A stretch of DNA of 62,370 bases from NCBI GenBank assembly GCA_019429125.1, contig JAHYJO010000006.1, forward strand, positions 1 through 62,370. The letters run 5' to 3'. A program made the position numbers and the translations under genes. Shown here piece by piece: positions 1 through 62,370 of this stretch; positions within the stretch are counted from its first letter, which is position 1, and every line of letters begins with the position of its first letter. The DNA is from Nanobdellati archaeon. Lineage in GTDB: Archaea; EX4484-52; GLR71. The notes beneath the pieces were generated by a model. It was not told where the DNA came from, did no database searches, and saw only the letters and a list, made by a program, of their open reading frames with translations.

Positions 1-24
1 CGCTCAAAAGATTTCATACATATT

Positions 25-67
25 ATATGCCTATTTAGGCATATATAGTTTTCGGTCTTTTTAGACC
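25..67. terminator. Two adjacent hairpins at the window edge
   Basis: Positions 25-44 form a 9-bp stem (ATATGCCTA/TAGGCATAT) with a 2-nt loop. Positions 54-67 form a second hairpin (GGTCT/AGACC). The first arm, ATATGCCTA, occurs again near 102-110. The hairpins lie just past the 3' end of the minus-strand pseudogene that ends at 123, so they may be terminator or processing structures. No other gene is visible in 1-122. Confidence 0.35.
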
Positions 68-122
68 AAAAACGAATGAGTTAATAAAAATTAAAGGGTT
101 ATATGCCTAAAAATTAGGGAGG

Positions 123-1587
123 TCAGGCAATAAATGAGGCATTAAGATTTTCAAGATTAGATAGACAGACTAATTGAGCAACATTTGCATAATCTCTTAT
201 ATTTCCATTCTTATCATTATTATCTTCTCTCCATTCTTTTGCAGTTTTACCGAACAACGCCATATTCAATACATCTGCCTCATTTGCATAGATTAAATTC
301 ATCTCTGTCTGTGTCAATTCGTTTGGTATTAGATTTTCTTTGATTGCATTTGTATGTATCTTATAATTTATCTTCACTAATTGCCTTTTTACATTCCATT
401 CAATGTTGTGAGATTTACTTTCATTTATCTTTAATCTTTGAAACTCTTTAATCAAATAAAGTTTAAACTCAACAGAACTCCAAGATGCAAATTCAAAAAA
501 CACAGTCACAAACATACCGAAAGTTTCCTTAAATTCAGTATCGTGTTCCTTTGAAAGTATAAGATCTATACCTCGTCCCCATTTATCAACATAATGTACC
601 TTATTAAACATTTCCGCAATAAGTTCATTTCTTCGTCTTGAAACATTTCCTTTTATAATCTCATCAATAGTCAATCCGTCATATAACTTGCCCGGATTTC
701 TTATCTCAACACGATTCTTGAAAACTGCAACATTAACTGAATCATATTTATAATAATCTCTGTGGCAGAATGCATTAATTATAGCTTCTCTTAAGGCTTC
801 TTTATTTATCTCAGGGACATCAACACGCCGTAGCCCCTCAAGTCTCATACCTATATGGATATTTTTTAAGACATATGCTTCAGCCATATCAATAAGATAG
901 AATATGTCTCCATAAAAATCACTCATATCAATAGTAAATAATGTATTATCTGTGCCAAAGACAGCACATCTCAGTCTTGCATTAGGGTAAAATAATTCGG
1001 GTTTTTACCAAATAAAATAACTGCTGTATTGAGCAGTTTGTTATGGGTGACAAGACTTAACTTTTCAAGAGAATTAAATAATGTATCATACTTAAGTTTA
1101 GACAATTTCAAAAAATGTCTAAACTTATAAGGGCTTATATCTTTAATTGTGGCTTCTTTACGTATCTGTTTATCCCAACGCAACTTATCTTTATTCTCAT
1201 GAATTATCATCTCTTCAATTTTTTTAGCGCTCAACTGTCTGTCCTCATCACTCACGCGCAATACGCCCGACCATACGCATAATAAGGTATATTTTGACCA
1301 TTGACCTCAACTTTTATGCAATCTTTATCATCCACAATCTCATGTCTAATTTCTGGAAATATCTTAGGTTCAACATAGTCTGCAATAGTCTTTGAGACAC
1401 CCCTTAATGTTTTTTGGCTCACACTTTGTCCAATAACGTCACCATTATCTTTTATACCAAAATAAAGAGTCCCCGTCTGGTGTTTATTAAGCATGGCAAC
1501 AATAGAAATTACAGCTTCTTTTAATTCAGAAGTTGATGTTTTAAGTTCAAGAGTCTCACTTTCCTTAAACCTCTTTGTCTTTGACAT
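123..1587 (-). pseudogene. AlbA_2 / HATPase_c_4 transcriptional regulator, frameshifted
   Basis: Three reading-frame pieces together make one protein of about 490 residues. The N-terminal piece (from ATG at 1587) is an AlbA_2 (Schlafen-type) DNA-binding domain with ESETLELK and the typical GTLYFGIKDNGDVIG core. It should run from GRAYC straight into RVSDEDRQLS, but a lost base near 1255 shifts the frame. A second shift near 1000, in a short A/C run, separates LLNTAVILFG from ELFYPNARLRCAVFG. The last piece contains the HATPase_c_4 signature (ALREAIINAFCHRDY, RNPGKL, GRGIDLI). Such proteins are usually regulators once named divergent AAA_4 or RecG-like. Both lesions are single-base and could be sequencing errors, so the gene may be intact in the organism. 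Confidence 0.8.
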
Positions 1588-1713
1588 CAAGTTATTATCC
1601 TCAATAACTGAAGCTGAAATAAGTACAATACGGTCTAAAATCAAATAGACTTTTCATTTATTTTCAAACCATTCAACATAAACAAATATATACCTCAACA
1701 ACCAATTACAAAT

Positions 1714-2469
1714 ATGGCTTTCACCGTAGACTTTCTTCTCCAACGTTTTGAAGAGCAGGGTTTGTTCAACATAATCCTGCCATTACTCCTAGTGTTCGCG
1801 ATAGTCTATGGTATTTTAGGGAAAATCCAATTGTTCAACAATGACAAGATAAATGCGATAATAGCTTTTGTTATGGGTATGTACGTGACTGTATTTTCTG
1901 AATTTGCATTTTTTCTCACAAACATAACTGCTGGAGGTATGGTAATTCTTGTCGGTCTTCTTTTCTTTATGATGATAGTCGGATTTGGCTCATCCTTGTC
2001 AGGCGGAAGCCCAACATCAATATTGTCAGACCACAAAGATGCAATGACCATAGTTCTTATGCTCTTTGGAGGTATCATATTTGTCAACAGTGGCGGTCTT
2101 TTAATAGTTGGTGGATACTCAGTGAGGATAGGGCTCATAGATGTATTCCAGTTGACTGGATTGTATGTTGCATTTGTCGTTGTAAAAAGTCTATTAGGAT
2201 TGGGAAATGGTAGTTATAATAGTGTTAAGAAATTAGAGGACCGTTATACACAGATAGTAAGACAAATAGACGCTTTAGGTGGTGGGACTGATGCAGATAC
2301 TGTGGCTGAGATAAAACGTCTTAATGATGAAAAAACAAAAATAGAGAATAAACTTGGGAAAAAAGGAGTGTCTCCAGACCAGATAAAGCGTATGCAAGAT
2401 GGTGACCCTATATTTAGACGCAGGTATGGTCGTTACGGCAGATATGGTCATCATTATGATGATTATTAA
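1714..2469 (+). CDS. Multi-pass membrane protein with coiled-coil C-terminus
   Basis: I do not recognise a characterised family. The 251-aa protein has about five hydrophobic segments (roughly residues 17-36, 46-66, 72-92, 108-128 and 140-158). A charged, probably coiled-coil cytoplasmic stretch follows (about 165-215, with KLEDRYTQIVRQID and IKRLNDEKTKIENKL). The end is unusual: basic and aromatic, RRRYGRYGRYGHHYDDY. Proteins of this shape are common among small-genome archaea, but I know of no function. It stands alone on the plus strand, convergent with the zincin gene that ends 12 bases downstream. Confidence 0.75.
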   Translation: MAFTVDFLLQRFEEQGLFNIILPLLLVFAIVYGILGKIQLFNNDKINAIIAFVMGMYVTVFSEFAFFLTNITAGGMVILVGLLFFMMIVGFGSSLSGGSPTSILSDHKDAMTIVLMLFGGIIFVNSGGLLIVGGYSVRIGLIDVFQLTGLYVAFVVVKSLLGLGNGSYNSVKKLEDRYTQIVRQIDALGGGTDADTVAEIKRLNDEKTKIENKLGKKGVSPDQIKRMQDGDPIFRRRYGRYGRYGHHYDDY

Positions 2470-2480
2470 TGCTTCTCAAA

Positions 2481-3146
2481 TCAAGCAACATATCTTTTTG
2501 TTTTATATTTAACATTCTCAGAAGAATCAAGCATTGCATTAACAAGTTCTTTTATCGGTTCAACTGCAACTCCATACTGTTCTCTTAAGAGCTTATATGT
2601 TTCTTGCGCAGTTTCAAGTCCTTTATCCGCACTATTTTTAACTAAATTATAAAGTGATACTGCATATTCTAACTTATCCTCTTTTTTTAATTCATTATAT
2701 CCATTTCTCATTGATCTATAAAGTTCAGCGCCAACTTCACTAACTTCAGAAATAATATGTCCAATCTCATGATTTAATATTGAATCAATGACCTTGTTTC
2801 CAACATACTTTGAATCACCTGAATAAGTATCTGTCTTATCAAGTCCAAATTCTTTAAGAAGTTCATTATCCTTGACATTATATACAGTCTCTATTGTATC
2901 TGTAACTTCCTTATATATGTCATTTGGATTAAGATACATAACCTTTTCATTTGTATCAATTTCAGCAGTCTGAACGTTAGTATCATATTGTACATCAATA
3001 TTTTTAGTTATTGGATTATTATGTTCTCTCATCCTCTGGACTTTATCATCTATAGTACCTATTACCTCATTTTTACTCCAACTCAAGACTCCCAAACTAA
3101 CAAACCCTACGCAAAACACTAAAAAAAGAAATACAATCTCAATCAT
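2481..3146 (-). CDS. Membrane-anchored HExxH protein (putative zinc metallopeptidase)
   Basis: The protein opens with one N-terminal membrane segment (MIEIVFLFLVFCVGFVSLG) and continues with a hydrophilic domain of about 195 residues. It contains SILNHEIGHIISE, a textbook HExxH zinc motif, so a metallopeptidase facing the outside of the cell is the simplest reading. The family could not be named. A longer reading frame reaches 3200 with a TTG start, but that extension lies over the decayed ATPase gene next door. The ATG at 3146 gives an N-terminus like that of the small protein starting near 6436 (MIEFLFAVMLG), so I prefer it. The third zinc ligand is not certain; EVGAEL just after the motif is a candidate. 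Confidence 0.65.
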   Translation of the reverse strand: MIEIVFLFLVFCVGFVSLGVLSWSKNEVIGTIDDKVQRMREHNNPITKNIDVQYDTNVQTAEIDTNEKVMYLNPNDIYKEVTDTIETVYNVKDNELLKEFGLDKTDTYSGDSKYVGNKVIDSILNHEIGHIISEVSEVGAELYRSMRNGYNELKKEDKLEYAVSLYNLVKNSADKGLETAQETYKLLREQYGVAVEPIKELVNAMLDSSENVKYKTKRYVA

Positions 3147-3189
3147 AATACTTATTGTATGTTTCAGATTAATATATGTTTTAAAGAAT

Positions 3190-3590
3190 TTATCCTTCAA
3201 GCATCCATAACCAAATAGGTTTCAATTCAATTATCTTGTCACCAATATTAATTATTTCTTCCTAATCTTCTGTAAGTATGAGTTCCGCATCAAGTCCATA
3301 TGTTTTCATTGTGTCTAAGGCTCCTTGCAGTTATCTCATCTCATTTTCTGGGCTGAGTTCTTTTGTTACTTGTATTGCTGAAACTATCTTGTTCTTGTCT
3401 TTTATCACAAAATCACATTCCTTTTTTTCCAGATGATACTATATTTCATTTCCACGCCTACGAAGCTCTATAAATGTCATATTTTCAAGTAGCCTACCTG
3501 AATTATCTGAAAAACTAAAACTTATAGTCTCAGCAAGGGCTGTATCTATACAATACATCTTTTTTGAGCTTAACATCTGTTTCTTTATTG
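3190..3590 (-). pseudogene. C-terminal relic of archaeal AAA_14/DUF4143 ATPase
   Basis: One minus-strand frame can be read from about 3590 to the stop at 3190: YCIDTALAETISFSFSD, GRLLENMTFIELRRRGNEI, then KKECDFVIKDKNKIVSA, LDTMKTYGLDAELIL and finally ELKPIWLWMLEG. This is the typical DUF4143 end of the archaeal ATPases that pair an AAA_14 domain with DUF4143. The frame is interrupted by TAG, TAA and TAG with no indel in between. They replace what are usually Tyr and acidic positions in the family. The P-loop half is missing; the sequence upstream belongs to a different gene (GIDE domain). Confidence 0.8.
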
Positions 3591-4102
3591 AATATTGAGA
3601 TATTCGGTCTTATTGTTTTTTTAGTGATTTTTAAATGTCTCGAGTTACCGATAAACGTTTTAATTGATATGCCTTTTAATTGCATGAAACTTTTAACATG
3701 TTCAGACAGACTTTTATTGCCCAAAAGATTCACGTTCTCATAAATAAAACTAAGTGGTATATCTATTTTAGTACCAGTAGAATCAAGAAGAACCGACCCT
3801 GTATCATCTTTGACATATAGCTCGCAAGAATCAGTTCCATAAGCTAGTATGACCCAGTGTGTATTTTTTCCCTGCCTCACGCATTCTTGAATCTGGTAAT
3901 TGTAATAGTAACAATCTTATCCAGTCAGGGGTGATTTAATCATATTCGCACCAGAAGTTATACCTTTAACCTCTACAAGCCCATGGTAAGAGCCCCTTAT
4001 TTTTGATGTAGGTATATTTTCAATAATCCCTTTCAATTTCAACCAGGGAAATGATGCAACAATAAGGATTATTCCACCTATAAAAGCTACAATAATAATC
4101 AT
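3530..4102 (-). pseudogene. GIDE-domain membrane protein with in-frame stop
   Basis: Two pieces in the same frame are separated only by a TAA at 3917-3919. The first has an N-terminal membrane segment (IIIVAFIGGIILIVASF), then IENIPTSKIRG, GLVEVKG and SPLTG. After the stop the frame continues DCYYYNYQIQE, GKNTHWVI, LYVKDDTGSVLLD and IDIPLSFIYEN. This matches the GIDE domain (first known from the mitochondrial E3 ligase MUL1), where SPL.GK.CVYY is the core, so the stop most likely replaces a Lys (AAA to TAA). The C-terminal end (FIGNSRHLK onward) fades and runs into the ATPase relic. No RING domain is present, as is usual in archaea. The biochemical role of archaeal GIDE proteins is not established. 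Confidence 0.75.
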
Positions 4103-4162
4103 AAATGAATTATAATCATAGTATATATTATTTTATTGTATAATCTATTACAAATGATGTAA

Positions 4163-4411
4163 TCATTCAATTTTCTCAAGAATACCAATATCAGTCCCAA
4201 TCTCAAGCCATGCCCACGCCCAGACTATGGCCTCGAATGCGCGAACTGGGTCACCATCATCAATAAAATGTTGCGTATCTGAAATATAAGCATTAATATT
4301 AACTAAAAAATCCTCACCTTTTTTACCAATAGGCACAAGACCTAAAACTCCAATCTTGCACTTGTCCGTCCATTTGGATGTTTCACTCTTTAGCTGTTCC
4401 TCAACTCTCAT
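4163..4411 (-). CDS. DUF357 family protein
   Basis: This 82-aa protein ends in a helical unit, INAYISDTQHFIDDGDPVRAF followed by EAIVWAWAWLEIG, which is the hallmark of the archaeal DUF357 family (the usual form is a Y..D..HF.+.GD.V+A..A..YA pattern). The family is short and helical and has no settled function. The ATG at 4411 is preferred over a TTG at 4420. The gene follows the stop of the upstream small membrane-protein gene by only nine bases and is probably co-transcribed with it and with dph5. Confidence 0.75.
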   Translation of the reverse strand: MRVEEQLKSETSKWTDKCKIGVLGLVPIGKKGEDFLVNINAYISDTQHFIDDGDPVRAFEAIVWAWAWLEIGTDIGILEKIE

Positions 4412-4420
4412 AAGAATCAA

Positions 4421-4660
4421 CTATTTTTTATTCTTAATTTTAGAAAGAATCCTCTTTTTCTTTTGCATCTTATCTCGTGTCGCTTTATATTTACCAAACC
4501 CAGACACTTTTCTATTTATTACATCCTCTTCATCTTTGACAATGCTTAATATATAGGTAATCTTTTCTTCAAGAGAAAGTATCCTGCGCATGCCAAGCAC
4601 GATGCCTATAAGCATCATGATTACAACTGCAATAAGGTATAGGTTAATGTCAAGTATCAT
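4421..4660 (-). CDS. Small single-pass membrane protein
   Basis: An unrecognised protein of about 79 residues. One N-terminal membrane segment (LYLIAVVIMMLIGIVLGM) is followed by a short acidic helix (SLEEKITYILSIVKDEEDV) and a strongly basic tail (RDKMQKKKRILSKIKNKK). The frame extends upstream to a TTG at 4690 with another ATG at 4672; I chose the ATG at 4660 because it places the membrane segment at the very N-terminus. It lies between dph5 (16-45 bases away) and the DUF357 gene on the same strand. The basic tail could bind nucleic acid or phospholipid head groups, but nothing proves this. Confidence 0.55.
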   Translation of the reverse strand: MILDINLYLIAVVIMMLIGIVLGMRRILSLEEKITYILSIVKDEEDVINRKVSGFGKYKATRDKMQKKKRILSKIKNKK

Positions 4661-4705
4661 AAGCGACCACATCCTATATTTATTATGCAATCAATATATA
4701 TTTAT

Positions 4706-5443
4706 CTAAGCTTTTGAAATCTTTTCAAGAAATTCCTCTTCAGAAAAGCTAAGTTTCGCGGGTATTATAATGCAATGTGGATGTTCACCAAAATCAACAT
4801 CTTTCAATTCCTTTAAAGTCCCATATCCAATCTTGCTTTTCTTACCTAAGTGTGCGCACACAACAATCTTTGTTTCATAAACAAGTATCTTCTGACCTTT
4901 CATCTCTTCAAGCTCAACAATAACAGAAATAGCATCATTTGCACTCATACCAATATCTAAAAGAAGAAGCGTGTGTGCTCCTGATTGCAAATTAGCGAGT
5001 ATATTGTCATATGGTGATGTCGGGAAATAATTATCCTGTGGTTTCGGCAGACTCACAACTTTCCCAAATTTATATAATGACAGTCCACACTCAGCGATTG
5101 CACTAAATATTGATGATGCATGTATGATTTCTACATCAATACCTTTCTCGCGAGCATCAAGTATAAGTCCTGTATGTGTGGTCGCAGATAATGGATCTCC
5201 TCCGACAAGAAGGACAGTGTCTTCAGTAGTAGCAGAAATAATAATCTTTCCACTTTCCTCAACACCACTCCTGTCAAGCACTTCAATTTTCTTTTCAATA
5301 ATTTTTTCAAGGTATGTTATATCAATAACGAGCGGGCATGTATAAAGTTCAATATAAACTTTTTTCGCACTCTTACAAGTTTCAATCCCACGCAAGGATA
5401 TATCTTTTTCATCGCCGATACCAAGACCAATTAAATATAACAT
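4706..5443 (-). CDS. dph5: Diphthine synthase
   Basis: This is an SAM-dependent methyltransferase of the tetrapyrrole-methylase fold. It methylates the modified histidine of elongation factor 2 on the way to diphthamide. The 245-aa length fits the family. Visible signatures are the N-terminal MLYLIGLGIGDEKDIS, the glycine-rich LLVGGDPLSATTH near residue 80-92, and IHASSIFSAIAECGLSLYKFG followed by PKPQDNYFPTSPYDNI. LLLLDIG lies further on. The start at 5443 fits because the first strand begins at once. It is the first gene of a minus-strand group with two small genes downstream; the upstream orphans end 64 bases away. Diphthamide synthesis is cytosolic and specific to archaea and eukaryotes. 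Confidence 0.95.
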   Translation of the reverse strand: MLYLIGLGIGDEKDISLRGIETCKSAKKVYIELYTCPLVIDITYLEKIIEKKIEVLDRSGVEESGKIIISATTEDTVLLVGGDPLSATTHTGLILDAREKGIDVEIIHASSIFSAIAECGLSLYKFGKVVSLPKPQDNYFPTSPYDNILANLQSGAHTLLLLDIGMSANDAISVIVELEEMKGQKILVYETKIVVCAHLGKKSKIGYGTLKELKDVDFGEHPHCIIIPAKLSFSEEEFLEKISKA

Positions 5444-5507
5444 AGATAATCCTTTAAAGAAGAATTTTTTAAACTTTGGCTTTTTTATAGAGCTAGAAAC
5501 CTAAAAA

Positions 5508-6023
5508 TTATTCATCAAATATATAATTCTCACTCGCCTTTATCAACTGTATCGCTTTTTGTATCTTTTCGTCATCTGTGCGCCCATAAAAAAATTGTGA
5601 TGGGAGTACTTTAACATATTTAGGTGCATCCGAAAATGTTTGGTATTTATCTGTATATAATATAATGAAATCAAAAACAAATTTTTTGTCATTAATTTCG
5701 TCAACCACATTCTTGTTTATCACATATTTCACAGTCTCATCATCAACCGTTATTTGACCTTCACGACCATTACATATTATCTGATCTTCATCAGATAACT
5801 TAATTGTGCCGTAATTGTCTCTAATCTTTTCAATACATTCAGCCGAAATGCGGGTATAATCTGTATTTATATTCGCAGTTACAACCTGTATTTCAGGTTG
5901 TGTCTGTTTTGTTTTAATCTCCGTTTCAGAAATAGTTTTTGTTATAACCTCATTTATATCTGCATCATATTCTTCGACGAGACTGCCTAAAATCTCTGCC
6001 ATTGTTAATTTTTGAGAAGTCAT
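5508..6023 (-). CDS. Hypothetical protein, 171 aa
   Basis: I do not recognise it. The protein is acidic and soluble, with no membrane segment. The N-terminal 50 residues look flexible and rich in Thr/Glu/Lys. The rest alternates short hydrophobic strands (KKFVFDFIILYTDKYQTF) and charged helices, ending KIQKAIQLIKASENYIFDE. Its start lies two bases after the stop of the gene at 6026-6436, so the two are almost surely one transcript, and a functional link with that N-anchored protein is likely. Codon use looks like that of its neighbours. Confidence 0.6.
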   Translation of the reverse strand: MTSQKLTMAEILGSLVEEYDADINEVITKTISETEIKTKQTQPEIQVVTANINTDYTRISAECIEKIRDNYGTIKLSDEDQIICNGREGQITVDDETVKYVINKNVVDEINDKKFVFDFIILYTDKYQTFSDAPKYVKVLPSQFFYGRTDDEKIQKAIQLIKASENYIFDE

Positions 6024-6025
6024 TA

Positions 6026-6436
6026 TTACTTAATCCAATCAATTTCATCTGATGGATTTTTGTTATATTCTGTATCTTTTTTTGTAGGTTTATCTGTTGT
6101 ATTTAAATGATTTAGAAGTTCTACAATATTTGGATCCTTTGTATGTCCAACATATTGATCACCTATTCTTTTAAGGACTGTAGCTTCATTTAGTGGGGTA
6201 TTTCCTTCACCTACAAGTAATTTATTATTGCCTATCTTTGAAACTGTGTAATTATGTATTTTTCCATCTACATTTAACTCTTGTCCCGTAGATTCTATTC
6301 CATTTATTTTGTACAGGGATATGGAAATGTCATATATTTCTTTCTTTTCACCTTGATGTACCAGATTCCCTACACTAATCGTAGCAAGCACCACACTGCC
6401 AACACCTAACATCACTGCAAATAGAAATTCAATCAT
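6026..6436 (-). CDS. N-terminally anchored hypothetical protein
   Basis: About 136 residues. The first 26 are a membrane anchor (MIEFLFAVMLGVGSVVLATI) and the rest is a small hydrophilic, probably extracellular, domain with mixed beta pattern (VDGKIHNYTVSKIGNNKLLV) and a Thr/Lys/Asp-rich end. The anchor resembles that of the HExxH protein at 2481-3146. An alternative ATG at 6445 adds MIF. It is followed without gap by the 171-aa orphan gene. The family is unknown; the architecture suggests a cell-surface accessory protein. Confidence 0.6.
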   Translation of the reverse strand: MIEFLFAVMLGVGSVVLATISVGNLVHQGEKKEIYDISISLYKINGIESTGQELNVDGKIHNYTVSKIGNNKLLVGEGNTPLNEATVLKRIGDQYVGHTKDPNIVELLNHLNTTDKPTKKDTEYNKNPSDEIDWIK

Positions 6437-6486
6437 AAATATCACTTAATTATTAATTTTAACTTAATAGTTTATATCTTTTAGCC

Positions 6487-7119
6487 TCAAATGGCTTGTT
6501 TATCTGCCTCAAAATCATCTCTTGAATTATAGATTGTCCTTTCTTTGACTATATGTAGACCTTTAATCATTGTATTGATTATATCAAGGGTAACCTTATC
6601 TCCTTTAGGTATTTGTACTGTTCTGAATTCATCAAATTGATATTTTTTTTCAAAACCATAAATTACATTAGGTGTAGGTTCTAAAACATTTCCTTTGATT
6701 CCGTCCCGGACTGCTGCAACAAGATATCGTCTCTCTATCCCTAAATCATCTTGATAATGTTTAAGGTCCATATTAATTGCTTCATCTAATTTTTCAGCAA
6801 CAATCTCATGGTAATCATCAATTGAAATAGTTTCGTCAGTCCTTATATTCTCCAAGATTTTGTTATAATTACAATTGACTTTATTTCTTATTTCATTAAA
6901 TATAATCTGTCCGAAATTAACATCATATTTTATAATGATACCTTTTTCATTTGCAGCAACAAAGACATCGACAGGAACAATCTGTTCAGATTCTTTCCCA
7001 TAAAGATTATGCCCTGCTAGATACTCGGTAGGAACATCTATTATTTTTGTATATCTAAATATTCCATCTGAATTTGCTTTATCTAGTATACACCCCAATA
7101 TTACATCAACATGACTCAT
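6487..7119 (-). CDS. Hypothetical protein, 210 aa
   Basis: An unrecognised soluble protein beginning MSHVDVILGCILDKANSDG. It has no signal peptide or membrane segment. Helical charged stretches (IFNEIRNKVNCNYNKILEN, YHEIVAEKLDEAINMDLKH) alternate with strands, and a central RYLVAAVRDGIKGN segment is followed by a proline-bearing loop. It is the most upstream gene of the minus-strand group and is divergent from the trm5-like gene, whose start lies only about 40 bases away, so the two promoters share the 7120-7161 interval. Confidence 0.6.
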   Translation of the reverse strand: MSHVDVILGCILDKANSDGIFRYTKIIDVPTEYLAGHNLYGKESEQIVPVDVFVAANEKGIIIKYDVNFGQIIFNEIRNKVNCNYNKILENIRTDETISIDDYHEIVAEKLDEAINMDLKHYQDDLGIERRYLVAAVRDGIKGNVLEPTPNVIYGFEKKYQFDEFRTVQIPKGDKVTLDIINTMIKGLHIVKERTIYNSRDDFEADKQAI

Positions 7120-7161
7120 ATCAATATATTACACTTAATCATTTAAAAATATCACACCTAA

Positions 7162-7992
7162 ATGTGTTCTATGAACCTCAAAGAAGCGCTCAAAGGCAAA
7201 ATATCTGAAAAAGATGACCAATACATATATCGTGCTTTTGAGATAATAGGTGACATTGCAATAATCCAGGTGCCAGCAGAAATTGAACAGCACAAGATGC
7301 TGATGGCTGAGACACTCTGCGCACTCCACAAGAACATAAAAGTTGTCTTGCGAAAGATTGACGAAGTCTCAGGCAAATACCGTGTAGGTAAATATGAAAC
7401 CTTGATTGGCGACAGGACTTACACCATCTATTCAGAAAACAGCATCCGTATGAAAGCCGACCCGACAAAAGCATATTTCTCGTCAAAACTAGGAACTGAG
7501 CGCGAACGGATAACTGCTCAAGTAAAAGATGGTGAGACTATACTTTGCATGTTTGCCGGCATAGGTCCGTTTCCGTTGAATATTGCCAAATTACGCAATG
7601 TCACAATAAAATCAGTTGAGATAAATCCCGAGGCTACAGCCCTTTTTGCAGAAAGTCTAAAACTGAATAGGTTAAAAGGGAAAATATATATTTTTACAGG
7701 CGATATCAAAGATATAGTGCCTAACTTCTCTGAAAAGTTCGACCGCATCCTGATGCCTGCTCCAAAAGACGCACCAGAATTTTTAGACCTTGCTTTAAAA
7801 AAAGTAAAAAAGGGTGGAATCATAAACTATTATTCTTTTGTCCCTGCCGAAGACTATGATGACCTTGAAGTTGCAGTAAAAAAACAATGCGAAGATCTTG
7901 GACGAAACGTAAAAATCCTTGCGAAACGAAAATGTGGAAACATAGGTGTCTGCCAGTTCAGGGGCGCAATAGATATAAAAGTCCTTGACTGA
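7162..7992 (+). CDS. trm5: Trm5-type tRNA (guanine37-N1) methyltransferase family protein
   Basis: The protein has an N-terminal Trm5 region (FEIIGDIAIIQVP, HKNIKVVLRKID, YRVGKYETLIGD) and a class I methyltransferase domain. The domain shows SSKLGTERERI, the SAM loop MFAGIGPFPLNIAK, the acidic ribose-binding end VEINPEA and the late IINYYSFV strand. Trm5 methylates G37 next to the anticodon and prevents frameshifting. The length (276 aa) fits archaeal forms that lack the D1 domain. One oddity: the loop that usually reads NLPK...EFL reads MPAPKDAPEFL, so the Asn is absent. The related Taw2 (wyosine pathway) is therefore an alternative. Starts at 7162 and 7171 are both possible. Confidence 0.8.
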   Translation: MCSMNLKEALKGKISEKDDQYIYRAFEIIGDIAIIQVPAEIEQHKMLMAETLCALHKNIKVVLRKIDEVSGKYRVGKYETLIGDRTYTIYSENSIRMKADPTKAYFSSKLGTERERITAQVKDGETILCMFAGIGPFPLNIAKLRNVTIKSVEINPEATALFAESLKLNRLKGKIYIFTGDIKDIVPNFSEKFDRILMPAPKDAPEFLDLALKKVKKGGIINYYSFVPAEDYDDLEVAVKKQCEDLGRNVKILAKRKCGNIGVCQFRGAIDIKVLD

Positions 7993-8000
7993 TATTAATG

Positions 8001-8283
8001 GTATGGGACCTTAGGGTAGCTAACGATTGAAGGTATCATGCCTTCATTGTCTACATTGGTCATCCTTGTGGGCTGGGGGTCCTCAGACCTGTGTTCAAAA
8101 CGACCGGTGCTCCATGGGTGCGCAGTTGACATTCATGCTTTCCGCGCGAAGTCAAATGTTAATTATTCGACAAAACATTGCGCAAAGAAGTACTGGAACT
8201 ATATACTACCTGGGCGTAAGCGAGTGGTATAACTATTGTTCAACCTTATATATGGTTTTCGTGAAATTCACAGGGGTCCCATT
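8001..8283 (+). ncRNA. Probable structured RNA of about 280 nt, family unknown
   Basis: The 390-base gap between trm5 and the giant surface-protein gene is clearly richer in G+C than its surroundings, which in an AT-rich genome often marks an RNA gene. The ends can pair: ATGGGACC at 8003-8010 with GGTCCCAT at 8275-8282. Inside are hairpins such as GAAGG/CCTTC at 8029-8046 and TTGAC/GTCAA around 8136-8155. A T-run follows directly (8283-8288), as for archaeal termination. Length and end-pairing recall SRP RNA or RNase P RNA, but I find neither the SRP helix-8 motif nor the RNase P conserved regions. It could instead be a long leader of the gene starting at 8380. Confidence 0.5.
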
Positions 8284-8379
8284 TTTTGTATTTTTTATTA
8301 CTGTATATCTCGGGTTATGGTGCCTAACTGTTCCATCTAAAAATAATCCTATATATACCTCTTCTGATAATTATATACT

Positions 8380-11300
8380 ATGCACAGACACAGGTCTTTA
8401 ATTAGAAATAAAACTATCCTTTTGTCATCAGTTTTAATCATTATTTTATATTTGTCTTCTTTAGGTTTTGCAGTATCTGCAGGTCCTAAGATCTTGATTG
8501 TTGCAGATAGTGATGCAGATAATACAAATTATACATCTTATTATACTGATGCATTAGTTAGAAATAATTATAAATTTGGTACTGACTATGATATTAAATG
8601 GGTGTCTGGCTATGATAATGGTCCAACATATGAATTTATGTCAGATTATGATATCGTGATTTGGTTTACAGGGACAGATTTAGCAAACACTTTAACAAGC
8701 ACTGATATATCCAATATTCAAACATATCTTAATAATGGTGGTGCTCTTTTTATGAGTAGTACTTATGCTGCTTTTTTACAATATGAATCTTACCAAACAT
8801 TTTTTAATAACTATATGAATATTAAGAAGCCTACTGTGGGATGGTTAATAGAGTATGTTTCAAACTCCTATCCTTTAACTATTTATGGAACAAATCCAAT
8901 TTATACTAGTTCATTAAAATTTAATCATAGTGTATATTATCCTGCCAAAGTAATTTCTCGTGTAAATGCATCTAATGATTCTAAATCTTATAATTTATTT
9001 TATTTTAACAAAGATTCATCATTTAGTGATAATTCAAATCAAATATCTTCTTCAACATATAATACTATCGCAACAGCTTCAGACCTCCCGACACACAAGG
9101 TGGTATATTTTGGTTTGGGTTTTGAATCAATAATATCGCCATATAAGAGTATTAATAATGGGGGTGCAAATCCATCTGAAACAGATCATGCCATAGCCCG
9201 AGCAACTCTGATGAAAAACATAATAAATTACCTTTACACACCACTATCTTATATATCTTCTATATCTCCAGACCCGACAAAAGACAACATAACAATAACT
9301 GCAATATGCAGTGATAACGGACTTCTCTCAAACATAAATGCATCAGAATTTTATTTTAACACAGATAATTTAAGTGATGGCAACAACATCCAATTGACAG
9401 CGACAGATGGCACATTTAACACAAGTCTTGAAGAAGCAACAATAACAATTAACGCAACTGCCCCCCCCTATAATCTTGACGACGGCACACACACAGTATC
9501 AGTCCACTGTCAGGACAGCGCAGGTCACTGGAGTAAATATGATAACAAAACATTTATAATAAATCGCACAGTTCCGCAGACACCAGAAATAACTATAAAT
9601 AATGGTAATAACTATACAAATGATTATAATTTGAAGATCCACATCAGTGAAATTATAGGTTCTGGAACCTTTTCTATAGAACTATCCTGTAATGATATTG
9701 ATTTTTGGTCTGTGGCATTCTTCTATAATTATGTCTATATTAATTTAGATGATTATACATACGATGCTAACGGCTGCAATACAACAGATGGCCTAAAAAC
9801 AATCTATCTCCGTGCAAAAAGTGAGGCAGGTGTAGAGAACACAACCCATGCATCGGATTCAATAACTCTTGATACAATAAATCCTGAATTTATATCCGTT
9901 GATGTCTCAAACCCAGATAGCTATTACAAAGCAGGAGATAATATCTCATTGGACATTGATATGGGTGAAACGGACCTTATTCTTTATGCAAATACATCTA
10001 ATGTAGATGGCAATTTTACATTGCAACCTTTAAACGATGATGGTGACAATACATATAGCCTTAATATTTCTATGGTTTATGAGACAATGAAAGAAGGCAC
10101 AAAGACAATCAATCTCAAAGCAGAAGACCTCGCAGGCAACAGCCCTGGATGGTATAACTCTCTTCTTGTCACAATTGACAAAACCAAACCAAACATACCA
10201 TCATATTTTGAAAACAATGACGGTTACACAAACGACATGACACCTGAAATGGCTTTTAAACCACTAACCACAAACACTCCCGATTACATCTCATTTTCAT
10301 GTGATAATGATACATTTGATTCCTGGCTACCTTTTTCAAGCACAAGCAGTAACAGTTACAACAATTTCAACATAACAAACACTACATACGGTTGCTCACC
10401 AACAGATGGCGAAAGGACAATCTACATCCGTTCAAAAGACATTGCTGGAAACATAAACACCTCATTATCATATACAATAATTTATGACAGTGTCTTGCCC
10501 GAAATAGATAATCTTTTACCTTCTAATAAATCTAACATAACCCATAATACACAATTTTATGTAAATGTTTCAGATGACAGGTATTTATTCGAGGGGTACT
10601 ATGAGTCGACAGGTGATTCTATATTCATCCCTGTTATCTCACAAGGATTAACTTATGCAAATTACAGTTTTAAACCAACATGGTATGAAGATGATGGCAA
10701 CAAAAACATAATATTCCGTATTTATGATATGGCTGGAAATATATTACAATCTCTATATTCATACATGGTTGATAGCACAGCTCCAGAAACAGAAGATAAT
10801 TACACCTCATCTGATTGGGTAGGTTCCGACCAGCAAGTGTCATTAGACTGCACAGACTCCCAAAGCTATTGCAACACTACCTATTATTGTATATCTGAAA
10901 CTTCAGTTGGTGGATGTGAGCCAGAAAGCATAGGGAATAATGTTGATGTAGGTTGCACAATTGGCCATTCCTGTATAAAAATAATTTATTACTATTCTAT
11001 TGATAATTCAGGAAATGTAGAATCAATAGACTCAACAGAACAAATAAAAATTGATAAGACTCCACCAATAATAACTGTAACTAATCCGAAATCAGGAAAG
11101 ACTTATGCATCAACAGTTGACATATTTACAGATATAATAGATAGTGATAACGGAACAATATCATACGCAGACTACATAATCTACAATTCATCACAAGTAA
11201 ATATTGCAAACGGAAGTTTAAACAGCACAGACGGCTGGGTTGCTGAGTGGAACAGTTCTGATTATACAACAGGAACTTTTAATCTTACAATATTTGCAAA

Positions 11301-14300
11301 CGATTCATTGGGAAACAACATAACATACTCGCACCAATTCTCAATAGATAATGATTTACCTTCTGCAATTATATTTTACCCAAACGAGATTTACACAAAT
11401 GCAACATCCATAACTCTTAATCTGAATGCTCAGAAAGATACAGGTAATATTGACAACTGCTCTTACAACATTTACAATTCAAGTGGTATTCAGAACAATT
11501 CTGAAAAGATAGCTGTTGCCAGCCAAGAATGTATATTTGACAATTCTGTCGACATTTCCTCATGGGCTGATGGCAATTACAGCATAACTTTCACAGCAAT
11601 TGATTTATTATCAAATCAAGCTAACGACGTATCATGGTTCTATAAAGATAGAATAAAACCCGATGTCCATATCAACACACAGTTGAACAACACATGGAAT
11701 AAAGGACTGGTCAGCATAAACTATAATGCAACAGATGAAATGCAGATTTCTGCCTGCAAGACAAGATTCAAGAAGAACAGCACCACGCCATGGAGTAGTT
11801 ATACATCAATAGCTTGTGGTAATGAAAAGACATATCATTTTGATACGATACAATGCAGTGATACTTCTTCCAATGAATGCCTAATCGAATTTTATGCCGA
11901 AGATTCAGCAGGTAACACAAACAATTCACAAGTATTGTATCTAAATATAGATAATAGCCCGCCCCAAGTATCATTCACCTCTCCCCCTGCAACCTCCTGG
12001 TTCAATTCAAATTTTACAGTAGTTCATAATGAGACAGACCCTCAAGGTATGAATTGTTCATATAAAATAACAGGATCATCATCATCAGGCTGGAAGACCT
12101 TGACCTGCAGCCAAAACATATCAGTTAATATAAGTTCCTACTGCAACATCTCAGGCACAGCATGCATAGTCTACATAAACTCAACAAACAATGCAGGTAC
12201 TACTATTGAGACGTCCCGCACTTTCTACACCGACTTTGATGCACCTCAATTATCAGGTTTGACACACACCCCTCATGTTGCAAAAGATGGCACTGAAATC
12301 TACTTCAATGCAACTATATCAGACACTAACAGACCGATTGGTTCAGTAATTGCCTACATATTGAACACGACAGGTGAAGTGGTCTCTCAGATTCAGATGA
12401 CACAGATTAATCCAACATCAAAATATAATGGAACCTACATTGTAACAGGTTCAGAAACAGGAACATTTACAATCAACATAACTGCAAACGACACATTGGG
12501 AAACTTAGCTTATGACAACACAATAACCTTTCTTGTAAAGAACACACCACCAACTGCATCAGCATACAATCTGTCAGTTGATATTGATTCTAATTATGGA
12601 GACCGACGAATCCTCACAGGAGATCAAGTCACATTCTCTGTCAACCTATCCGATTCGATAGGTGTAGATTCGGCAATAATGACACTGAAACAATCTGGTT
12701 ATGATGGAGTTAACTATACGCTCACCCCTGAAAGTTATATTTTCACCTCTGATATCTGGTCGACAACAATAACTGACACAGCTAACAGAACAAATTACAG
12801 CATATACAATCTATATGTAAATGACACATTAGGGAACACAAAAATAATATCTCCGGAAACAATAAACCTTAATTTCATCTCAGTTGTACCACAGACCCAA
12901 ATAATTTTGGATTCATTAAGTAACACAACTATTGCAGAGACCACCGTACTCTTCAACCTAACTGTAAATTTCAACAAGACCATGTCTGACACAACATTTA
13001 CCGTATACATTCCTCCAAACACAAAGACCTCAAATACTTTAGTTCCTGCATACACAAATTCAACACCCTATCAGTGTATAGTTCCTGTAGGTACTTGCGC
13101 ACTAGAACCAACTTTTGACACAGCCAACAACACTATTTCAATAACTCTGAACCTGACGGGACCTGCAACAGAAGTTTCATTGATAACACAAAATATAAAA
13201 TCCAACGTTGAGTCAATAGACAAGGTCTACAACTGGCAAGTGATTTATGACTCGGTTGATTACGGAACCTCATCAAAGATAATAACACCTAACCTTAACA
13301 TAACATCAGTTAACTGTGACAATTCCTATCCTTGCCGCATCAATCAGAACACATCATTTAACATTTCAGTAAATGTCACAAATGAGTATGATATAATAAA
13401 CCACACAGGGAACTTTTACAATCTCTCAATCATCTATTCAATAGATGGAACTGACCAAACTATAAATCTAAACGACATATTCTCTGGCAATTCAAAGAAT
13501 ACAACCTTTTATGACTTGATTGAAGAACCAGGCACTTACAGTTTCACAATCTATGCAACAGACAACATTTCATCCTCATATTCAATAGATGAGACTTACA
13601 GCATCGAGATTGTAGACACTATGGCTCCAACATTTGTATCTGTGTATAGTTTTACAGGCAACATAATCTATCTTAATAAAACAAAGACTATGTATTATAA
13701 CCTAAAAGATAATGTGGGTATTGATACCGTTTGGGCAACAGTCTCCATGCCAGATTTATCAAAATCAAACATAACTATGGAATTTACAAGTGGAACACCA
13801 AAAGAAGGTCAATGGCAGTTAGACTATAATGAAACATCTCAATACGGTATCTATAATATCACTACAATATATGTAAATGACACAGAAAATAACACCCTAA
13901 CATACCTATCAGATTATACATTTGAAGTCAGGGATATGGATATTTCAATCTCATTGAATACGACATCATTGTCTGTTGAAGAAACCTTGCAGATAAATGT
14001 AACGATTGAAAATAACATATCTTCAATCGGATCAGTGTTAGCAAACATAACAAAACCGCGAGGTGCAATTGAACAGGTCACACTATCATTTATCAATATT
14101 TCAGACACTAACATAACATACTATTCAGGTACATATTCAAACATAACCCAATCAGATAATTACACAATTGAAGTTATTGTGTCTGCTGGTGGCGACATGT
14201 CTGAGACATCATCATTTTTTGCAGAGTACGGCACAGTAAATATAGTTTCTGCAATTGGATTAAACAACACTCTTATGATTCCTGTAGATAAGATCTATAA

Positions 14301-16953
14301 CCACAGCTGGTACATATACCCAGTCAAAGGTGACTTAGTAAATGTCAATGCAACTATGCATATAACAGATGAAACCTTATTGAACTTTTCAGTTTCAGAG
14401 ATTATCCTCAAACAGTTAGGGAATATATCTTATGAGACTTATAAGGGTGGTTATCTAATATCCTGGGAACTCAACACGACACAGATTGGACTATCAGATA
14501 TTGATGTAACTGTGTCTTCAACTTATTCAACAAACTTAACCTCAACAGAAATCAATGTAACTGTTGAAGATATAGAATACCCAGTTTTAGGAAATTATTC
14601 ATCTTATTCGATTGTAAATTTAAATGATATCCTTGCAATAACAGTTGATGCGCAAGACAACACTTTTGTAAAATCTGTAATAGTTGAAGTGACAGACCCA
14701 AACCATACAAAGACAAACGTGACTGCACAAATATCTGATATTGGTGAATACACAGCCATTTTTGAAAATACGACATATCTAGGTAATTATTCTTATGATG
14801 TTTATGTTTCAGATATATCAGACAATAATGTAACTTCGGTAAATTCTAAAGCATTCAATGTGACAGACATTTATCATATAGATATAGTGCCGAACTATGT
14901 AGTCTACAACAAAGGTGAAACCATAGATATCTATGTAATTGTCTATGATATAAACAATCACAGTGTATCTTCTTTCAACCTATCTTTAGATTTAGTAAAA
15001 GGTGATACTGTATTGCTTGTAAACAATACGATAAATTCTTCTGCACAATATAAAATTTTAACATCAGATCTTCCAACAGAATTGGACAAAGATAAATTTT
15101 CATTATATACATTTAATGCAAATGTCTCAAAAGATGGAAATTTAGGAAACATTTCATCAAGTGTAAATGTGACAAACCATTTGGTTACACGTTTTATAGA
15201 TTTATCTCCTGGTCAATATTATTCGTCCAGTTCAAAAGTGCCTGTGACAATTAGTGTAACAAACATACGTGGTGAAGAAACACAGGAATCGATTGTTTCA
15301 GTTGCATGTACTGGTTGTTTGCCAGAGAATGAGATAGATATTAAATCTTTAACAAAAATATCAGCTAATACCTATGTGAGTTTAGAAAATTTTATTGCAC
15401 CCTCATCGGAGAAAAATTTCTATTTAGATATTCTTGCAGTAGATATATATAAAAATGGTGATACTGATGCTAAGCCAACATCTATATTGCTCACGACTGA
15501 TTCATATTTTAATACTCAAAATAATGCAGAAGGTGCAGGTGGCGTTTCATCTGCAATATCTGATGTTCAAAATTTCATACAGAATCAGCTTGACAAAGTA
15601 TTCCAGATACCCACAGATGACTTTGTATTTACCTCAGATACAAAAATAAACATTATAACTGGCGAGACAGCAGAATCTCTTACCTCAATAGAGAATATAG
15701 GTGATACAGGTTTACACCTTATAGTTGATTACAACCTTGACTGTTGCACAGTTGACATGCTTGACAAGTTCACTCTTGAATTAAACGAGCGCCGTTCAAT
15801 CCCAATAACTATATCATCCAACCTTTCAAAAATTCCAGGCCGATATAAATTAGATATTGGCATAATGTCTGAAAACATCTCAAAAGAATATACAATAATA
15901 GTCAATCTTATACAGAATACATTAATAGTGCAACTGGATTCCTACAAACAAGATTATGTCCGGCTTAGGAATTTGATAGATGACCTTAATTTCTTAGGTA
16001 TTGATACCTCTTTATATGAAGAGTCATTACGATTCTCAAAAGATTTAATAGCAGACGCTCAAAAAGCAATAGATTCAAATGATATTGAAGAATTAGGTTC
16101 AATAAATACTAAGCTTGACAAAGGGTTAGGAAATCTTGACCGAGAACTTGCCGACAAAGAAAGTTTAAAATGGATTCTTGAAAATAAATATAGTATTGCA
16201 GGAACTGTAATAACTCTCTTGATATTGATATACTTATTGCAAGGATATTTTGTACCTTTCATATCTTTAACTCACGAGCTTAAAGAATTACACAAAAAAG
16301 AATCAAATCTTTCCTCTGAAGAAAAAGCAACAGAAAAAGAATATTTCACCCGTGTTATTGATAAACCGACCTTCAACAAGATAATGACTGAAAAACACAA
16401 AGCCCTTATTGATGCAAGAACTCACATAACACACCTGTCTGTATTGCGGTCACGTCTTATCCACGGTCATGCAATCTATTCAGATGAGATTAACAATGAT
16501 AAAATAATCAATGCTGCAACAAAAAAGAAATTACTCAAACATTTCAATAAAGAGTCATCTATTGTGCCTAAAAATGTAATATCTATGATCTCTGATTTAA
16601 AGAACAATGTAAATTTTGCGCCTAAAAAGTTAGTTTTAAATAATACTGGTTTGGGCACACAATTACAGAATCCTGCAATGTCTGAGAATCTAAAAAAGAT
16701 AAAGGCTGAAATACTGTCAGGTCCATTAGATGATATTGTGTCCGTTGATGTTTCAGAGTCAACAGAAATTCCTGACATGAAATCTTCTGAACCTCTCAAA
16801 TTACCAGAGACTCAAAAACAAGAATCATCTTTAACTCCTGATTTAGACACTGAAGCTGTCCCAGTCTCTGACATATCAGAAGATGCAATCCTGACAGATG
16901 ACTCCGAATTCAAGCGCCTTATGGCAAAACTGAAAAAAGACATGGCTGATTAA
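8380..16953 (+). CDS. Giant membrane-anchored surface protein with Ig-like repeats
   Basis: 2857 residues. A signal peptide (about 1-35, TILLSSVLIIILYLSSLGFA) leads into a Rossmann-like domain (KILIVADSDADNTNY, DIVIWFTGTDLANTL, NGGALFMSS). From about residue 496 to 1285 roughly eight Ig-like modules of about 100 aa follow, each starting with a hinge such as DTINP, DKTKP, DSTAP, DKTPP or DNSPP. More beta-sandwich modules continue to about 2300 (another hinge, DTMAP, near 1745). Asn-X-Ser/Thr sequons are extremely frequent, suggesting heavy glycosylation. A helical stalk, one membrane segment (about 2603-2625) and a charged cytoplasmic tail containing EKEYFTRVIDKPTFNKI close the protein. Stalk, membrane segment and tail are shared with the 1722-aa protein at 20805-25973. 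Likely an adhesin or cell-envelope protein. Confidence 0.85.
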   Translation: MHRHRSLIRNKTILLSSVLIIILYLSSLGFAVSAGPKILIVADSDADNTNYTSYYTDALVRNNYKFGTDYDIKWVSGYDNGPTYEFMSDYDIVIWFTGTDLANTLTSTDISNIQTYLNNGGALFMSSTYAAFLQYESYQTFFNNYMNIKKPTVGWLIEYVSNSYPLTIYGTNPIYTSSLKFNHSVYYPAKVISRVNASNDSKSYNLFYFNKDSSFSDNSNQISSSTYNTIATASDLPTHKVVYFGLGFESIISPYKSINNGGANPSETDHAIARATLMKNIINYLYTPLSYISSISPDPTKDNITITAICSDNGLLSNINASEFYFNTDNLSDGNNIQLTATDGTFNTSLEEATITINATAPPYNLDDGTHTVSVHCQDSAGHWSKYDNKTFIINRTVPQTPEITINNGNNYTNDYNLKIHISEIIGSGTFSIELSCNDIDFWSVAFFYNYVYINLDDYTYDANGCNTTDGLKTIYLRAKSEAGVENTTHASDSITLDTINPEFISVDVSNPDSYYKAGDNISLDIDMGETDLILYANTSNVDGNFTLQPLNDDGDNTYSLNISMVYETMKEGTKTINLKAEDLAGNSPGWYNSLLVTIDKTKPNIPSYFENNDGYTNDMTPEMAFKPLTTNTPDYISFSCDNDTFDSWLPFSSTSSNSYNNFNITNTTYGCSPTDGERTIYIRSKDIAGNINTSLSYTIIYDSVLPEIDNLLPSNKSNITHNTQFYVNVSDDRYLFEGYYESTGDSIFIPVISQGLTYANYSFKPTWYEDDGNKNIIFRIYDMAGNILQSLYSYMVDSTAPETEDNYTSSDWVGSDQQVSLDCTDSQSYCNTTYYCISETSVGGCEPESIGNNVDVGCTIGHSCIKIIYYYSIDNSGNVESIDSTEQIKIDKTPPIITVTNPKSGKTYASTVDIFTDIIDSDNGTISYADYIIYNSSQVNIANGSLNSTDGWVAEWNSSDYTTGTFNLTIFANDSLGNNITYSHQFSIDNDLPSAIIFYPNEIYTNATSITLNLNAQKDTGNIDNCSYNIYNSSGIQNNSEKIAVASQECIFDNSVDISSWADGNYSITFTAIDLLSNQANDVSWFYKDRIKPDVHINTQLNNTWNKGLVSINYNATDEMQISACKTRFKKNSTTPWSSYTSIACGNEKTYHFDTIQCSDTSSNECLIEFYAEDSAGNTNNSQVLYLNIDNSPPQVSFTSPPATSWFNSNFTVVHNETDPQGMNCSYKITGSSSSGWKTLTCSQNISVNISSYCNISGTACIVYINSTNNAGTTIETSRTFYTDFDAPQLSGLTHTPHVAKDGTEIYFNATISDTNRPIGSVIAYILNTTGEVVSQIQMTQINPTSKYNGTYIVTGSETGTFTINITANDTLGNLAYDNTITFLVKNTPPTASAYNLSVDIDSNYGDRRILTGDQVTFSVNLSDSIGVDSAIMTLKQSGYDGVNYTLTPESYIFTSDIWSTTITDTANRTNYSIYNLYVNDTLGNTKIISPETINLNFISVVPQTQIILDSLSNTTIAETTVLFNLTVNFNKTMSDTTFTVYIPPNTKTSNTLVPAYTNSTPYQCIVPVGTCALEPTFDTANNTISITLNLTGPATEVSLITQNIKSNVESIDKVYNWQVIYDSVDYGTSSKIITPNLNITSVNCDNSYPCRINQNTSFNISVNVTNEYDIINHTGNFYNLSIIYSIDGTDQTINLNDIFSGNSKNTTFYDLIEEPGTYSFTIYATDNISSSYSIDETYSIEIVDTMAPTFVSVYSFTGNIIYLNKTKTMYYNLKDNVGIDTVWATVSMPDLSKSNITMEFTSGTPKEGQWQLDYNETSQYGIYNITTIYVNDTENNTLTYLSDYTFEVRDMDISISLNTTSLSVEETLQINVTIENNISSIGSVLANITKPRGAIEQVTLSFINISDTNITYYSGTYSNITQSDNYTIEVIVSAGGDMSETSSFFAEYGTVNIVSAIGLNNTLMIPVDKIYNHSWYIYPVKGDLVNVNATMHITDETLLNFSVSEIILKQLGNISYETYKGGYLISWELNTTQIGLSDIDVTVSSTYSTNLTSTEINVTVEDIEYPVLGNYSSYSIVNLNDILAITVDAQDNTFVKSVIVEVTDPNHTKTNVTAQISDIGEYTAIFENTTYLGNYSYDVYVSDISDNNVTSVNSKAFNVTDIYHIDIVPNYVVYNKGETIDIYVIVYDINNHSVSSFNLSLDLVKGDTVLLVNNTINSSAQYKILTSDLPTELDKDKFSLYTFNANVSKDGNLGNISSSVNVTNHLVTRFIDLSPGQYYSSSSKVPVTISVTNIRGEETQESIVSVACTGCLPENEIDIKSLTKISANTYVSLENFIAPSSEKNFYLDILAVDIYKNGDTDAKPTSILLTTDSYFNTQNNAEGAGGVSSAISDVQNFIQNQLDKVFQIPTDDFVFTSDTKINIITGETAESLTSIENIGDTGLHLIVDYNLDCCTVDMLDKFTLELNERRSIPITISSNLSKIPGRYKLDIGIMSENISKEYTIIVNLIQNTLIVQLDSYKQDYVRLRNLIDDLNFLGIDTSLYEESLRFSKDLIADAQKAIDSNDIEELGSINTKLDKGLGNLDRELADKESLKWILENKYSIAGTVITLLILIYLLQGYFVPFISLTHELKELHKKESNLSSEEKATEKEYFTRVIDKPTFNKIMTEKHKALIDARTHITHLSVLRSRLIHGHAIYSDEINNDKIINAATKKKLLKHFNKESSIVPKNVISMISDLKNNVNFAPKKLVLNNTGLGTQLQNPAMSENLKKIKAEILSGPLDDIVSVDVSESTEIPDMKSSEPLKLPETQKQESSLTPDLDTEAVPVSDISEDAILTDDSEFKRLMAKLKKDMAD

Positions 16954-16956
16954 AGG

Positions 16957-18205
16957 TTAAGCATCCATTTTCCATAAAGGTATAAATTTTATATTGTCTT
17001 CAACTTTTTCAACATCTTTTGTAAGCAAGACCATTTCATGTATATCCTCACAGAAATTATCTCTGAGTTCCTTAAGTCCTGATATTTCCCTGTCTTCAAT
17101 ATCATTTGTATATGATAAATTTATTGCATCAAAAGAACCATCTTTATTCTTCATCACAAAATCAACTTCATTTTTATCTTTCCAATAATAAGGTTCTTTA
17201 TTTTTTTGGAAAAGTTCCGTAAACACAAGATTTTCAGCTAAACGACCTTCATCTTTTGAAAACCTGAAAGCTACAGCATTACGAGTCAATTATCTATACA
17301 GTATATCTTTCTTGGATTGACTTGCTGTTTTTTTTGAGAATAACTGAATATAGGAATTAGATATATAAGACCAATATCTTCAAGATATGATATATATTTC
17401 ATAAGTGTTTCCTTTCTTAATGCCATTCTTTTTTTATTGTATTATAATATGTATTTACACTGAATCCATAACTTCTGTTTGTTATGAAAAACTATGCAAG
17501 TTTCTTAAGTAATGTCACATTTCCAATCGCATATCATTCAACAAGATCTTTGTATATAAACATTTCAAAATAATTGATAAGTATCTTTTGTTTAAGTTCT
17601 TCTTTTTCAATATCAACTTCTGGAAATCCGCCATCATAAAGGTATATTTCAAACATTTTTCGGACTTTATACCTTATTTTTTCATACTCAAAATATTTAG
17701 TAATCTTTATGTCTTTAAAATCAAGAAATTCATTAAAATCTAAAGGATACATATTATATGTAATGGTTCTTCCTCTTAAGCTTGTTGCAATATCTTTGCT
17801 CAAAAGTTTTGAACTTGAGCCTGTAACGAAAATCTTAAATTTTTTCGTATCATGCAACCGTCTTATAAACAGTTCCCATCTATCTATATTCTGTATTTCA
17901 TCAAAGAAAAGGTATATATCCATTTCTATATTTTCAGGGTATAGTTCGAAATATGCTTCAATAATAGAATTCATTTCCTCTGCTTTTAAAGGTAGTATTC
18001 TTTCATCTTCAAAATTAATATACATAATTTATGATATGTCTGTATTTGTTCTAATTTAGTTTGTAATCTGATAAAAATAATATGTTTTTCCACTCCTTCT
18101 TGAACTTATAAGGCTTATCAACTTATTTGTTTCAGCCATTTTCAAGACTCTTTTTTTCACATCTAAAACAGGATTTTCCTGAAACTCTGTTATGAAACAT
18201 ATTTG
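16957..18205 (-). pseudogene. AAA_14/DUF4143 ATPase, multiply interrupted
   Basis: A nearly full-length relic. From the 5' end one can read TEFQENPVLDVKKRVLKM, the P-loop LISSRRSGKTYYF, then YINFEDERILPL, the Walker B IYLFFDEIQNI, FVTGSSSKLLS and YPLDFNEFLDF. Next come the helical region with YISYLEDIGLIYLIPIFSY, KKQQVNPRKIYCIDN, NAVAFRFS.DEGRLAENLVF and the DUF4143 end NEVDFVMKNKDGSF, FIPLWKM. In-frame stops occur after YQITN, after TDIS, after DLVE (usually Arg) and after KKLA. One-base shifts follow an A7 run near 17430 and the CIDN motif near 17288. These ATPases are common, fast-evolving archaeal genes of uncertain role. It is convergent with the giant surface gene, which ends three bases away. 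Confidence 0.85.
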
Positions 18206-18475
18206 AATAGTTATTTCATATCTATAGTCTTATATAGAAGGTCAAATCGGTATAGATTTATACTTCTATACTATTCCACTATTCCTGTAAATCTAGTAGT
18301 ATTTTATCAATAGTCCTGAGCATATAAATCTGAGAATTTAGATTTATTATTATAAGGATCAATCTCTATTTTCAAAAACCACCCGAAATCCTTATTAAAT
18401 TTGGCGCCAAAGATAATCATAAACACAGCAAAAGCTTTATAATGTTTAACTACTGTATGGTTACAAGGTGTTAAT
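18206..18475. other. Intergenic region with promoter for the secreted protein gene
   Basis: No gene is seen. The stretch is AT-rich and divergent between the ATPase relic and the gene at 18476. TTTATAATG at about 18437-18445 is a plausible TATA element some 30 bases upstream of the GTG start, and AAGGTG at 18465-18470 is a Shine-Dalgarno site. Confidence 0.4.
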
Positions 18476-20572
18476 GTGGATAAAAGAATAGTTTTAATGT
18501 TGATTTTCCTTATTTCTCTTAATTTTTTTTTAACATCTAATGTTTATGCCAACAATCCCCCAAACGCAACAATAGAAAACATCACAGGTGCAGAAAACAC
18601 GAACATAACCTTTACCCTACCAACAACAGATTCAGATGGAGACCCATTGACATACTCATCTGATAACCCCAACATAACATGGAACGGCACACACCTCTAC
18701 TACGAAACCGATTACGACACAGTCCTCCACCCAAACCTGACAAAAACAATAACCGTAAACATCACAGCAGATGACACACTACTAACATACACACAAGAAG
18801 TAAACATAACAATAATTGATGTCAACCGTGCACCTTATTTTGTTTTATATCCTATTAATTCAGAATGTAATATATCTCAAGGTATAACATATACTACCGA
18901 AGATGCAGCCATAAACTGGACAGATTGTAACGTCAGCATGGATAATGTAATATTCGACCCCGATGGTGATGAATTATCTTATTCATTTTATGATTGGGGA
19001 TTTAGTCCATCTCGACTTTCAGTGGAACCTGAGTGCAAACAATCAATCTCTTTATTTCCCGAACCAGCATGTGCTTGGCGTCATGATTCGGTAACAAACA
19101 TGTTCCAATATAAAATTGCTGAGAATTACTTAGGTAATTGTTATACTTACATAAATATAACTGATAGTTATGGTCTTGTATACAGTAATGAATCTACGTT
19201 TTACTGGCAGATAACAACGGGTAATGTTTCCACACAAGATGCACCAATATTGGCCAAACCTTTACCTGTAATAACTTTATTTGAAGACGAATACAATGAC
19301 ACCTGGAATCCAATAGGTTATTTTAATGAATATGATTGTGAATCTCTGTCCTACTCAATCCAAAATTCAACAAACATATTATCCGACAACATAACCTGGA
19401 ATTTCACATCACTAAATGAAAACTGGTTCGGCGAGGAAAATCTAACTTTAACAGCTACAGACAACATAGAAGACATAACAGTTAATCTAACAGTCCGAAT
19501 CCTGCCCGTAAATGATGCACCGATATTATATACACCTGTACCAAACACAACATTTGACGAAGACACAAAAACACAAATAGATTTCAGCAAATATTTCAGT
19601 GATGTAGACAACGAAACACTAACTTACACATTGACTGCAAACACAGAGATATCAATTGAGTCAGTCACAGAAAACTTAATCACCCTAACTTCAACACCCA
19701 ACTGGAACGGTCAAGAAACAATAACAATTCATGCAAGCGACGGACAATACGAAGTTACAGACACATTCAAAATAACAATAAATCCTGTAAATGACGCACC
19801 AACAATTGCCACAATAACTGCTATGTCTGTATATGAAAGAGACAAGATATCACTCACTCCGATAGCAATAGACATAGACAACGATCCATTGACATATTAC
19901 ACAAACAATTCCAACCTAATATGGAACACAACATCAGCATCATTTGACTGGACACCAACCTATAACCAATCCGGAAACTACACAGTAAATGTGACAGTCT
20001 CAGACGGAATCATAAATGATTCAACAATAACGACAATTGAGGTCATAGACAAATATCACAGGAATGATATATTATTAGAGCAGGGCTGGAACCTGATATC
20101 ATATCCTTACACATTAGACAACACATCAGTCACAGACATTATGTCTAGTATAACTTCAGACTACACAATCTGGGCATACAACTCATTGACTAAAATATGG
20201 TCAGAATACGATTCTAATAAAGAACCACATCTAAACAACCTAACAGATATAAGTAACAAAGAAAGTTTCTGGATAAACATATCATTTGACGAAAACCTAA
20301 CCGTAATAGGCACAAGACCTGAAAGCATAACGATAGATTTAAATCAAGGATGGAATCTGATTTCATATCCACTGGACACACAGAAACCGATAAACACGAC
20401 ATTATCGCAAATTGCGGGAAAATACACAATCCTTTGGGAGTTTAATGAAGATACTGGCTGGGACTTGTACAATCCTGATGAATCAAATGTGTCAACAATA
20501 GATTATTTTATACCAGGATCTGGATATTGGATAAATATGACTGAATCCAAAACACTTATCTTCTCTTATTGA
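18476..20572 (+). CDS. Secreted protein with cadherin-like (tandem-95) repeats and C-terminal GWNLISYP repeats
   Basis: 698 residues. A signal peptide (MDKRIVLMLIFLISLNFFL, cleavage likely near VYA) is followed by beta modules of the Ca-binding cadherin-like/VCBS sort, with DSDGDPLTY, DPDGDELSY, DVDNETLTY and linkers such as VNDAPIL and VNDAPTI. The C-terminal 165 residues hold two copies of a separate unit beginning with QGWNLISYP and ending in S.FWINIS or SGYWINMTES. No membrane anchor follows, so the protein is probably released or bound to the envelope. The start is GTG, supported by AAGGTG upstream; the overlapping ATG is in another frame. It lies between two giant anchored proteins and is probably a partner in the same surface layer or adhesion apparatus. 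Confidence 0.8.
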   Translation: MDKRIVLMLIFLISLNFFLTSNVYANNPPNATIENITGAENTNITFTLPTTDSDGDPLTYSSDNPNITWNGTHLYYETDYDTVLHPNLTKTITVNITADDTLLTYTQEVNITIIDVNRAPYFVLYPINSECNISQGITYTTEDAAINWTDCNVSMDNVIFDPDGDELSYSFYDWGFSPSRLSVEPECKQSISLFPEPACAWRHDSVTNMFQYKIAENYLGNCYTYINITDSYGLVYSNESTFYWQITTGNVSTQDAPILAKPLPVITLFEDEYNDTWNPIGYFNEYDCESLSYSIQNSTNILSDNITWNFTSLNENWFGEENLTLTATDNIEDITVNLTVRILPVNDAPILYTPVPNTTFDEDTKTQIDFSKYFSDVDNETLTYTLTANTEISIESVTENLITLTSTPNWNGQETITIHASDGQYEVTDTFKITINPVNDAPTIATITAMSVYERDKISLTPIAIDIDNDPLTYYTNNSNLIWNTTSASFDWTPTYNQSGNYTVNVTVSDGIINDSTITTIEVIDKYHRNDILLEQGWNLISYPYTLDNTSVTDIMSSITSDYTIWAYNSLTKIWSEYDSNKEPHLNNLTDISNKESFWINISFDENLTVIGTRPESITIDLNQGWNLISYPLDTQKPINTTLSQIAGKYTILWEFNEDTGWDLYNPDESNVSTIDYFIPGSGYWINMTESKTLIFSY

Positions 20573-20583
20573 ATAAAAAATAA

Positions 20584-20751
20584 GGCATAGTTCATTTTTT
20601 GAGTGATTTCAAACAAAATGTAGTTAATTAAATACCTTCATTTATTTTGTAATTCGACGTGAAATGTGTATATTAAATAGTTCTCTGCAAAAGTTTATAA
20701 ACAAACAATATTTAAAAAATATTCAAAATCACTCACTTTTTGAACAGTGCC
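20584..20751. mobile_element. MITE-like element, IS6-type ends, 8-bp target duplication
   Basis: A 168-bp non-coding element with imperfect inverted ends of about 26 bp. The left end reads GGCATAGTTCA and the right end, read inward, GGCACTGTTCA; both continue into GAGTGATTT after a variable hexamer. The element is flanked by AAAAATAA at 20576-20583 and at 20752-20759, a perfect 8-bp direct repeat. GGCACTGTT-type termini and 8-bp duplications are typical of IS6-family elements. There is no room for a transposase, so this would be a non-autonomous derivative. Caution: the flank is A-rich, which makes a chance 8-bp match easier. Confidence 0.6.
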
Positions 20752-20804
20752 AAAAATAAATAATCTATATATGAGACCTCTGCACAAATATATATCTGGT
20801 TAAG

Positions 20805-23800
20805 ATGTCTAGGTCTGTATTATTGTTTGCATTAAGCATAGTATTATCATTGTCGTTTGTTCTATATAGTCCTACAATAAGTCCTGTAATCGAAGCTACA
20901 AGTCCTAATCTTACAGTCAAAACCTATACAGGTCTGCCTTATATGAACATAAATCAAAGTGATAGGTTTCATGTGGCTTTTAGCACATCTTATATTTCCA
21001 ATAAAAATGTAACTATCTATATCTCACCAAATAACCAAACATCAACAAATAATAAACCCTATTTTTTCATAGATAATAATAGTATTGATGAGTCTTGTCA
21101 CAATTGTGACAATTGCTGGTTAAATTCAAAAACCATAAATTATTTAGATGGTAATGAATCACTCTCTGTAGTGAATATAACTTATACTCTAAATAATCCA
21201 AGCATAGGTACAGTCGTCAACATCTACTTCGATGCAACCCCTATAAACCCTCAGGCAATCCTCTACACCAACTGGACCGGACGAATAGACACCGACACCT
21301 ATTCGACTCAGAACCCATTCACAATCAGACCCCCATACCTCACAATTAATGATTTATATGCCCAATCAAGAACAGTCTACCTTGGAGATAATCTGACTCT
21401 TGCAGGATTTATGATAAACAATTCAGACAGCCCAGATTACACAGGTGACGCCTACAACATCACCGCAACAGCAGATAACACAACAACTAGTCTTGAAATC
21501 ATTTCAAACAAGACAATAGATGTAACAGATATATTACATCCTGCTGAAAATCAATTTATTCCTCCCTCTAATTGGACAATCAACGCAAAATCCTTAGGCC
21601 AATCAAACATTTCAATCACTGCAAAAGACCAGACAGGAGCCTACAATGACACAATAAATGTAACAATAAACGTAGTCAACCTGACAGTCACTCCCGGAAT
21701 ACTTGAAGAGAATCCAATACAGGGAGAACCAATCACAATAATCGCAAACATAACAGACAACGCATCTAAACTTTTTCCACCCGATATTGATTTGACCTAT
21801 GCAAACCTGACTTATCTCGCTTTAAATGAGACTTCTGGTAATTTAGAGTTATACGAATCTCAAGCATGTCTGACCGAATCTTTTGAATTAAACGAGACTT
21901 TAAGCGGGACAGACTACACAGTCTTGACCTGCAAGGTTTATATTCCAGAAAGGTCCGGGCTATATAACCTTACCATATCTGTTACTGATCAATATTTTAG
22001 TTATAATGGGACTGAAACAATACTCAAATCAAAGACAACAACCAATACCTCAAACTTCACAGTATCTTTCGGAAAGCTGAACCTGACAAAGACATTTGCG
22101 ATGATGCTTGCAGTAAATGAAACATTTGACAACCCACAAGGTTTTTGGCAATATGGTGAGGATAAAAACCCATTGTGGCAAATTGATTCAGGTATTATGA
22201 TGTATTTAAATTCTCCTAATAGTTCATCTAATGTCTTAAATCTCATAGATGCTCTTCCAGAAAGTACTGATAATTATATTGAGGTCAATATTTATATTCC
22301 TCCTAATTATAATCCACAAATTAATACACCTGTTGGAATAGTCTTTAGAAACACTTTAGATAAATATTATACATTTGGATTTAATGGTGTTATCGAGGGT
22401 GATAATTACAGTTTTACAATTATTAAATATGAAACCAAGGGTACTGTATTGAAATCACAAATAATAACTTCGGGTAATTATTATAATCCTAATTTTATAG
22501 GTAACATTTCTAAATACTCTATATATATTATTGGAAATGAATTCATAGGCTTTATAAATGATCTGGAAGTAGTAAGGGGTGTTGATGAAGATCCAATTGA
22601 ATATGGAAAAGTTGGTATTTATTCATCATATATTAATTTTTTTGACAATTTCAAAGTCTACAACATCCTTGACCCTAAAGATGCTCTTCTTCTGAACCAG
22701 ACATTCAAGATACAATCATTTGCAGAAGTTGAAGATGGTGACCTCTGGGGTCCGACAAATTACACAATTTCAAAAAGCAATTCAAAGATATCAAACCAGT
22801 CTGCCATGGGCTTTCAGAATGCATCAAATTTAACATTGGGTTCCTGGCAGATAATTAACTGGGGTGAATTTGATACAGATATTTTAGGTTACACAAATTT
22901 TACAATAGAGATCACCTCCTCAAAAGGCACAACGGCCACACAACATATAAACACGACAATAGTGCCCTTGATTGCATACATAGGTGAATCTGTAATCAAT
23001 TACAGCCATCCTAATATAAATTACATCAATGTCACCGGTTTCGGCCCCTCACTAAATGGCCCAAATGGCATGTTTTCGGTCTCAATAAAACCAGAATATT
23101 CAGAAACAGAATATACAGTAACAAATTTCACGTTTGATTCTACACTTTCAGACATAACAAACAATAATTATGTATATAGCAACAATTATACTTCCACTTA
23201 TCTGTCCGGAAACTACGACCTTGACATATCAATGAGAAACCAATACAATAAAAACATCTCAAACACGACAGAATCATTCTTTGTCAATTATGGGTATTTG
23301 AGTATTATAATACTTGCAAATCCTGGAGCAATTACATGGGGTGATTCGGCAATGCAATCAGTTGATGTATATGCATATGGTGGTGATGTAAGGAACATTA
23401 CATTAAATATGACCTCTTTGACACCGAATTATCTTGATTTATATCTTGGTGAAATATCTAATCGGACTGAAATGGCGATTTTGAATAATCAATTTAAAAC
23501 CTATACCTGGAATATTTCAGCAGCATATTCAGCAGGTTATGCAAACCTATCTGTTTCGGGGAATGCGACCTATGGCGGTAATGATACAACAAATAAATAC
23601 AATATAAATATAACTAGTGGTGTGGATACCGAAGCACCAAAAATATTAAATGTTTCATTAAAATACGACATTGTCAATCTCAAAGAAAATATGACAATTT
23701 ATGCAAAGATAACTGATGATTATGGTGTGCATACTGCAGTTACACAAATTTTCTATCCAAATCTATCTGGTTATTCAGAAAACTATACAATGACTTTTGA

Positions 23801-25973
23801 TTCTACTATAGACCTGTATTATTTCACATTCACAAACACGACAATATTGACAAATGACACAGAATCATATAATATACAGATATATGCAAATGACTCTAAA
23901 TCTCTTTTGAACGCATCAGACAACAGCACAACTTTTAACACGACAAACTACTATCATATAGACCCTAATGCATTGAACTATAACCTATTCAATTTAGGCG
24001 AATCAATGATTGCAACAATTCCAGTCCACACAATAAATAATAACACCATTACAGATTTCAATTTAACTCTTATGCTAAAAAAGTCAGGTGCTGAAAATGC
24101 CACAGTTCTTCTCCCAAACAACAAGACAGATTCTTACACTTATTACATCAATGCGTCAGACCCTACAGGACTTTACACCCTTGATATGAATGTCTCAAAA
24201 GACGGAAACACAGCAAACTTTTCTGGAAATTTCACAGTAAGCAATGTTTACACTCCTAACTTTATACAACCTACATCAAACTACCAGACTCAGCAACCAC
24301 AAGCAAATCTTTATGATTTTGCAAGTCCTTTAATAGAGGTATTTAATGCGCGAGGTGAGCTGGTACAGTCTTGGGGTGTCAATGTCTGGATAACTTGTGC
24401 GCAACCATCAAATATCTCTTTATTTATTAATGGGATTTGGCAACATTATGTAGATTCAGGCACCACAGCATGTCAGATGCCATCTTTTGAAGGACCTTTT
24501 GACATCTTAGCATTCGTACACGACACCTACAACAATTCCGGGACATCAAGCCTACAGATGAACGTGCAAGCATATGGTAGTCCTCCTCCTAGTACAGGTG
24601 GCAGCATATCACCAGGTAGTTCATTTCCTCCTTACACACCTGATTTCATACCTTACTCAAACATCTCAAATTACTCGTCCTACAACGAAAATCTAAATAT
24701 TTTTTCTTTTGAGTTAGGTATGCGCGACATAAACATGTTTCAGGGTGAAAATAGAGAGATTACAATAAATCTTAACAATGTGGGTCGTGATGACCTAAAC
24801 CTTTCTGCATCATACGAATCCAGATGCTGTTCTATTGACTTGAACGAGACCTATTTTGTAAAATCAGGTAACAATCTCGCAATATCTTTGGTAGTATCAT
24901 CAATGCTATCTGAAGAGCCCGGCACATATATTATGAAAATAAAGATTTCAAACGGTGATAAACTACAAGAACAGAATCTAAATATCCGATTAGACAAAAA
25001 TCAATTAATCAGTGATTTTGAATACATTAAAAATGATTTTAAGAGAATTAAGAACATTTTAATTGATTTGAATAGATTCGGAATTGATGTAGGACCTTAT
25101 ATGGAATTATTTGGATATTCAGAAACACTTATGTTAGCAACACAACAATCAATAATGTCAAATGATCTACAATCTTTTGACGCTCAGATTGTACAATTAT
25201 CTGCGTTATTAAATTCTCTAAATATGAATCTGACCGAAAAAGAAAATATAATATGGGTTATCAAGAACAGATATAACCTCGCAGGTCTTTTAATATCATT
25301 AATCCTATTTGTGTTTGCTCTTAAATATTATTTATTCCCTTTAATATTATTGAGCATTGAATATAAACAGTTAAAATCAAAAGAGTTCAACCTTGCAGCT
25401 GAAGAGAAATCAACCGAAAAGGAATATTTTACTCGTGTAATTGATAAGTCTACATTCAACAACATATTGACTAAAAAGCATGAACAATTGACAAATATAA
25501 GGACTCGTATGGTTCATATCCGAAAATCAATAAAACTATTGATGCATGGTCATAATGTCCCTATAGAATATTTAAATGAAACGCATAATACTGGAAAAAA
25601 ATCAAAAAATAAGTCAAAATCTATATTTGGTGCGAAACCAATAAAACTTAAGTCATTTATGGGTTTTACCAATCCTTTATCGTATCTGTCTCTCCGAAAA
25701 GAAGAAACATCCCCTACCTCAAATCAAAAAACACGTACACCCATAAATTTAGCTGAAAAGACACCTATGTATCCCAAAGGACAGAATTTTTCATCATCTC
25801 AGACTTCAACCCCTGTTATGTCTAAGACTGGAAAAAAATTATCAAAGATTGGGAAAAACAAGAATCTAGGTGATGAAATGCGCGAGATATATGGTGGCAA
25901 TCTGAAGAAAGAAGAATCAAAAGAATCATTCAATGACATAAAGAAAAAGATAAACAATATATTTGATGATTGA
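20805..25973 (+). CDS. Large membrane-anchored surface protein, paralogue of the 2857-aa protein
   Basis: 1722 residues. An N-terminal signal segment (LLFALSIVLSLSFVLY) is followed by about 1350 residues of Asn/Thr-rich beta modules with dense N-glycosylation sequons. A laminin-G/concanavalin-like stretch is possible around residues 430-620 (NETFDNPQGFWQYG, YTFGFNGVIEG, FFDNFKVYNI). A Pro/Gly/Ser linker with PPPSTGGSISPGSS near 1265 leads to the part shared with the 2857-aa protein: a CC-containing domain, helical stalk, membrane segment (about 1488-1510) and tail with EKEYFTRVIDKSTFNNI. The tail then becomes basic and Ser-rich, ending in a helix. The KaiC-like ATPase gene begins 54 bases after its stop. 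Confidence 0.85.
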   Translation: MSRSVLLFALSIVLSLSFVLYSPTISPVIEATSPNLTVKTYTGLPYMNINQSDRFHVAFSTSYISNKNVTIYISPNNQTSTNNKPYFFIDNNSIDESCHNCDNCWLNSKTINYLDGNESLSVVNITYTLNNPSIGTVVNIYFDATPINPQAILYTNWTGRIDTDTYSTQNPFTIRPPYLTINDLYAQSRTVYLGDNLTLAGFMINNSDSPDYTGDAYNITATADNTTTSLEIISNKTIDVTDILHPAENQFIPPSNWTINAKSLGQSNISITAKDQTGAYNDTINVTINVVNLTVTPGILEENPIQGEPITIIANITDNASKLFPPDIDLTYANLTYLALNETSGNLELYESQACLTESFELNETLSGTDYTVLTCKVYIPERSGLYNLTISVTDQYFSYNGTETILKSKTTTNTSNFTVSFGKLNLTKTFAMMLAVNETFDNPQGFWQYGEDKNPLWQIDSGIMMYLNSPNSSSNVLNLIDALPESTDNYIEVNIYIPPNYNPQINTPVGIVFRNTLDKYYTFGFNGVIEGDNYSFTIIKYETKGTVLKSQIITSGNYYNPNFIGNISKYSIYIIGNEFIGFINDLEVVRGVDEDPIEYGKVGIYSSYINFFDNFKVYNILDPKDALLLNQTFKIQSFAEVEDGDLWGPTNYTISKSNSKISNQSAMGFQNASNLTLGSWQIINWGEFDTDILGYTNFTIEITSSKGTTATQHINTTIVPLIAYIGESVINYSHPNINYINVTGFGPSLNGPNGMFSVSIKPEYSETEYTVTNFTFDSTLSDITNNNYVYSNNYTSTYLSGNYDLDISMRNQYNKNISNTTESFFVNYGYLSIIILANPGAITWGDSAMQSVDVYAYGGDVRNITLNMTSLTPNYLDLYLGEISNRTEMAILNNQFKTYTWNISAAYSAGYANLSVSGNATYGGNDTTNKYNINITSGVDTEAPKILNVSLKYDIVNLKENMTIYAKITDDYGVHTAVTQIFYPNLSGYSENYTMTFDSTIDLYYFTFTNTTILTNDTESYNIQIYANDSKSLLNASDNSTTFNTTNYYHIDPNALNYNLFNLGESMIATIPVHTINNNTITDFNLTLMLKKSGAENATVLLPNNKTDSYTYYINASDPTGLYTLDMNVSKDGNTANFSGNFTVSNVYTPNFIQPTSNYQTQQPQANLYDFASPLIEVFNARGELVQSWGVNVWITCAQPSNISLFINGIWQHYVDSGTTACQMPSFEGPFDILAFVHDTYNNSGTSSLQMNVQAYGSPPPSTGGSISPGSSFPPYTPDFIPYSNISNYSSYNENLNIFSFELGMRDINMFQGENREITINLNNVGRDDLNLSASYESRCCSIDLNETYFVKSGNNLAISLVVSSMLSEEPGTYIMKIKISNGDKLQEQNLNIRLDKNQLISDFEYIKNDFKRIKNILIDLNRFGIDVGPYMELFGYSETLMLATQQSIMSNDLQSFDAQIVQLSALLNSLNMNLTEKENIIWVIKNRYNLAGLLISLILFVFALKYYLFPLILLSIEYKQLKSKEFNLAAEEKSTEKEYFTRVIDKSTFNNILTKKHEQLTNIRTRMVHIRKSIKLLMHGHNVPIEYLNETHNTGKKSKNKSKSIFGAKPIKLKSFMGFTNPLSYLSLRKEETSPTSNQKTRTPINLAEKTPMYPKGQNFSSSQTSTPVMSKTGKKLSKIGKNKNLGDEMREIYGGNLKKEESKESFNDIKKKINNIFDD

Positions 25974-26027
25974 TTAATTAATTATAAATATTACATTTAC
26001 AAAAGAATACATAAGGGTGCAAAAGAT

Positions 26028-26750
26028 ATGGAAAGAGTCTCGACAGGAATAACAGGTTTTGATGACAAGCTTGAAGGTGGTTATGTGCCAGGTTCAGTTA
26101 TCTTAATCGCAGGAAAAGCAGGAACATGTAAAACTACAGTTTCAGCAAGTTTTATTTATGATGGTGTGCAAAAAAATGAACCAGGGGTATATATAACAAC
26201 TGAAGAGATGGAAAACGAGATAAAGGCAGATCTTATGTCTGTCTTTGGTTGGGATTTTGTAGCTCTTGAACAAAGAGGTATCTTGAATTTCATGTCAATC
26301 AAACCGATATACCCAGACAAAGTCTTAGGTGACTCTGACCTTGCAAAGATAAGCAAGTTCTATACTTATGACATATCAAAAAAGATAATTGCAGCAGTAC
26401 GGGCTGTGGGCGCAAAACGTCTGGTCATAGATTCAATATCTATCTTTGAGATGTTCATAAAAGACAAATATCTGGCAAAGATATCCCTTATGACACTTCT
26501 TGAAGAGTTAAGGAAGACCGGTGTCACAACAATTATAACCGGTGAGATTCCGGAATCAAGTGATGGCTTAAGTCGAAATGAGATTGTAGAATATCTTGCA
26601 GACGGTGTTATAAAACTGGAATTTGTGCCTGTGTCAGAAGATTACAAAAGAACAATAACTATCCGAAAGATGCGAAGGACAAACCATTCAAGTGACATAC
26701 ATCCGTTCGAATTCAATAATACTGGTTTGAGCATTGTAGAAGTCAGATAG
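26028..26750 (+). CDS. KaiC/RadA-like RecA-superfamily ATPase
   Basis: 240 residues. The N-terminus STGITGFDDKLEGGYVPGS is the classical start of archaeal KaiC-domain proteins. The Walker A loop at residues 29-37 reads GKAGTCKTT, with Cys where Gly is canonical just before the Lys. The rest is regular: VYITTEE with the catalytic-type Glu pair near 57-60, Walker B RLVIDSISIF, and late strands TTIITGE, ADGVIKLEF and TITIRKMRRTNH. Single-domain members act as signalling or assembly ATPases (for example beside archaellum or gas-vesicle genes), but their targets are mostly unknown. Preceded by AAGGGTG. Its position directly after a surface protein with a conserved cytoplasmic tail suggests that it may act on that tail; this is inference. 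Confidence 0.85.
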   Translation: MERVSTGITGFDDKLEGGYVPGSVILIAGKAGTCKTTVSASFIYDGVQKNEPGVYITTEEMENEIKADLMSVFGWDFVALEQRGILNFMSIKPIYPDKVLGDSDLAKISKFYTYDISKKIIAAVRAVGAKRLVIDSISIFEMFIKDKYLAKISLMTLLEELRKTGVTTIITGEIPESSDGLSRNEIVEYLADGVIKLEFVPVSEDYKRTITIRKMRRTNHSSDIHPFEFNNTGLSIVEVR

Positions 26751-26764
26751 ATACGTAGTGTGTC

Positions 26765-27187
26765 TCAAAATCCAACCGTTGAATTAGTATATTTCTTTGT
26801 TGTGTATGTTGTCGTATACATCTCTTTTTCTTTTATTTCTATTATTCTTGTGAGGTCATCTTTTCGTATTTTTAGTTCTTTATATGCATCTTCACAAGCT
26901 CGCAAAGTATGTTTTACTGTCATCTCAGCATTTTTTTTATTTCCATATCCAGAATTATATGCGCCCTTACTAATTTGTATAAGCAAAACATTTCTTTTTT
27001 TTATATTTTCAACCATATCTTTTTCAAGCGTATCATACAAAGTCTTAGCAGTTCCATACTTCATACTCTCAGAAATAGTCTTGCCTTTATACTCCAATCT
27101 TTCATCTTTTTTATTCAAACTGCCAAAAGACATCATCACCACAGATGATGCAACAGCCATAGCGCCCATAAACAGTATTATACTCAT
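26765..27187 (-). CDS. N-anchored helical protein, copy 1
   Basis: About 140 residues starting MSIILFMGAMAVASSVVMMSFG, a membrane anchor with no positive charges before it, followed by a charged helical domain (ERLEYKGKTISESMKYG, TLEKDMVENIKKR, LRACEDAYKELKIRKDDL). The anchor is almost identical, in DNA as well as protein, to that of the gene at 27707-28285, so they are duplicates or were homogenised. ATG at 27187 is preferred over an upstream TTG. It is convergent with the KaiC-like gene (stops 14 bases apart). Function unknown. Confidence 0.6.
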   Translation of the reverse strand: MSIILFMGAMAVASSVVMMSFGSLNKKDERLEYKGKTISESMKYGTAKTLYDTLEKDMVENIKKRNVLLIQISKGAYNSGYGNKKNAEMTVKHTLRACEDAYKELKIRKDDLTRIIEIKEKEMYTTTYTTKKYTNSTVGF

Positions 27188-27706
27188 AATAACCAATTAA
27201 TTTTTTTACGTTTTAACCTAAATTTGACAGTTTTAAAACTATTTCATTCTGAAAACCTATTTGACAGTTGGCAATTATTGAGCATTTTTGCTTGAGTTAA
27301 TCATGACATTTCTTTATTTTTTACTAAAATATACTAATTTTGGGATAAAAATAAGACTAAATATCTTTTTTTTCATAATTTTTCTAAATTTTAGCCCAAC
27401 TGTCAAATTCATTTGGCTAATTTTTGTGAATTTTCTTAATTTTTATTAAAGATTAAATCTGAATTTTGATATAGATCAAACAATAATATAATATTTTGAC
27501 TTTGACATACAAACTGTCAAATAAAGTATTAAAAAATGTGTGAAAAAACGTAATAAACGCAATCAATTAACATACTAATATCTGTCAAATTCTGGTTTTG
27601 AAAAAACGCTAAAAAATAAAAAGGTCATAAATGTCAAAGTTGGGTTTTAAATATTTTAGTTATCCGTTTCAATATGTGGTCTCAAATCTATATTATTTGT
27701 ATTTGT
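27188..27706. other. Very AT-rich intergenic region with repeated TTTGACAG motifs
   Basis: About 510 bases without a gene. TTTGACAGTT occurs at 27223-27232 and 27260-27269, and its complement AACTGTCAAA at 27398-27407 and 27512-27521. Shorter copies lie at 27582-27589 (CTGTCAAA) and 27632-27638 (TGTCAAA), with another TTTGACA at 27501-27507. The first two point one way and the later ones the other. The base composition is extreme, with long A and T runs. This could be a binding array for a regulator of the flanking paralogues, a replication-origin-like unwinding region, or an old mobile element. Confidence 0.5.
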
Positions 27707-28285
27707 TTACTTTTCTGATACTTCAAATTCTTTTTTTAGATAATTAAGTTGTTTTAAATATTCAGAGATTACATGTAGTTTATAATGTGCATCATTACTT
27801 TTGCGTCTCTGCGGACTCAATTCCTTCATTCTTTCTTTAAAATCTTGATCTATTTTATCTGGGTCAGATTCAGTTTGTGCATATAGTTCATGTTTCTCAA
27901 ACATCTGTTCATTCAACAGATTGTATTGTGCTATTTCTTCTTCAAGAGCTTTGGAATCCTTAAGTGCACTATTATACGCAGATTTTATCTTTTCATATGA
28001 CATATCTTTTGCAACTGTATATTTATCATTCAAAGCTTGTACTTCTGATTCTGTAGCTATTTTATCTTTGTTTTCATTATAATCCATCAATCCTGTCGAA
28101 CTAAGGTTTAAAGGATTATTCATATCAAAATTTATTGGTTTTTCGTTACCTAAAATAGTCTTAATCCATTTTAAATATCCTCCTTTAAGGGTATTTCCAC
28201 CAATATCATTATTTGCATATCCCAAAGACATCATCACCACAGATGATGCAACAGCCATAGCTCCCATAAACAGTATTATACTCAT
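27707..28285 (-). CDS. N-anchored helical protein, copy 2
   Basis: About 192 residues with the same anchor as its neighbour, MSIILFMGAMAVASSVVMMSLG, then a different, mainly helical hydrophilic domain (KIKSAYNSALKDSKALEEE, KMDLQ-poor but Glu/Lys rich, ending HVISEYLKQLNYLKKEFEV). The first 67 or so bases of the two genes are nearly identical while the remainder differs, so the secreted or exposed part has been swapped or has diverged behind a constant leader. ATG at 28285 is preferred to a TTG at 28294. It is followed by the AT-rich motif region. Function unknown. Confidence 0.6.
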   Translation of the reverse strand: MSIILFMGAMAVASSVVMMSLGYANNDIGGNTLKGGYLKWIKTILGNEKPINFDMNNPLNLSSTGLMDYNENKDKIATESEVQALNDKYTVAKDMSYEKIKSAYNSALKDSKALEEEIAQYNLLNEQMFEKHELYAQTESDPDKIDQDFKERMKELSPQRRKSNDAHYKLHVISEYLKQLNYLKKEFEVSEK

Positions 28286-28308
28286 AATAATCAACCAACC
28301 AATCTAAA

Positions 28309-29145
28309 TCATAATTTTTTTTTAACCTTTTCAGCTTCAATTTCTTCCATCAAGTCTTCCATCCGCCTAATGAACCGTCCTGCATTCTCAAGCATCTTGT
28401 CAAGCATGTCACCAGATATTGTCTTTATTGTCCCATGCTCATAATCTTTCCAGGTCTTGACAATCTCGTCCACATATCTCACGTACTCCGGCTCTAACTT
28501 ATTCTTCTTGACAAATATCTCATTTAAGCTTGTCGCAACCATCTTTTGTGTAGGTGGTGAGAATCCAGCCATAATCAATGGCGCCTGCCCCGCATCAACA
28601 ACAGCCGTATATATTTTTTCAAGAACATTGAGCATAAATTCATGCCGTATCCGTTTAATCCTTAACGGTGCCTTCCCTATAAGCGACCGCATAGACTCTT
28701 TAGTGCCAGAAATCCTGCCATCTATCAAAAGTTTTTTAAGCGGCACAAAAAATCCAGATGGGTCATATACAGGTATACCATCTCTAATTTCTTGGAATGT
28801 CACAGGGGATCCGTGCCGTATAAGGTCCCAGTACTCAGTAAGATTATAATAAGATGTATGGATATCTACTTCCTGTTTATTTTTTGCAATCACAGAGGCC
28901 TCATGCGCGCACAGGTCAAGCTTTTTTCGTGTCAATGTATCAATCTCGCACATGTCATCAAATATTATGATTGCTGTCATGTCTCGTGTCTTAGAGAAAT
29001 CACTTGAGGTAAGAAGCCAAATAGATTTAATCACAGGCTTAAAGTCCTTAAGCACATGATTACAATATTCCTTTATTGCGCTGACCTGTGTTAATTCATT
29101 TTTTACTTTTGTTTCTTTTTGGACTATTTTTTTCTTTTCCGCCAT
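28309..29145 (-). CDS. Nucleotidyltransferase-fold protein with degenerate active site
   Basis: This 278-aa protein aligns over its whole length with the product of the upstream gene (29096-30232). Shared landmarks are EYWDLIRHGSPVTFQEIRDG, VYDPSGFFVPLKKLLIDG, SGTKESMRSLIGKAPLRIK and FSPPTQKMVATSLNEIF. The catalytic part has decayed: where the partner has GSAVRQ...GSDIDILVI, this one has TSSDFSKTRDMTAIIIF, losing both the Gly-Ser and the Asp-X-Asp metal ligands. It is probably a non-catalytic partner, perhaps forming a heterodimer. The gene overlaps the end of the upstream gene by about 50 bases, so the two are translationally coupled. ATG at 29157 is an alternative start, but the AGGAG site sits better for 29145. 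Confidence 0.75.
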   Translation of the reverse strand: MAEKKKIVQKETKVKNELTQVSAIKEYCNHVLKDFKPVIKSIWLLTSSDFSKTRDMTAIIIFDDMCEIDTLTRKKLDLCAHEASVIAKNKQEVDIHTSYYNLTEYWDLIRHGSPVTFQEIRDGIPVYDPSGFFVPLKKLLIDGRISGTKESMRSLIGKAPLRIKRIRHEFMLNVLEKIYTAVVDAGQAPLIMAGFSPPTQKMVATSLNEIFVKKNKLEPEYVRYVDEIVKTWKDYEHGTIKTISGDMLDKMLENAGRFIRRMEDLMEEIEAEKVKKKL

Positions 29146-30232
29146 CAATTTTGACATCTCCTATAGCTTTCTGAAGGTTTGTTGCATAAATATTGCTTGA
29201 ATAGATTTCGTCCTCTGATATATCTGATACATTGCCCGAATCAAATGCTTTCTTGTTGGTATGCATTTTTTTGAGTGTTTCAATATGGTCTTTTGACACA
29301 AGTCCTGTGTCTATGAAATGTACCTTGAAATGTTTCAATATTTCAGAATGGTCCTTAGGTTTAACCTTACCTGCCTTCTTAAGAGCCGAACTGCAAGCAT
29401 CAATTGTCTTGTCATATGCCTCATTGACCATCTTTTTCTTTTTCATGAAATCAAGCACATTGAAAAGTTTTTCCATGCTTTCAATAAATTCAGTAACCAT
29501 ACCTATATACTTATCAATCTCGCGCCCTGAAACATTAGTAATCTCACCATGGTCAATCTTTCGTGTGGTCTCATACATCCTCTCATAGTCCTGAACAATC
29601 CGTGCAGGAATTATTTTAGTATCAACAAACCTCTTAGACAGTTCACGGCCTATATTTTTTGATGCAGGTGGTGCAACACCTGAAAACATAAGAACTGCCT
29701 GTGCAGACTCAACCATGGCAGATAAAAGGTCAGATGTTATGTCTTCTAAAAATATTTTACGCGCCTCACCAAGCTTTTTAGGCGCATCATTGATAAGCGT
29801 CTGCGACCTCTCCTTTGTCCCCGAAAGTTTACCGTCATTTAACAGTATCTGTATAGGTTTGATATACCCTGATGGGTCATAAAGAATAAGTGCATCTCTC
29901 ATCTGAGTAATAATCCATGGCTGTCCTGAACGCACCATGTCCCAAAAAACAGTAAGTGGTTTTGGCGCCTGCATATGAAGGTCCAGCTTATCATTAGTCA
30001 TTGCAGTTTTTGAAATATCGCGCAAGTTCATATTCATAAGGTCAATGACGCGCTTATCAAAATCCTCGCGAGTATCGTCTACAATGACAAGTATATCAAT
30101 GTCTGATCCCTTGACATAATCTTTTTGCCTAACTGCAGACCCTGCGATGTATACAGACTTGACTACTGTCTTGAATTTTTCGCAGAATGGGATAACATAA
30201 TTATTAATCTTGTCAAGGATTTCTTGTTCCAT
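29096..30232 (-). CDS. Nucleotidyltransferase (pol beta superfamily) domain protein
   Basis: 378 residues. The N-terminal domain carries the MNT-type active site: YIAGSAVRQKDYVKGSDIDI, with a further acidic residue in KLDLHMQ. The middle domain is helical and shared with the downstream paralogue (VFWDMVRSGQPWIITQMRD, LYDPSGYIKPIQILLNDG, FSGVAPPASKNIGRELSKRF). The last 100 residues form a Lys-rich extension (DFMKKKKMVNEAYDK, KHFKVHFIDTG). Such proteins transfer a nucleotide to protein or RNA targets; the substrate here is unknown. It is not the small MntA type, because no HEPN gene follows. Divergent from herA. The gene pair (active plus inactive copy) suggests a two-subunit enzyme. Confidence 0.8.
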   Translation of the reverse strand: MEQEILDKINNYVIPFCEKFKTVVKSVYIAGSAVRQKDYVKGSDIDILVIVDDTREDFDKRVIDLMNMNLRDISKTAMTNDKLDLHMQAPKPLTVFWDMVRSGQPWIITQMRDALILYDPSGYIKPIQILLNDGKLSGTKERSQTLINDAPKKLGEARKIFLEDITSDLLSAMVESAQAVLMFSGVAPPASKNIGRELSKRFVDTKIIPARIVQDYERMYETTRKIDHGEITNVSGREIDKYIGMVTEFIESMEKLFNVLDFMKKKKMVNEAYDKTIDACSSALKKAGKVKPKDHSEILKHFKVHFIDTGLVSKDHIETLKKMHTNKKAFDSGNVSDISEDEIYSSNIYATNLQKAIGDVKIDGGKEKNSPKRNKSKK

Positions 30233-30557
30233 GCATTGATTTAGTTCAGTTGTGTATATATGTTTTTTATGGTTTTGATTATGAAAGTATCAAATGTTGT
30301 TATTTCGCGCAACCAACAAGAACATAAAACTGTAATCTACTCAAATCTCATAAAGTCACCCCCCAGCCGTGTTAACGCATCTATTTTTAAAGACCTCTGG
30401 CAAAAATAAAATAAACCAAAAAACCCCAAAAAACAACCTTACTTTTTAGCCATCACAATACAACTATTTAAATAATCGTCTGTAAAGATTAGTATTATCC
30501 TTAATTTACATCTCTTAAGATGTATAATCTAATAAAAAATCAGATGATGTGTTCTAT
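30233..30557. promoter_or_regulatory. Divergent intergenic region with a hairpin/operator before herA
   Basis: A 325-base divergent region with no gene. A perfect inverted repeat at 30507-30524 (TACATCT, 4-nt loop, AGATGTA) lies about 35 bases upstream of the herA start. CAACTATTTAAATAATCG near 30460-30478 contains a good TATA-like element. On the other side, TATATATG near 30254-30261 could serve the nucleotidyltransferase operon. The repeat may be an operator. Confidence 0.4.
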
Positions 30558-32528
30558 ATGCTTATAGGCGAAGTTTACGGTAAGACAGGCACAAAAAAGT
30601 TCAGGTTCTACGCCTACAAAGAGATAAAAAAACAAGATTTTGTCACCATCAAAGACGAAGAAGGCCACTGGATTCTCTGCAAGGTAGACATAGTCGAAAG
30701 CATATCTGAAGACCGAAAGAACATAAAGAACATGGCAATCTCAGAAGTCATAGGCTACCGTGAAGACGGGATATTAAAAACCCTAAAAAAGCCTATACGC
30801 CCCAATTCTCTAGTATACAGCGCAGACAAGAAAATAATACAGGATACATTAAAGCTTGACAAGGGTGGGCTCTATATTGGTCTTCTTGACTCAAACAAAG
30901 ATGTAGAAGTATATCTTGACCCGAAAGGCCTAGTCACAAAACACGTGACAGTCCTTGCATCGACCGGTGCGGGAAAATCCTATACGGTAGCAGTCATCCT
31001 TGAAGAACTTCTTGAAAAGAAGATACCTATAGTCATCCTTGACCCTCATGGTGAATATATCAGCTTAAGATTTGCAAATGATGAAAAACGAGAACTTGAC
31101 CTGATGGACAATTACCGGATAAAGCCAAAAGCCTATAAGGTTGTAGAGTACAGCCCAGACCCAAGAGTCAACCCCGGTTCAGAACAGCTAACATTCTCTG
31201 ACAAGAACCTAGGGGCTATGGAACTCTCGCAAATCAGTCCTTCAAACACTACAGCGTCCCAGAAAGGTCTTCTTTTTACCGCGATAAGAGAACTTAAAGA
31301 TCGAGGCGACTACACGCTTAAAGACATAATAAACAAGATTGATCAGACTGAAAGTGCAGCTAAATGGAACCTGTTGAGCATGCTTGAACTTGTAAAAGAC
31401 ATAGGCATATTTTCAGACGAACCCACACATATTGATGACATGGTGGTGCCAGGTCAGGCAACCGTAATCAATTTCAGAGGCATCGCTCCAGAAATACAAG
31501 GCATCGTTGCCTATAAGCTTATCCACGACCTTTTCGAGTTGCGCAAAGTAGGACGAGTGCCTCCTCATTTCTTAATTCTTGAAGAGGCGCACAATTTCTG
31601 TCCTGAAAAAGAAGTTATAGTGTCTTCAAAAATAATAAGGACTATTGCATCTGAAGGCCGAAAGTTCGGTCTAGGTCTTTGCGTCATAAGCCAGCGACCA
31701 GCCCGTGTAGACAAAAACATCCTGTCTCAGTGCAACACACAGATTATATTAAAGATTACAAACCCCAACGACCTTAAAGCCGTAAGCTATGCAGAAGGCA
31801 TGACTGAAGGTGTCGAAAAAGAGATAACCAATCTGAATCCCGGAACAGCATTAATTTTAGGTCAAGGTCTGCCGTTGTTTGTAGACATAAGAGTACGGAA
31901 AACAAAACATGGTGGCACAACTGTAAACATAACTGAGCAGCCAAAGACTGGCAAGAAGATACTCTCTTTCAACACAATACCCAAAGCAAACATAGAATCA
32001 CGTCTTGGCGTCCTGAAAGTATTGTATTACCCCTGCTACTACATCGTAGCTGGTGTAAAGACCTATCTTTTCGAAGGCATGCAAGGTAACGTAATCTATA
32101 ATGAAAAAAATATAATAAAACAGCAAGAACTTGATTTCACAGCATCTGAGCTTGAACTCATGAAAGTCCTGACGGGTGAGATGACAACAGATCTTATATT
32201 GGAAAAATCAACTATATCTTTTGGTGAGCTTATAAATGTCCTTGCGACTATGATTGAAAAACATATTGTTAAAAAGAGGACAGATGACCGTGGTATTGAT
32301 TTATATGCCTCTGAAAACTCTTTTGTTATTCACCAATTCTCAGAGAAGCCAACACTTGTTGTGATTGATGGAGACATATTGAAGCCTAAACTGACAGAGG
32401 AACAGATATCCGAAAAGGCGAAAGCGCTATTCCCTAAAGTTGATACTGTCCAGTTGGCATACTATCCGTATTTCATGGGCAAGAATTTCATGATAGATGG
32501 GATAACCGGTCTCAAGAAAGACATTTAA
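30558..32528 (+). CDS. herA: HerA-like DNA translocase (DUF87 ATPase)
   Basis: 656 residues. The start MLIGEVYGKTGTKKFRF is the HerA beta-barrel (HAS-barrel) opening, which fixes the ATG at 30558 over a GTG at 30549. Walker A is VLASTGAGKSYTVAV (about 130-144) and Walker B is PPHFLILEEAHNFCPE (about 332-347), followed by SEGRKFGLGLCVISQRP and the arginine-finger region. The DPHGEY motif is also present. HerA pumps DNA and works with the nuclease NurA in end resection; no nurA is visible in the window. A C-terminal extension of about 180 residues (from KTGKKILSFNT onward) is beyond the core and not recognised. Other HerA/FtsK-type ATPases cannot be fully excluded, but the N-terminus is specific. 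Confidence 0.85.
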   Translation: MLIGEVYGKTGTKKFRFYAYKEIKKQDFVTIKDEEGHWILCKVDIVESISEDRKNIKNMAISEVIGYREDGILKTLKKPIRPNSLVYSADKKIIQDTLKLDKGGLYIGLLDSNKDVEVYLDPKGLVTKHVTVLASTGAGKSYTVAVILEELLEKKIPIVILDPHGEYISLRFANDEKRELDLMDNYRIKPKAYKVVEYSPDPRVNPGSEQLTFSDKNLGAMELSQISPSNTTASQKGLLFTAIRELKDRGDYTLKDIINKIDQTESAAKWNLLSMLELVKDIGIFSDEPTHIDDMVVPGQATVINFRGIAPEIQGIVAYKLIHDLFELRKVGRVPPHFLILEEAHNFCPEKEVIVSSKIIRTIASEGRKFGLGLCVISQRPARVDKNILSQCNTQIILKITNPNDLKAVSYAEGMTEGVEKEITNLNPGTALILGQGLPLFVDIRVRKTKHGGTTVNITEQPKTGKKILSFNTIPKANIESRLGVLKVLYYPCYYIVAGVKTYLFEGMQGNVIYNEKNIIKQQELDFTASELELMKVLTGEMTTDLILEKSTISFGELINVLATMIEKHIVKKRTDDRGIDLYASENSFVIHQFSEKPTLVVIDGDILKPKLTEEQISEKAKALFPKVDTVQLAYYPYFMGKNFMIDGITGLKKDI

Positions 32529-32605
32529 TAGTAAATTATAAATAATTAAAGCAAATAACAAACTATTAAATTATATTAAATCTTTTATTTGTTATAGAAA
32601 CACGG

Positions 32606-33310
32606 ATGAAAATACATTTAAACGATGGTCATCTAATTTATAGGACATTGAACTCTGTCGATGAAAACTCAAAAAGATTGATTATATTTGTCCATAGGCT
32701 GTCTGACAATGAAAACCATAGGCTTGTATTCAATGTATCCTGATATTTTAAAACAAAAGGTTTCCATACATTTAGGCCCAGCCTATATTGTGATGAAGAC
32801 AAAGCAAGATTGCTTGAAGATTGCAGTATTAGCACTTTTGTTAAATACATAAATTCTGTCATCTATTATTTCAAAGAAAAATACGATAAGATTTATCTGG
32901 CTTGTCACAGCTTAGGTTTTGTTATTTTGGATTGTGAAACCGATAATGTTGAACGTATAGCACTGTGGTATCCCTCTCTCTCATTAAAAAAAGATAGGAT
33001 AGATACTCTTCGTTATGAACCTAAGATACAGGCATATTTTATAAACTGGTGTATAAGTTTCATAATAAGTAAACAGTTGAAGATTGACTGGGAAAACATA
33101 AATGATTCCCAGCTGTTAAAGCATGTCACGAAACCTTTATGTATCCTGATGGCTGAAAAGAGCAACCTTAAAATTGATTGGAAAAGTAATTTAAAATATC
33201 TTAATGTTGAATCTGATTATACCGAAATTAATGGTGCTTCACACAGTTTTACTTAAGATGGCGTTGACGAAAAATTATTTGAAAATACATTAAAATGGTT
33301 CAATTTATAA
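32606..33310 (+). pseudogene. Alpha/beta hydrolase with two in-frame stops
   Basis: 235 codons in one frame with no indel, interrupted by TGA at 32741 (after LVFNVS) and TAA at 33254 (after ASHSFT, where the family has an acidic residue). Readable features are RLIIFVHRLSDNENH (oxyanion region), KGFHTFRPSLY, the nucleophile elbow IYLACHSLGFVIL, FINWCISF, and the C-terminal catalytic histidine in NGASHSF. The elbow CHSLG itself departs from GHSLG. This resembles small archaeal hydrolases or predicted esterases. The first stop comes 45 codons in, so at most a fragment could be made without readthrough. Confidence 0.8.
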
Positions 33311-33461
33311 TGCCTAATCTTTTGTTAAAAACACAAACAATATCGCCTGCTGAAATTTCAGTTTATATACATTTATCTTCTTGTAACATTACATTTCAAT
33401 CTATATTTTAGACAATAAAAACACATATATACACCACACACAAAAGTATATTAAGAATTGT

Positions 33462-33540
33462 GGTTGGGTCGGAAAGGAAATAACTTTAGAGGAAAAGTCC
33501 TCATAACATAATAATTGTGCGCTTTCCTTCCACCCAATCC
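33462..33540 (+). ncRNA. Compact hairpin RNA candidate of 79 nt
   Basis: A long interrupted stem joins GGTTGGGT and GGAAAGGAAA on the left (33462-33480) with TTTCCTTCC and ACCCAATCC on the right (33522-33540), about 17 pairs with three bulges. Inside sits a second hairpin, GAGGA/TCCTC around an AAAG loop (33489-33502). A TATA-like ATATATA at about 33424-33431 lies at the right distance for a start near 33455. The RNA ends about 110 bases before the MC1 gene, so it could also be its leader. GAGGAAAAGTCC resembles RNase P conserved region I, but the molecule is far too short for RNase P RNA. Confidence 0.5.
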
Positions 33541-33653
33541 AGGTGTATTTCTGGCATATTTTGATAAAATATGGTTACTGTATCTGTTTTAATCAAAAAC
33601 CCGCAACAGTTAATAATATATACTATCAAACCCTATTAGTGGTAGTGGTTATT

Positions 33654-33917
33654 ATGGCAGAACGACGAAATTTTGTATTATTGAAAAACGGAAAAGATAC
33701 AGATAGTGTCTTTACTGGAGCATCCCCAAGGCAAGCAGCTCTTAAGGCAGCAAACCGTGGACACAAGTCAATTGAACTTAGAGAAAGAGGAACAAAGAAA
33801 TTGCATATATTTACTGGTTCCAGAAATGAAGTAGCAGCGCCTGCAAACAGACCTGATTGGATGCCAGCAAAGATTTGGAAACCAAACGTAAAAAAGACAG
33901 GTATAAAAAAGCTTTGA
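33654..33917 (+). CDS. MC1 family chromosomal protein
   Basis: 87 residues matching the Methanosarcina MC1 DNA-bending protein over the full length. RNFVLLKNGKDTDSVFTG is followed by PRQAALKAANRGHKSIELRE, RGTKKLHIFTGSR and the end RPDWMPAKIWKPNVKKTG. MC1 binds and sharply bends DNA as a monomer and serves as a nucleoid protein in archaea that lack or supplement histones. Only the ATG at 33654 gives the normal MC1 start; the frame stays open upstream to 33543 without coding character. A clear T-rich terminator follows. The preceding structured RNA may be transcribed together with it. Confidence 0.95.
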   Translation: MAERRNFVLLKNGKDTDSVFTGASPRQAALKAANRGHKSIELRERGTKKLHIFTGSRNEVAAPANRPDWMPAKIWKPNVKKTGIKKL

Positions 33918-33934
33918 TTTAACTTTTATTTGAT

Positions 33935-33960
33935 TGGGTTTTTAAAAAACCCATTTTTTA
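33935..33960 (+). terminator. Terminator after the MC1 gene
   Basis: TGGGTTTTT/AAAAACCCA forms a tight hairpin (33935-33953) followed by TTTTTTA. It lies 18 bases after the MC1 stop codon. Confidence 0.7.
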
Positions 33961-34069
33961 TTATATTTTTATATGTTGGTCACAATTTCTTAATCGCCAA
34001 AAAACCCCAAACAATAAAAAACTATTGATAGTAATAATTATATCTAATTATAATTAAGGATAGATTGAT

Positions 34070-34678
34070 ATGAGAATTCTCTGCACATCCGATTTCCATG
34101 AGGAAGAAAAACTGGCAACTGCAGTATTGAACATAATCGAAAAGAAGAAGATAGACGTCTTCATAGGTGCTGGCGACTTCCACACAGACACATTCACCGC
34201 AAAATTCTTGAAACGTATAAAAATCAAAGGTTTTGTAGTCTCTGGCAACTGGGACTATGTCACATTCACAAACAAGTACATATCATCAATTGACTGGGGT
34301 ATAGAAGCGCATGGTGGCTATCACTTTTTTTGTGTGGGCAACCATTTCCCCCTAGACTTCGCAAAAGTTGCAGACAAAATGACAAAAGATATAGACCCCA
34401 AGAAACTAATCTTTGTGACACATTACCCTCCTTACGGAATCCTTGACCGCCTCTGGAATGGCAGGTCTGTAGGTTACCCTGAATTTCTTGATTTCATTAG
34501 ACTGAAAAAACCGACCCTACATGTGTTCGGTCACATTCATGAGGATACAGGCATTGAAAACGAAAAAGAGAAAGGTACGACCTGTATCAATTGCGCACTC
34601 GCTTCAAGCAGGAAAGCATACATAGTGGAGATGCCCGGAAAAAAGATTGAAGAAGTTGACCTGAATGATTTCATGTGA
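34070..34678 (+). CDS. Calcineurin-like metallophosphoesterase
   Basis: 202 residues with the full set of dimetal phosphoesterase motifs: CTSDFHEEE (D-X-H), IGAGDFHTD (GD), VSGNWDY (GN.D in the place of GNHD), FVTHYPP and VFGHIHEDTG. This is the small YfcE/MJ0936-like archaeal type that hydrolyses phosphodiesters in vitro; the cellular substrate is unknown. Asn-Trp-Asp instead of Asn-His-Asp at the third motif occurs in this subgroup. The stop overlaps the start region of the downstream lipoprotein gene by a few bases, suggesting one operon. A TATA-like TATCTAATTATAATTAAGG precedes it. Confidence 0.85.
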   Translation: MRILCTSDFHEEEKLATAVLNIIEKKKIDVFIGAGDFHTDTFTAKFLKRIKIKGFVVSGNWDYVTFTNKYISSIDWGIEAHGGYHFFCVGNHFPLDFAKVADKMTKDIDPKKLIFVTHYPPYGILDRLWNGRSVGYPEFLDFIRLKKPTLHVFGHIHEDTGIENEKEKGTTCINCALASSRKAYIVEMPGKKIEEVDLNDFM

Positions 34679-34681
34679 TTG

Positions 34682-36040
34682 ATGATGACTACAAAGAGAC
34701 AGATATTTGAGGTATTTATGATATTATCAATAATCGCAATCAGCGGTTGCACCCAACCCTCTAATACTTTCAAACTCGAAAAAACATTCTCGATAGATAC
34801 AACCTATCCAACAGGGCTTATCCCTCAATGCGAGTCAGGTCTTATAGACAAAAATTCTTGTTACCTTGACACAGCAATCAATACAAAAAATGTATCTTAC
34901 TGCCTCAATGTAAACAGCCAGAGGTCAATCCCTGAGTGCATAACTACATACGCAATAAAGACAGATAATGTGACTGCCTGCACAACTTCTTACATGTTTA
35001 CAGATAATGCGCGCATGATATCTCTCACAAACGATTACAGATACAAATGCTATTATGATTACGCTTTTGCAAAAAAAGAAAGAGCTATATGCAACCTAAT
35101 TGAACTCCAAAACGAAGAAGCAAAACTACTCAAAAGTTACTGTTTCGCAGTATTTGATAAAGATACAGATGCTTGCAGTAAATTAGAAGTTAATTATTAT
35201 CTTAGGAACGAATATGACCAGATACAGGGCGATTGCCAGATAGAAGTTGCGATACGCACAAAAGACGCAACCCTTTGTGAATCCGCCCTTGAAAATGAGA
35301 AAGGTCCATACGGTCCATACCTTGACCGTAAGATGGATGGTGTCTTTCTCACCGATTGTTATTCAAAAGTTGCGCCCGCAGTAAACAATAAAAATCTATG
35401 CGATAACTCAAATACTTATCCATACAAACACATCCCTTGTATTGGTGCATTCATTCAGCCTGAAGAGGTCACAGACTTCTGCAACACATACAAGCCTAAT
35501 TTTATCACAGGCTACAACATGGACGCACAGTGCGTAAAGAATCTTGTCTCAGGAAAAGATAATAGTTTCTGCAATAATATACAAGACCGAAAAGACCGAA
35601 TCCAATGCCTTGACACCTTATGTCAGCCCCCATACACCGACTGCAGGAATCGATATAAAACATTATTTGATAAAACCTCTTGCGACCAGACAACAACTTA
35701 CGACCTAAACACAGACTCAGTTGACTACGGACACATCTGGAGTGGTTACGCAGGTGGCGCATGCATAACCAACATTGCACTAAAAACAAATAACCCCGAC
35801 CTATGTAAAACAATAACAAACGAGGCATACCGGAATAAGTGTTATGTAGATTATGCGCACATGACAAAAGACGCAAAATATTGTGCAACACTGACAATAA
35901 CAAAGGCAAAATCCGACTGCTACACACCTTTTGCAGTCTATGATATGGACGAGACCTACTGTGTAAATATTGACACAAATGAAACCATAATCCAATCCTG
36001 CCTTGATAAGATTGCATCAATCAGTGGCCAAGAGAAATAA
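34682..36040 (+). CDS. Cysteine-repeat lipoprotein
   Basis: A membrane-anchored extracellular protein of about 452 residues. The N-terminal hydrophobic stretch ends in a lipobox, IIAISGCTQPS. The body is a string of short repeats with cysteine pairs of the form SCYLDTAINTKNVSYC, ECITTYAIKTDNVTAC, KCYVDYAHMTKDAKYC and DCYTPFAVYDMDETYC, about ten in all. Each likely is a small helical hairpin closed by a disulfide. Repeats of this pattern occur in other archaeal surface lipoproteins, with no known function. The starts at 34682 and 34685 (ATGATG) both lie just past the metallophosphoesterase stop. The abundance of cysteines implies oxidative folding outside the cell. Confidence 0.75.
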   Translation: MMTTKRQIFEVFMILSIIAISGCTQPSNTFKLEKTFSIDTTYPTGLIPQCESGLIDKNSCYLDTAINTKNVSYCLNVNSQRSIPECITTYAIKTDNVTACTTSYMFTDNARMISLTNDYRYKCYYDYAFAKKERAICNLIELQNEEAKLLKSYCFAVFDKDTDACSKLEVNYYLRNEYDQIQGDCQIEVAIRTKDATLCESALENEKGPYGPYLDRKMDGVFLTDCYSKVAPAVNNKNLCDNSNTYPYKHIPCIGAFIQPEEVTDFCNTYKPNFITGYNMDAQCVKNLVSGKDNSFCNNIQDRKDRIQCLDTLCQPPYTDCRNRYKTLFDKTSCDQTTTYDLNTDSVDYGHIWSGYAGGACITNIALKTNNPDLCKTITNEAYRNKCYVDYAHMTKDAKYCATLTITKAKSDCYTPFAVYDMDETYCVNIDTNETIIQSCLDKIASISGQEK

Positions 36041-36058
36041 TAAACAAAAACTGTTATG

Positions 36059-36634
36059 TCAGACAAATAAAACAGACACCCAGTCACCAACAAAATGTGT
36101 AATCACAATAACGACAACAGCAATCAATAGGTGTTCTGTTATAACTTTCCACGGCTTTTCTTTACCCTCTTTTGAGATGACATAACTCAATATTGCAAGA
36201 AGTGACAGCCCATATACCACAGACACTATTATCGCAGTCAAAAGATCAAATAGTAATAGTGGTATAAGGAACGTGAGTGCGAACAGGAACTTAGACAAAA
36301 ATGTTGATAGTGTGGCTTCCCATATCTCTTTGTGTGTGTGGTGATTCTCAGATTCTTTTGATATATGTATTCCTAGCGCGTCAGAAAATGCATCAGCTAT
36401 AGCAATAGTCACAACACCTCCTGCAACTGCGAGGGTAGAATTGGTACCTGAATGAAGCCCTACCATAAGTCCTAGTGTCGTGATGATTCCTGAAGTCAGC
36501 CCGAAACAAAGTCCAGTTTTCCATGAGCTGTTCATGGTCGTGAATTTATCTTTCATGGCAGTAAAACCTAATTTAAATCCTGTATCTATGTCTGTATCTA
36601 AAGGAATATCAATTGTTTTCGAGGTATCATCCAT
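36059..36634 (-). CDS. VIT1/CCC1 family transporter
   Basis: 191 residues with five predicted membrane helices. The family motifs are GLTSGIITTLGLMVGLHSG (helix 1), VTIAIADAFSDALGIHISKE with the acidic and Ser residues of the ion path (helix 2), and the last helix ending THFVGDWV. VIT1/CCC1 proteins move iron or manganese out of the cytosol; proton antiport is known for plant VIT1. Some 50 extra N-terminal residues (DIPLDTDIDTGFKLGFT) are hydrophilic. The cytosolic metal-binding domain between helices 2 and 3 is short here (about 12 residues), as in many archaeal members. Convergent with the lipoprotein gene, 18 bases apart. Confidence 0.8.
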   Translation of the reverse strand: MDDTSKTIDIPLDTDIDTGFKLGFTAMKDKFTTMNSSWKTGLCFGLTSGIITTLGLMVGLHSGTNSTLAVAGGVVTIAIADAFSDALGIHISKESENHHTHKEIWEATLSTFLSKFLFALTFLIPLLLFDLLTAIIVSVVYGLSLLAILSYVISKEGKEKPWKVITEHLLIAVVVIVITHFVGDWVSVLFV

Positions 36635-36710
36635 AATCCTTTTAATTTAATAAGATGCTATAAATACTTTTTGTATGTAAGGGGATAATCAATAACGATT
36701 TAATCTCTTT

Positions 36711-37247
36711 TTAAAAATCAGTAATCTGTTTTATTTTTGTTGTTTTTGGATATTCTTTTCTGCGTTTTAAGTTCAGGTCAAAAAATACAGATAATGCCTC
36801 AGTTACCTTAATAAAAGTTAACAGTTCTGTTTCATTAAATTCATCAACCCCATTATACTCAACTAAAAAATAAGGTTTAGAATAATTCTCACATTCTTCA
36901 TAATCAAATCCAAGACCTATAACACCTTCAAATTCTTTATTCTCTTTAAACTTATCCATATCAATTTCTGAAATTATTTTTCCAATATGTCCTAAACGGA
37001 AAGACTTACTATCTGCTGGTTTAAAACTAATATAATTTATGTTACTCTCTAAACAATACATAAGTGTGTCTTTTGAACCCATATATTCAATTAACTCATA
37101 AAGTAAATTCATACATGCATCTATATTTTTATCAGAATAACCATTTTCAACATATTTTCCAAAAGTAGGCAAATCTTTAACCCAAGCATCAATCTGCCCA
37201 ATGTAATTATCAATTTTGGATATTTTTTCATCACTTGAAGATATCAT
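36711..37247 (-). CDS. Hypothetical protein, 178 aa
   Basis: I do not recognise it. It is a soluble acidic protein with helical start (SSSDEKISKIDNYIGQIDAW) and a mixed centre (INYISFKPADSKSFRLGHIG, GVIGLGFDYEECENYSKPYF). A helical end follows (LTFIKVTEALSVFFDLNLKRR). No signal peptide or metal motif is seen. It is transcribed away from the tRNA-Ala gene, sharing an AT-rich promoter region at 37248-37339. Confidence 0.55.
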   Translation of the reverse strand: MISSSDEKISKIDNYIGQIDAWVKDLPTFGKYVENGYSDKNIDACMNLLYELIEYMGSKDTLMYCLESNINYISFKPADSKSFRLGHIGKIISEIDMDKFKENKEFEGVIGLGFDYEECENYSKPYFLVEYNGVDEFNETELLTFIKVTEALSVFFDLNLKRRKEYPKTTKIKQITDF

Positions 37248-37339
37248 AATATAAATGATATGAATAATAATAAAAACATTTGTAATTTTAACATAAATAA
37301 GATTTATATTTAAATCTCATCTAATAAAAATAAACCAAT

Positions 37340-37411
37340 GGGCTGGTAGTTCAGTGGTAGAATGCCTGCTCGGCATGTAGGAGGCCGCGAGTTCGAGTCT
37401 CGCCCAGTCCA
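37340..37411 (+). tRNA. tRNA-Ala(GGC)
   Basis: A complete cloverleaf of 72 nt can be folded. The acceptor stem is GGGCTGG/CCAGTCC with the G3-U70 wobble that marks alanine tRNAs. The D arm is GTTC/GAAT, the anticodon stem CCTGC/GTAGG around the loop TCGGCAT, and the T arm GCGAG/CTCGC with TTCGAGT. The anticodon is GGC, reading GCC and GCU. The discriminator is A, no CCA is encoded, and there is no intron. Confidence 0.97.
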
Positions 37412-37443
37412 TCAAGCGATGCTCCCTTGAGGTGCACATGACA

Positions 37444-37469
37444 TTCGGCTCAAAAGAAAAAGAGCCGAA
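37444..37469 (+). terminator. Hairpin downstream of tRNA-Ala
   Basis: An 8-bp stem, TTCGGCTC/GAGCCGAA, with a 10-nt A-rich loop, followed by a weak T stretch. It lies 33 bases past the tRNA and could end its transcript. Confidence 0.5.
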
Positions 37470-37535
37470 GTCATTTAGTTATCTGATAATCCTAAACATC
37501 ATCAATTTATATCTTTTATCTGCGCAATCAACATT

Positions 37536-37952
37536 ATGAACATATACTTTGCAGGATCCATCCGTGGTGGAAGGGCTGTTGTAGGTTCTTATTCACACCT
37601 AATAGAACACCAAAAAAAATTCGGGACAGTCTTGACCGTGCATGTCAGCGATGACAATCTTTTGCGCAAAGTTGACGACAATAACACTGATATATACATA
37701 CCCGACCGCGACATGGCCTGACTTTTATCCTCTGACGTATTCATTGCAGAAGTCACAACTCCGAGCTTGAGTGTTAGTTATGAAATTGGCAGAGCAATCG
37801 AAGCCAAAAAGCACATACTATGTTTATTTCAAAAACAAGAAGATAAAAAACTCTCAGCAATGATTAAGGGATACAACGAAATAACAGTAAAAGCATATGA
37901 CACAATAGATGACGCAAAATCCATAATTGATGGGTTCTTAAAAGCAATCTGA
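37536..37952 (+). pseudogene. Nucleoside 2-deoxyribosyltransferase-like protein with one stop
   Basis: 139 codons in one frame, broken only by TGA at 37719. The start MNIYFAGSIRGGR and the block FIAEVTTPSLSVSYEIGRAI place it in the nucleoside 2-deoxyribosyltransferase/DNPH1 (Rcl) family, which cleaves the N-glycosidic bond of deoxynucleotides. The catalytic Glu (AEVT) is present after the stop. The stop stands where the family usually has Trp (DRDMA*LLSSD), so a TGG to TGA change is the simplest cause. Neighbouring genes use TGA as a normal terminator, so recoding is unlikely. All other parts look intact, which implies a very recent loss. Confidence 0.8.
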
Positions 37953-37973
37953 AAATATTATAACATTTATTAC

Positions 37974-38489
37974 TCATAATTGTTCCAAAACATACAGTAC
38001 TCCCGGGTGCACATCAAGTTCTGATAACTTATCAATCTCAAACCATCCATACTTGTCATGTTCCCAATTAAGTCTCGGAACAAATAATCCTTTTTCAGCA
38101 GCATCAATCTCTAAAATATATGTTTCATATGTGAAATCAGTACCCTCTTTAGAATATACGTATGGTCCTTGTAGTATTTTCCCTTTAGGCAGAGAACCCA
38201 TCTCTTCCCGTGATTCAACAACAGCAGTCACTAATGACTTTTCTAAACTATTTCCTATAATATTCCGTGCACCTCCCGTAATACCCCAATATCCAGAATC
38301 ATGAACTAATCCAGAACGTTTAAACAATAGGACTTCCTGGTATTCTGGTGAAAGTATAAGCAATCCTGCACCACCAAGACCCCAAGTATTTGTTTCATCA
38401 AGATGATGTACCAAACCGACCTCCCTCGCATCCTTTGAACTAAATAATCTCGAATATTGTTCATATAAGATATAATCTGTATCAGCCAT
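37974..38489 (-). CDS. Nudix hydrolase
   Basis: 171 residues. The Nudix fold is shown by GAGLLILSPEYQEVLLFKR, YWGITGGARN and the box ending VVESREEMGSL. In the box the ESREEMG part holds the metal-binding Glu residues, while the Arg that normally precedes it is Val. ETYILEI and WEHDKYGWFEIDKL follow as expected. The N-terminal 30 residues (YEQYSRLFSSKDAREVGLVH) resemble the lead-in of isopentenyl-diphosphate isomerase-like or NUDT-type enzymes. The substrate cannot be told. Convergent with the preceding deoxyribosyltransferase relic; both act on nucleotides, which may be chance. Confidence 0.75.
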   Translation of the reverse strand: MADTDYILYEQYSRLFSSKDAREVGLVHHLDETNTWGLGGAGLLILSPEYQEVLLFKRSGLVHDSGYWGITGGARNIIGNSLEKSLVTAVVESREEMGSLPKGKILQGPYVYSKEGTDFTYETYILEIDAAEKGLFVPRLNWEHDKYGWFEIDKLSELDVHPGVLYVLEQL

Positions 38490-38624
38490 AGATATATTTT
38501 AAGTATATTTAATTTTTTAAATGAATCTTTGTGTTTAATACACTTCTTGACCAATGCAAATTAATTTTTTAAAACATAATAATTTAAATTATTACAAATC
38601 CAATATATAACATAGGTGTTTTCT

Positions 38625-39206
38625 ATGGATGAAACAATAAAGAATTTGGCACGTGCTTTCGTTGGGGAGAGCCAGGCAAGGAATAGGTATACAATGTACG
38701 CAAAAATTGCAAAGAAAGAAGGGCTTGAACAGATTTCAGAACTATTTATTTTGACAGCTGACAATGAACGGGAACACGCAAGCTGGTTCATGAAACTTAT
38801 TCAGGTGCTTAAAGAAAAACAAGGGAATAAAGAAGACATAATAGTAGATTCAGAAGTACCAACAACTGTATCAACCACTGAAGAAAATCTCAAGGCAGCA
38901 ATTGCCGGCGAGCATTTTGAGCATGGGACATTGTATCCTGATTTCGCAAAAATAGCGGAGAAAGAAGGTTTTGATGAAATAGCTGCACGGTTTAGAGCTA
39001 TAGCCAAAGCGGAAAAGCACCACGAACAAAGATACATAACACTTCTAAAAGAGCTTCAAGAAGGAACTCTCTTTAAGAAGGACACTGAAATTGAATGGGT
39101 ATGCAGAAATTGCGGTTATACGTATACTGGAAAAAATGCACCAAAAGTATGTCCATCCTGTAATCATCCACAAGCATATTTTGAGGTAAACTGCGAAAAA
39201 TACTAA
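38625..39206 (+). CDS. rbr: Rubrerythrin
   Basis: A 193-aa rubrerythrin with the classical order of domains. First comes a four-helix di-iron domain with ExxH motifs ([45 protein letters not shown]), then a C-terminal rubredoxin with [13 protein letters not shown] and [12 protein letters not shown]. It reduces hydrogen peroxide in the cytosol of anaerobes and microaerophiles. The ATG at 38625 follows AGGTG by eight bases and gives the normal start [12 protein letters not shown]. It begins a run of redox-related genes (DUF5654, SOD), each with its own promoter-like spacer. Confidence 0.95.
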
Positions 39207-39251
39207 ATTTTGTGGATAAAACCCAACTTTAATCATTTTTTAACACAAAAT

Positions 39252-39302
39252 GCAGAAAGGATTATATATTTTAGACTCTATATTATACTATATAAAGGGG
39301 TG
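39252..39302 (+). promoter_or_regulatory. Promoter and Shine-Dalgarno site of the DUF5654 gene
   Basis: GCAGAAAGG followed by TTATATATT (39262-39270) fits a BRE plus TATA box, with a start expected near 39292. AAGGGGTG at 39295-39302 is a strong Shine-Dalgarno site eight bases before the ATG at 39311. Confidence 0.5.
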
Positions 39303-39310
39303 TATTTTAT

Positions 39311-39547
39311 ATGAAATTGGAAGTTATTGAAAAGATAGCAGCATTGATTACTGTAGCATTCGGTCTTATTGCAGCTCTTGCATGGAACGATGCAATCAAA
39401 GCCATTTTTAAGCAAGTTTTTGGTTCCGCAGATACAATAGCACCTATGGTGACCTATGCAGTTATTGTGACAATTGTGGCAGTTTACGCAACAATCTGGA
39501 TTGGCCGGGTTGCAGAAAAAATAAAAACGGTGCCTTCAAGACCATAA
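39311..39547 (+). CDS. DUF5654 family small membrane protein
   Basis: 78 residues with two membrane helices: IAALITVAFGLIAALAWNDAI and TYAVIVTIVAVYATIWIG. The AALAWNDAIKAIF motif at the end of the first helix is typical of the archaeal DUF5654 family, whose role is unknown. It has a strong promoter and Shine-Dalgarno site upstream and a clean terminator downstream, so it is a single-gene transcript and may be highly expressed. Confidence 0.8.
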   Translation: MKLEVIEKIAALITVAFGLIAALAWNDAIKAIFKQVFGSADTIAPMVTYAVIVTIVAVYATIWIGRVAEKIKTVPSRP

Positions 39548-39592
39548 GTCCTACATACAATTTAGATAATAGGATTGTAGATTTTTTTATAT

Positions 39593-39625
39593 AGGTTGCA
39601 AAAAGTGCAACCTTATTTTTTATTT
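39593..39625 (+). terminator. Terminator between DUF5654 and SOD genes
   Basis: AGGTTGCA/TGCAACCT (39593-39600 with 39606-39613) closes a 5-nt loop and is followed by TATTTTTTATTTTG, a typical T-rich end. Confidence 0.75.
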
Positions 39626-39678
39626 TGTTATCAATTAGAAATATATCAATTCAACTGATTTTAATAGGGGTGTTAAAA

Positions 39679-40284
39679 ATGAAATGCGCAACATATTATT
39701 ATTTTCCAGACCTGCCTTATGGCTACGGCGACCTTGCGCCTTACATGTCAGAAGCGCAGTTGAGGATACATTATCTCAAGCACCATAGCGCCTATGTGTC
39801 CGCTTCAAATTCAATCATAGAAAAGATTTGCGCATCAAGGTGCGACAATTCAGTAATTGACCAGAAATCCATATTGAAAAACCTCTCATTCAACATAGGT
39901 GGTAATATACTTCACAGCCTATTCTGGAACAATCTAGCACCCAAAGGCAAAGGCGGAAAATTAGAAGGAACTCCTTTAGAAAAAATGATAATGGATGATT
40001 TCAAGACTGTTGAACGTTTCAAGAAAGAGTTCAGTGATACTGCCACAAGCGTTGAAGGTTCCGGTTGGGCTGCGCTAACCCTATGTCCTGAAACCGACCG
40101 TCTGATGCTGATGCAGATAGAGAAGCACAATCAGAATCTATATCCAGGTCACAGGATTTTATTGGTTCTTGATGTCTTTGAGCATGCATACTACCTTGAT
40201 TACAAGAACGACCGCGCAAAGTACATCGAAAGTTTCTGGAACATCATCAACTGGGATGAAGTAAACAGACGGCTTAAAAATTAG
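39679..40284 (+). CDS. sod: Superoxide dismutase, Fe/Mn type
   Basis: 201 residues. The metal ligands are visible: His in RIHYLKHHSAYV, His in GGNILHSLFWNN, and Asp and His in VLDVFEHAYYLDY. GSGWAALTL and the ending SFWNIINWDEVNRR are also standard. The sequence resembles the Fe/cambialistic archaeal form. ATG at 39679 is chosen because AGGGGTG precedes it and because the family begins with a short segment before DLPYGYGDLAPY; the upstream extension is hydrophobic but lies over the terminator. With rubrerythrin it forms a cytosolic oxygen-defence set, which implies occasional exposure to oxygen. Confidence 0.95.
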   Translation: MKCATYYYFPDLPYGYGDLAPYMSEAQLRIHYLKHHSAYVSASNSIIEKICASRCDNSVIDQKSILKNLSFNIGGNILHSLFWNNLAPKGKGGKLEGTPLEKMIMDDFKTVERFKKEFSDTATSVEGSGWAALTLCPETDRLMLMQIEKHNQNLYPGHRILLVLDVFEHAYYLDYKNDRAKYIESFWNIINWDEVNRRLKN

Positions 40285-40345
40285 GTTTTTATCCTAATTA
40301 CTAACACTCATTCACCCTTTTAAATTTAGGAATCTAAATATATCC

Positions 40346-40978
40346 ATGTCTGAAAACAAGATAAATCTGATATTAGACACCCTTGAAAAAGAATATGGTA
40401 GTCCAAAGACTGCACTAATTCATCATAGGGCTCACGAACTCCTGATTGCAACAATCCTTTCTGCGCAGTGCACAGACAAGCGCGTCAACATTGTAACTGG
40501 CAGACTTTTCAAGAAATACCCAGACATAGAATCGTTTGCAAACGCAGATTTATCCGAACTTGAAAAAGACATTAGGTCAACCGGTTTTTATCATAACAAA
40601 GCAAAAAACATAATCAACACATCAAAGATGCTAATAAATGACTTCGTATCAAAAGTCCCAGACACGATGGAAAATTTAATCAAGCTTCCAGGCGTCGCGC
40701 GAAAGACTGCAAACATAGTCCTTTCAGAATTTTACGGCAAGACTGAAGGCATCGCAGTCGACACACATGTAAGTCGGTTGTCCCGCCGTCTCGGTTTAAC
40801 AGAAAGCCAAAACCCAGAAATAATAGAGCGCAACCTAATGTCAATAACAGATAATAAAGACTGGGGCAATCTATCAACTCTACTCATAACTCACGGCAGA
40901 AACATCTGTATAGCGCGAAACCCAAAGTGTGACGAGTGTGCATTATACGACCTATGCAGCTCAAAAGGAAAATGGTGA
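40346..40978 (+). CDS. nth: Endonuclease III
   Basis: 210 residues. The DNA glycosylase/AP lyase removes oxidised pyrimidines. The helix-hairpin-helix LPGVARKTANIVL carries the catalytic Lys, and AVDTHVSRLSRRLG the catalytic Asp. The [4Fe-4S] loop is CX6CX2CX5C (CIARNPKCDECALYDLC) close to the C-terminus. The start SENKINLILDTLEKEYG fits family length. The phosphoesterase gene begins four bases after its stop, so the two repair enzymes are very probably one operon. No truncation or odd residues are seen. Confidence 0.95.
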   Translation: MSENKINLILDTLEKEYGSPKTALIHHRAHELLIATILSAQCTDKRVNIVTGRLFKKYPDIESFANADLSELEKDIRSTGFYHNKAKNIINTSKMLINDFVSKVPDTMENLIKLPGVARKTANIVLSEFYGKTEGIAVDTHVSRLSRRLGLTESQNPEIIERNLMSITDNKDWGNLSTLLITHGRNICIARNPKCDECALYDLCSSKGKW

Positions 40979-40982
40979 TATT

Positions 40983-41432
40983 ATGCTTGAAGAATACAAA
41001 AAAAAGAGAGATTTCACAAGAACAAAAGAACCAAAACCACAATTGTCATCAAGCGATAAAGGCAATCTAATTTTTGTCATCCAAGAGCACCATGCAAGAA
41101 ATCGGCACTATGACTTGCGTCTTGAAATTGATAGTGTCTTAAAAAGCTGGGCAGTGCCAAAAGAACCACCTGTTAAATTTGGTATTAAACGTCTTGCAAT
41201 TGCAACTGAAGATCACCCGATAAGTTATGCCTATTTTGAGGATACTATACCTGATGGTCAGTATGGCGCAGGCGACGTCAAGATTTGGGACAGGGGTGTG
41301 TTTGCGCCAGAAAAGATAACAGATAAAGAGATTCTGTTTCGATTGGACGGCAAGAAGATGAAAGGTGATTATGTCCTTGTCAAGACCGGGTTTGGTAAAG
41401 GTAATGGTTGGCTGTTATTTAAGAAGAAATGA
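40983..41432 (+). CDS. LigD-type 3'-phosphoesterase domain protein (stand-alone)
   Basis: 149 residues forming only the phosphoesterase (PE) domain known from bacterial DNA ligase D. Visible are FVIQEHHARNRHYDLRLEI with the metal-binding His/Asp/Arg set, SWAVPKEPP, HPISYAYFEDTIPDGQYGAG and the end GWLLFKKK. PE removes 3' phosphate or 3' ribonucleotides from DNA ends and prepares them for synthesis or ligation. Stand-alone forms occur in some archaea. The ATG at 40983 follows GGTGATATT that overlaps the end of nth, so the genes are translationally coupled. This suggests a joined role: Nth makes blocked 3' ends by beta-elimination, and PE could clean them. The coupling is seen; the pathway is inference. 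Confidence 0.85.
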   Translation: MLEEYKKKRDFTRTKEPKPQLSSSDKGNLIFVIQEHHARNRHYDLRLEIDSVLKSWAVPKEPPVKFGIKRLAIATEDHPISYAYFEDTIPDGQYGAGDVKIWDRGVFAPEKITDKEILFRLDGKKMKGDYVLVKTGFGKGNGWLLFKKK

Positions 41433-41477
41433 TTTGTAACGAAAGTATATTTAAACATTTCACATCAATATTAGTCT

Positions 41478-42386
41478 ATGGTTAAAATAGTAGTCACTTC
41501 AGATTTCGGGTTCACAAAAGATCAAGCGCGATATCTAAACACAATGGGTAAAGTAAAATTCTACACTGATGCGCCAAGAACTAAAGAAGCATGGCTAAAA
41601 AGAGTTGAAGGTGCAGATATAATCTGCAGTGAATCATTTGGTCTCATTGACAATCTGTACAACCTAAAAAATGTTTTTGTAACTTATCCCTTCGTATCTT
41701 TAGGAAAAATAGATCTGGAAAAGTTAAAGAAAAATAATGTAGTATTAGCTAATAGTCCCAGCTGCAATAACGATGCAGTTGCCGAGTGGGTAATTTATAT
41801 GTTGTTAAATCTATTTAGGCAATTTCCAAAATTCATTAATAACACAGATTTGCCTAAAGGTCAAATGCTACCAGTCACACAGAGCTTAAAATTTAAGAAT
41901 GTAACCATTTTAGGTCGAGGCAACATAGGTCTGCATCTCGGGCATCTATGCTCAGCTTTCGGTATGAATCTCAAATTTTTCGTAAGGGGTGACGACCTGT
42001 TCCAAACAACTAAAAAAGCAGATGTAATAATAAACTGTTTGAGCTTAAACGATGACAGCATTAATCTATTGAACCGAGATTTCTTCTTTTCATTAAAAAA
42101 ATGTCCATATTTTGTAACTTTCACAAAAAAAGAGATTTACGATTTTGATGCCGTGGTTGAAGCATTAGACACAGGCGTTTTAAGTGGTGTGGCTGTTGAT
42201 TGCGGTGGTGAAGAAATAGGCGATGTAACCAATGAATTTTACAAAAGAGCGCTAGCCCACGATAAAATTATAGTTACTCCGCACATTGCCTGGTGCGCAG
42301 ATATTTCAATGCATAATGGAAACAAGATTGTAATTGACAATGTTAAAGCTTGGATAAATAAAGCGCCCATTAATGTTTTAAAATAA
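41478..42386 (+). CDS. D-2-hydroxyacid dehydrogenase family protein
   Basis: 302 residues with the two-domain layout of the D-isomer-specific dehydrogenases. The NAD-binding loop is VTILGRGNIGLHLGHL (about residue 142-157). A substrate-domain segment NSPSCNNDAVAEWVIYMLLNLFR matches the usual N.....VAE...... helix. The catalytic His appears in TPHIAWCADIS. However, the catalytic Arg of the N..RG motif is replaced: VTFTKKEIYD has Lys there. The acidic partner region reads VDCGGEE. It may therefore have altered or lost activity. It lies 45 bases after the phosphoesterase gene and could be read through with it; substrate unknown. Confidence 0.75.
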   Translation: MVKIVVTSDFGFTKDQARYLNTMGKVKFYTDAPRTKEAWLKRVEGADIICSESFGLIDNLYNLKNVFVTYPFVSLGKIDLEKLKKNNVVLANSPSCNNDAVAEWVIYMLLNLFRQFPKFINNTDLPKGQMLPVTQSLKFKNVTILGRGNIGLHLGHLCSAFGMNLKFFVRGDDLFQTTKKADVIINCLSLNDDSINLLNRDFFFSLKKCPYFVTFTKKEIYDFDAVVEALDTGVLSGVAVDCGGEEIGDVTNEFYKRALAHDKIIVTPHIAWCADISMHNGNKIVIDNVKAWINKAPINVLK

Positions 42387-42430
42387 AAATCATAACAAAA
42401 AATATAAAGCATCATAAATATCTTAGAAAT

Positions 42431-42949
42431 ATGGATTTAAAAAACAAAGAACAAGACTCAAAAACATTTAAGGATGTAGACTTCTCAAACAAGTCTTTAA
42501 AAAATATGAGTTTTAAAGATTGTACTTTTGAAAATTGTAATTTCTCAAATGTAGACCTAGATAACACTAGATTCCAAAACATAAATTTTAAGGGCTGTAA
42601 AATCTTAGGACTCAACTTCTCAAGATGTAATAAACTCATAATAAGTTTTACCTTTAAAGATTGTTTAATCTCTCTTTCAGTCTTTTCAAATCTGGACATA
42701 AAAAACACGATTTTTGATAATTGTAAAATATGTGATTGTGATTTTTTTGAAACAAACCTAACACGTTCTAATTTCGAAAATTCCGACCTAAAAAAGACTA
42801 ATTTTAAAAATACAAATCTAAGTTTTGCCTCATTTAAAAATGCAATAAATTATAGTATCAATCCCAATCAAAATATCCTACGAAAGACAAAATTTTCGGT
42901 TCCAGAAGTTATAGGATTATTGGACACTTTTGATATTGAATTAGAATAA
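42431..42949 (+). CDS. Pentapeptide repeat protein
   Basis: 172 residues. From residue 14 to about 140 the chain follows a five-residue rhythm with Phe/Leu at the centre: DVDFSNKSLKNMSFKDCTF, NCNFSNVDLDNTRFQNINF, and later TRSNFENSDLKKTNF and NTNLSFASF. This predicts a right-handed quadrilateral beta helix with several turns. The short C-terminus (PEVIGLLDTFDIELE) is not repeated. Functions of such proteins vary (DNA mimicry, scaffolds), and nothing here decides between them. There is no signal peptide, so it is cytosolic. Confidence 0.85.
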   Translation: MDLKNKEQDSKTFKDVDFSNKSLKNMSFKDCTFENCNFSNVDLDNTRFQNINFKGCKILGLNFSRCNKLIISFTFKDCLISLSVFSNLDIKNTIFDNCKICDCDFFETNLTRSNFENSDLKKTNFKNTNLSFASFKNAINYSINPNQNILRKTKFSVPEVIGLLDTFDIELE

Positions 42950-43038
42950 ATATGTACTTTAAACTGCAAAATTCAAGCAGATTTAGCCAATAATAACATT
43001 TATATCTTTTTAAAACAATTATATTATAGGGGATTTCT

Positions 43039-44211
43039 ATGAGGAAAATAATTGTTATTCTAATAATATTACTTATTTTTATACCGATAGTATCTGCTTT
43101 AGAGATAAGAGAAGGCGATAATATCCTAATTGAAGATAGGCTTTCTGAAAGTCTGTATGCTACTGGCGGTTCAATATCAGTTGATGCGCAAATAGACGGT
43201 GACCTTACCGCTTTTGGTAGGATTATCATTATTAACTCACCTATAGAAGATGACCTTATGGCCTGTGGTGGTCAAATCTTAATAAATGCTCCAATTGGAA
43301 AAACTGCTCAGATTTGTGGTAGTTCAATAAATATAAATTCAGATACTGGTGGAGATTTAACAGTCATTGGAGGCGATATCATAATCAATGGAGATGTTGA
43401 TGGTGATCTTAGGGTTATGGGCGGTAACATAATCATCAATGGCGAAATAGATGGTGACATATTGGTAACGGGTGGCAACATAGTAATTAATGGCCCTGTC
43501 ACAGGTGACTTGGCAATAACTGCAGGCGAATTAACAATTAAAGGTACAATAGATGGCGATGTCAATGCAAAAGCAGAAAAGATTAAGTTCGGAAAATCGA
43601 CAGTAATTAAAGGGGATTTCATCTACGCAAGTAATGATGTTTTGTTTAATGAACAACAAGTTACAGGTTCAATAATAAAAAAAGAAGTAGCGATAAAAAC
43701 GTATAGTCCTATCAACAACTCTGGTTGGAAAATAGTCAGTGGTATAACTTTATTGCTTATTGGGATATTGCTTGTCCTAGTCATTCCTAAATTATCCGAC
43801 AGGTTGGCTGATAACATAAAAACTGATTTTTTAAAATCAATGGTATATGGTATTTTAACTCTTGTAGTTGTCCCAGTAATCGCTTTAATGTTAGCTATAA
43901 CTGTGATTGGTATACCAATTTCAATAATGCTAATATTCTTGTATATCCTAGCGATTTACCTTTCAAAAGTGTTTGTAGGGTTATATCTAGGAAGATTAAT
44001 CATGAAAAAGTCGCATATAGTCTGGTCAACAATTGTGGGTCTATTTATTTACTTAATCTTGGTAAACATACCTATCCTTGGAGGATTTGTTACATTTTTA
44101 GCAGTCTTGTTGGGTCTTGGAACAATTACAATATGGGTCACAACCAAAAAACAAATTGAGATGAAACCCAAAACATCAATTGCGACTAAGACTCAAATAA
44201 CTAAAAAATAA
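43039..44211 (+). CDS. Secreted bactofilin-like (polymer-forming) membrane protein
   Basis: 390 residues. A signal peptide (MRKIIVILIILLIFIPIVSA) precedes a regular beta-helix of about 180 residues, with units such as GDLTVIGGDIIINGDVD, GDLRVMGGNIIINGEID, GDILVTGGNIVINGPVT and GDLAITAGELTIKGTID. Bactofilin-type polymer-forming domains have this pattern. Four to five membrane helices follow (from GWKIVSGITLLLIGILLVLV to FVTFLAVLLGLGTITIWV) and a short basic tail. The repeats thus face outside and the tail inside. Archaeal proteins of this architecture are known only by sequence; a role in the envelope is likely. ATAGGGGATTTCTATG supplies the ribosome site. Confidence 0.8.
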   Translation: MRKIIVILIILLIFIPIVSALEIREGDNILIEDRLSESLYATGGSISVDAQIDGDLTAFGRIIIINSPIEDDLMACGGQILINAPIGKTAQICGSSININSDTGGDLTVIGGDIIINGDVDGDLRVMGGNIIINGEIDGDILVTGGNIVINGPVTGDLAITAGELTIKGTIDGDVNAKAEKIKFGKSTVIKGDFIYASNDVLFNEQQVTGSIIKKEVAIKTYSPINNSGWKIVSGITLLLIGILLVLVIPKLSDRLADNIKTDFLKSMVYGILTLVVVPVIALMLAITVIGIPISIMLIFLYILAIYLSKVFVGLYLGRLIMKKSHIVWSTIVGLFIYLILVNIPILGGFVTFLAVLLGLGTITIWVTTKKQIEMKPKTSIATKTQITKK

Positions 44212-44453
44212 ATATCTACATTAAATCACAAAAATTGGCCTGAAAAAGTAATACTGTCATTTTTTGTTATTTTCATTTGGGCTATTAATAAAGATTATTA
44301 TTTTACCTTTTTAAATGATATGCATTCAATTTTAACCGAATATTTCAAAAATATAGATAATCTTGAAGATTTCATAGAATTCAATACTACTTCCAGGAAA
44401 AAAACAATAAACACAAGACAAAGGCTATAAATGCTTTACCTCAACAACTTGTT
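44212..44453. other. Intergenic region, nothing recognised
   Basis: About 240 AT-rich bases between the bactofilin-like gene and the EamA relic. I see no frame with coding character, no convincing hairpin and no repeat. Confidence 0.3.
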
Positions 44454-45320
44454 ATGGATATATCTTAAGGCATAATCTTTGGTCTTATAGCAATGGTAGG
44501 ATTCAGTTTGGGCAATTCTTTAATCATAATACCTGCAAAACGATTAGGTTTCATAAATACTATCTTTTTCAGAGGTATTTTCATGTGCCTGATATTTTCG
44601 ATGTTGACACCTTTTTTCTTATCAGTTACGACATTCTCATATAAATATATCTGTATTGCATTTGTCATATAGTTTCTTGCCTTTATACTCCTGTTAACAT
44701 TCATGAAAGCGTTAAGTCTTGGAAAATTAGGTATCATGTCACCCATCGCAAATTCATCAATAATATTTACTGTCTTGTTTTCAGTCCTTCTATTCAATGA
44801 ATCATTGACCTCAATTAAGTTAGGTTCAATCTTGTTGATAGTGCTTGGAGTTATATTTATTTCAGTTAATTTCAAAGACCTGAAAAATTACAATATATTT
44901 AGTCTGGCAAATGGCATACCTTATGCTCTAATCTCCTGTGTGTTGTGGGGTCTTATGTTTACATTATATAAGATACCTGTCATTGTAATAGGACCTATTC
45001 TGACAGCATTAATCATAGAGATTGGAATATTTATCATCTCATCGTTTATTGTGTTGAAGAACTCTTAAAATATTAAAATACCTAACAAGAGTACATTGAC
45101 CTATCTGATATTGCTTTCAATATTCACAGCAGTATGTGGTGCTTTCTTAAATTTTTGAATCTTAGTGTCCGATGTAAGCATTGTAGTGGCGCTTGCTCTG
45201 TGCAACCCTTTAGTATCAGTTCTATACGGCAGGTATGTCTATAATGAAAAAATAAGCATCTAGCAGTACATTGCGATATCCTTTATATTAGTGGGTATTA
45301 TTGCCTTATCTTTTTTCTGA
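44454..45320 (+). pseudogene. EamA-family (DMT) transporter with five in-frame stops
   Basis: 289 codons in one unbroken frame, from ATG at 44454 to TGA at 45318. The frame contains TAA (44466), TAG (44670), TAA (45066), TGA (45156) and TAG (45261). Between them the membrane-protein sequence is well kept: GIIFGLIAMVGFSLGNSL, IIIPAKRLGFINTIFFRG, FMKALSLGKLGIMSPIANSS, LLFNESLTSIKLGSILLIV, ALISCVLWGLMFTLYK, SDVSIVVALALCNPLVSVLYG and YIAISFILVGIIALSFF. These match the two EamA halves of drug/metabolite exporters. The lack of any indel alongside five stops is remarkable. The gene cannot be functional unless stops are read through. Confidence 0.85.
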
Positions 45321-45407
45321 TAACATTTCTTATTAAAAACCAATATAACTAACATATCCTATATATTTGTATATATACAACACAATATACATATTGAACT
45401 GTTTATT

Positions 45408-45662
45408 ATGGATGACAAATCACGTCATGAACATGTAGTACCACGAGAAGATGGCTGGGCTGTGGTCACGGCCGGTGGCAGTTACATAGACAAAGCCTTT
45501 AAGAGAAAAGGAGCTGCAATGGCCTATGCATATGACATTGCAACAAAAAATGATGTCTGCATGCTCGTGCATGACAGTGAAGAGAAGTTCAAGAGTTTAG
45601 AATGCCCGGATGATGGTACTCCTAAAATATTGACCCTAGTCAGGATGAAGACAAAGATCTGA
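45408..45662 (+). CDS. DUF2188 family protein
   Basis: 84 residues. The start HEHVVPREDGWAVVTAGGS and the following helix KRKGAAMAYAYDIATKNDVCM, then LVHDSEEK, match the DUF2188 pattern (hVvPr.dGWaV ... A...A...A). This is a small alpha-beta fold that is frequent in bacteria and rarer in archaea, with unknown function. TATATATTTGTATATATAC at about 45359-45377 gives a good promoter. Confidence 0.75.
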   Translation: MDDKSRHEHVVPREDGWAVVTAGGSYIDKAFKRKGAAMAYAYDIATKNDVCMLVHDSEEKFKSLECPDDGTPKILTLVRMKTKI

Positions 45663-45693
45663 TCAAGTCAGATTTATTTTTTTATTTTCAGCT

Positions 45694-46215
45694 TCAGAAT
45701 CGCCCATCGCTCAAACTAAGATGATCTTTTTCTATCTCAATCAAGGCCTTAAATAGCATCTTAACTTTAGTTTCAACAGCCTCCGACAAGAACTGCACAT
45801 ATCTTTTGATTGCTGCCTCTTCTCTTTCATGTGATTCTTTAAGGTTGTCGAGAGACCCCAATTGACATGTATCTTTATCTCTTGATATAGATGGACTCTC
45901 AACGTTAAGCATCTTAGCAATAGTGCTCGCATGTTCTGCCTCAATCTTTGCAAGTCTCTTAAACATTGTAGCATCAGCCACGTTATCAGCCTTTTTAGCA
46001 GCGCAAAAATAAAATTCCGCATTTGAAACCTCAACATCAAGCGCTCCGACAAGATTATTTTTGGAGACCGCACTAAGCTCGCCGACATCTTTAACTGCAT
46101 ACTTATCGGTCTGAACAAGATAATTCCTGTGCGCGCCACAAAACGGGCAGTGTGTGGGTGCATCATCACCGATGTAACCTTCCTCACATATCATGCATTT
46201 GTATACTTTTACCAT
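45694..46215 (-). CDS. Rubrerythrin-like protein with N-terminal rubredoxin domain
   Basis: 173 residues. The rubredoxin knuckles come first: YKCMICEEGYIGDDAPTHCPFCGAH. A ferritin-like helical domain follows with EVSNAEFYFCAAKKA, AKIEAEHASTIAK and ALIEIEKDHL, each giving Glu or ExxH iron ligands. This is the reverse of the order in the rubrerythrin at 38625, as in so-called reverse rubrerythrins. A peroxide-reducing or iron-handling role in the cytosol is likely. ATG at 46215 is chosen because MVKVYKCMIC is the normal beginning of such proteins. Confidence 0.85.
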   Translation of the reverse strand: MVKVYKCMICEEGYIGDDAPTHCPFCGAHRNYLVQTDKYAVKDVGELSAVSKNNLVGALDVEVSNAEFYFCAAKKADNVADATMFKRLAKIEAEHASTIAKMLNVESPSISRDKDTCQLGSLDNLKESHEREEAAIKRYVQFLSEAVETKVKMLFKALIEIEKDHLSLSDGRF

Positions 46216-46325
46216 AATAAATAACACCTAAACTGATTTGTCTTTTAAGATATAAATAACTGTTATTTTTTCAATAGATTTTTATAATTTAAAAATTATT
46301 ACTTATTTTATAATGGTGATAAAAA

Positions 46326-46907
46326 ATGAGTGGTGAATTAGAGACGGAAACTATTGGTAGAACAAATACTGGTGTTGATGATGTACTAAGTATTGCGAAT
46401 ATTATTAAACACTTAGATGTTGATAATGAATTTACAAGATAACAACGTAATAACGATTTAATCTCTCGTTCAAAAGACTTATCAGATCTTATAATAGATG
46501 AGTTCTTTACTGTTTTGGAAGTTCTTTCAGAAACCAAACAGACCTTAATAACTGATTCAAGAATATATGGCGGGAAGTCTACAAGTTCTCCATGTGGTTA
46601 TACATCAAGACTTATTCTTGAAGTTAAACCTGTGAATACATTTCTTCCTGTCAAAACTCTTTATTTTGATGGTATATCTATTGTAGAGGCAGGTAATTAT
46701 ATCTCTGCAAAAATTCCAAGATGTGATATTGAAACTATATTTTCTGGATCTTTATTAACTCCTTATAGGCGTCATAAAGAATTATATTTCGATAGAGAGT
46801 TTAAAGATAAAGAATCTGCAATTGAATTAAGTATTTTTGGTAGAGATAGTAAAAGTCTATTAAGAAAAGACAGAGCTATTGACTATGGAATGTTTATTAA
46901 AGAATAA
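46326..46907 (+). pseudogene. Hypothetical gene interrupted by one TAA
   Basis: A 194-codon frame from ATG at 46326 to the stop at 46905, interrupted by TAA at 46440 (after DNEFTR). The N-terminal part reads MSGELETETIGRTNTGVDD; the rest has a beta-rich centre (RLILEVKPVNTFLPVKTLYF) and a charged end. The family is not recognised. The spacing and the GGTGATAAAAAATG leader look like those of a real gene, so I treat it as one gene with a nonsense change and not as two. Confidence 0.6.
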
Positions 46908-46965
46908 ATCTTACCTTAATTAAGTTATAATCAAAACAGATATAATTTCTTTATTTTCTATCCTT

Positions 46966-48174
46966 TCACATCCGTGTCGCAATCCCAATAACAAAAGACA
47001 TAGCAATTGCCGCAGCTATAAACACAAAATTAAGCCCATACATGTCAGCTATAAGTCCTGCAACTAAAGGCCCGGTAAATGCGGCCATGTCTGAAATTGC
47101 GCCATATATTCCCGTAATCTCACCATTATTTTTCTTTGCCATAACTGATATATAACCTGAAACGACAGGTCCAACCATTGCAAGCCCCAAACTTCCCAAA
47201 AATGTAAAGATCAATATGTATACAATATTATTCGCAAAAAAGAGTGCTGAAAAAAATGTACAAGAAAGTATTGCGCCGAAAGCAAGTACCTTTTTAGGAC
47301 CTAAAGTATCTGAGATTACACCAAACACGAACTGGAATACGAAAGGCATATACATAAGCGAATACACAAGACCAATCTGCCACAGGCTCCCACCAATTGA
47401 ATTAATGTATAGCGCAACCGTCATAATAAGAATTGCAGACGACATTTTAGACAAAAAGGATATCATGGTAACCTTGATGCCCAGACTTTTCTCATCCGTA
47501 TAATCTTTAAACTCTTTAGCGATGAACTTGTCTTTAAACATTACATCTTTAATACCTTGCAACATACTCCTTTTAGGTTTAACACTTTCAGGTATCTTCT
47601 GCACGATTATAGCCGCCACAACTGCTGCAAATCCGACAATATAAAACAAAAATTTCATATCAAAAAAAGTAATGACAAGTGCACCAAAAACAGGACCTAT
47701 TGTATATGCCAGCGCGCTTGCCGTACAAAAATAACCCATGTATTCAGCTTTCTTGTGAGCGGGTGATATGTCGCGCACATAGGTGCATCCAGGTATCCAG
47801 ATTCCCACCTCAGCCACACCGTGATAAATTCTTGCTGCAAGGAGTGTAGCGATGCTGTGTGTAACTGTATATATCGGCCCGATGACCAGATAATTGATGA
47901 ATGCGAAAATAAGTATCTTCTTGCGCCCGACCTTGTCAATAAGGTCGCCGATTACAATTGATATGACTGCTGCAACAATTGACATGAGTGATATGATGAA
48001 ACCAACCTGCGAATAGTTTGGCACTATACGTGCAAGATAAATTGAAAAGTAAGGCAGTATCATCCCCCAAGAGAACGAATAAATGAGGAACGCTAAAGAC
48101 AAAAGTTTAAGTGATTTTGGCACACTTTTAAGATTTTTTTCAATCTTGTGCACTTCTTTAAATGTATCATGCAT
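46966..48174 (-). CDS. Major facilitator superfamily transporter
   Basis: 402 residues with about twelve membrane helices in two sets of six. The loop between helices 2 and 3 has the MFS signature GDLIDKVGRKKILI, and the equivalent position in the second half has GVISDTLGPKKVLAFG. RDISPAHKKAEYMGYF and YTIGPVFGALV suggest a drug/proton-antiporter-like type. The central cytoplasmic loop is about 45 residues (KPKRSMLQGIKDVMFKD). A 30-residue basic N-terminus precedes helix 1. The substrate is unknown. It is divergent from the HIT gene with 65 bases between. Confidence 0.85.
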   Translation of the reverse strand: MHDTFKEVHKIEKNLKSVPKSLKLLSLAFLIYSFSWGMILPYFSIYLARIVPNYSQVGFIISLMSIVAAVISIVIGDLIDKVGRKKILIFAFINYLVIGPIYTVTHSIATLLAARIYHGVAEVGIWIPGCTYVRDISPAHKKAEYMGYFCTASALAYTIGPVFGALVITFFDMKFLFYIVGFAAVVAAIIVQKIPESVKPKRSMLQGIKDVMFKDKFIAKEFKDYTDEKSLGIKVTMISFLSKMSSAILIMTVALYINSIGGSLWQIGLVYSLMYMPFVFQFVFGVISDTLGPKKVLAFGAILSCTFFSALFFANNIVYILIFTFLGSLGLAMVGPVVSGYISVMAKKNNGEITGIYGAISDMAAFTGPLVAGLIADMYGLNFVFIAAAIAMSFVIGIATRM

Positions 48175-48239
48175 AAACTAAAACTTGTCCGGACGTGTTT
48201 ATATATTTTAATCACCAAAAACAACAATAAGTGATACTT

Positions 48240-48662
48240 ATGGATTGTATATTTTGCAAAATAATTTCTGGCGATATCCCTGCAAAGATAGTCTATGAAG
48301 ATGCCACATCAATTGCATTTCTTGACATAACCCCTTGCGCAAAAGGCCACACAGTAGTCATCCCCAAAAAACATTACGACACTTTCCAAGACATAGACGA
48401 AAATGCCGTAAGAGACCTATTCACATCAGTTAAAATGGTAGCAAAAGCAGTAGAAAAAGGAACAGGTGCAGACGGTTCAAACATCGGTCTTAATAACAAA
48501 AAAGCTGCAGGGCAAGAAGTCCCGCATATCCACATCCATATAATCCCAAGATATGAAGGTGACGGTGGTGGCGCAATTCAATCTATAATAAATACCCATC
48601 CAAATACCGACAACCTCGATGACCTGAAAGAAAAGATAAAATACTGTTTTAAAAAGATTTAA
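48240..48662 (+). CDS. HIT family hydrolase
   Basis: 140 residues. MDCIFCKIISGDIPAKIVYED, FLDITPCAKGHTVVIPKKH and the catalytic triad EVPHIHIHIIPRYEGD identify a HIT protein of the Hint/HinT-like branch. These hydrolyse nucleoside phosphoramidates or dinucleoside polyphosphates in the cytosol. The first two Cys (CIFC) and a His downstream may bind zinc, as in many HIT proteins. ATG at 48240 is the family start. Confidence 0.95.
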   Translation: MDCIFCKIISGDIPAKIVYEDATSIAFLDITPCAKGHTVVIPKKHYDTFQDIDENAVRDLFTSVKMVAKAVEKGTGADGSNIGLNNKKAAGQEVPHIHIHIIPRYEGDGGGAIQSIINTHPNTDNLDDLKEKIKYCFKKI

Positions 48663-48789
48663 ACTATCATATAATCTTTCTCTTATTATACCAAAAACCA
48701 TCCACATCGCAAAGCATCATTTTTGAATGTTCAACAGAACCTAAATTATTGATTATATTCTTTATAACTCTCATCAAAATGCGTTATGT

Positions 48790-49470
48790 TACATAGGTAT
48801 AAAATGACACTGTAACAATCTTGATTCTCTTCTCTTTGGCTTTCCTCATCCACAAGTCTTTTCAGTGTATCTTCAGTATCTTTGTCTCTTGCCTCATAAT
48901 ATTGTATCAACTGTTCATTGTCCTAAATGATAAAATATGGTAAGTTCACAAGATATACTATATATGCGTTCGGATTCTTTAAAGCATTATATTCTGTATA
49001 AACTGTTTTTTTTGATTCTTTTTAGATTTCTGAAAACACTCTTAAAAGAAGTGCATCCTTTCTTTTTACATATATATCTTTTGCCTCAAAATGTCGAGAA
49101 TTATCAAAATACTCATCATCAAGTCCAAAAATCTGAACGCCTTCATTTTTTTGAGTTTTGTAATCTTATATTGTACTATGTTTCATCTTGTATGAATCCC
49201 TTAAGTTTATAAATATTTGAATCTGGATATTTATCTGCCAACATCTTCATCTTTGTATTATAATATTTTTTGCTATATCTATATTTATCAATATTTTTCA
49301 TCAACATATCCATGTGATATTGTGTCTCTTCAACTGCAATTATATTAGGGTTTAATTCTGATATAGCTAAGTCTAATCCTTTATATGTGTTCATATCACC
49401 CATCTTTTACCAACAGGTACAATATCAAACGGAAAGTCTAATCCTTTATATGTGTTCATATCACCGGGAA
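48790..49470 (-). pseudogene. Decayed hypothetical gene with internal duplication
   Basis: A minus-strand coding trace. The only open part (49176-49403) reads MGDMNTYKGLDLAISELNP, NIIAVEETQYHMDMLMKN and YKLKGFIQDET. Beyond its stop one can still follow FGLDDEYFDNSRHFEAKD, KRKDALLLRVFSEI, NAYIVYLVNLPYF and DEESQREENQDCYSVILYL, separated by stops and shifts. Upstream, the GDMNTYKGLD segment is repeated with FPFDIVPVGKRW between. The family is not recognised. It occupies most of the gap between the HIT gene and ileS. Confidence 0.55.
49371..49465. repeat. 30-bp direct repeat inside the decayed gene
   Basis: GTCTAATCCTTTATATGTGT plus ten more identical bases occurs at 49371-49400 and again at 49436-49465, 65 bases apart. 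Both copies encode GDMNTYKGLD on the minus strand. This looks like a partial tandem duplication during decay. Confidence 0.7.
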
Positions 49471-49771
49471 CCATACCTATAATTTTAAGTTCAACTATGA
49501 TAATATTATGATAATATTATGTAACTATATTTATTTAAACCTATTTAAATCACCTAAAAACACAATTTAACAGTAATTATTATATATTAAGTTACTTAAA
49601 GTCTATTGACTTTTATGAGATAAACATAGTGTTTAAAATCCGTCATAAATATTTTAAATGTTTTGTTTCAAGTTAAACCCTGCGAATGATATAAAAAACT
49701 TATCACCAAAATTAGCATGTAACATATTTGAAAAAGGTTTTGCAGACTAAATAAATTAAGGTGCAATTTAT
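49471..49771. other. Upstream region of ileS
   Basis: About 300 AT-rich bases without a gene. TATTATGATAATATTATG around 49500-49518 is a short direct repeat (ATGATAATATT twice). Further TATA-like stretches lie at 49560-49585. AAGGTG at 49759-49764 is the ileS ribosome site. No leader structure is evident. Confidence 0.35.
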
Positions 49772-52700
49772 ATGGAATACAATCATTTGGCTATTGAAAA
49801 GGAAGTACGAGCTATCTGGAAAAAGAACCAAATAGTCGAAAAGATAACAGAGTTCAAGCCAACAGATAAAAGAAAAAAGTTCTACTTAGTCGACGGCCCA
49901 CCTTACGCCAACGGTCTCCCTCATGCAGGTCACGTTATGACAATGGTCTTCAAAGATATCTGGGGTAAATTCAAATATATGCAAGGTCACGCTGTCTGGT
50001 TTCAACCAGGTTTTGACTGTCATGGTCTCCCTATTGAAAATAAAGTAGAAAAAGACATGGGTATAACTGACAAAAAAGACATTGAAATTATAGGCGTAGA
50101 AAAGTTCATAAATGCCTGTCGTGAGTTTGCAACATCAAACCTAACTGAATGGATGGATTTCTATAAGCAGATTGGTGCCTGGAAAGGTTGGGTCACGCCA
50201 TACCTAACATATGATAATAATTACATAGAATCTGGTTGGTGGACAATAAAAAACCTTTATGATAAAGGTTTGATGATTGAAGGCAAGAAACCGATATTTT
50301 GGTGCCCTCACTGCCAGACTGCAATTTCAGGTTATGAAGCAACCGACTCCTATAAAGACGTCACAGATCCAGCAGTATTCATCAAGTTTCCAGTCAAGGG
50401 AAAAAAAGACGAATATCTTCTTGCCTGGACAACAACCCCCTGGACACTGCCTGCAAACATAGCGCTCGTGGTACATCCTGACGAAAAATACGTAAAAGTA
50501 AATATTGACAATGAAATAATAATCCTTGCAGAAAAACTGATGGACTCAGTCCTTAAGAAAAAACACATTAAAAACCCAGAAATAATAAAAACTATGAAAG
50601 GTAAAGACCTTGAAAATTTAAGATATAAACCGCTCCTTGATGTTCCTGTCCAAAATGATGTGGACAAAGAACTAAACGCGCACAAGGTAGTATTATCCAT
50701 TCCAATCCTAAAAAAGACAGTAGCCTCAAAAGTCCAGACAAAAAAAGGCATTGATATAAAAATTGAAGATAAAGATAAGTTCGGTCACCTAGTAACAATG
50801 GATGCAGGAACAGGAATAGTACATTGTGCACCCGGTCACGGTGCAGACGACAACAAAATTGGCGAACATTACAACCTACCTATCTTGTCACCTGTTGACG
50901 ATGCCGGTTGCCTAACTGAAGGCACAGGTTTTGAGGGTCAGTTCGTAAAAGATGCAGACAAGCACATAGTGGAACTTTTGAAAAAGACAAATCGACTTTT
51001 CCATTTCGAAAACATCACTCATTCATACCCTTTATGCTGGAGATGCAAGTCACCATTAGTCTACAGGCTGTCAAATCAATGGTTCTTCAAGATTGACACG
51101 ATAAAAGACCTGATGTTAAAAGGCAACAAGAAAGTCAACTGGCTCCCAGAATTCGCTGGTGAAAGAATGGAAAACTGGGTAGCTGATGCAACTGACTGGT
51201 GCGTGTCACAGCAAAGATACTGGGGAGTACCTATACCTATCTGGAAATGCAAGTCCTGCGGCTCAAAAAAGATAATCGGTGGAAAAAAAGAACTGGAAAG
51301 TGAGATGACAAACAAAGTCAAGCTTGACGACCTCCACAAACACGTAGTTGACAAAGTGAAATTCAAATGCGACTGCGGAAGCGAAATGGAAAGGATACCA
51401 GACATAATAAACATTTGGGTGGAATCCGGCATTGGTCCTTGGGCATCACTTGGCTACCCGCACCACGACAACGGTCTTTTTGATAAGCTATGGCCAGTAG
51501 ACCTAATTGACGAATCCACAGATCAGATACGAGGTTGGTTTTATGCATTACTTTTTATGGGTCACGCAACTTTCGGCAAGACACAATTCAAGACTGCATG
51601 CTTAAACGGCTGGACACTTGACGAGAAAGGTGTCAAGATGTCAAAGTCAATAGGTAACGTAGTATCTGCTGAGACCTGCGAGAAAGAGTTGGGTGCAGAT
51701 GTCCTAAGACTTTACAATTGTTACAACATTGCGCCCTGGGACACCCAGAAGTTCAGCCTTGACGGTGCAAAAGAGCTATTCAAGTTCATGAACATCCTTG
51801 CAAACACAGTCAATTTTATTGACATGTACAAAGTTGACACCGCCATGGTCACAAAGAAACCTAAATCATTGGAAATTGAAGACAGATGGATGTTATCCCG
51901 ATTGAATTCAATGATTTCTGAAGTCACAGATGACCTCGAAAATTTCAGGTTTCATTTTGTAGGCAGAAAGATAGTTGACCTAATGATAAATGACTTTTCC
52001 AGATGGTACATGAAGATTGCAAAAGATAAGTCTGACGGAAGAACTCTAAAGGAAAGCACAGCATACACAATACTGACCGTTTTAAAAGCAACAATTAAGA
52101 TGTTAGCGCCAATCTGCCCGTTCATCACAGACAAGATATACCTTGACCTTTTCAGTAAAACCGAAAAGAAAGAATCTATTCATTTATGCGACTATCCGAC
52201 ACCCGACAAGAAACAGATAGACACCTCTCTTGAGACATCAATGCGTATAGTTGACAATGTGGTTGAGGCAGTGGCATCATTACGGCAAGATGCAGGATTG
52301 CGCCTGAGATGGCCTGTAAAGTCAGTAAAAATTTCAGGTGACGACAATGTCAAGACTGCAGTCAAAGAATTCAAGACCTTGTTGCAATCACTCACAAACT
52401 CAAAAGAAGTCATCTTCGGCAACATGGATTTGGATATAGTGATTAAACCAAACTTTGCTGTGTTAGGTCCAAAGTTCGGCAAAGATGCAGGTAAAGTGGT
52501 CAAGTCAATATCATCTCAGAATCCAGAAAAGTTTAAAGCCCAGCTTGATAAAGGCGCAGTAGTAATTGACGGTTTCAAAATTGATTCATCAATGGTAAAA
52601 ATTGAAGAGAAAGTAAAAGAAGGTCTATCTGGTCAATCATTTGACGGCGGGTCAGTGTATCTTGATACTGAGCGCACACCTGCTCTTGAAGATGAAAGTT

Positions 52701-52924
52701 TGACACGAGAAGTCATGCGCCAGATACAAGTCATGCGAAAAGAGAAAGGATTGGAAGTTTCAGAAACTGTAAAAGTCTATATATCAGGTGAAGACGCAAC
52801 AATCAAAAAGTATAAAGATGCCATTGCCAAAGAGACAAGTTCAGAAGTTGTAGTTGGCGCATACAAAGGTAAAAATACCGAGACTGTAGAGTTTAAAGGT
52901 AGAAAAGTTGAAGTTGCACTTTAA
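49772..52924 (+). CDS. ileS: Isoleucyl-tRNA synthetase
   Basis: 1050 residues, the normal length of archaeal/eukaryotic-type IleRS. The class I signature is YANGLPHAGHVMTM (HIGH motif, about residues 44-57), and GVKMSKSIGNVVS (about 620-632) is the KMSKS loop. The CP1 editing domain is shown by LLAWTTTPWTLPANIAL and the Asp-rich DAGTGIVHCAPGHGADD. Cys knuckles at SYPLCWRCKSP and WKCKSCGSKK with KCDCGSEM fit zinc sites. WYMKIAKDKSDGR begins the anticodon-binding domain. It charges tRNA-Ile in the cytosol. AAGGTG precedes the ATG by seven bases. It stands alone between a decayed gene and a gene fragment on the opposite strand. Confidence 0.97.
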   Translation: MEYNHLAIEKEVRAIWKKNQIVEKITEFKPTDKRKKFYLVDGPPYANGLPHAGHVMTMVFKDIWGKFKYMQGHAVWFQPGFDCHGLPIENKVEKDMGITDKKDIEIIGVEKFINACREFATSNLTEWMDFYKQIGAWKGWVTPYLTYDNNYIESGWWTIKNLYDKGLMIEGKKPIFWCPHCQTAISGYEATDSYKDVTDPAVFIKFPVKGKKDEYLLAWTTTPWTLPANIALVVHPDEKYVKVNIDNEIIILAEKLMDSVLKKKHIKNPEIIKTMKGKDLENLRYKPLLDVPVQNDVDKELNAHKVVLSIPILKKTVASKVQTKKGIDIKIEDKDKFGHLVTMDAGTGIVHCAPGHGADDNKIGEHYNLPILSPVDDAGCLTEGTGFEGQFVKDADKHIVELLKKTNRLFHFENITHSYPLCWRCKSPLVYRLSNQWFFKIDTIKDLMLKGNKKVNWLPEFAGERMENWVADATDWCVSQQRYWGVPIPIWKCKSCGSKKIIGGKKELESEMTNKVKLDDLHKHVVDKVKFKCDCGSEMERIPDIINIWVESGIGPWASLGYPHHDNGLFDKLWPVDLIDESTDQIRGWFYALLFMGHATFGKTQFKTACLNGWTLDEKGVKMSKSIGNVVSAETCEKELGADVLRLYNCYNIAPWDTQKFSLDGAKELFKFMNILANTVNFIDMYKVDTAMVTKKPKSLEIEDRWMLSRLNSMISEVTDDLENFRFHFVGRKIVDLMINDFSRWYMKIAKDKSDGRTLKESTAYTILTVLKATIKMLAPICPFITDKIYLDLFSKTEKKESIHLCDYPTPDKKQIDTSLETSMRIVDNVVEAVASLRQDAGLRLRWPVKSVKISGDDNVKTAVKEFKTLLQSLTNSKEVIFGNMDLDIVIKPNFAVLGPKFGKDAGKVVKSISSQNPEKFKAQLDKGAVVIDGFKIDSSMVKIEEKVKEGLSGQSFDGGSVYLDTERTPALEDESLTREVMRQIQVMRKEKGLEVSETVKVYISGEDATIKKYKDAIAKETSSEVVVGAYKGKNTETVEFKGRKVEVAL

Positions 52925-52929
52925 TTTTT

Positions 52930-53177
52930 TTATTTCAATTTTTTTCTTATTTTTTCTGTATCTTCTCTGGTTATATCCTCAATTATTTGTTGTATAGTAT
53001 CTACAAAATCATCAACAGTTTCCATATTATCTTCAAACTCATCTTTTTCAACAGTCCTGTCTGTATAATATTGCAAATTGATTCTTTGTTTTTTTGCAAC
53101 TTTTATTTCCTTAAACTGGTCTGATGGTACTTGTTTAGCTAAATTTTGTCTTACTTGCTTACGATTTTTTTGATAGG
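52930..53177 (-). pseudogene. Open-frame fragment without a start codon
   Basis: A minus-strand frame of about 82 codons lies directly behind ileS. It contains KQVRQNLAKQVPSDQFKEI, KKQRINLQYYTDRTVE and DFVDTIQQIIEDITRED, and ends KIRKKLK. It has no ATG and begins after a TGA at about 53178. Composition and charge pattern look like a coding, helical C-terminus, so it is probably the remnant of a gene whose front was lost. Family unknown. Confidence 0.4.
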
Positions 53178-53383
53178 GTCATTATTTGTTGAAATATTTT
53201 TAAGTTATAATTTTCTACATTACTTGCATGCTATCGATTTTACAAAAAAGGAGTAAATATTTTTTAACAAAAATTAACTACACATTTTCAAGCTGTAGCT
53301 ATTGATTTTATAAAAAGTATAATGTATGTAACTTACATCATAATGGTCGTAGCATGCCGATTATTTTTTTGCTAAACAAGTAC
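53127..53383. repeat. 13-bp inverted repeat near the truncated HEPN gene
   Basis: GTACTTGTTTAGC at 53127-53139 is exactly inverted as GCTAAACAAGTAC at 53371-53383. The right copy contains the stop codon of the HEPN gene and the left one lies in the gene fragment. It may mark a rearrangement that cut both genes. Between the copies (about 53178-53370) I see no gene, only AT-rich sequence with a related pair GCTATCGATTTTA and GCTATTGATTTTA. Confidence 0.45.
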
Positions 53384-53659
53384 GTCTGCTGTAATAATAT
53401 CTGAAAATAAATATTCTGCAATTTTCAATGAACAGTTATGATTCTTGCATTCAATTCCCATTTTTAATAACAGTGCAGTTAGTATATGGTACCTTGCATA
53501 ATATGCAACTGTAGATTTCCATTCAGTATCCTCTTTTGATATTGAACGTAAAACAACTAAATCATGTCTAGATTTTTGAAGATACGCATGTGCAAGATTA
53601 TCATTTGGTTCAATAATTCTTGCCCATTTTTTAAGACAGATATCAATAGATTTTTCCAT
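53372..53659 (-). CDS. HEPN-domain protein, C-terminally truncated
   Basis: 95 residues: NDNLAHAYLQKSRHDLVVLR, STVAYYARYHILTALLLKMG and ECKNHNCSLKIAEYLF. It is related to the complete HEPN protein at 61225-61707 (QRSEESLSSAKVLF, ALSYYSMYHCLLALLF, KCKNHTASI) but stops after about 90 residues, where the other has 60 more. HEPN proteins partner MNT nucleotidyltransferases as RNase toxins or their neutralised targets. The RX4-6H catalytic motif is not evident. ATG at 53659 has a very good GGGAGG site and overlaps the end of the HTH-MNT gene by 17 bases, so translation is coupled. The truncation coincides with an inverted repeat. Confidence 0.75.
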   Translation of the reverse strand: MEKSIDICLKKWARIIEPNDNLAHAYLQKSRHDLVVLRSISKEDTEWKSTVAYYARYHILTALLLKMGIECKNHNCSLKIAEYLFSDIITADVLV

Positions 53660-54224
53660 AATTGACCTCCCACAATATATCAACAAATGTTTCTGTATTT
53701 TTTAAGCATATATGATCTTTTACAATTTCAGAAATTAGAGGGTCTTTTTGAAAAAATCCATTTATGAATTCATCCGATTTCATATATATTGCCTGGATAT
53801 TTTTTCCAGTCTCCTTTTCAAATCTTTCAAAATCATATTTTTCATCTGATATTATAAGCAAATCTATATCACTATCTTTTCGTTCTGTACCTTTAGCATA
53901 TGACCCAAAAATAATAACAGTTGAGGTCATATCTAAATATTTTATAAGAGTTGATATAATTCTCTTGTTTAAAATTGCCATGCGCATCGTATTCTCAGCA
54001 TTGATTACTTTTAATTTGGTGAGCTGGTTCTTGGAATTAAGAAAATATATTTTCTGTCGTCCTGAAATTTTTGAATCCAATAACCTTTCATTTTCCATAA
54101 CTTTTAATGTTTCGGACACAGTCTGTCTGTTTATACTGGTAACTATTGCTATTTCTCTCACATACATTTTAATGCTATAGTCTGGGAGGAATGCTTGAAG
54201 TATTGTGTTAACATTGTCTGACAT
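53643..54224 (-). CDS. HTH-MNT nucleotidyltransferase (antitoxin-like), copy 1
   Basis: 193 residues. An N-terminal winged-helix domain (VREIAIVTSINRQTVSETLKV, then LLDSKISGRQKIYFL as the wing) is joined to a minimal nucleotidyltransferase with VIIFGSYAKGTERKDSDIDL. The GS and D-X-D metal site is intact. MNT antitoxins of the MntA kind AMPylate their HEPN partner; here the HTH suggests that the same protein also represses its own operon. The start codon lies inside the palindrome TGACATATGTCA. The HEPN gene follows with a 17-base overlap. The second copy of this arrangement is at 60711-61707. Confidence 0.85.
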   Translation of the reverse strand: MSDNVNTILQAFLPDYSIKMYVREIAIVTSINRQTVSETLKVMENERLLDSKISGRQKIYFLNSKNQLTKLKVINAENTMRMAILNKRIISTLIKYLDMTSTVIIFGSYAKGTERKDSDIDLLIISDEKYDFERFEKETGKNIQAIYMKSDEFINGFFQKDPLISEIVKDHICLKNTETFVDILWEVNYGKIY

Positions 54225-54300
54225 ATGTCACTATTTACTGACATATATTTTTATATCTTTTGTCCAATTAAGTTGACATAGGTCAGCATTTACTGACAAA
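54219..54300 (-). promoter_or_regulatory. Operator cluster of HTH-MNT copy 1
   Basis: The palindrome TGACATATGTCA (54219-54230) overlaps the start codon of the HTH-MNT gene, which begins at its seventh base. Upstream are TGACATATAT (54239-54248), the near-palindrome TGACATAGGTCA (54274-54285) and TGACAAA (54294-54300). ATTTACTGACA occurs twice here as a direct repeat. The same 12-bp palindrome sits at the same place in copy 2, so it is a good candidate binding site for the encoded HTH domain. Confidence 0.65.
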
Positions 54301-54343
54301 GATAATCATAAATTAAAAAAAGTAAGAATGAATAAAAAAGTTT

Positions 54344-54994
54344 TTATTTCAAAAACACACCAGTGATTCCTTCCATGTTCTGTGATTGCGCATCCTCAAG
54401 TGTTGCATCACCTACGAATATGTTTGCGTCATTGCCACCAATTCTGAATCTTTCAGTATCATTGTCATAGACAGTGTCTACATAGATACCTGGTTTATAT
54501 TCATTGGAGAAATCATATTGTTTGAAATTCTGATATGTTGAACCCCAGATTATGTTTATAGGATTTGCTAACATATTACGAAAATCTTCATCCACAAATA
54601 CATTTATTTCCATAATGTCATCTTTAATTGTAGGGACTATGTATGCTTCTGGTATTTCATTTTTTGAATCCATGTTAGGTGTGATACGCAATAGTACAAA
54701 TGTTTCATTTTCTTCAGTTTGGAATATTACTTCATTTAAAAACATATGTCCTTTTAAGATACCCATATGTTCAAACTTGACTTTGTAAAGACCATCATTG
54801 TATTGCATGCTTGCAGCATTGTCTTCATATCCGTCGCCGTCAGTGACTTCACTGACATTTATTGATGGATTGTAAGTTTCTGTGTTATTATCATTTGTGT
54901 GAAACGAAAGGCCCATAATAATCAGTATAACTATTATCAGACCTATAATTATATGTTTTTTATTCATATTCTGAATATATTTTTTAGTATCCAT
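54344..54994 (-). CDS. Membrane-anchored extracellular hypothetical protein
   Basis: 216 residues. After a short basic start comes one membrane segment (HIIIGLIIVILIIMGLSF), then an Asp/Asn-rich, beta-type extracellular domain (YKVKFEHMGILKGHMFLNE, EIPEAYIVPTIKDDIMEIN, ERFRIGGNDANIFVGDATL). No family is recognised. ATG at 54994 is preferred over one at 55021 that overlaps the upstream gene. It is the last gene of the minus-strand run of pilin-like genes and probably part of the same apparatus. It has no prepilin-type K-G cleavage site, unlike its neighbours. Confidence 0.6.
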   Translation of the reverse strand: MDTKKYIQNMNKKHIIIGLIIVILIIMGLSFHTNDNNTETYNPSINVSEVTDGDGYEDNAASMQYNDGLYKVKFEHMGILKGHMFLNEVIFQTEENETFVLLRITPNMDSKNEIPEAYIVPTIKDDIMEINVFVDEDFRNMLANPINIIWGSTYQNFKQYDFSNEYKPGIYVDTVYDNDTERFRIGGNDANIFVGDATLEDAQSQNMEGITGVFLK

Positions 54995-55005
54995 AATAAT
55001 CAACT

Positions 55006-57651
55006 TTATCTCTGTGGCCATGCAGACATTTTATCTACATGGTACGAAACACCTTCATAAATCATACCACTTGCGAAAATAAGTACAGGTACAACAACAC
55101 CTGATGCATAAAACGTTAATCCTGTAATAATTGTATCTGCTACGGCAAGTGTTATCATTGTTGTACCTTTTAAAGTTCCACTAAGAACATCAACACTATT
55201 AAAGCAATAATTTGTACCCTCAAAAGTTTTATCCAATTCTACAGATACAGTCAATGAATCTATATTATCTTTTGTTTTCATAGCCCATGGATTATAAAAT
55301 ACTGAAGGTCTTTCGGTCAATTGAACACATTTTTTAATACCATTACCTTCTGCATCCATATATAATGGTATAATATTAAGAGTGGTTGTAAGTCCATTAT
55401 TATAATCCAACGCATTCTGTGCCTGTATATTAAATTCTTCTGTCTTAACTTCTTCTTGTGTATCTAGGCGATAATATGTTTCAGCACCTTCAATTTCTAC
55501 CGTATTTGACCAACCAGCATATTCATTACCCTCCGGTCTGTAGTTTGTACTAATTCCATTTCGCACATCAATAGTTCTTATGATTGGGTTGTCAGTATAA
55601 ATTGATTCGTCTGTATCACTTCTAGCATATGCCCCCTGGCATTTTGATGATAATGGTGGATTAATCCCTGTCTCAACAAAACATATATTATTATCTGTTT
55701 CTTTTACATCAAAAGTCGCACTATCTCGATCATATTGGAATTCACCAATGATTTCAATTTCATGTCCCATTACTGTAATAGTTTCGGGATTTTTCTCTGT
55801 TATCTCAGAATAAAGAACTTGTAAAAATCCGAGGGGTGTTGTATATAAAAACCCTCTTTTTAATACTCCACCAGTATTGTGTATTGTTGCACTTGTAACA
55901 TATTCATCATATGTGTTACAATCACTCTCAGCAGACCATTCATAGTATCCTATATCATAAGTTCCAATTGGATCTTCAACTTTTCGTCCACAACAGACAG
56001 CTTGTTCACTTTTACATTCAGTATAATAACAACCAATTTGTTCATGTTTTACAATGACTTTTTCAGTCTTACATGGACTGACTAAGAAAAATCGTTTTGG
56101 ATATTGAAATGATTCTCTTTTCAAAGCTATATAATAATAATTTAGTGTATCTGCAAGTTTTTCAGTCTGGACTGCATAATAATTTTTTTTATAGCCTAGA
56201 GAATTTATTCCAATTGGATTATATTTTTCATTTGAGTTGTCTATATAAGCTGCCATAACTCCTAGTCCTGTAAAATATGAACAGGCAACAATGCCTAATG
56301 ATATTTTTTTGACAAGTATCGCACAAGTACCGAGTCCATTTATTCCATCAGCAGCTATATCATTGGGTATTGCGGGACTTAAAATATCAAGTGTTCCTAA
56401 CTGCATGACAGGGTCATTATACATTTTTGTATTAAAGAAAAATTGTGTAAATTCCTTTGTCTGTTGTAATATACTTTCTCGTTGTGCTTTAGGCATATGT
56501 TGTACAATATCATTACCTTTGGTAATTACAGTATTTATTTCTTTATTGGTCAATGATGCACCACCATCACCAATTAAATTAGAATATGTATTCCATTTTA
56601 TTATTTTTTGTAAAGGTGTTATGCTTTTTGAGACTGTACTTCCTGTAGTTACATAATGTATTAAATTTAATTGATGCAATGCAATATCATCAAGTTCTTT
56701 AGGCTTAATATTATGTCCCATTTTAGTTACTAATTCTTCTTGTAATTCAAATCTTAATTTTGCAAATGTTGTTTTTCCAGCAGTTGTTTGTATTGCTTCA
56801 AATGTTTTAATCGTTGTAATCTTTGCGACATCTTCAACAATATCTTCAGCAGCTTGTAGTGTTAGTCCTTCTACATCAACTAATCTTTTTGTAATCTTTA
56901 ATTCTTTTGTGATATACTTATCACTTATGTCAAATATGTTCTTGAATGCTAGTAATCCTGCTTGTTTATTTCGGAATGTTTTTAAAGTAAAAATTCCAAC
57001 TGTTTTTGCAATATTGTCATCTAGAGTTTTATATAAACTTTTTGCAATTGATATTTGTGGTACTAATTTTGTAGCTCTATCTCCTATGCTTACAACACCT
57101 TTTGATATACCTTTACCAATACCTTTACCTACAACTGGAACAACATTGAAAACTCCACCAACAATGGCTCCAGCCCAGCTGAAATCTTCAATTCTAACTT
57201 GCCAGTCTGCAGCTTGATCTTCTGGGAATGCTTCATAATAAACAATACAATTTGGGTCGCCCATACCCGTAATCCATCCTGCAGGGTCACTTTCATCATA
57301 CTCTGGATTTTTTGTCAACTCAAATCCTTGGACTTCACAATTATAATTTTCACCACTACCATAACATGCAGCAACTTTTGTCCCGAACAATTTCTGTGGT
57401 GGACATAATTCAGTTACATCAATACCTGCATGGTGCATACCTGTGCAGTTGAGTGCATAAGCTAAAGCCTGTATAGAATTAACAGAATTAGTATCACAAC
57501 CCGATGTCAGCTTTGGAAACATAAAATTATTAAGCGCATTAAACAATGGCTGACCAATATCTGATGTCACAAACATGATACCTGCGCCTAAGATAACAAG
57601 ACCTATAATTAAGTTAGCGACCAATAGTAACATACCTTTTTTATTTCTCAT
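55006..57651 (-). CDS. 881-aa protein with prepilin-like N-terminus
   Basis: A very large protein with a pilin-type start: MRNKKG, then MLLLVANLIIGLVILGAGIM, which fits a class III signal peptide cut after KKG. A Cys-bearing region (SGCDTNSVNS, ALNCTGMHHAG, CYGSGENYNC) comes next. Residues 190-330 are helical and Lys-rich (VSIGDRATKLVPQISIAKS, LRFELQEELVTKMGHN). Two further hydrophobic segments lie near 455-475 (CAILVKKISLGIVACSYFTG) and near the C-terminus (TIITGLTFYASGVVVPVLIF). A Cys cluster (CKTEKVIV, GCYYTECKSEQAVCCG) lies around 530-560. Normal archaeal pilins have 100-200 residues, so the size is odd. Family unknown; possibly a tip or scaffold subunit. Confidence 0.65.
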   Translation of the reverse strand: MRNKKGMLLLVANLIIGLVILGAGIMFVTSDIGQPLFNALNNFMFPKLTSGCDTNSVNSIQALAYALNCTGMHHAGIDVTELCPPQKLFGTKVAACYGSGENYNCEVQGFELTKNPEYDESDPAGWITGMGDPNCIVYYEAFPEDQAADWQVRIEDFSWAGAIVGGVFNVVPVVGKGIGKGISKGVVSIGDRATKLVPQISIAKSLYKTLDDNIAKTVGIFTLKTFRNKQAGLLAFKNIFDISDKYITKELKITKRLVDVEGLTLQAAEDIVEDVAKITTIKTFEAIQTTAGKTTFAKLRFELQEELVTKMGHNIKPKELDDIALHQLNLIHYVTTGSTVSKSITPLQKIIKWNTYSNLIGDGGASLTNKEINTVITKGNDIVQHMPKAQRESILQQTKEFTQFFFNTKMYNDPVMQLGTLDILSPAIPNDIAADGINGLGTCAILVKKISLGIVACSYFTGLGVMAAYIDNSNEKYNPIGINSLGYKKNYYAVQTEKLADTLNYYYIALKRESFQYPKRFFLVSPCKTEKVIVKHEQIGCYYTECKSEQAVCCGRKVEDPIGTYDIGYYEWSAESDCNTYDEYVTSATIHNTGGVLKRGFLYTTPLGFLQVLYSEITEKNPETITVMGHEIEIIGEFQYDRDSATFDVKETDNNICFVETGINPPLSSKCQGAYARSDTDESIYTDNPIIRTIDVRNGISTNYRPEGNEYAGWSNTVEIEGAETYYRLDTQEEVKTEEFNIQAQNALDYNNGLTTTLNIIPLYMDAEGNGIKKCVQLTERPSVFYNPWAMKTKDNIDSLTVSVELDKTFEGTNYCFNSVDVLSGTLKGTTMITLAVADTIITGLTFYASGVVVPVLIFASGMIYEGVSYHVDKMSAWPQR

Positions 57652-57679
57652 GCACTCATCAACTAATTGTATCTCTGAT

Positions 57680-57814
57680 CATATATCATTTATTATGTCT
57701 TATCTTCATATATCATTTATTATGTCTTATCTTCATATATCATTTATTATGTCTTACCTTCATATATCATTTATTATGTCTTATCTTCATATATCATTTA
57801 TTATGTCTTATCTT
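57680..57814 (-). repeat. Five tandem copies of a 27-bp repeat forming mini-ORFs
   Basis: CATATATCATTTATTATGTC plus TTATCTT is repeated five times (57680-57706, -57733, -57760, -57787, -57814); only the third copy has a base change (TACCTT). The stop codon of the gene at 57801-58988 lies in the last copy, so its final codons EDKT are part of the unit. On the minus strand each unit reads ATG, then IYEDKT, then TAATAA, then the next ATG. The array thus is a chain of seven-codon ORFs with stop and start two codons apart, ending 29 bases before the 881-aa gene. Confidence 0.9.
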
Positions 57815-58988
57815 CAATTACTATTATTATATCATCGGGATCAAGAATAACAGCTAGTCCATAATATCTCTCTTCAAAATAATAGAATGGTTGGATTTCA
57901 TATATATAATCTTTAAATAATTTATGAGATTCACTATTTTCCATACCACTTTGATTAATCATCACTCTATCTTTTATGATATATAGACATTTTGTACCTC
58001 CTGAATTTTTTCTTGTCCATGTTACACTATTGAATTCATCTGGGGCAATATCATCTTCTGCAGCATTTAAAAGATCACATGTGGAGAATTTATAACTGAA
58101 TGTACTTATTAAACTGAACCATTCATATAAATTTGCGTCTACATCTGGTTTAATCCTAAACTTATTAGGGCATGCAAAATAACCATTATAATCAACATTA
58201 TTTGCATAGCCACCCATAAATTTGTCTTCAAAATTGGTTGAACAAGTATCTATGTCTGAAACTATTATTGTTTTCGCATTATCATCACTTTCACCGCTAA
58301 GATCTACAATATTTGGTAGACTGTAATCCAATCCACCCGAATCAGTCTCATCCCGACAGATATTATTATCGTTAAGTCTTCCTTTGCTTTGTGAAAATTT
58401 AGCAATGTTAGAGTTCCCTAATGGGTTATACCAACTGATATCACTTCCACCTATGCAGTAATCCTCTCGTTTATAAAAATACAATGTATTCTGACTTGAT
58501 CCTAATTTTCCCGATACCCAAGTCCATGTAGAACTAAATACACCATTTGCGTTACATGTTGCTTTATCATCCCACCAAAAAACCCAATCAATACGTGTTA
58601 CTGTACCTGTACCACTACTTGAATAATACCCACCTAAACAATCATCAGTCTCTTTTTCACCAAATGTATTCATCGCATCAGTTATATTACTATAAATGTC
58701 TTCATATGTTATTGTTCCAGTATCAAGTTTCTGTTTTAACCAGCACGCTTTTTTACCATTCCATGCAACCTTTGTAGCTAATTGTATATTTTTTATAAAA
58801 GTGTCAGCATCAACAACACCTGCATCTCCCGGACAATAAGCCCCTGGCATTGGAATATTAAAATCTCTCGCCGCATTAGTAACTTTCTTACCTAAAGACC
58901 CGCCAGTCATCATAACTGCAGCAAGAACTATAACAAACACTAGTATAACCTGTATCATTGTTATATTCCCGCGCCGTTTCATAAACAT
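57801..58988 (-). CDS. 395-aa protein with prepilin-like N-terminus
   Basis: The start MKRRG is followed by NITMIQVILVFVIVLAAVMM, a class III signal peptide and pilin hydrophobic helix. The body is Cys- and Trp-containing (GAYCPGDAG, WNGKKACWLKQKL, DDCLGGYYSSSG, WVFWWDDKATCNANGVF, FACPNKFRIKPD) and looks like an extracellular disulfide-bonded domain. Its last helix-strand part reads YYGLAVILDPDDIIIVIEDKT. The ATG directly follows the TAG of the upstream small pilin-like gene, so the two are coupled. No family recognised; probably a major pseudopilin of this cluster. Confidence 0.65.
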   Translation of the reverse strand: MFMKRRGNITMIQVILVFVIVLAAVMMTGGSLGKKVTNAARDFNIPMPGAYCPGDAGVVDADTFIKNIQLATKVAWNGKKACWLKQKLDTGTITYEDIYSNITDAMNTFGEKETDDCLGGYYSSSGTGTVTRIDWVFWWDDKATCNANGVFSSTWTWVSGKLGSSQNTLYFYKREDYCIGGSDISWYNPLGNSNIAKFSQSKGRLNDNNICRDETDSGGLDYSLPNIVDLSGESDDNAKTIIVSDIDTCSTNFEDKFMGGYANNVDYNGYFACPNKFRIKPDVDANLYEWFSLISTFSYKFSTCDLLNAAEDDIAPDEFNSVTWTRKNSGGTKCLYIIKDRVMINQSGMENSESHKLFKDYIYEIQPFYYFEERYYGLAVILDPDDIIIVIEDKT

Positions 58989-59180
58989 CTAACCTGAAAA
59001 CACATTCTTAATCATCATGGGCACAAAACCGACCCCATAATTTCCGAATTTTCTAGCTGCATAAGTTGCAGCAACAATCAATATTGAAAATGCTAAAAGC
59101 CCCATACATATCTTGATGATAAGTTCAAGGTCCATTGCGCCTTTCCGACTCTTGATAAGATAATATGTAATTTCTAACAT
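58989..59180 (-). CDS. Small prepilin-like protein, 63 aa
   Basis: The N-terminus MLEITYYLIKSRKG has a basic end and a Gly cleavage site, followed by AMDLELIIKICMGLLAFSIL with Glu at the fifth residue or so after the cut, as in typical archaeal pilins. A short tail (YAARKFGNYGVGFVPMMIKN) completes it. CGGTGAACAGATG gives a good ribosome site. The downstream gene starts immediately after its stop. Its size and place suggest a core fibre subunit or a minor pseudopilin. Confidence 0.65.
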   Translation of the reverse strand: MLEITYYLIKSRKGAMDLELIIKICMGLLAFSILIVAATYAARKFGNYGVGFVPMMIKNVFSG

Positions 59181-59198
59181 CTGTTCACCGTTAAAATA

Positions 59199-59702
59199 TT
59201 AAGGACTTGTTGGTCCTGCACATGTCTTTGTGAGTCCTGCCCCACTACCTACAACTTGACAGCATTGATTATCATTACTAGTATCAAGCACCAGCCACCA
59301 TAGTCTACCTTCAGGCCCACTTTTTGTTTTTGGGTCATACTTAAATGCTGCCATTGTGCATTCAACAGGACTACATTTACTGATATCACCTACACATTGT
59401 TCTGATATGCAAGCATGAAGTTCATTAGGTTTTAAAATGTCATATTCAGGATATAAAGTACAATACATCTCATTACCACATTTGTTCTTACAATTTTCAG
59501 TATTGCAGGTACCAACAATACATTCAACACCAGTATCGCTTATGCAAGGGTCAACAAATGATATACAACATTGTCCCTGATTATCATAATCACATACTTG
59601 TTCAGTCTTCATATTCATGAAATTGATAAGCATAAATCCAATTATCATTACAAGAAACAGCGACATTATAACATAAAAGATTGAAAGTCCACTGCGCCTC
59701 AT
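59199..59702 (-). CDS. Cysteine-rich prepilin-like protein, 167 aa
   Basis: ATG at 59702 gives MRRSG, then LSIFYVIMSLFLVMIIGFML, a prepilin-like start. The exposed part holds about 18 cysteines (VCDYDNQGQCCISF, GVECIVGTCNTENCKNKC, CISEQCVGDISKCSPVEC, NQCCQVVGSG), so many disulfides or metal sites are expected. It ends in CAGPTSP. It heads the minus-strand pilin run and is divergent from the pilin-like gene at 59798; the frame upstream to 59762 is less likely because it would put 20 basic residues before the signal. Confidence 0.65.
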   Translation of the reverse strand: MRRSGLSIFYVIMSLFLVMIIGFMLINFMNMKTEQVCDYDNQGQCCISFVDPCISDTGVECIVGTCNTENCKNKCGNEMYCTLYPEYDILKPNELHACISEQCVGDISKCSPVECTMAAFKYDPKTKSGPEGRLWWLVLDTSNDNQCCQVVGSGAGLTKTCAGPTSP

Positions 59703-59797
59703 ACTATATTGTTGTATTCTTGCGTATATAACATTTTTGCATCTTTTTTTTGAAAATCTCAAATAAATATATTAATGCTATATACCAAATCATAATC

Positions 59798-59986
59798 ATG
59801 TTCGTCTATCCTTATGTTGAAACGTTAAATAGAGTCCGAAAAGGTCAAGATATAGGGATATCAAAAATTGCAGCATTAGTGCTCGTGTTTGCAGGTATTC
59901 TTGTATTCATTGCAGTCTTATATACTATGATGGCAAAAGGTAAAGGTGTAATAGATATAATAGATCCGTTAGCATACAGTAATTGA
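59798..59986 (+). CDS. Small prepilin-like protein, 62 aa
   Basis: Starts MFVYPYVETLNRVRKG, with the cleavage Gly after basic residues, and continues QDIGISKIAALVLVFAGILV and a short tail MAKGKGVIDIIDPLAYSN. It is the first gene of the plus-strand half of the pilin-like cluster, followed after 13 bases by the gene at 60000. It lacks cysteine, unlike the next two. The ATG at 59798 is chosen over an upstream one because it leaves room for the divergent promoters. Confidence 0.6.
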   Translation: MFVYPYVETLNRVRKGQDIGISKIAALVLVFAGILVFIAVLYTMMAKGKGVIDIIDPLAYSN

Positions 59987-59999
59987 AGGTGTAATAAAT

Positions 60000-60266
60000 A
60001 TGAGAAAAGGAATGACAATCGCAATAACTCTTGTAATGGCAATGCTTGTAGCCTTAGTTGTGGCATTTGTCTTGATATCAATGTTTAGCACATCAATGAA
60101 CAAAGGTGGTGCTGGGTTGACCGGTTCTTTAGATTCTACAACTGATGATGTAACAGGTCTTGCATGCAGTACTCATTGCGCAACTTGCTGTATTACTAAT
60201 GTTAAGTCTTATTGTGAAAATACAGGTAACGGTGCGCCTGCCGGTTGTAAATGTAATAATTGTTAG
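60000..60266 (+). CDS. Mini-pilin with CX3CX2CC motif, 88 aa
   Basis: MRKG is followed by MTIAITLVMAMLVALVVAFV, a very short class III signal with its pilin helix. A Gly/Ser/Thr spacer (NKGGAGLTGSLDSTTDD) leads to the cysteine motif CSTHCATCC, further single Cys residues, and a C-X-C-X2-C end (CKCNNC). The motif recurs in the proteins at 60276 and 61767. AAGGTG supplies the ribosome site. It could be a surface filament subunit with disulfides or a bound metal cluster. Confidence 0.7.
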   Translation: MRKGMTIAITLVMAMLVALVVAFVLISMFSTSMNKGGAGLTGSLDSTTDDVTGLACSTHCATCCITNVKSYCENTGNGAPAGCKCNNC

Positions 60267-60275
60267 TTGATTTTT

Positions 60276-60521
60276 ATGCGAAAAGCTATGACACAATCAA
60301 TATCTCTTATAACTGTCATAGTGGTAGGTCTTTTTGTTGTAGCAATTCTAATTGTCATGGTCGGCGACAAGATGGGTAAGGCATCTGATGTAATTGGTCA
60401 AAATACAGATATCACAGAAGATAGCCTAGAATGCAAGACTGAATGTTCTGCCTGTTGTGCGACTGGTTATGGTGGTACTATCTGTGCGCGCCAGTTCATA
60501 GCCTGTGATTGTAGTTGTTGA
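60276..60521 (+). CDS. Mini-pilin with CX3CX2CC motif, 81 aa
   Basis: MRKA is followed by MTQSISLITVIVVGLFVVAI; Ala takes the place of Gly at the expected cleavage point, which some prepilin peptidases accept. The exposed part carries CKTECSACC and ends in CDCSC. It starts nine bases after the stop of its sister gene, so the two are co-translated. The TTG at 60267 would overlap the previous stop region and is less likely. About 190 AT-rich bases follow without a gene before HTH-MNT copy 2. Confidence 0.7.
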   Translation: MRKAMTQSISLITVIVVGLFVVAILIVMVGDKMGKASDVIGQNTDITEDSLECKTECSACCATGYGGTICARQFIACDCSC

Positions 60522-60690
60522 CAGATATTTTAGAATTTATATAATTATTTTTTAATATAGCTCTTATTGATTCTACTACATAGGGTATTTAATTATTGTT
60601 TAGTTACCTCTGTAGGTGGTTCCAAACATATTTAGGGGACTTGTTGTAATATATTAATATAATTGTGCAATCATAAATATTTATAAAGTA

Positions 60691-60716
60691 TTGTCACAAT
60701 AATATGACATATGTCA
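60691..60716 (+). promoter_or_regulatory. Operator of HTH-MNT copy 2
   Basis: TGACATATGTCA (60705-60716) spans the start codon at 60711, exactly as in copy 1. A half site TTGTCACAAT (60691-60700) precedes it. The gene begins only inside the palindrome, so a bound repressor would also block translation initiation or early elongation of transcription. Confidence 0.65.
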
Positions 60717-61259
60717 CGAATAAATTACAATAATGAAATAATAGGATGCCTCCTAATAAAACCAAATCACATACGAGGGCTTGCAAAAGACTTAAACACC
60801 AATCAGACTACAATATCACGAAAAATCCAGGATCTTTATGAACAAAACATTGTTGATTTTAGATTTGAGGGAAAAAATAAGGTATTTTTCCTAAAAAAGA
60901 CACTTGAAGCCTGTGAATCAGTTTTGATTGTAGAGCGTCATAAGTTAATTGATATATTACAGCTGTATCCGCACTTAAGACGAATTATAGAGATAATAAA
61001 ATCCGATAGAAGAATCAATATGGCTGTAATATTTGGGTCTTATGCAAAACATAGTGCAACAAAAACAAGTGATATTGACCTTTATGTGGATACTGAAGAT
61101 AGAATACTGAAAGAGATATTATCTGATATAGATTCAAAATTAAGCATAAAAATCGGGAAATATGACAAAGCAAATCTTCTCATAAAAGAGATTGAAAAAG
61201 ATCATATAATTATAAAGGGTGTAGATGAATTTTATGAAAAAAACAAATTTTTTGAGTAA
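60711..61259 (+). CDS. HTH-MNT nucleotidyltransferase (antitoxin-like), copy 2
   Basis: 182 residues built like copy 1. A winged-helix DNA-binding domain (RGLAKDLNTNQTTISRKIQD, wing FRFEGKNKVFFL) is fused to an MNT domain with AVIFGSYAKHSATKTSDIDL. The GS and D-X-D ligands are intact, though the Gly after the YAK motif is missing (KHS versus KGT). Sequence identity with copy 1 looks low outside motifs, so this is an old duplication or two independent arrivals. It overlaps the HEPN gene by 35 bases. Confidence 0.85.
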   Translation: MSRINYNNEIIGCLLIKPNHIRGLAKDLNTNQTTISRKIQDLYEQNIVDFRFEGKNKVFFLKKTLEACESVLIVERHKLIDILQLYPHLRRIIEIIKSDRRINMAVIFGSYAKHSATKTSDIDLYVDTEDRILKEILSDIDSKLSIKIGKYDKANLLIKEIEKDHIIIKGVDEFYEKNKFFE

Positions 61260-61707
61260 GTTATTTGATGAAAAAAAGATTCAGTTTGTTACACCTAGTA
61301 AAGACATAAAAAATGCTTATATTCAAAGATCTGAGGAATCATTATCTTCTGCAAAAGTACTATTCAAAATAGGGAATCTCAAAGATTCAGTTGCCTTATC
61401 GTATTATTCTATGTATCATTGTCTTCTTGCTTTATTATTTTGTACGGGTATAAAATGCAAAAATCACACTGCCTCAATACTAATTTTAAAAGAAGTGTTC
61501 GGATTAAATAATGATAGTATTTCAAAAGCGAAAAAAGAGAGAATTGATAAGCAGTATTATGTGGACTTTAATATTACTCAGGCTGAAGTTTATGATACTA
61601 TGTCTATTGCAGAGGATTTCATTACAGAATTACGAGAATTTATAGAAAAATTAAATGCGCTGGATATAAAACAGTATCAAAATATACTACAGCGTATCCT
61701 AATATAG
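61225..61707 (+). CDS. HEPN-domain protein, complete
   Basis: 160 residues. NAYIQRSEESLSSAKVLFK and DSVALSYYSMYHCLLALLFC form the first HEPN helices, then GIKCKNHTASILILKEVFG, and a last helix EVYDTMSIAEDFITELREF. The usual RX4-6H RNase motif is not present; the His in KCKNH has no Arg at the right distance before it. It may be an inactive or differently acting HEPN, or the target of the MNT enzyme. Conserved Tyr residues (SYYSMYH) are possible AMPylation sites. The start overlaps the end of the MNT gene, giving coupled translation. Confidence 0.8.
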   Translation: MNFMKKTNFLSKLFDEKKIQFVTPSKDIKNAYIQRSEESLSSAKVLFKIGNLKDSVALSYYSMYHCLLALLFCTGIKCKNHTASILILKEVFGLNNDSISKAKKERIDKQYYVDFNITQAEVYDTMSIAEDFITELREFIEKLNALDIKQYQNILQRILI

Positions 61708-61766
61708 TTTTCATCTCACAAAATTATATATAATCTGCGCAATAAAAGAAAGTTACAGTGTTTACA

Positions 61767-62066
61767 ATGGCATTCTCAAAGACACAAAAAAAGGGTGAAA
61801 TGACAATTGAGACAGTCATAATCATAGTCTTATTTCTTGCAATATTAGCAATTATAATATTAGTTGTCAGTTCATTGACAGGTAAAGGTTCAGATTCCAT
61901 GGGGACGACTATTGAGAGTACAGGCAGTGGCGCACTCTGCGAGATAGAATGTATGAAGTGTTGTAGTGGTCAAGTAAATATTAATTGTAATCAGTATATT
62001 ATAGATTCTAATTATGGTTCTTGTTGTGTTGATACAAAAACGGGTGAGGAGGAATATGGTTGTTAA
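61767..62066 (+). CDS. Mini-pilin with CX3CX2CC motif, 99 aa
   Basis: MAFSKTQKKG is followed by EMTIETVIIIVLFLAILAII; the Glu after the cut and the long helix are typical of archaeal prepilins. After a Gly/Ser spacer comes CEIECMKCC, then INCNQYIIDSNYGSCCVDT and a final Cys. It shares the cysteine motif with the proteins at 60000 and 60276, though it lies on the far side of the HTH-MNT/HEPN pair. ATG at 61767 is preferred over a GTG at 61758. Confidence 0.7.
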   Translation: MAFSKTQKKGEMTIETVIIIVLFLAILAIIILVVSSLTGKGSDSMGTTIESTGSGALCEIECMKCCSGQVNINCNQYIIDSNYGSCCVDTKTGEEEYGC

Positions 62067-62370
62067 TCCTAAAAATCTCAATATCCTAACAAAAATTTCC
62101 AAATCTAAACAATCTTAATATCCTCAACAATCCCTTTCTTTTCAAGTGTCACAACTATTGACTTTATGATATTCATAAAATTATTATCTTCTTTTACAAT
62201 ATAACATATATCTCTGATTTAATGACATCACAACGTCATTATTTATCTCAAGTTTGGGACTTCCCGGAAAAGACCGCCGAATTTGGGCACTACAGCCAAT
62301 TTCCTAGTTACGAATTAAATTTAAAGAAGGTGATTCAATCTTAAGTTTTTTGAAAATATCTTCAGTTTCT
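62067..62370 (-). pseudogene. Window-edge minus-strand coding remnant
   Basis: About 300 bases with weak coding signs on the minus strand. One frame shows CSAQIRRSFPGSPKLEINND, and after a frameshift YIVKEDNNFMNIIKSIVV and TLEKKGIVEDIKIV, ending at 62116. There are stops in between. It is probably the decayed C-terminal part of a gene that starts beyond the window. No family recognised. Confidence 0.25.

Follow-up and report, generated by a model that had tools for sequence, protein, structure and literature searches.

Results

Gene content of the locus

The window, by which we mean the whole analysed stretch of 62,370 nucleotides from a Nanobdellati archaeon, contains one half of an island of ~18 prepilins, and the other half is found on contig C4 (the island contigs of this genome are C17 and C4). 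A sequence-only reading had described eight prepilin-like proteins here, and all eight open reading frames were recovered at their starts (57651, 58988, 59180 and 59702 on the minus strand; 59798, 60000, 60276 and 61767 on the plus strand). The features are as follows, with a slash separating leader from helix.

54344–55021, minus strand: 225-aa single-TM protein, which closes the minus-strand run and shares 16 bp with the 881-aa gene
55006–57651, minus strand: 881-aa giant prepilin (KKG/MLLLVANLIIGLVIL), 18 ectodomain Cys
57679–57816, no strand: tandem repeat with a 27-bp unit, 5.1 copies, between the 881-aa and 395-aa genes
57801–58988, minus strand: 395-aa prepilin-like protein (KRRG/NITMIQVILVF), 10 Cys
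58989–59180, minus strand: 63-aa prepilin (RKG/AMDLELIIKICMG), ectodomain nearly absent
59199–59702, minus strand: 167-aa prepilin (RRSG/LSIFYVIMSLF), 16 Cys
59703–59797, no strand: divergent intergenic region of 95 bp, common to the runs on both strands
59798–59986, plus strand: 62-aa prepilin (RKG/QDIGISKIAALVLV), without Cys
60000–60266, plus strand: 88-aa mini-pilin (RKG/MTIAITLV...), 8 Cys (CSTHCATCC...CKCNNC)
60276–60521, plus strand: 81-aa mini-pilin (RKA/MTQSISLI...), 8 Cys (CKTECSACC...CDCSC)
60711–61707, plus strand: MNT nucleotidyltransferase and HEPN pair, an insert between mini-pilins
61767–62066, plus strand: 99-aa mini-pilin (KKG/EMTIETVIIIVL), 8 Cys (CEIECMKCC...CC...C)

An alignment of four genomes revealed conserved TATA-like boxes facing both ways in the divergent intergenic region. 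The divergent eight-gene layout was kept in genomes G001, G005 and G006, and in G001 and G006 a second prepilin block adjoins it. The 63-aa prepilin was 76–95% identical within the genus. The 225-aa protein is also genus-conserved (orthologues in G001 and G006, E < 1e-124); it has KKH before its helix and is therefore not a prepilin. The MNT/HEPN pair is outside the filament system, and relatives carry other inserts. Across the genus the island is flanked by IleRS and ProRS, which were recognised by eye. Viral contigs contained no relative of the island proteins, and plasmids yielded no match to the 881-aa protein. Given these two results and the IleRS–ProRS location, a mobile or viral origin of the island was set aside.

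Prepilin N-termini and selection

We scored prepilin N-termini with our own hand-written sequence rule, K/R-[G/A/S] directly before the helix. By this rule, 12 of the 15 island proteins with an N-terminal TM segment carried the motif, versus 3/31 elsewhere in the genome (Fisher p = 4e-6), and one of those three control proteins was itself a fourth mini-pilin. Prepilin-like genes concentrate in the island, whose proteins show the class III signal as we defined it: a short basic leader, K/R-[G/A/S], and a helix directly after. The enrichment supports the prepilin-like N-termini that had been proposed from the sequence. Glu at +5 of the mature helix was clear in only one of the three window mini-pilins, the 99-aa protein (G/EMTIE); this residue is not universal among archaeal type IV filament subunits.

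Values of dN/dS against same-genus orthologues were 0.07–0.35 for most of the eight genes, 0.4–0.5 for the 99-aa protein and 0.2–0.6 for the 881-aa protein. All values were <1, and all eight genes are under purifying selection. Together with the N-terminal enrichment and the excess of the CX3CX2CC motif over shuffled sequences (below), these values indicated that the cluster is not a product of chance.

Scans of the window proteins against Pfam, NCBIfam and PHROGs returned nothing over the cut-off, pilin families included, and PDB sequence profiles gave no credible match to island proteins. The AlphaFold model of a mini-pilin (pLDDT 63.6) was reliable in the N-terminal helix only; that of the 395-aa protein had a pLDDT of 50.5, with Foldseek matches only at E ≥ 2.7. 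We make no claim of fold because of these low-confidence models and Foldseek values. A pilin fold is without support from any Pfam, NCBIfam, PHROGs or PDB relative.

The mini-pilin family and its cysteines

The motifs CSTHCATCC, CKTECSACC and CEIECMKCC were all present in the mini-pilins, as were the C-terminal Cys clusters of the 88-aa (CKCNNC) and 81-aa (CDCSC) proteins. Each window mini-pilin contains exactly eight Cys in the pattern CX3CX2CC...C...C-X-C(or CC)...C, and all eight are invariant within the genus. Among phylum prepilins we counted 28 occurrences of CX3CX2CC, versus 0.2 expected from shuffles. The sequence-only reading would have fallen had these proteins been found only here, with no conserved neighbourhood. 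A profile search of relatives matched mini-pilins in 34/34 phylum genomes (E ≤ 1e-3), and their neighbourhood was conserved, so that the family is neither private to this genome nor without a genomic context. The fourth mini-pilin is on contig C12, and a fifth lies at the end of contig C4, where its gene is cut off. In genome G007, five small subunit genes stand in tandem.

Complete Cys conservation extended to the larger proteins: 8/8 in the mini-pilins, 16/16 in the 167-aa protein (4 orthologues), 10/10 in the 395-aa protein (5 homologues) and 18/18 in the 881-aa protein. These residues were kept while identity dropped to 23–45% in the most distant pairs. The number of ectodomain Cys was even in 134 proteins and odd in 7 (39:5 by family, p = 7e-8), compared with 77:61 in soluble control proteins. 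CXXC was not enriched in phylum prepilins, and a single CXXCH occurred in all prepilins against a shuffled mean of 0.4.

These results separated two possibilities that the sequence-only reading had offered together, namely subunits carrying disulphides or metal. Even parity and complete conservation, without CXXCH enrichment, favour disulphides over metal or electron transfer, and the mini-pilins are probably clamped by disulphide bonds. Neither metal binding nor electron transfer was supported: CXXC was not enriched, and the single CXXCH among the prepilins is not the set of haem-binding motifs expected of a multihaem filament. VKOR was sought and not found, which counts against the disulphide-clamped filament proposed below; the only candidate recovered was a tandem DsbA-like protein carrying CPYG motifs.

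The large prepilins

The 881-aa protein has a hypervariable middle (alignment columns ~151–450) and further hydrophobic segments that are unusual for a pilin. Homologues were found in G019, G023, G029 and the outgroup genome G139. We propose that it is a tip or adhesin-like subunit, and that the 395-aa protein is a large minor subunit. The contig C4 part of the island encodes another large protein, of 1441 aa.

Candidate motors and peptidases

No motor gene was found within or beside the window's part of the island. Assembly by genes elsewhere, as had been anticipated, agreed with the presence on other contigs of several T2SSE/T2SSF pairs (secretion ATPase and platform) and of prepilin peptidases, one on C15 (PF01478, 31.4 bits, over the cut-off) and a second on C25 (below the cut-off).

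Contig C7 carries a divergent pair, an ATPase of 756 aa and a platform of 727 aa. In the outgroup genome G139, from another archaeal family, one gene run holds an ATPase (E 1e-261) and a platform (E 6e-137) of the C7 type; after these come a colinear homologue (962 aa, E 1e-8) of the 881-aa protein, a mini-pilin of 103 aa and a further six prepilin-like genes. In G007 the island and a C7-type ATPase share one 39-kb contig; C7-type ATPases occur in 28/34 phylum genomes, and other prepilins are co-located with this motor type in f2 and f6 genomes. From the outgroup synteny, we infer that the C7 ATPase and platform are most likely the island's motor. C32-type and C25-type motors are alternatives, each based on one contig: a related mini-pilin adjoins the former in G004, and mini-pilin relatives lie near the latter in G236. 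An orphan motor on C14 was also considered as the cognate motor. Its platform is confined to this archaeal family (8/9 genomes, none elsewhere) and the island type is phylum-wide, which ranked it below C7.

Discussion

We consider it likely that the ~18 prepilins with class III signals together make up the subunits of a type IV filament, either a pilus or a short pseudopilus, of this ultra-small, DPANN-like archaeon, with the C7 motor the likeliest to drive it. The earlier reading of this DNA was supported in its prepilins, conserved neighbourhood, outside assembly and disulphides, and was not supported in its metal and electron transfer. In this predicted filament, the short basic leader would be cut off by a prepilin peptidase and the hydrophobic helices would pack to form the core. 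The main subunits would be the tandemly duplicated 81–99-aa mini-pilins, in whose ectodomain (~45 residues) a clamp of four disulphides may take the place of a large beta-sheet domain. Minor or priming roles may fall to the 62-, 63-, 167- and 395-aa proteins and to those of contig C4. At the tip, touching other cells, we would place the giant 881-aa protein, rich in Cys and with a fast-evolving middle, and the 1441-aa protein on C4, and the C7 ATPase/platform pair would most likely power the filament. Cell attachment is the likeliest role to be predicted for it, and host contact is plausible.

A more specific reading, which we advance tentatively and with slightly more doubt than conviction, is that the phylum has an extra, dedicated type IV filament. 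In it, a C7-type ATPase/platform would work with the orphan island, whose ~18 prepilins would be disulphide-bonded and would include the eight-Cys mini-pilins as its main subunits and giant tip proteins of hypervariable sequence. The filament would attach to partner cells and would be additional to two loci like the published DPANN ones.

Alternatively, the island could build a short periplasmic-like pseudopilus, a piston like that of type II secretion, which exports Cys-rich proteins without a long surface pilus. So many diverse minor-type prepilins, some very large, resemble a pseudopilin set rather than a simple archaeal pilus, and a large secreted protein neighbours the island in relatives; however, the five tandem small subunits of G007 resemble major pilins and we identified no conserved secreted substrate, so that we regard this outcome as unlikely. 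A competence-like pilus that supplies nucleotide salvage is less probable again: pili were suggested as a route of DNA uptake in DPANN archaea (PMC9563170), and bacterial type IV filaments serve this purpose, but inspection of the island-locus gene tables showed no competence genes. We think it very improbable that these are ordinary small signal-anchored membrane proteins which resemble prepilins and never assemble. Their sole mark is the N-terminal motif, with no fold or family match, but against this stand the enrichment of that motif, the prepilin peptidase in the genome, and two gene neighbourhoods: in G139 such proteins are encoded together with an ATPase and platform, and in f2 and f6 genomes that motor type is co-located with other prepilins. 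Lastly, eight Cys in ~35 residues would be enough for metal clusters, but the strong bias to even Cys numbers, seen in families and proteins of different sizes, and the unenriched CXXC and CXXCH make metal or iron–sulphur centres in an electron-conducting filament, as first suggested, barely credible.

For a DPANN-like phylum, the island names a conserved set of concrete candidate subunits, marked by eight invariant Cys and accompanied by a likely motor. In related Nanohaloarchaeota, pilus motors were reported but 'no pilins were annotated' (PMC9563170), and a 2016 study remarked on ATPases of nanoarchaea that lack cognate pilins (PMC4858521); if the reading of an extra system is true, it would supply the missing pilins for DPANN motors reported without any. 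DPANN host attachment becomes testable through named genes, and structural work is offered a very small, putatively disulphide-stabilised filament subunit.

Comparison with known systems

Bacterial type II secretion and type IV pilus systems pair a small major subunit with several larger minor ones and a large protein at the tip, all with prepilin leaders. The island, with the subunit roles proposed above, resembles these sets in each respect, but differs from them in its ~18 different prepilins, Cys-rich ectodomains and archaeal motor.

Among archaeal type IV pili, those of Clade 1 also have very small (~70-aa), multi-copy major pilins (PMC4858521), but the window proteins match no Pfam or NCBIfam pilin and have eight invariant Cys. 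In the Thermoproteales (clades 4B, 4D, 4E and 4G), one group stands out in that nearly every component has several conserved Cys, with disulphides predicted (Makarova et al. 2016, PMC4858521). These systems share with the island their Cys-richness and their large secreted components alongside many minor ones; in contrast, they have PilA-family major pilins and Crenarchaeota hosts, and no sequence relation to them was found (no Pfam or NCBIfam match).

DPANN archaea also have type IV filament machinery in loci 1 and 2, with CpaF, TadC and FlaF/PilA or a coiled-coil protein (PMC11291902). In gene content, contigs C16 (thermosome, CpaF, TadC, pilins) and C32 (coiled-coil protein, CpaF, TadC) of our genome resemble these loci, but the island genes are in neither, and the C7 ATPase is only ~23–25% identical to the C16 and C32 ATPases. 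DPANN genomes also contain 'dark matter' islands close to FliI/TadC, whose signal-peptide proteins are unrecognisable and were predicted to be divergent pilins (Fig. 2A in Makarova et al. 2019, PMC6393860). Compared by description rather than by sequence, those islands differ in including motor genes, and the cited passages of that text mention neither eight-Cys mini-pilins nor Cys parity nor phylum-wide conservation. The island looks to belong to a type IV filament system that the papers cited here do not describe.

Organization of the prepilin block

Within the 62-kb window, prepilin-like genes as flagged by a hand-written signal rule cluster in the final 8 kb; other flagged genes are few and encode mainly classical secreted or multi-TM proteins. 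All eight prepilin-like genes proposed in the sequence-only reading were found at this locus, where the block is arranged as follows:

Minus strand, in order outward from a 95-bp centre: 167-, 63-, 395- and 881-aa proteins
Minus strand, after the 881-aa gene: 225-aa single-TM protein, not a prepilin
Plus strand, right arm from the 95-bp centre: 62-, 88-, 81- and 99-aa proteins

The 95-bp intergenic centre is kept in four genomes. Because of this conservation, and because a TATA-like box faces each arm, a divergent promoter is probably common to both arms. Pfam and NCBIfam scans of nine block proteins gave zero matches above cut-off, a PHROGs scan of a subset gave zero matches, and a PDB search with four profiles returned no credible relative. 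Structure models of the 395-aa protein and of one mini-pilin (the mini-pilins being the 81-, 88- and 99-aa proteins, each with CX3CX2CC and eight cysteines) were poor in quality.

A motif-independent test started from every protein that has an N-terminal TM helix and scored whether the residue following the last K/R was G, A or S. This held for 12/15 island proteins versus 3/31 elsewhere (Fisher p = 4e-6), which supports, by a home-made signal rule, the prepilin-like N-termini claimed earlier. One of the three non-island positives was a further mini-pilin, and two of the three island failures were the 62- and 63-aa proteins, in which RKG is present but a lysine lies further on.

A 27-bp tandem repeat (57679-57816; 5.1 copies, 98% matches) overlaps the end of the 395-aa gene as well as the spacer that separates it from the 881-aa gene. 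Two MNT/HEPN-type gene pairs occur at 60711-61707 and 53372-54224 (a Pfam scan covered three of their proteins, all but that of the 104-aa gene at 53372). The former lies within the island and separates the 81- and 99-aa mini-pilins. This site is an apparent hot spot for insertions: near it, relatives carry different inserts (ATPase-like genes of 422 or 466 aa).

Extent of the island

Block A, the prepilin block of the window, adjoins a second prepilin block, B, in the same-genus genomes G001 and G006. In the source genome, block B lies on contig C4 (330, 103, 67, 187, 249, 1441 and 99 aa, plus others). Because the window contig stops 300 bp past its last mini-pilin and C4 starts inside another, the two contigs are, judging from synteny, probably adjacent. 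Across the genus, the flanking genes resemble those for IleRS and ProRS. The relatives that carry names are MAGs, deposited under Candidatus Nanohaloarchaea archaeon GLR72, CSMAG_1348 and archaeon GLR71. In other phylum families, radical-SAM-like genes lie beside the prepilin island (L090:147-2802, L091:114-1508, L093:3-1076); locus L090 also encodes a small precursor-like protein whose DHCWWDHCWWDHWDHWDHWDF repeats are suggestive of a modified peptide.

The mini-pilin family

Scanning the source genome for CX3CX2CC-coding DNA gave 28 matches versus 8 when the pattern was reversed. Among open frames of 80+ residues, just four had a pilin-type helix: the three window mini-pilins and a further one on contig C12. 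A fifth mini-pilin, partial, is cut by the end of contig C4. All eight cysteines are common to 13/13 aligned mini-pilins from this genome and its genus, and identity to the first member drops to 23%. The CX3CX2CC proteins singled out in the sequence-only reading proved widespread in related genomes: a profile found members in 34/34 phylum genomes (drafts, one per species; E<=1e-3), the weaker matches covering mainly the helix. Beyond the phylum, matches at E<=1e-6 occurred in just 7 of about 200 archaeal genomes. Copy number varies, with one extra copy in G005 and a tandem run of five copies or relatives in G007, as would be typical of major pilins.

Against nearest-genome orthologues, dN/dS was 0.07-0.35 for most block genes, as expected of real, conserved genes; the 99-aa protein gave 0.4-0.5 and the 881-aa protein 0.2-0.6. 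At the start of the 881-aa protein, every one of the first three 50-column blocks has 39-47 of 50 positions identical to its counterpart at locus L118, and divergence is strong at alignment columns 151-450. Such a variable middle is a pattern frequent among surface adhesins, which suggests a similar character here.

Cysteines

The parity of cysteine counts is accepted as a sign of disulphide use (PMC3177088). Of the phylum prepilins that have at least two ectodomain cysteines, 134 had even and 7 odd counts; with one prepilin per sequence cluster the split was 39 to 5 (p = 7e-8), versus 77 even and 61 odd in soluble proteins of the same loci. Orthologues kept every cysteine in the mini-pilins (8/8) and in the 167-aa (16/16), 395-aa (10/10) and 881-aa (18/18) proteins. 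In prepilins CX3C was enriched (150 vs 67), and neither CXXC (78 vs 68) nor CXXCH (1 vs 0.4) was. Thus, where disulphides or metal had been proposed, parity and full conservation argue for disulphides, and the unenriched CXXC and CXXCH argue against metal. A 641-aa membrane-anchored protein on contig C2 (L134 1084-3009), in which a pair of DsbA-like domains bears CPYG motifs, is a possible disulphide helper for the prepilins; a search for VKOR found none.

Candidate motors

The source genome has ATPase/platform pairs on contigs C14, C16, C25 and C32 and a divergent fifth pair on C7. Candidate genes for prepilin peptidase lie on C15 and C25. Judged by the genes they carry, C16 and C32 resemble the two DPANN pilus loci of PMC11291902. 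On C14 (L038 7784-10210) the ATPase is an orphan with its platform split into 188- and 220-aa genes; pilins are absent nearby, and the platform is confined to its own archaeal family. The C7 ATPase matches T2SSE (44 bits), is 23-26% identical to the other four, and has matches in 28/34 phylum genomes.

We lean towards C7 as the cognate motor of the island. The best link is a single gene run in G139, a genome outside the phylum, containing a C7-type ATPase (E 1e-261 against that of the source genome's C7), its platform counterpart, likewise of C7 type (E 6e-137), a 962-aa homologue of the 881-aa protein (E 1e-8), a 103-aa mini-pilin relative and six further prepilin-like genes. Away from the N-terminal helix, the two large proteins are colinear at four distinct sites (for example, WVAGFGDP..YIVYW against WITGMGDPNC.VYY). 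In G007 a C7-type ATPase and the island share one 39-kb contig; in genomes of families f2 and f6, C7-type ATPases are adjoined by other prepilins. Competing links come from one genome each: in G004 a C32-type ATPase, 74% identical to that of C32, lies 60 bp from a mini-pilin, and in G236 a C25-type ATPase lies near mini-pilin relatives.

Beside the C7-type ATPase are tandem multi-TM proteins (L042 3996-8468, on C7) with similar opening sequence, and a gene at the window's left end (1714-2469) looks like a relative of this family.

Proposed role and relation to known filaments

Type IV filaments are well known. In the island's proposed filament, a prepilin peptidase would cut the leaders, hydrophobic helices would form the core and disulphide-clamped mini-pilins the shaft, minor subunits may prime or terminate the shaft, and the large variable proteins would face outward. 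It is possible that the island instead makes a pseudopilus or serves DNA uptake. Attachment to a partner cell, the role we predict for the filament, fits an ultra-small archaeon with variable giant subunits, and the published view of pili as mediators of DPANN-host contact (PMC11291902, PMC9563170). Separately, the window encodes giant secreted proteins at 8380-16953 (2857 aa, with a bacterial Ig-like domain) and 20805-25973 (1722 aa) whose C-terminal ends are similar.

Divergent pilin islands in DPANN were already noted in 2019 (PMC6393860), and pilus components rich in cysteine, with predicted disulphides, are known from the archaeal Thermoproteales (PMC4858521). Set against the open-access literature, the new elements are a mini-pilin family with eight cysteines, the evidence from cysteine parity, an island found across the phylum and a candidate for its motor.
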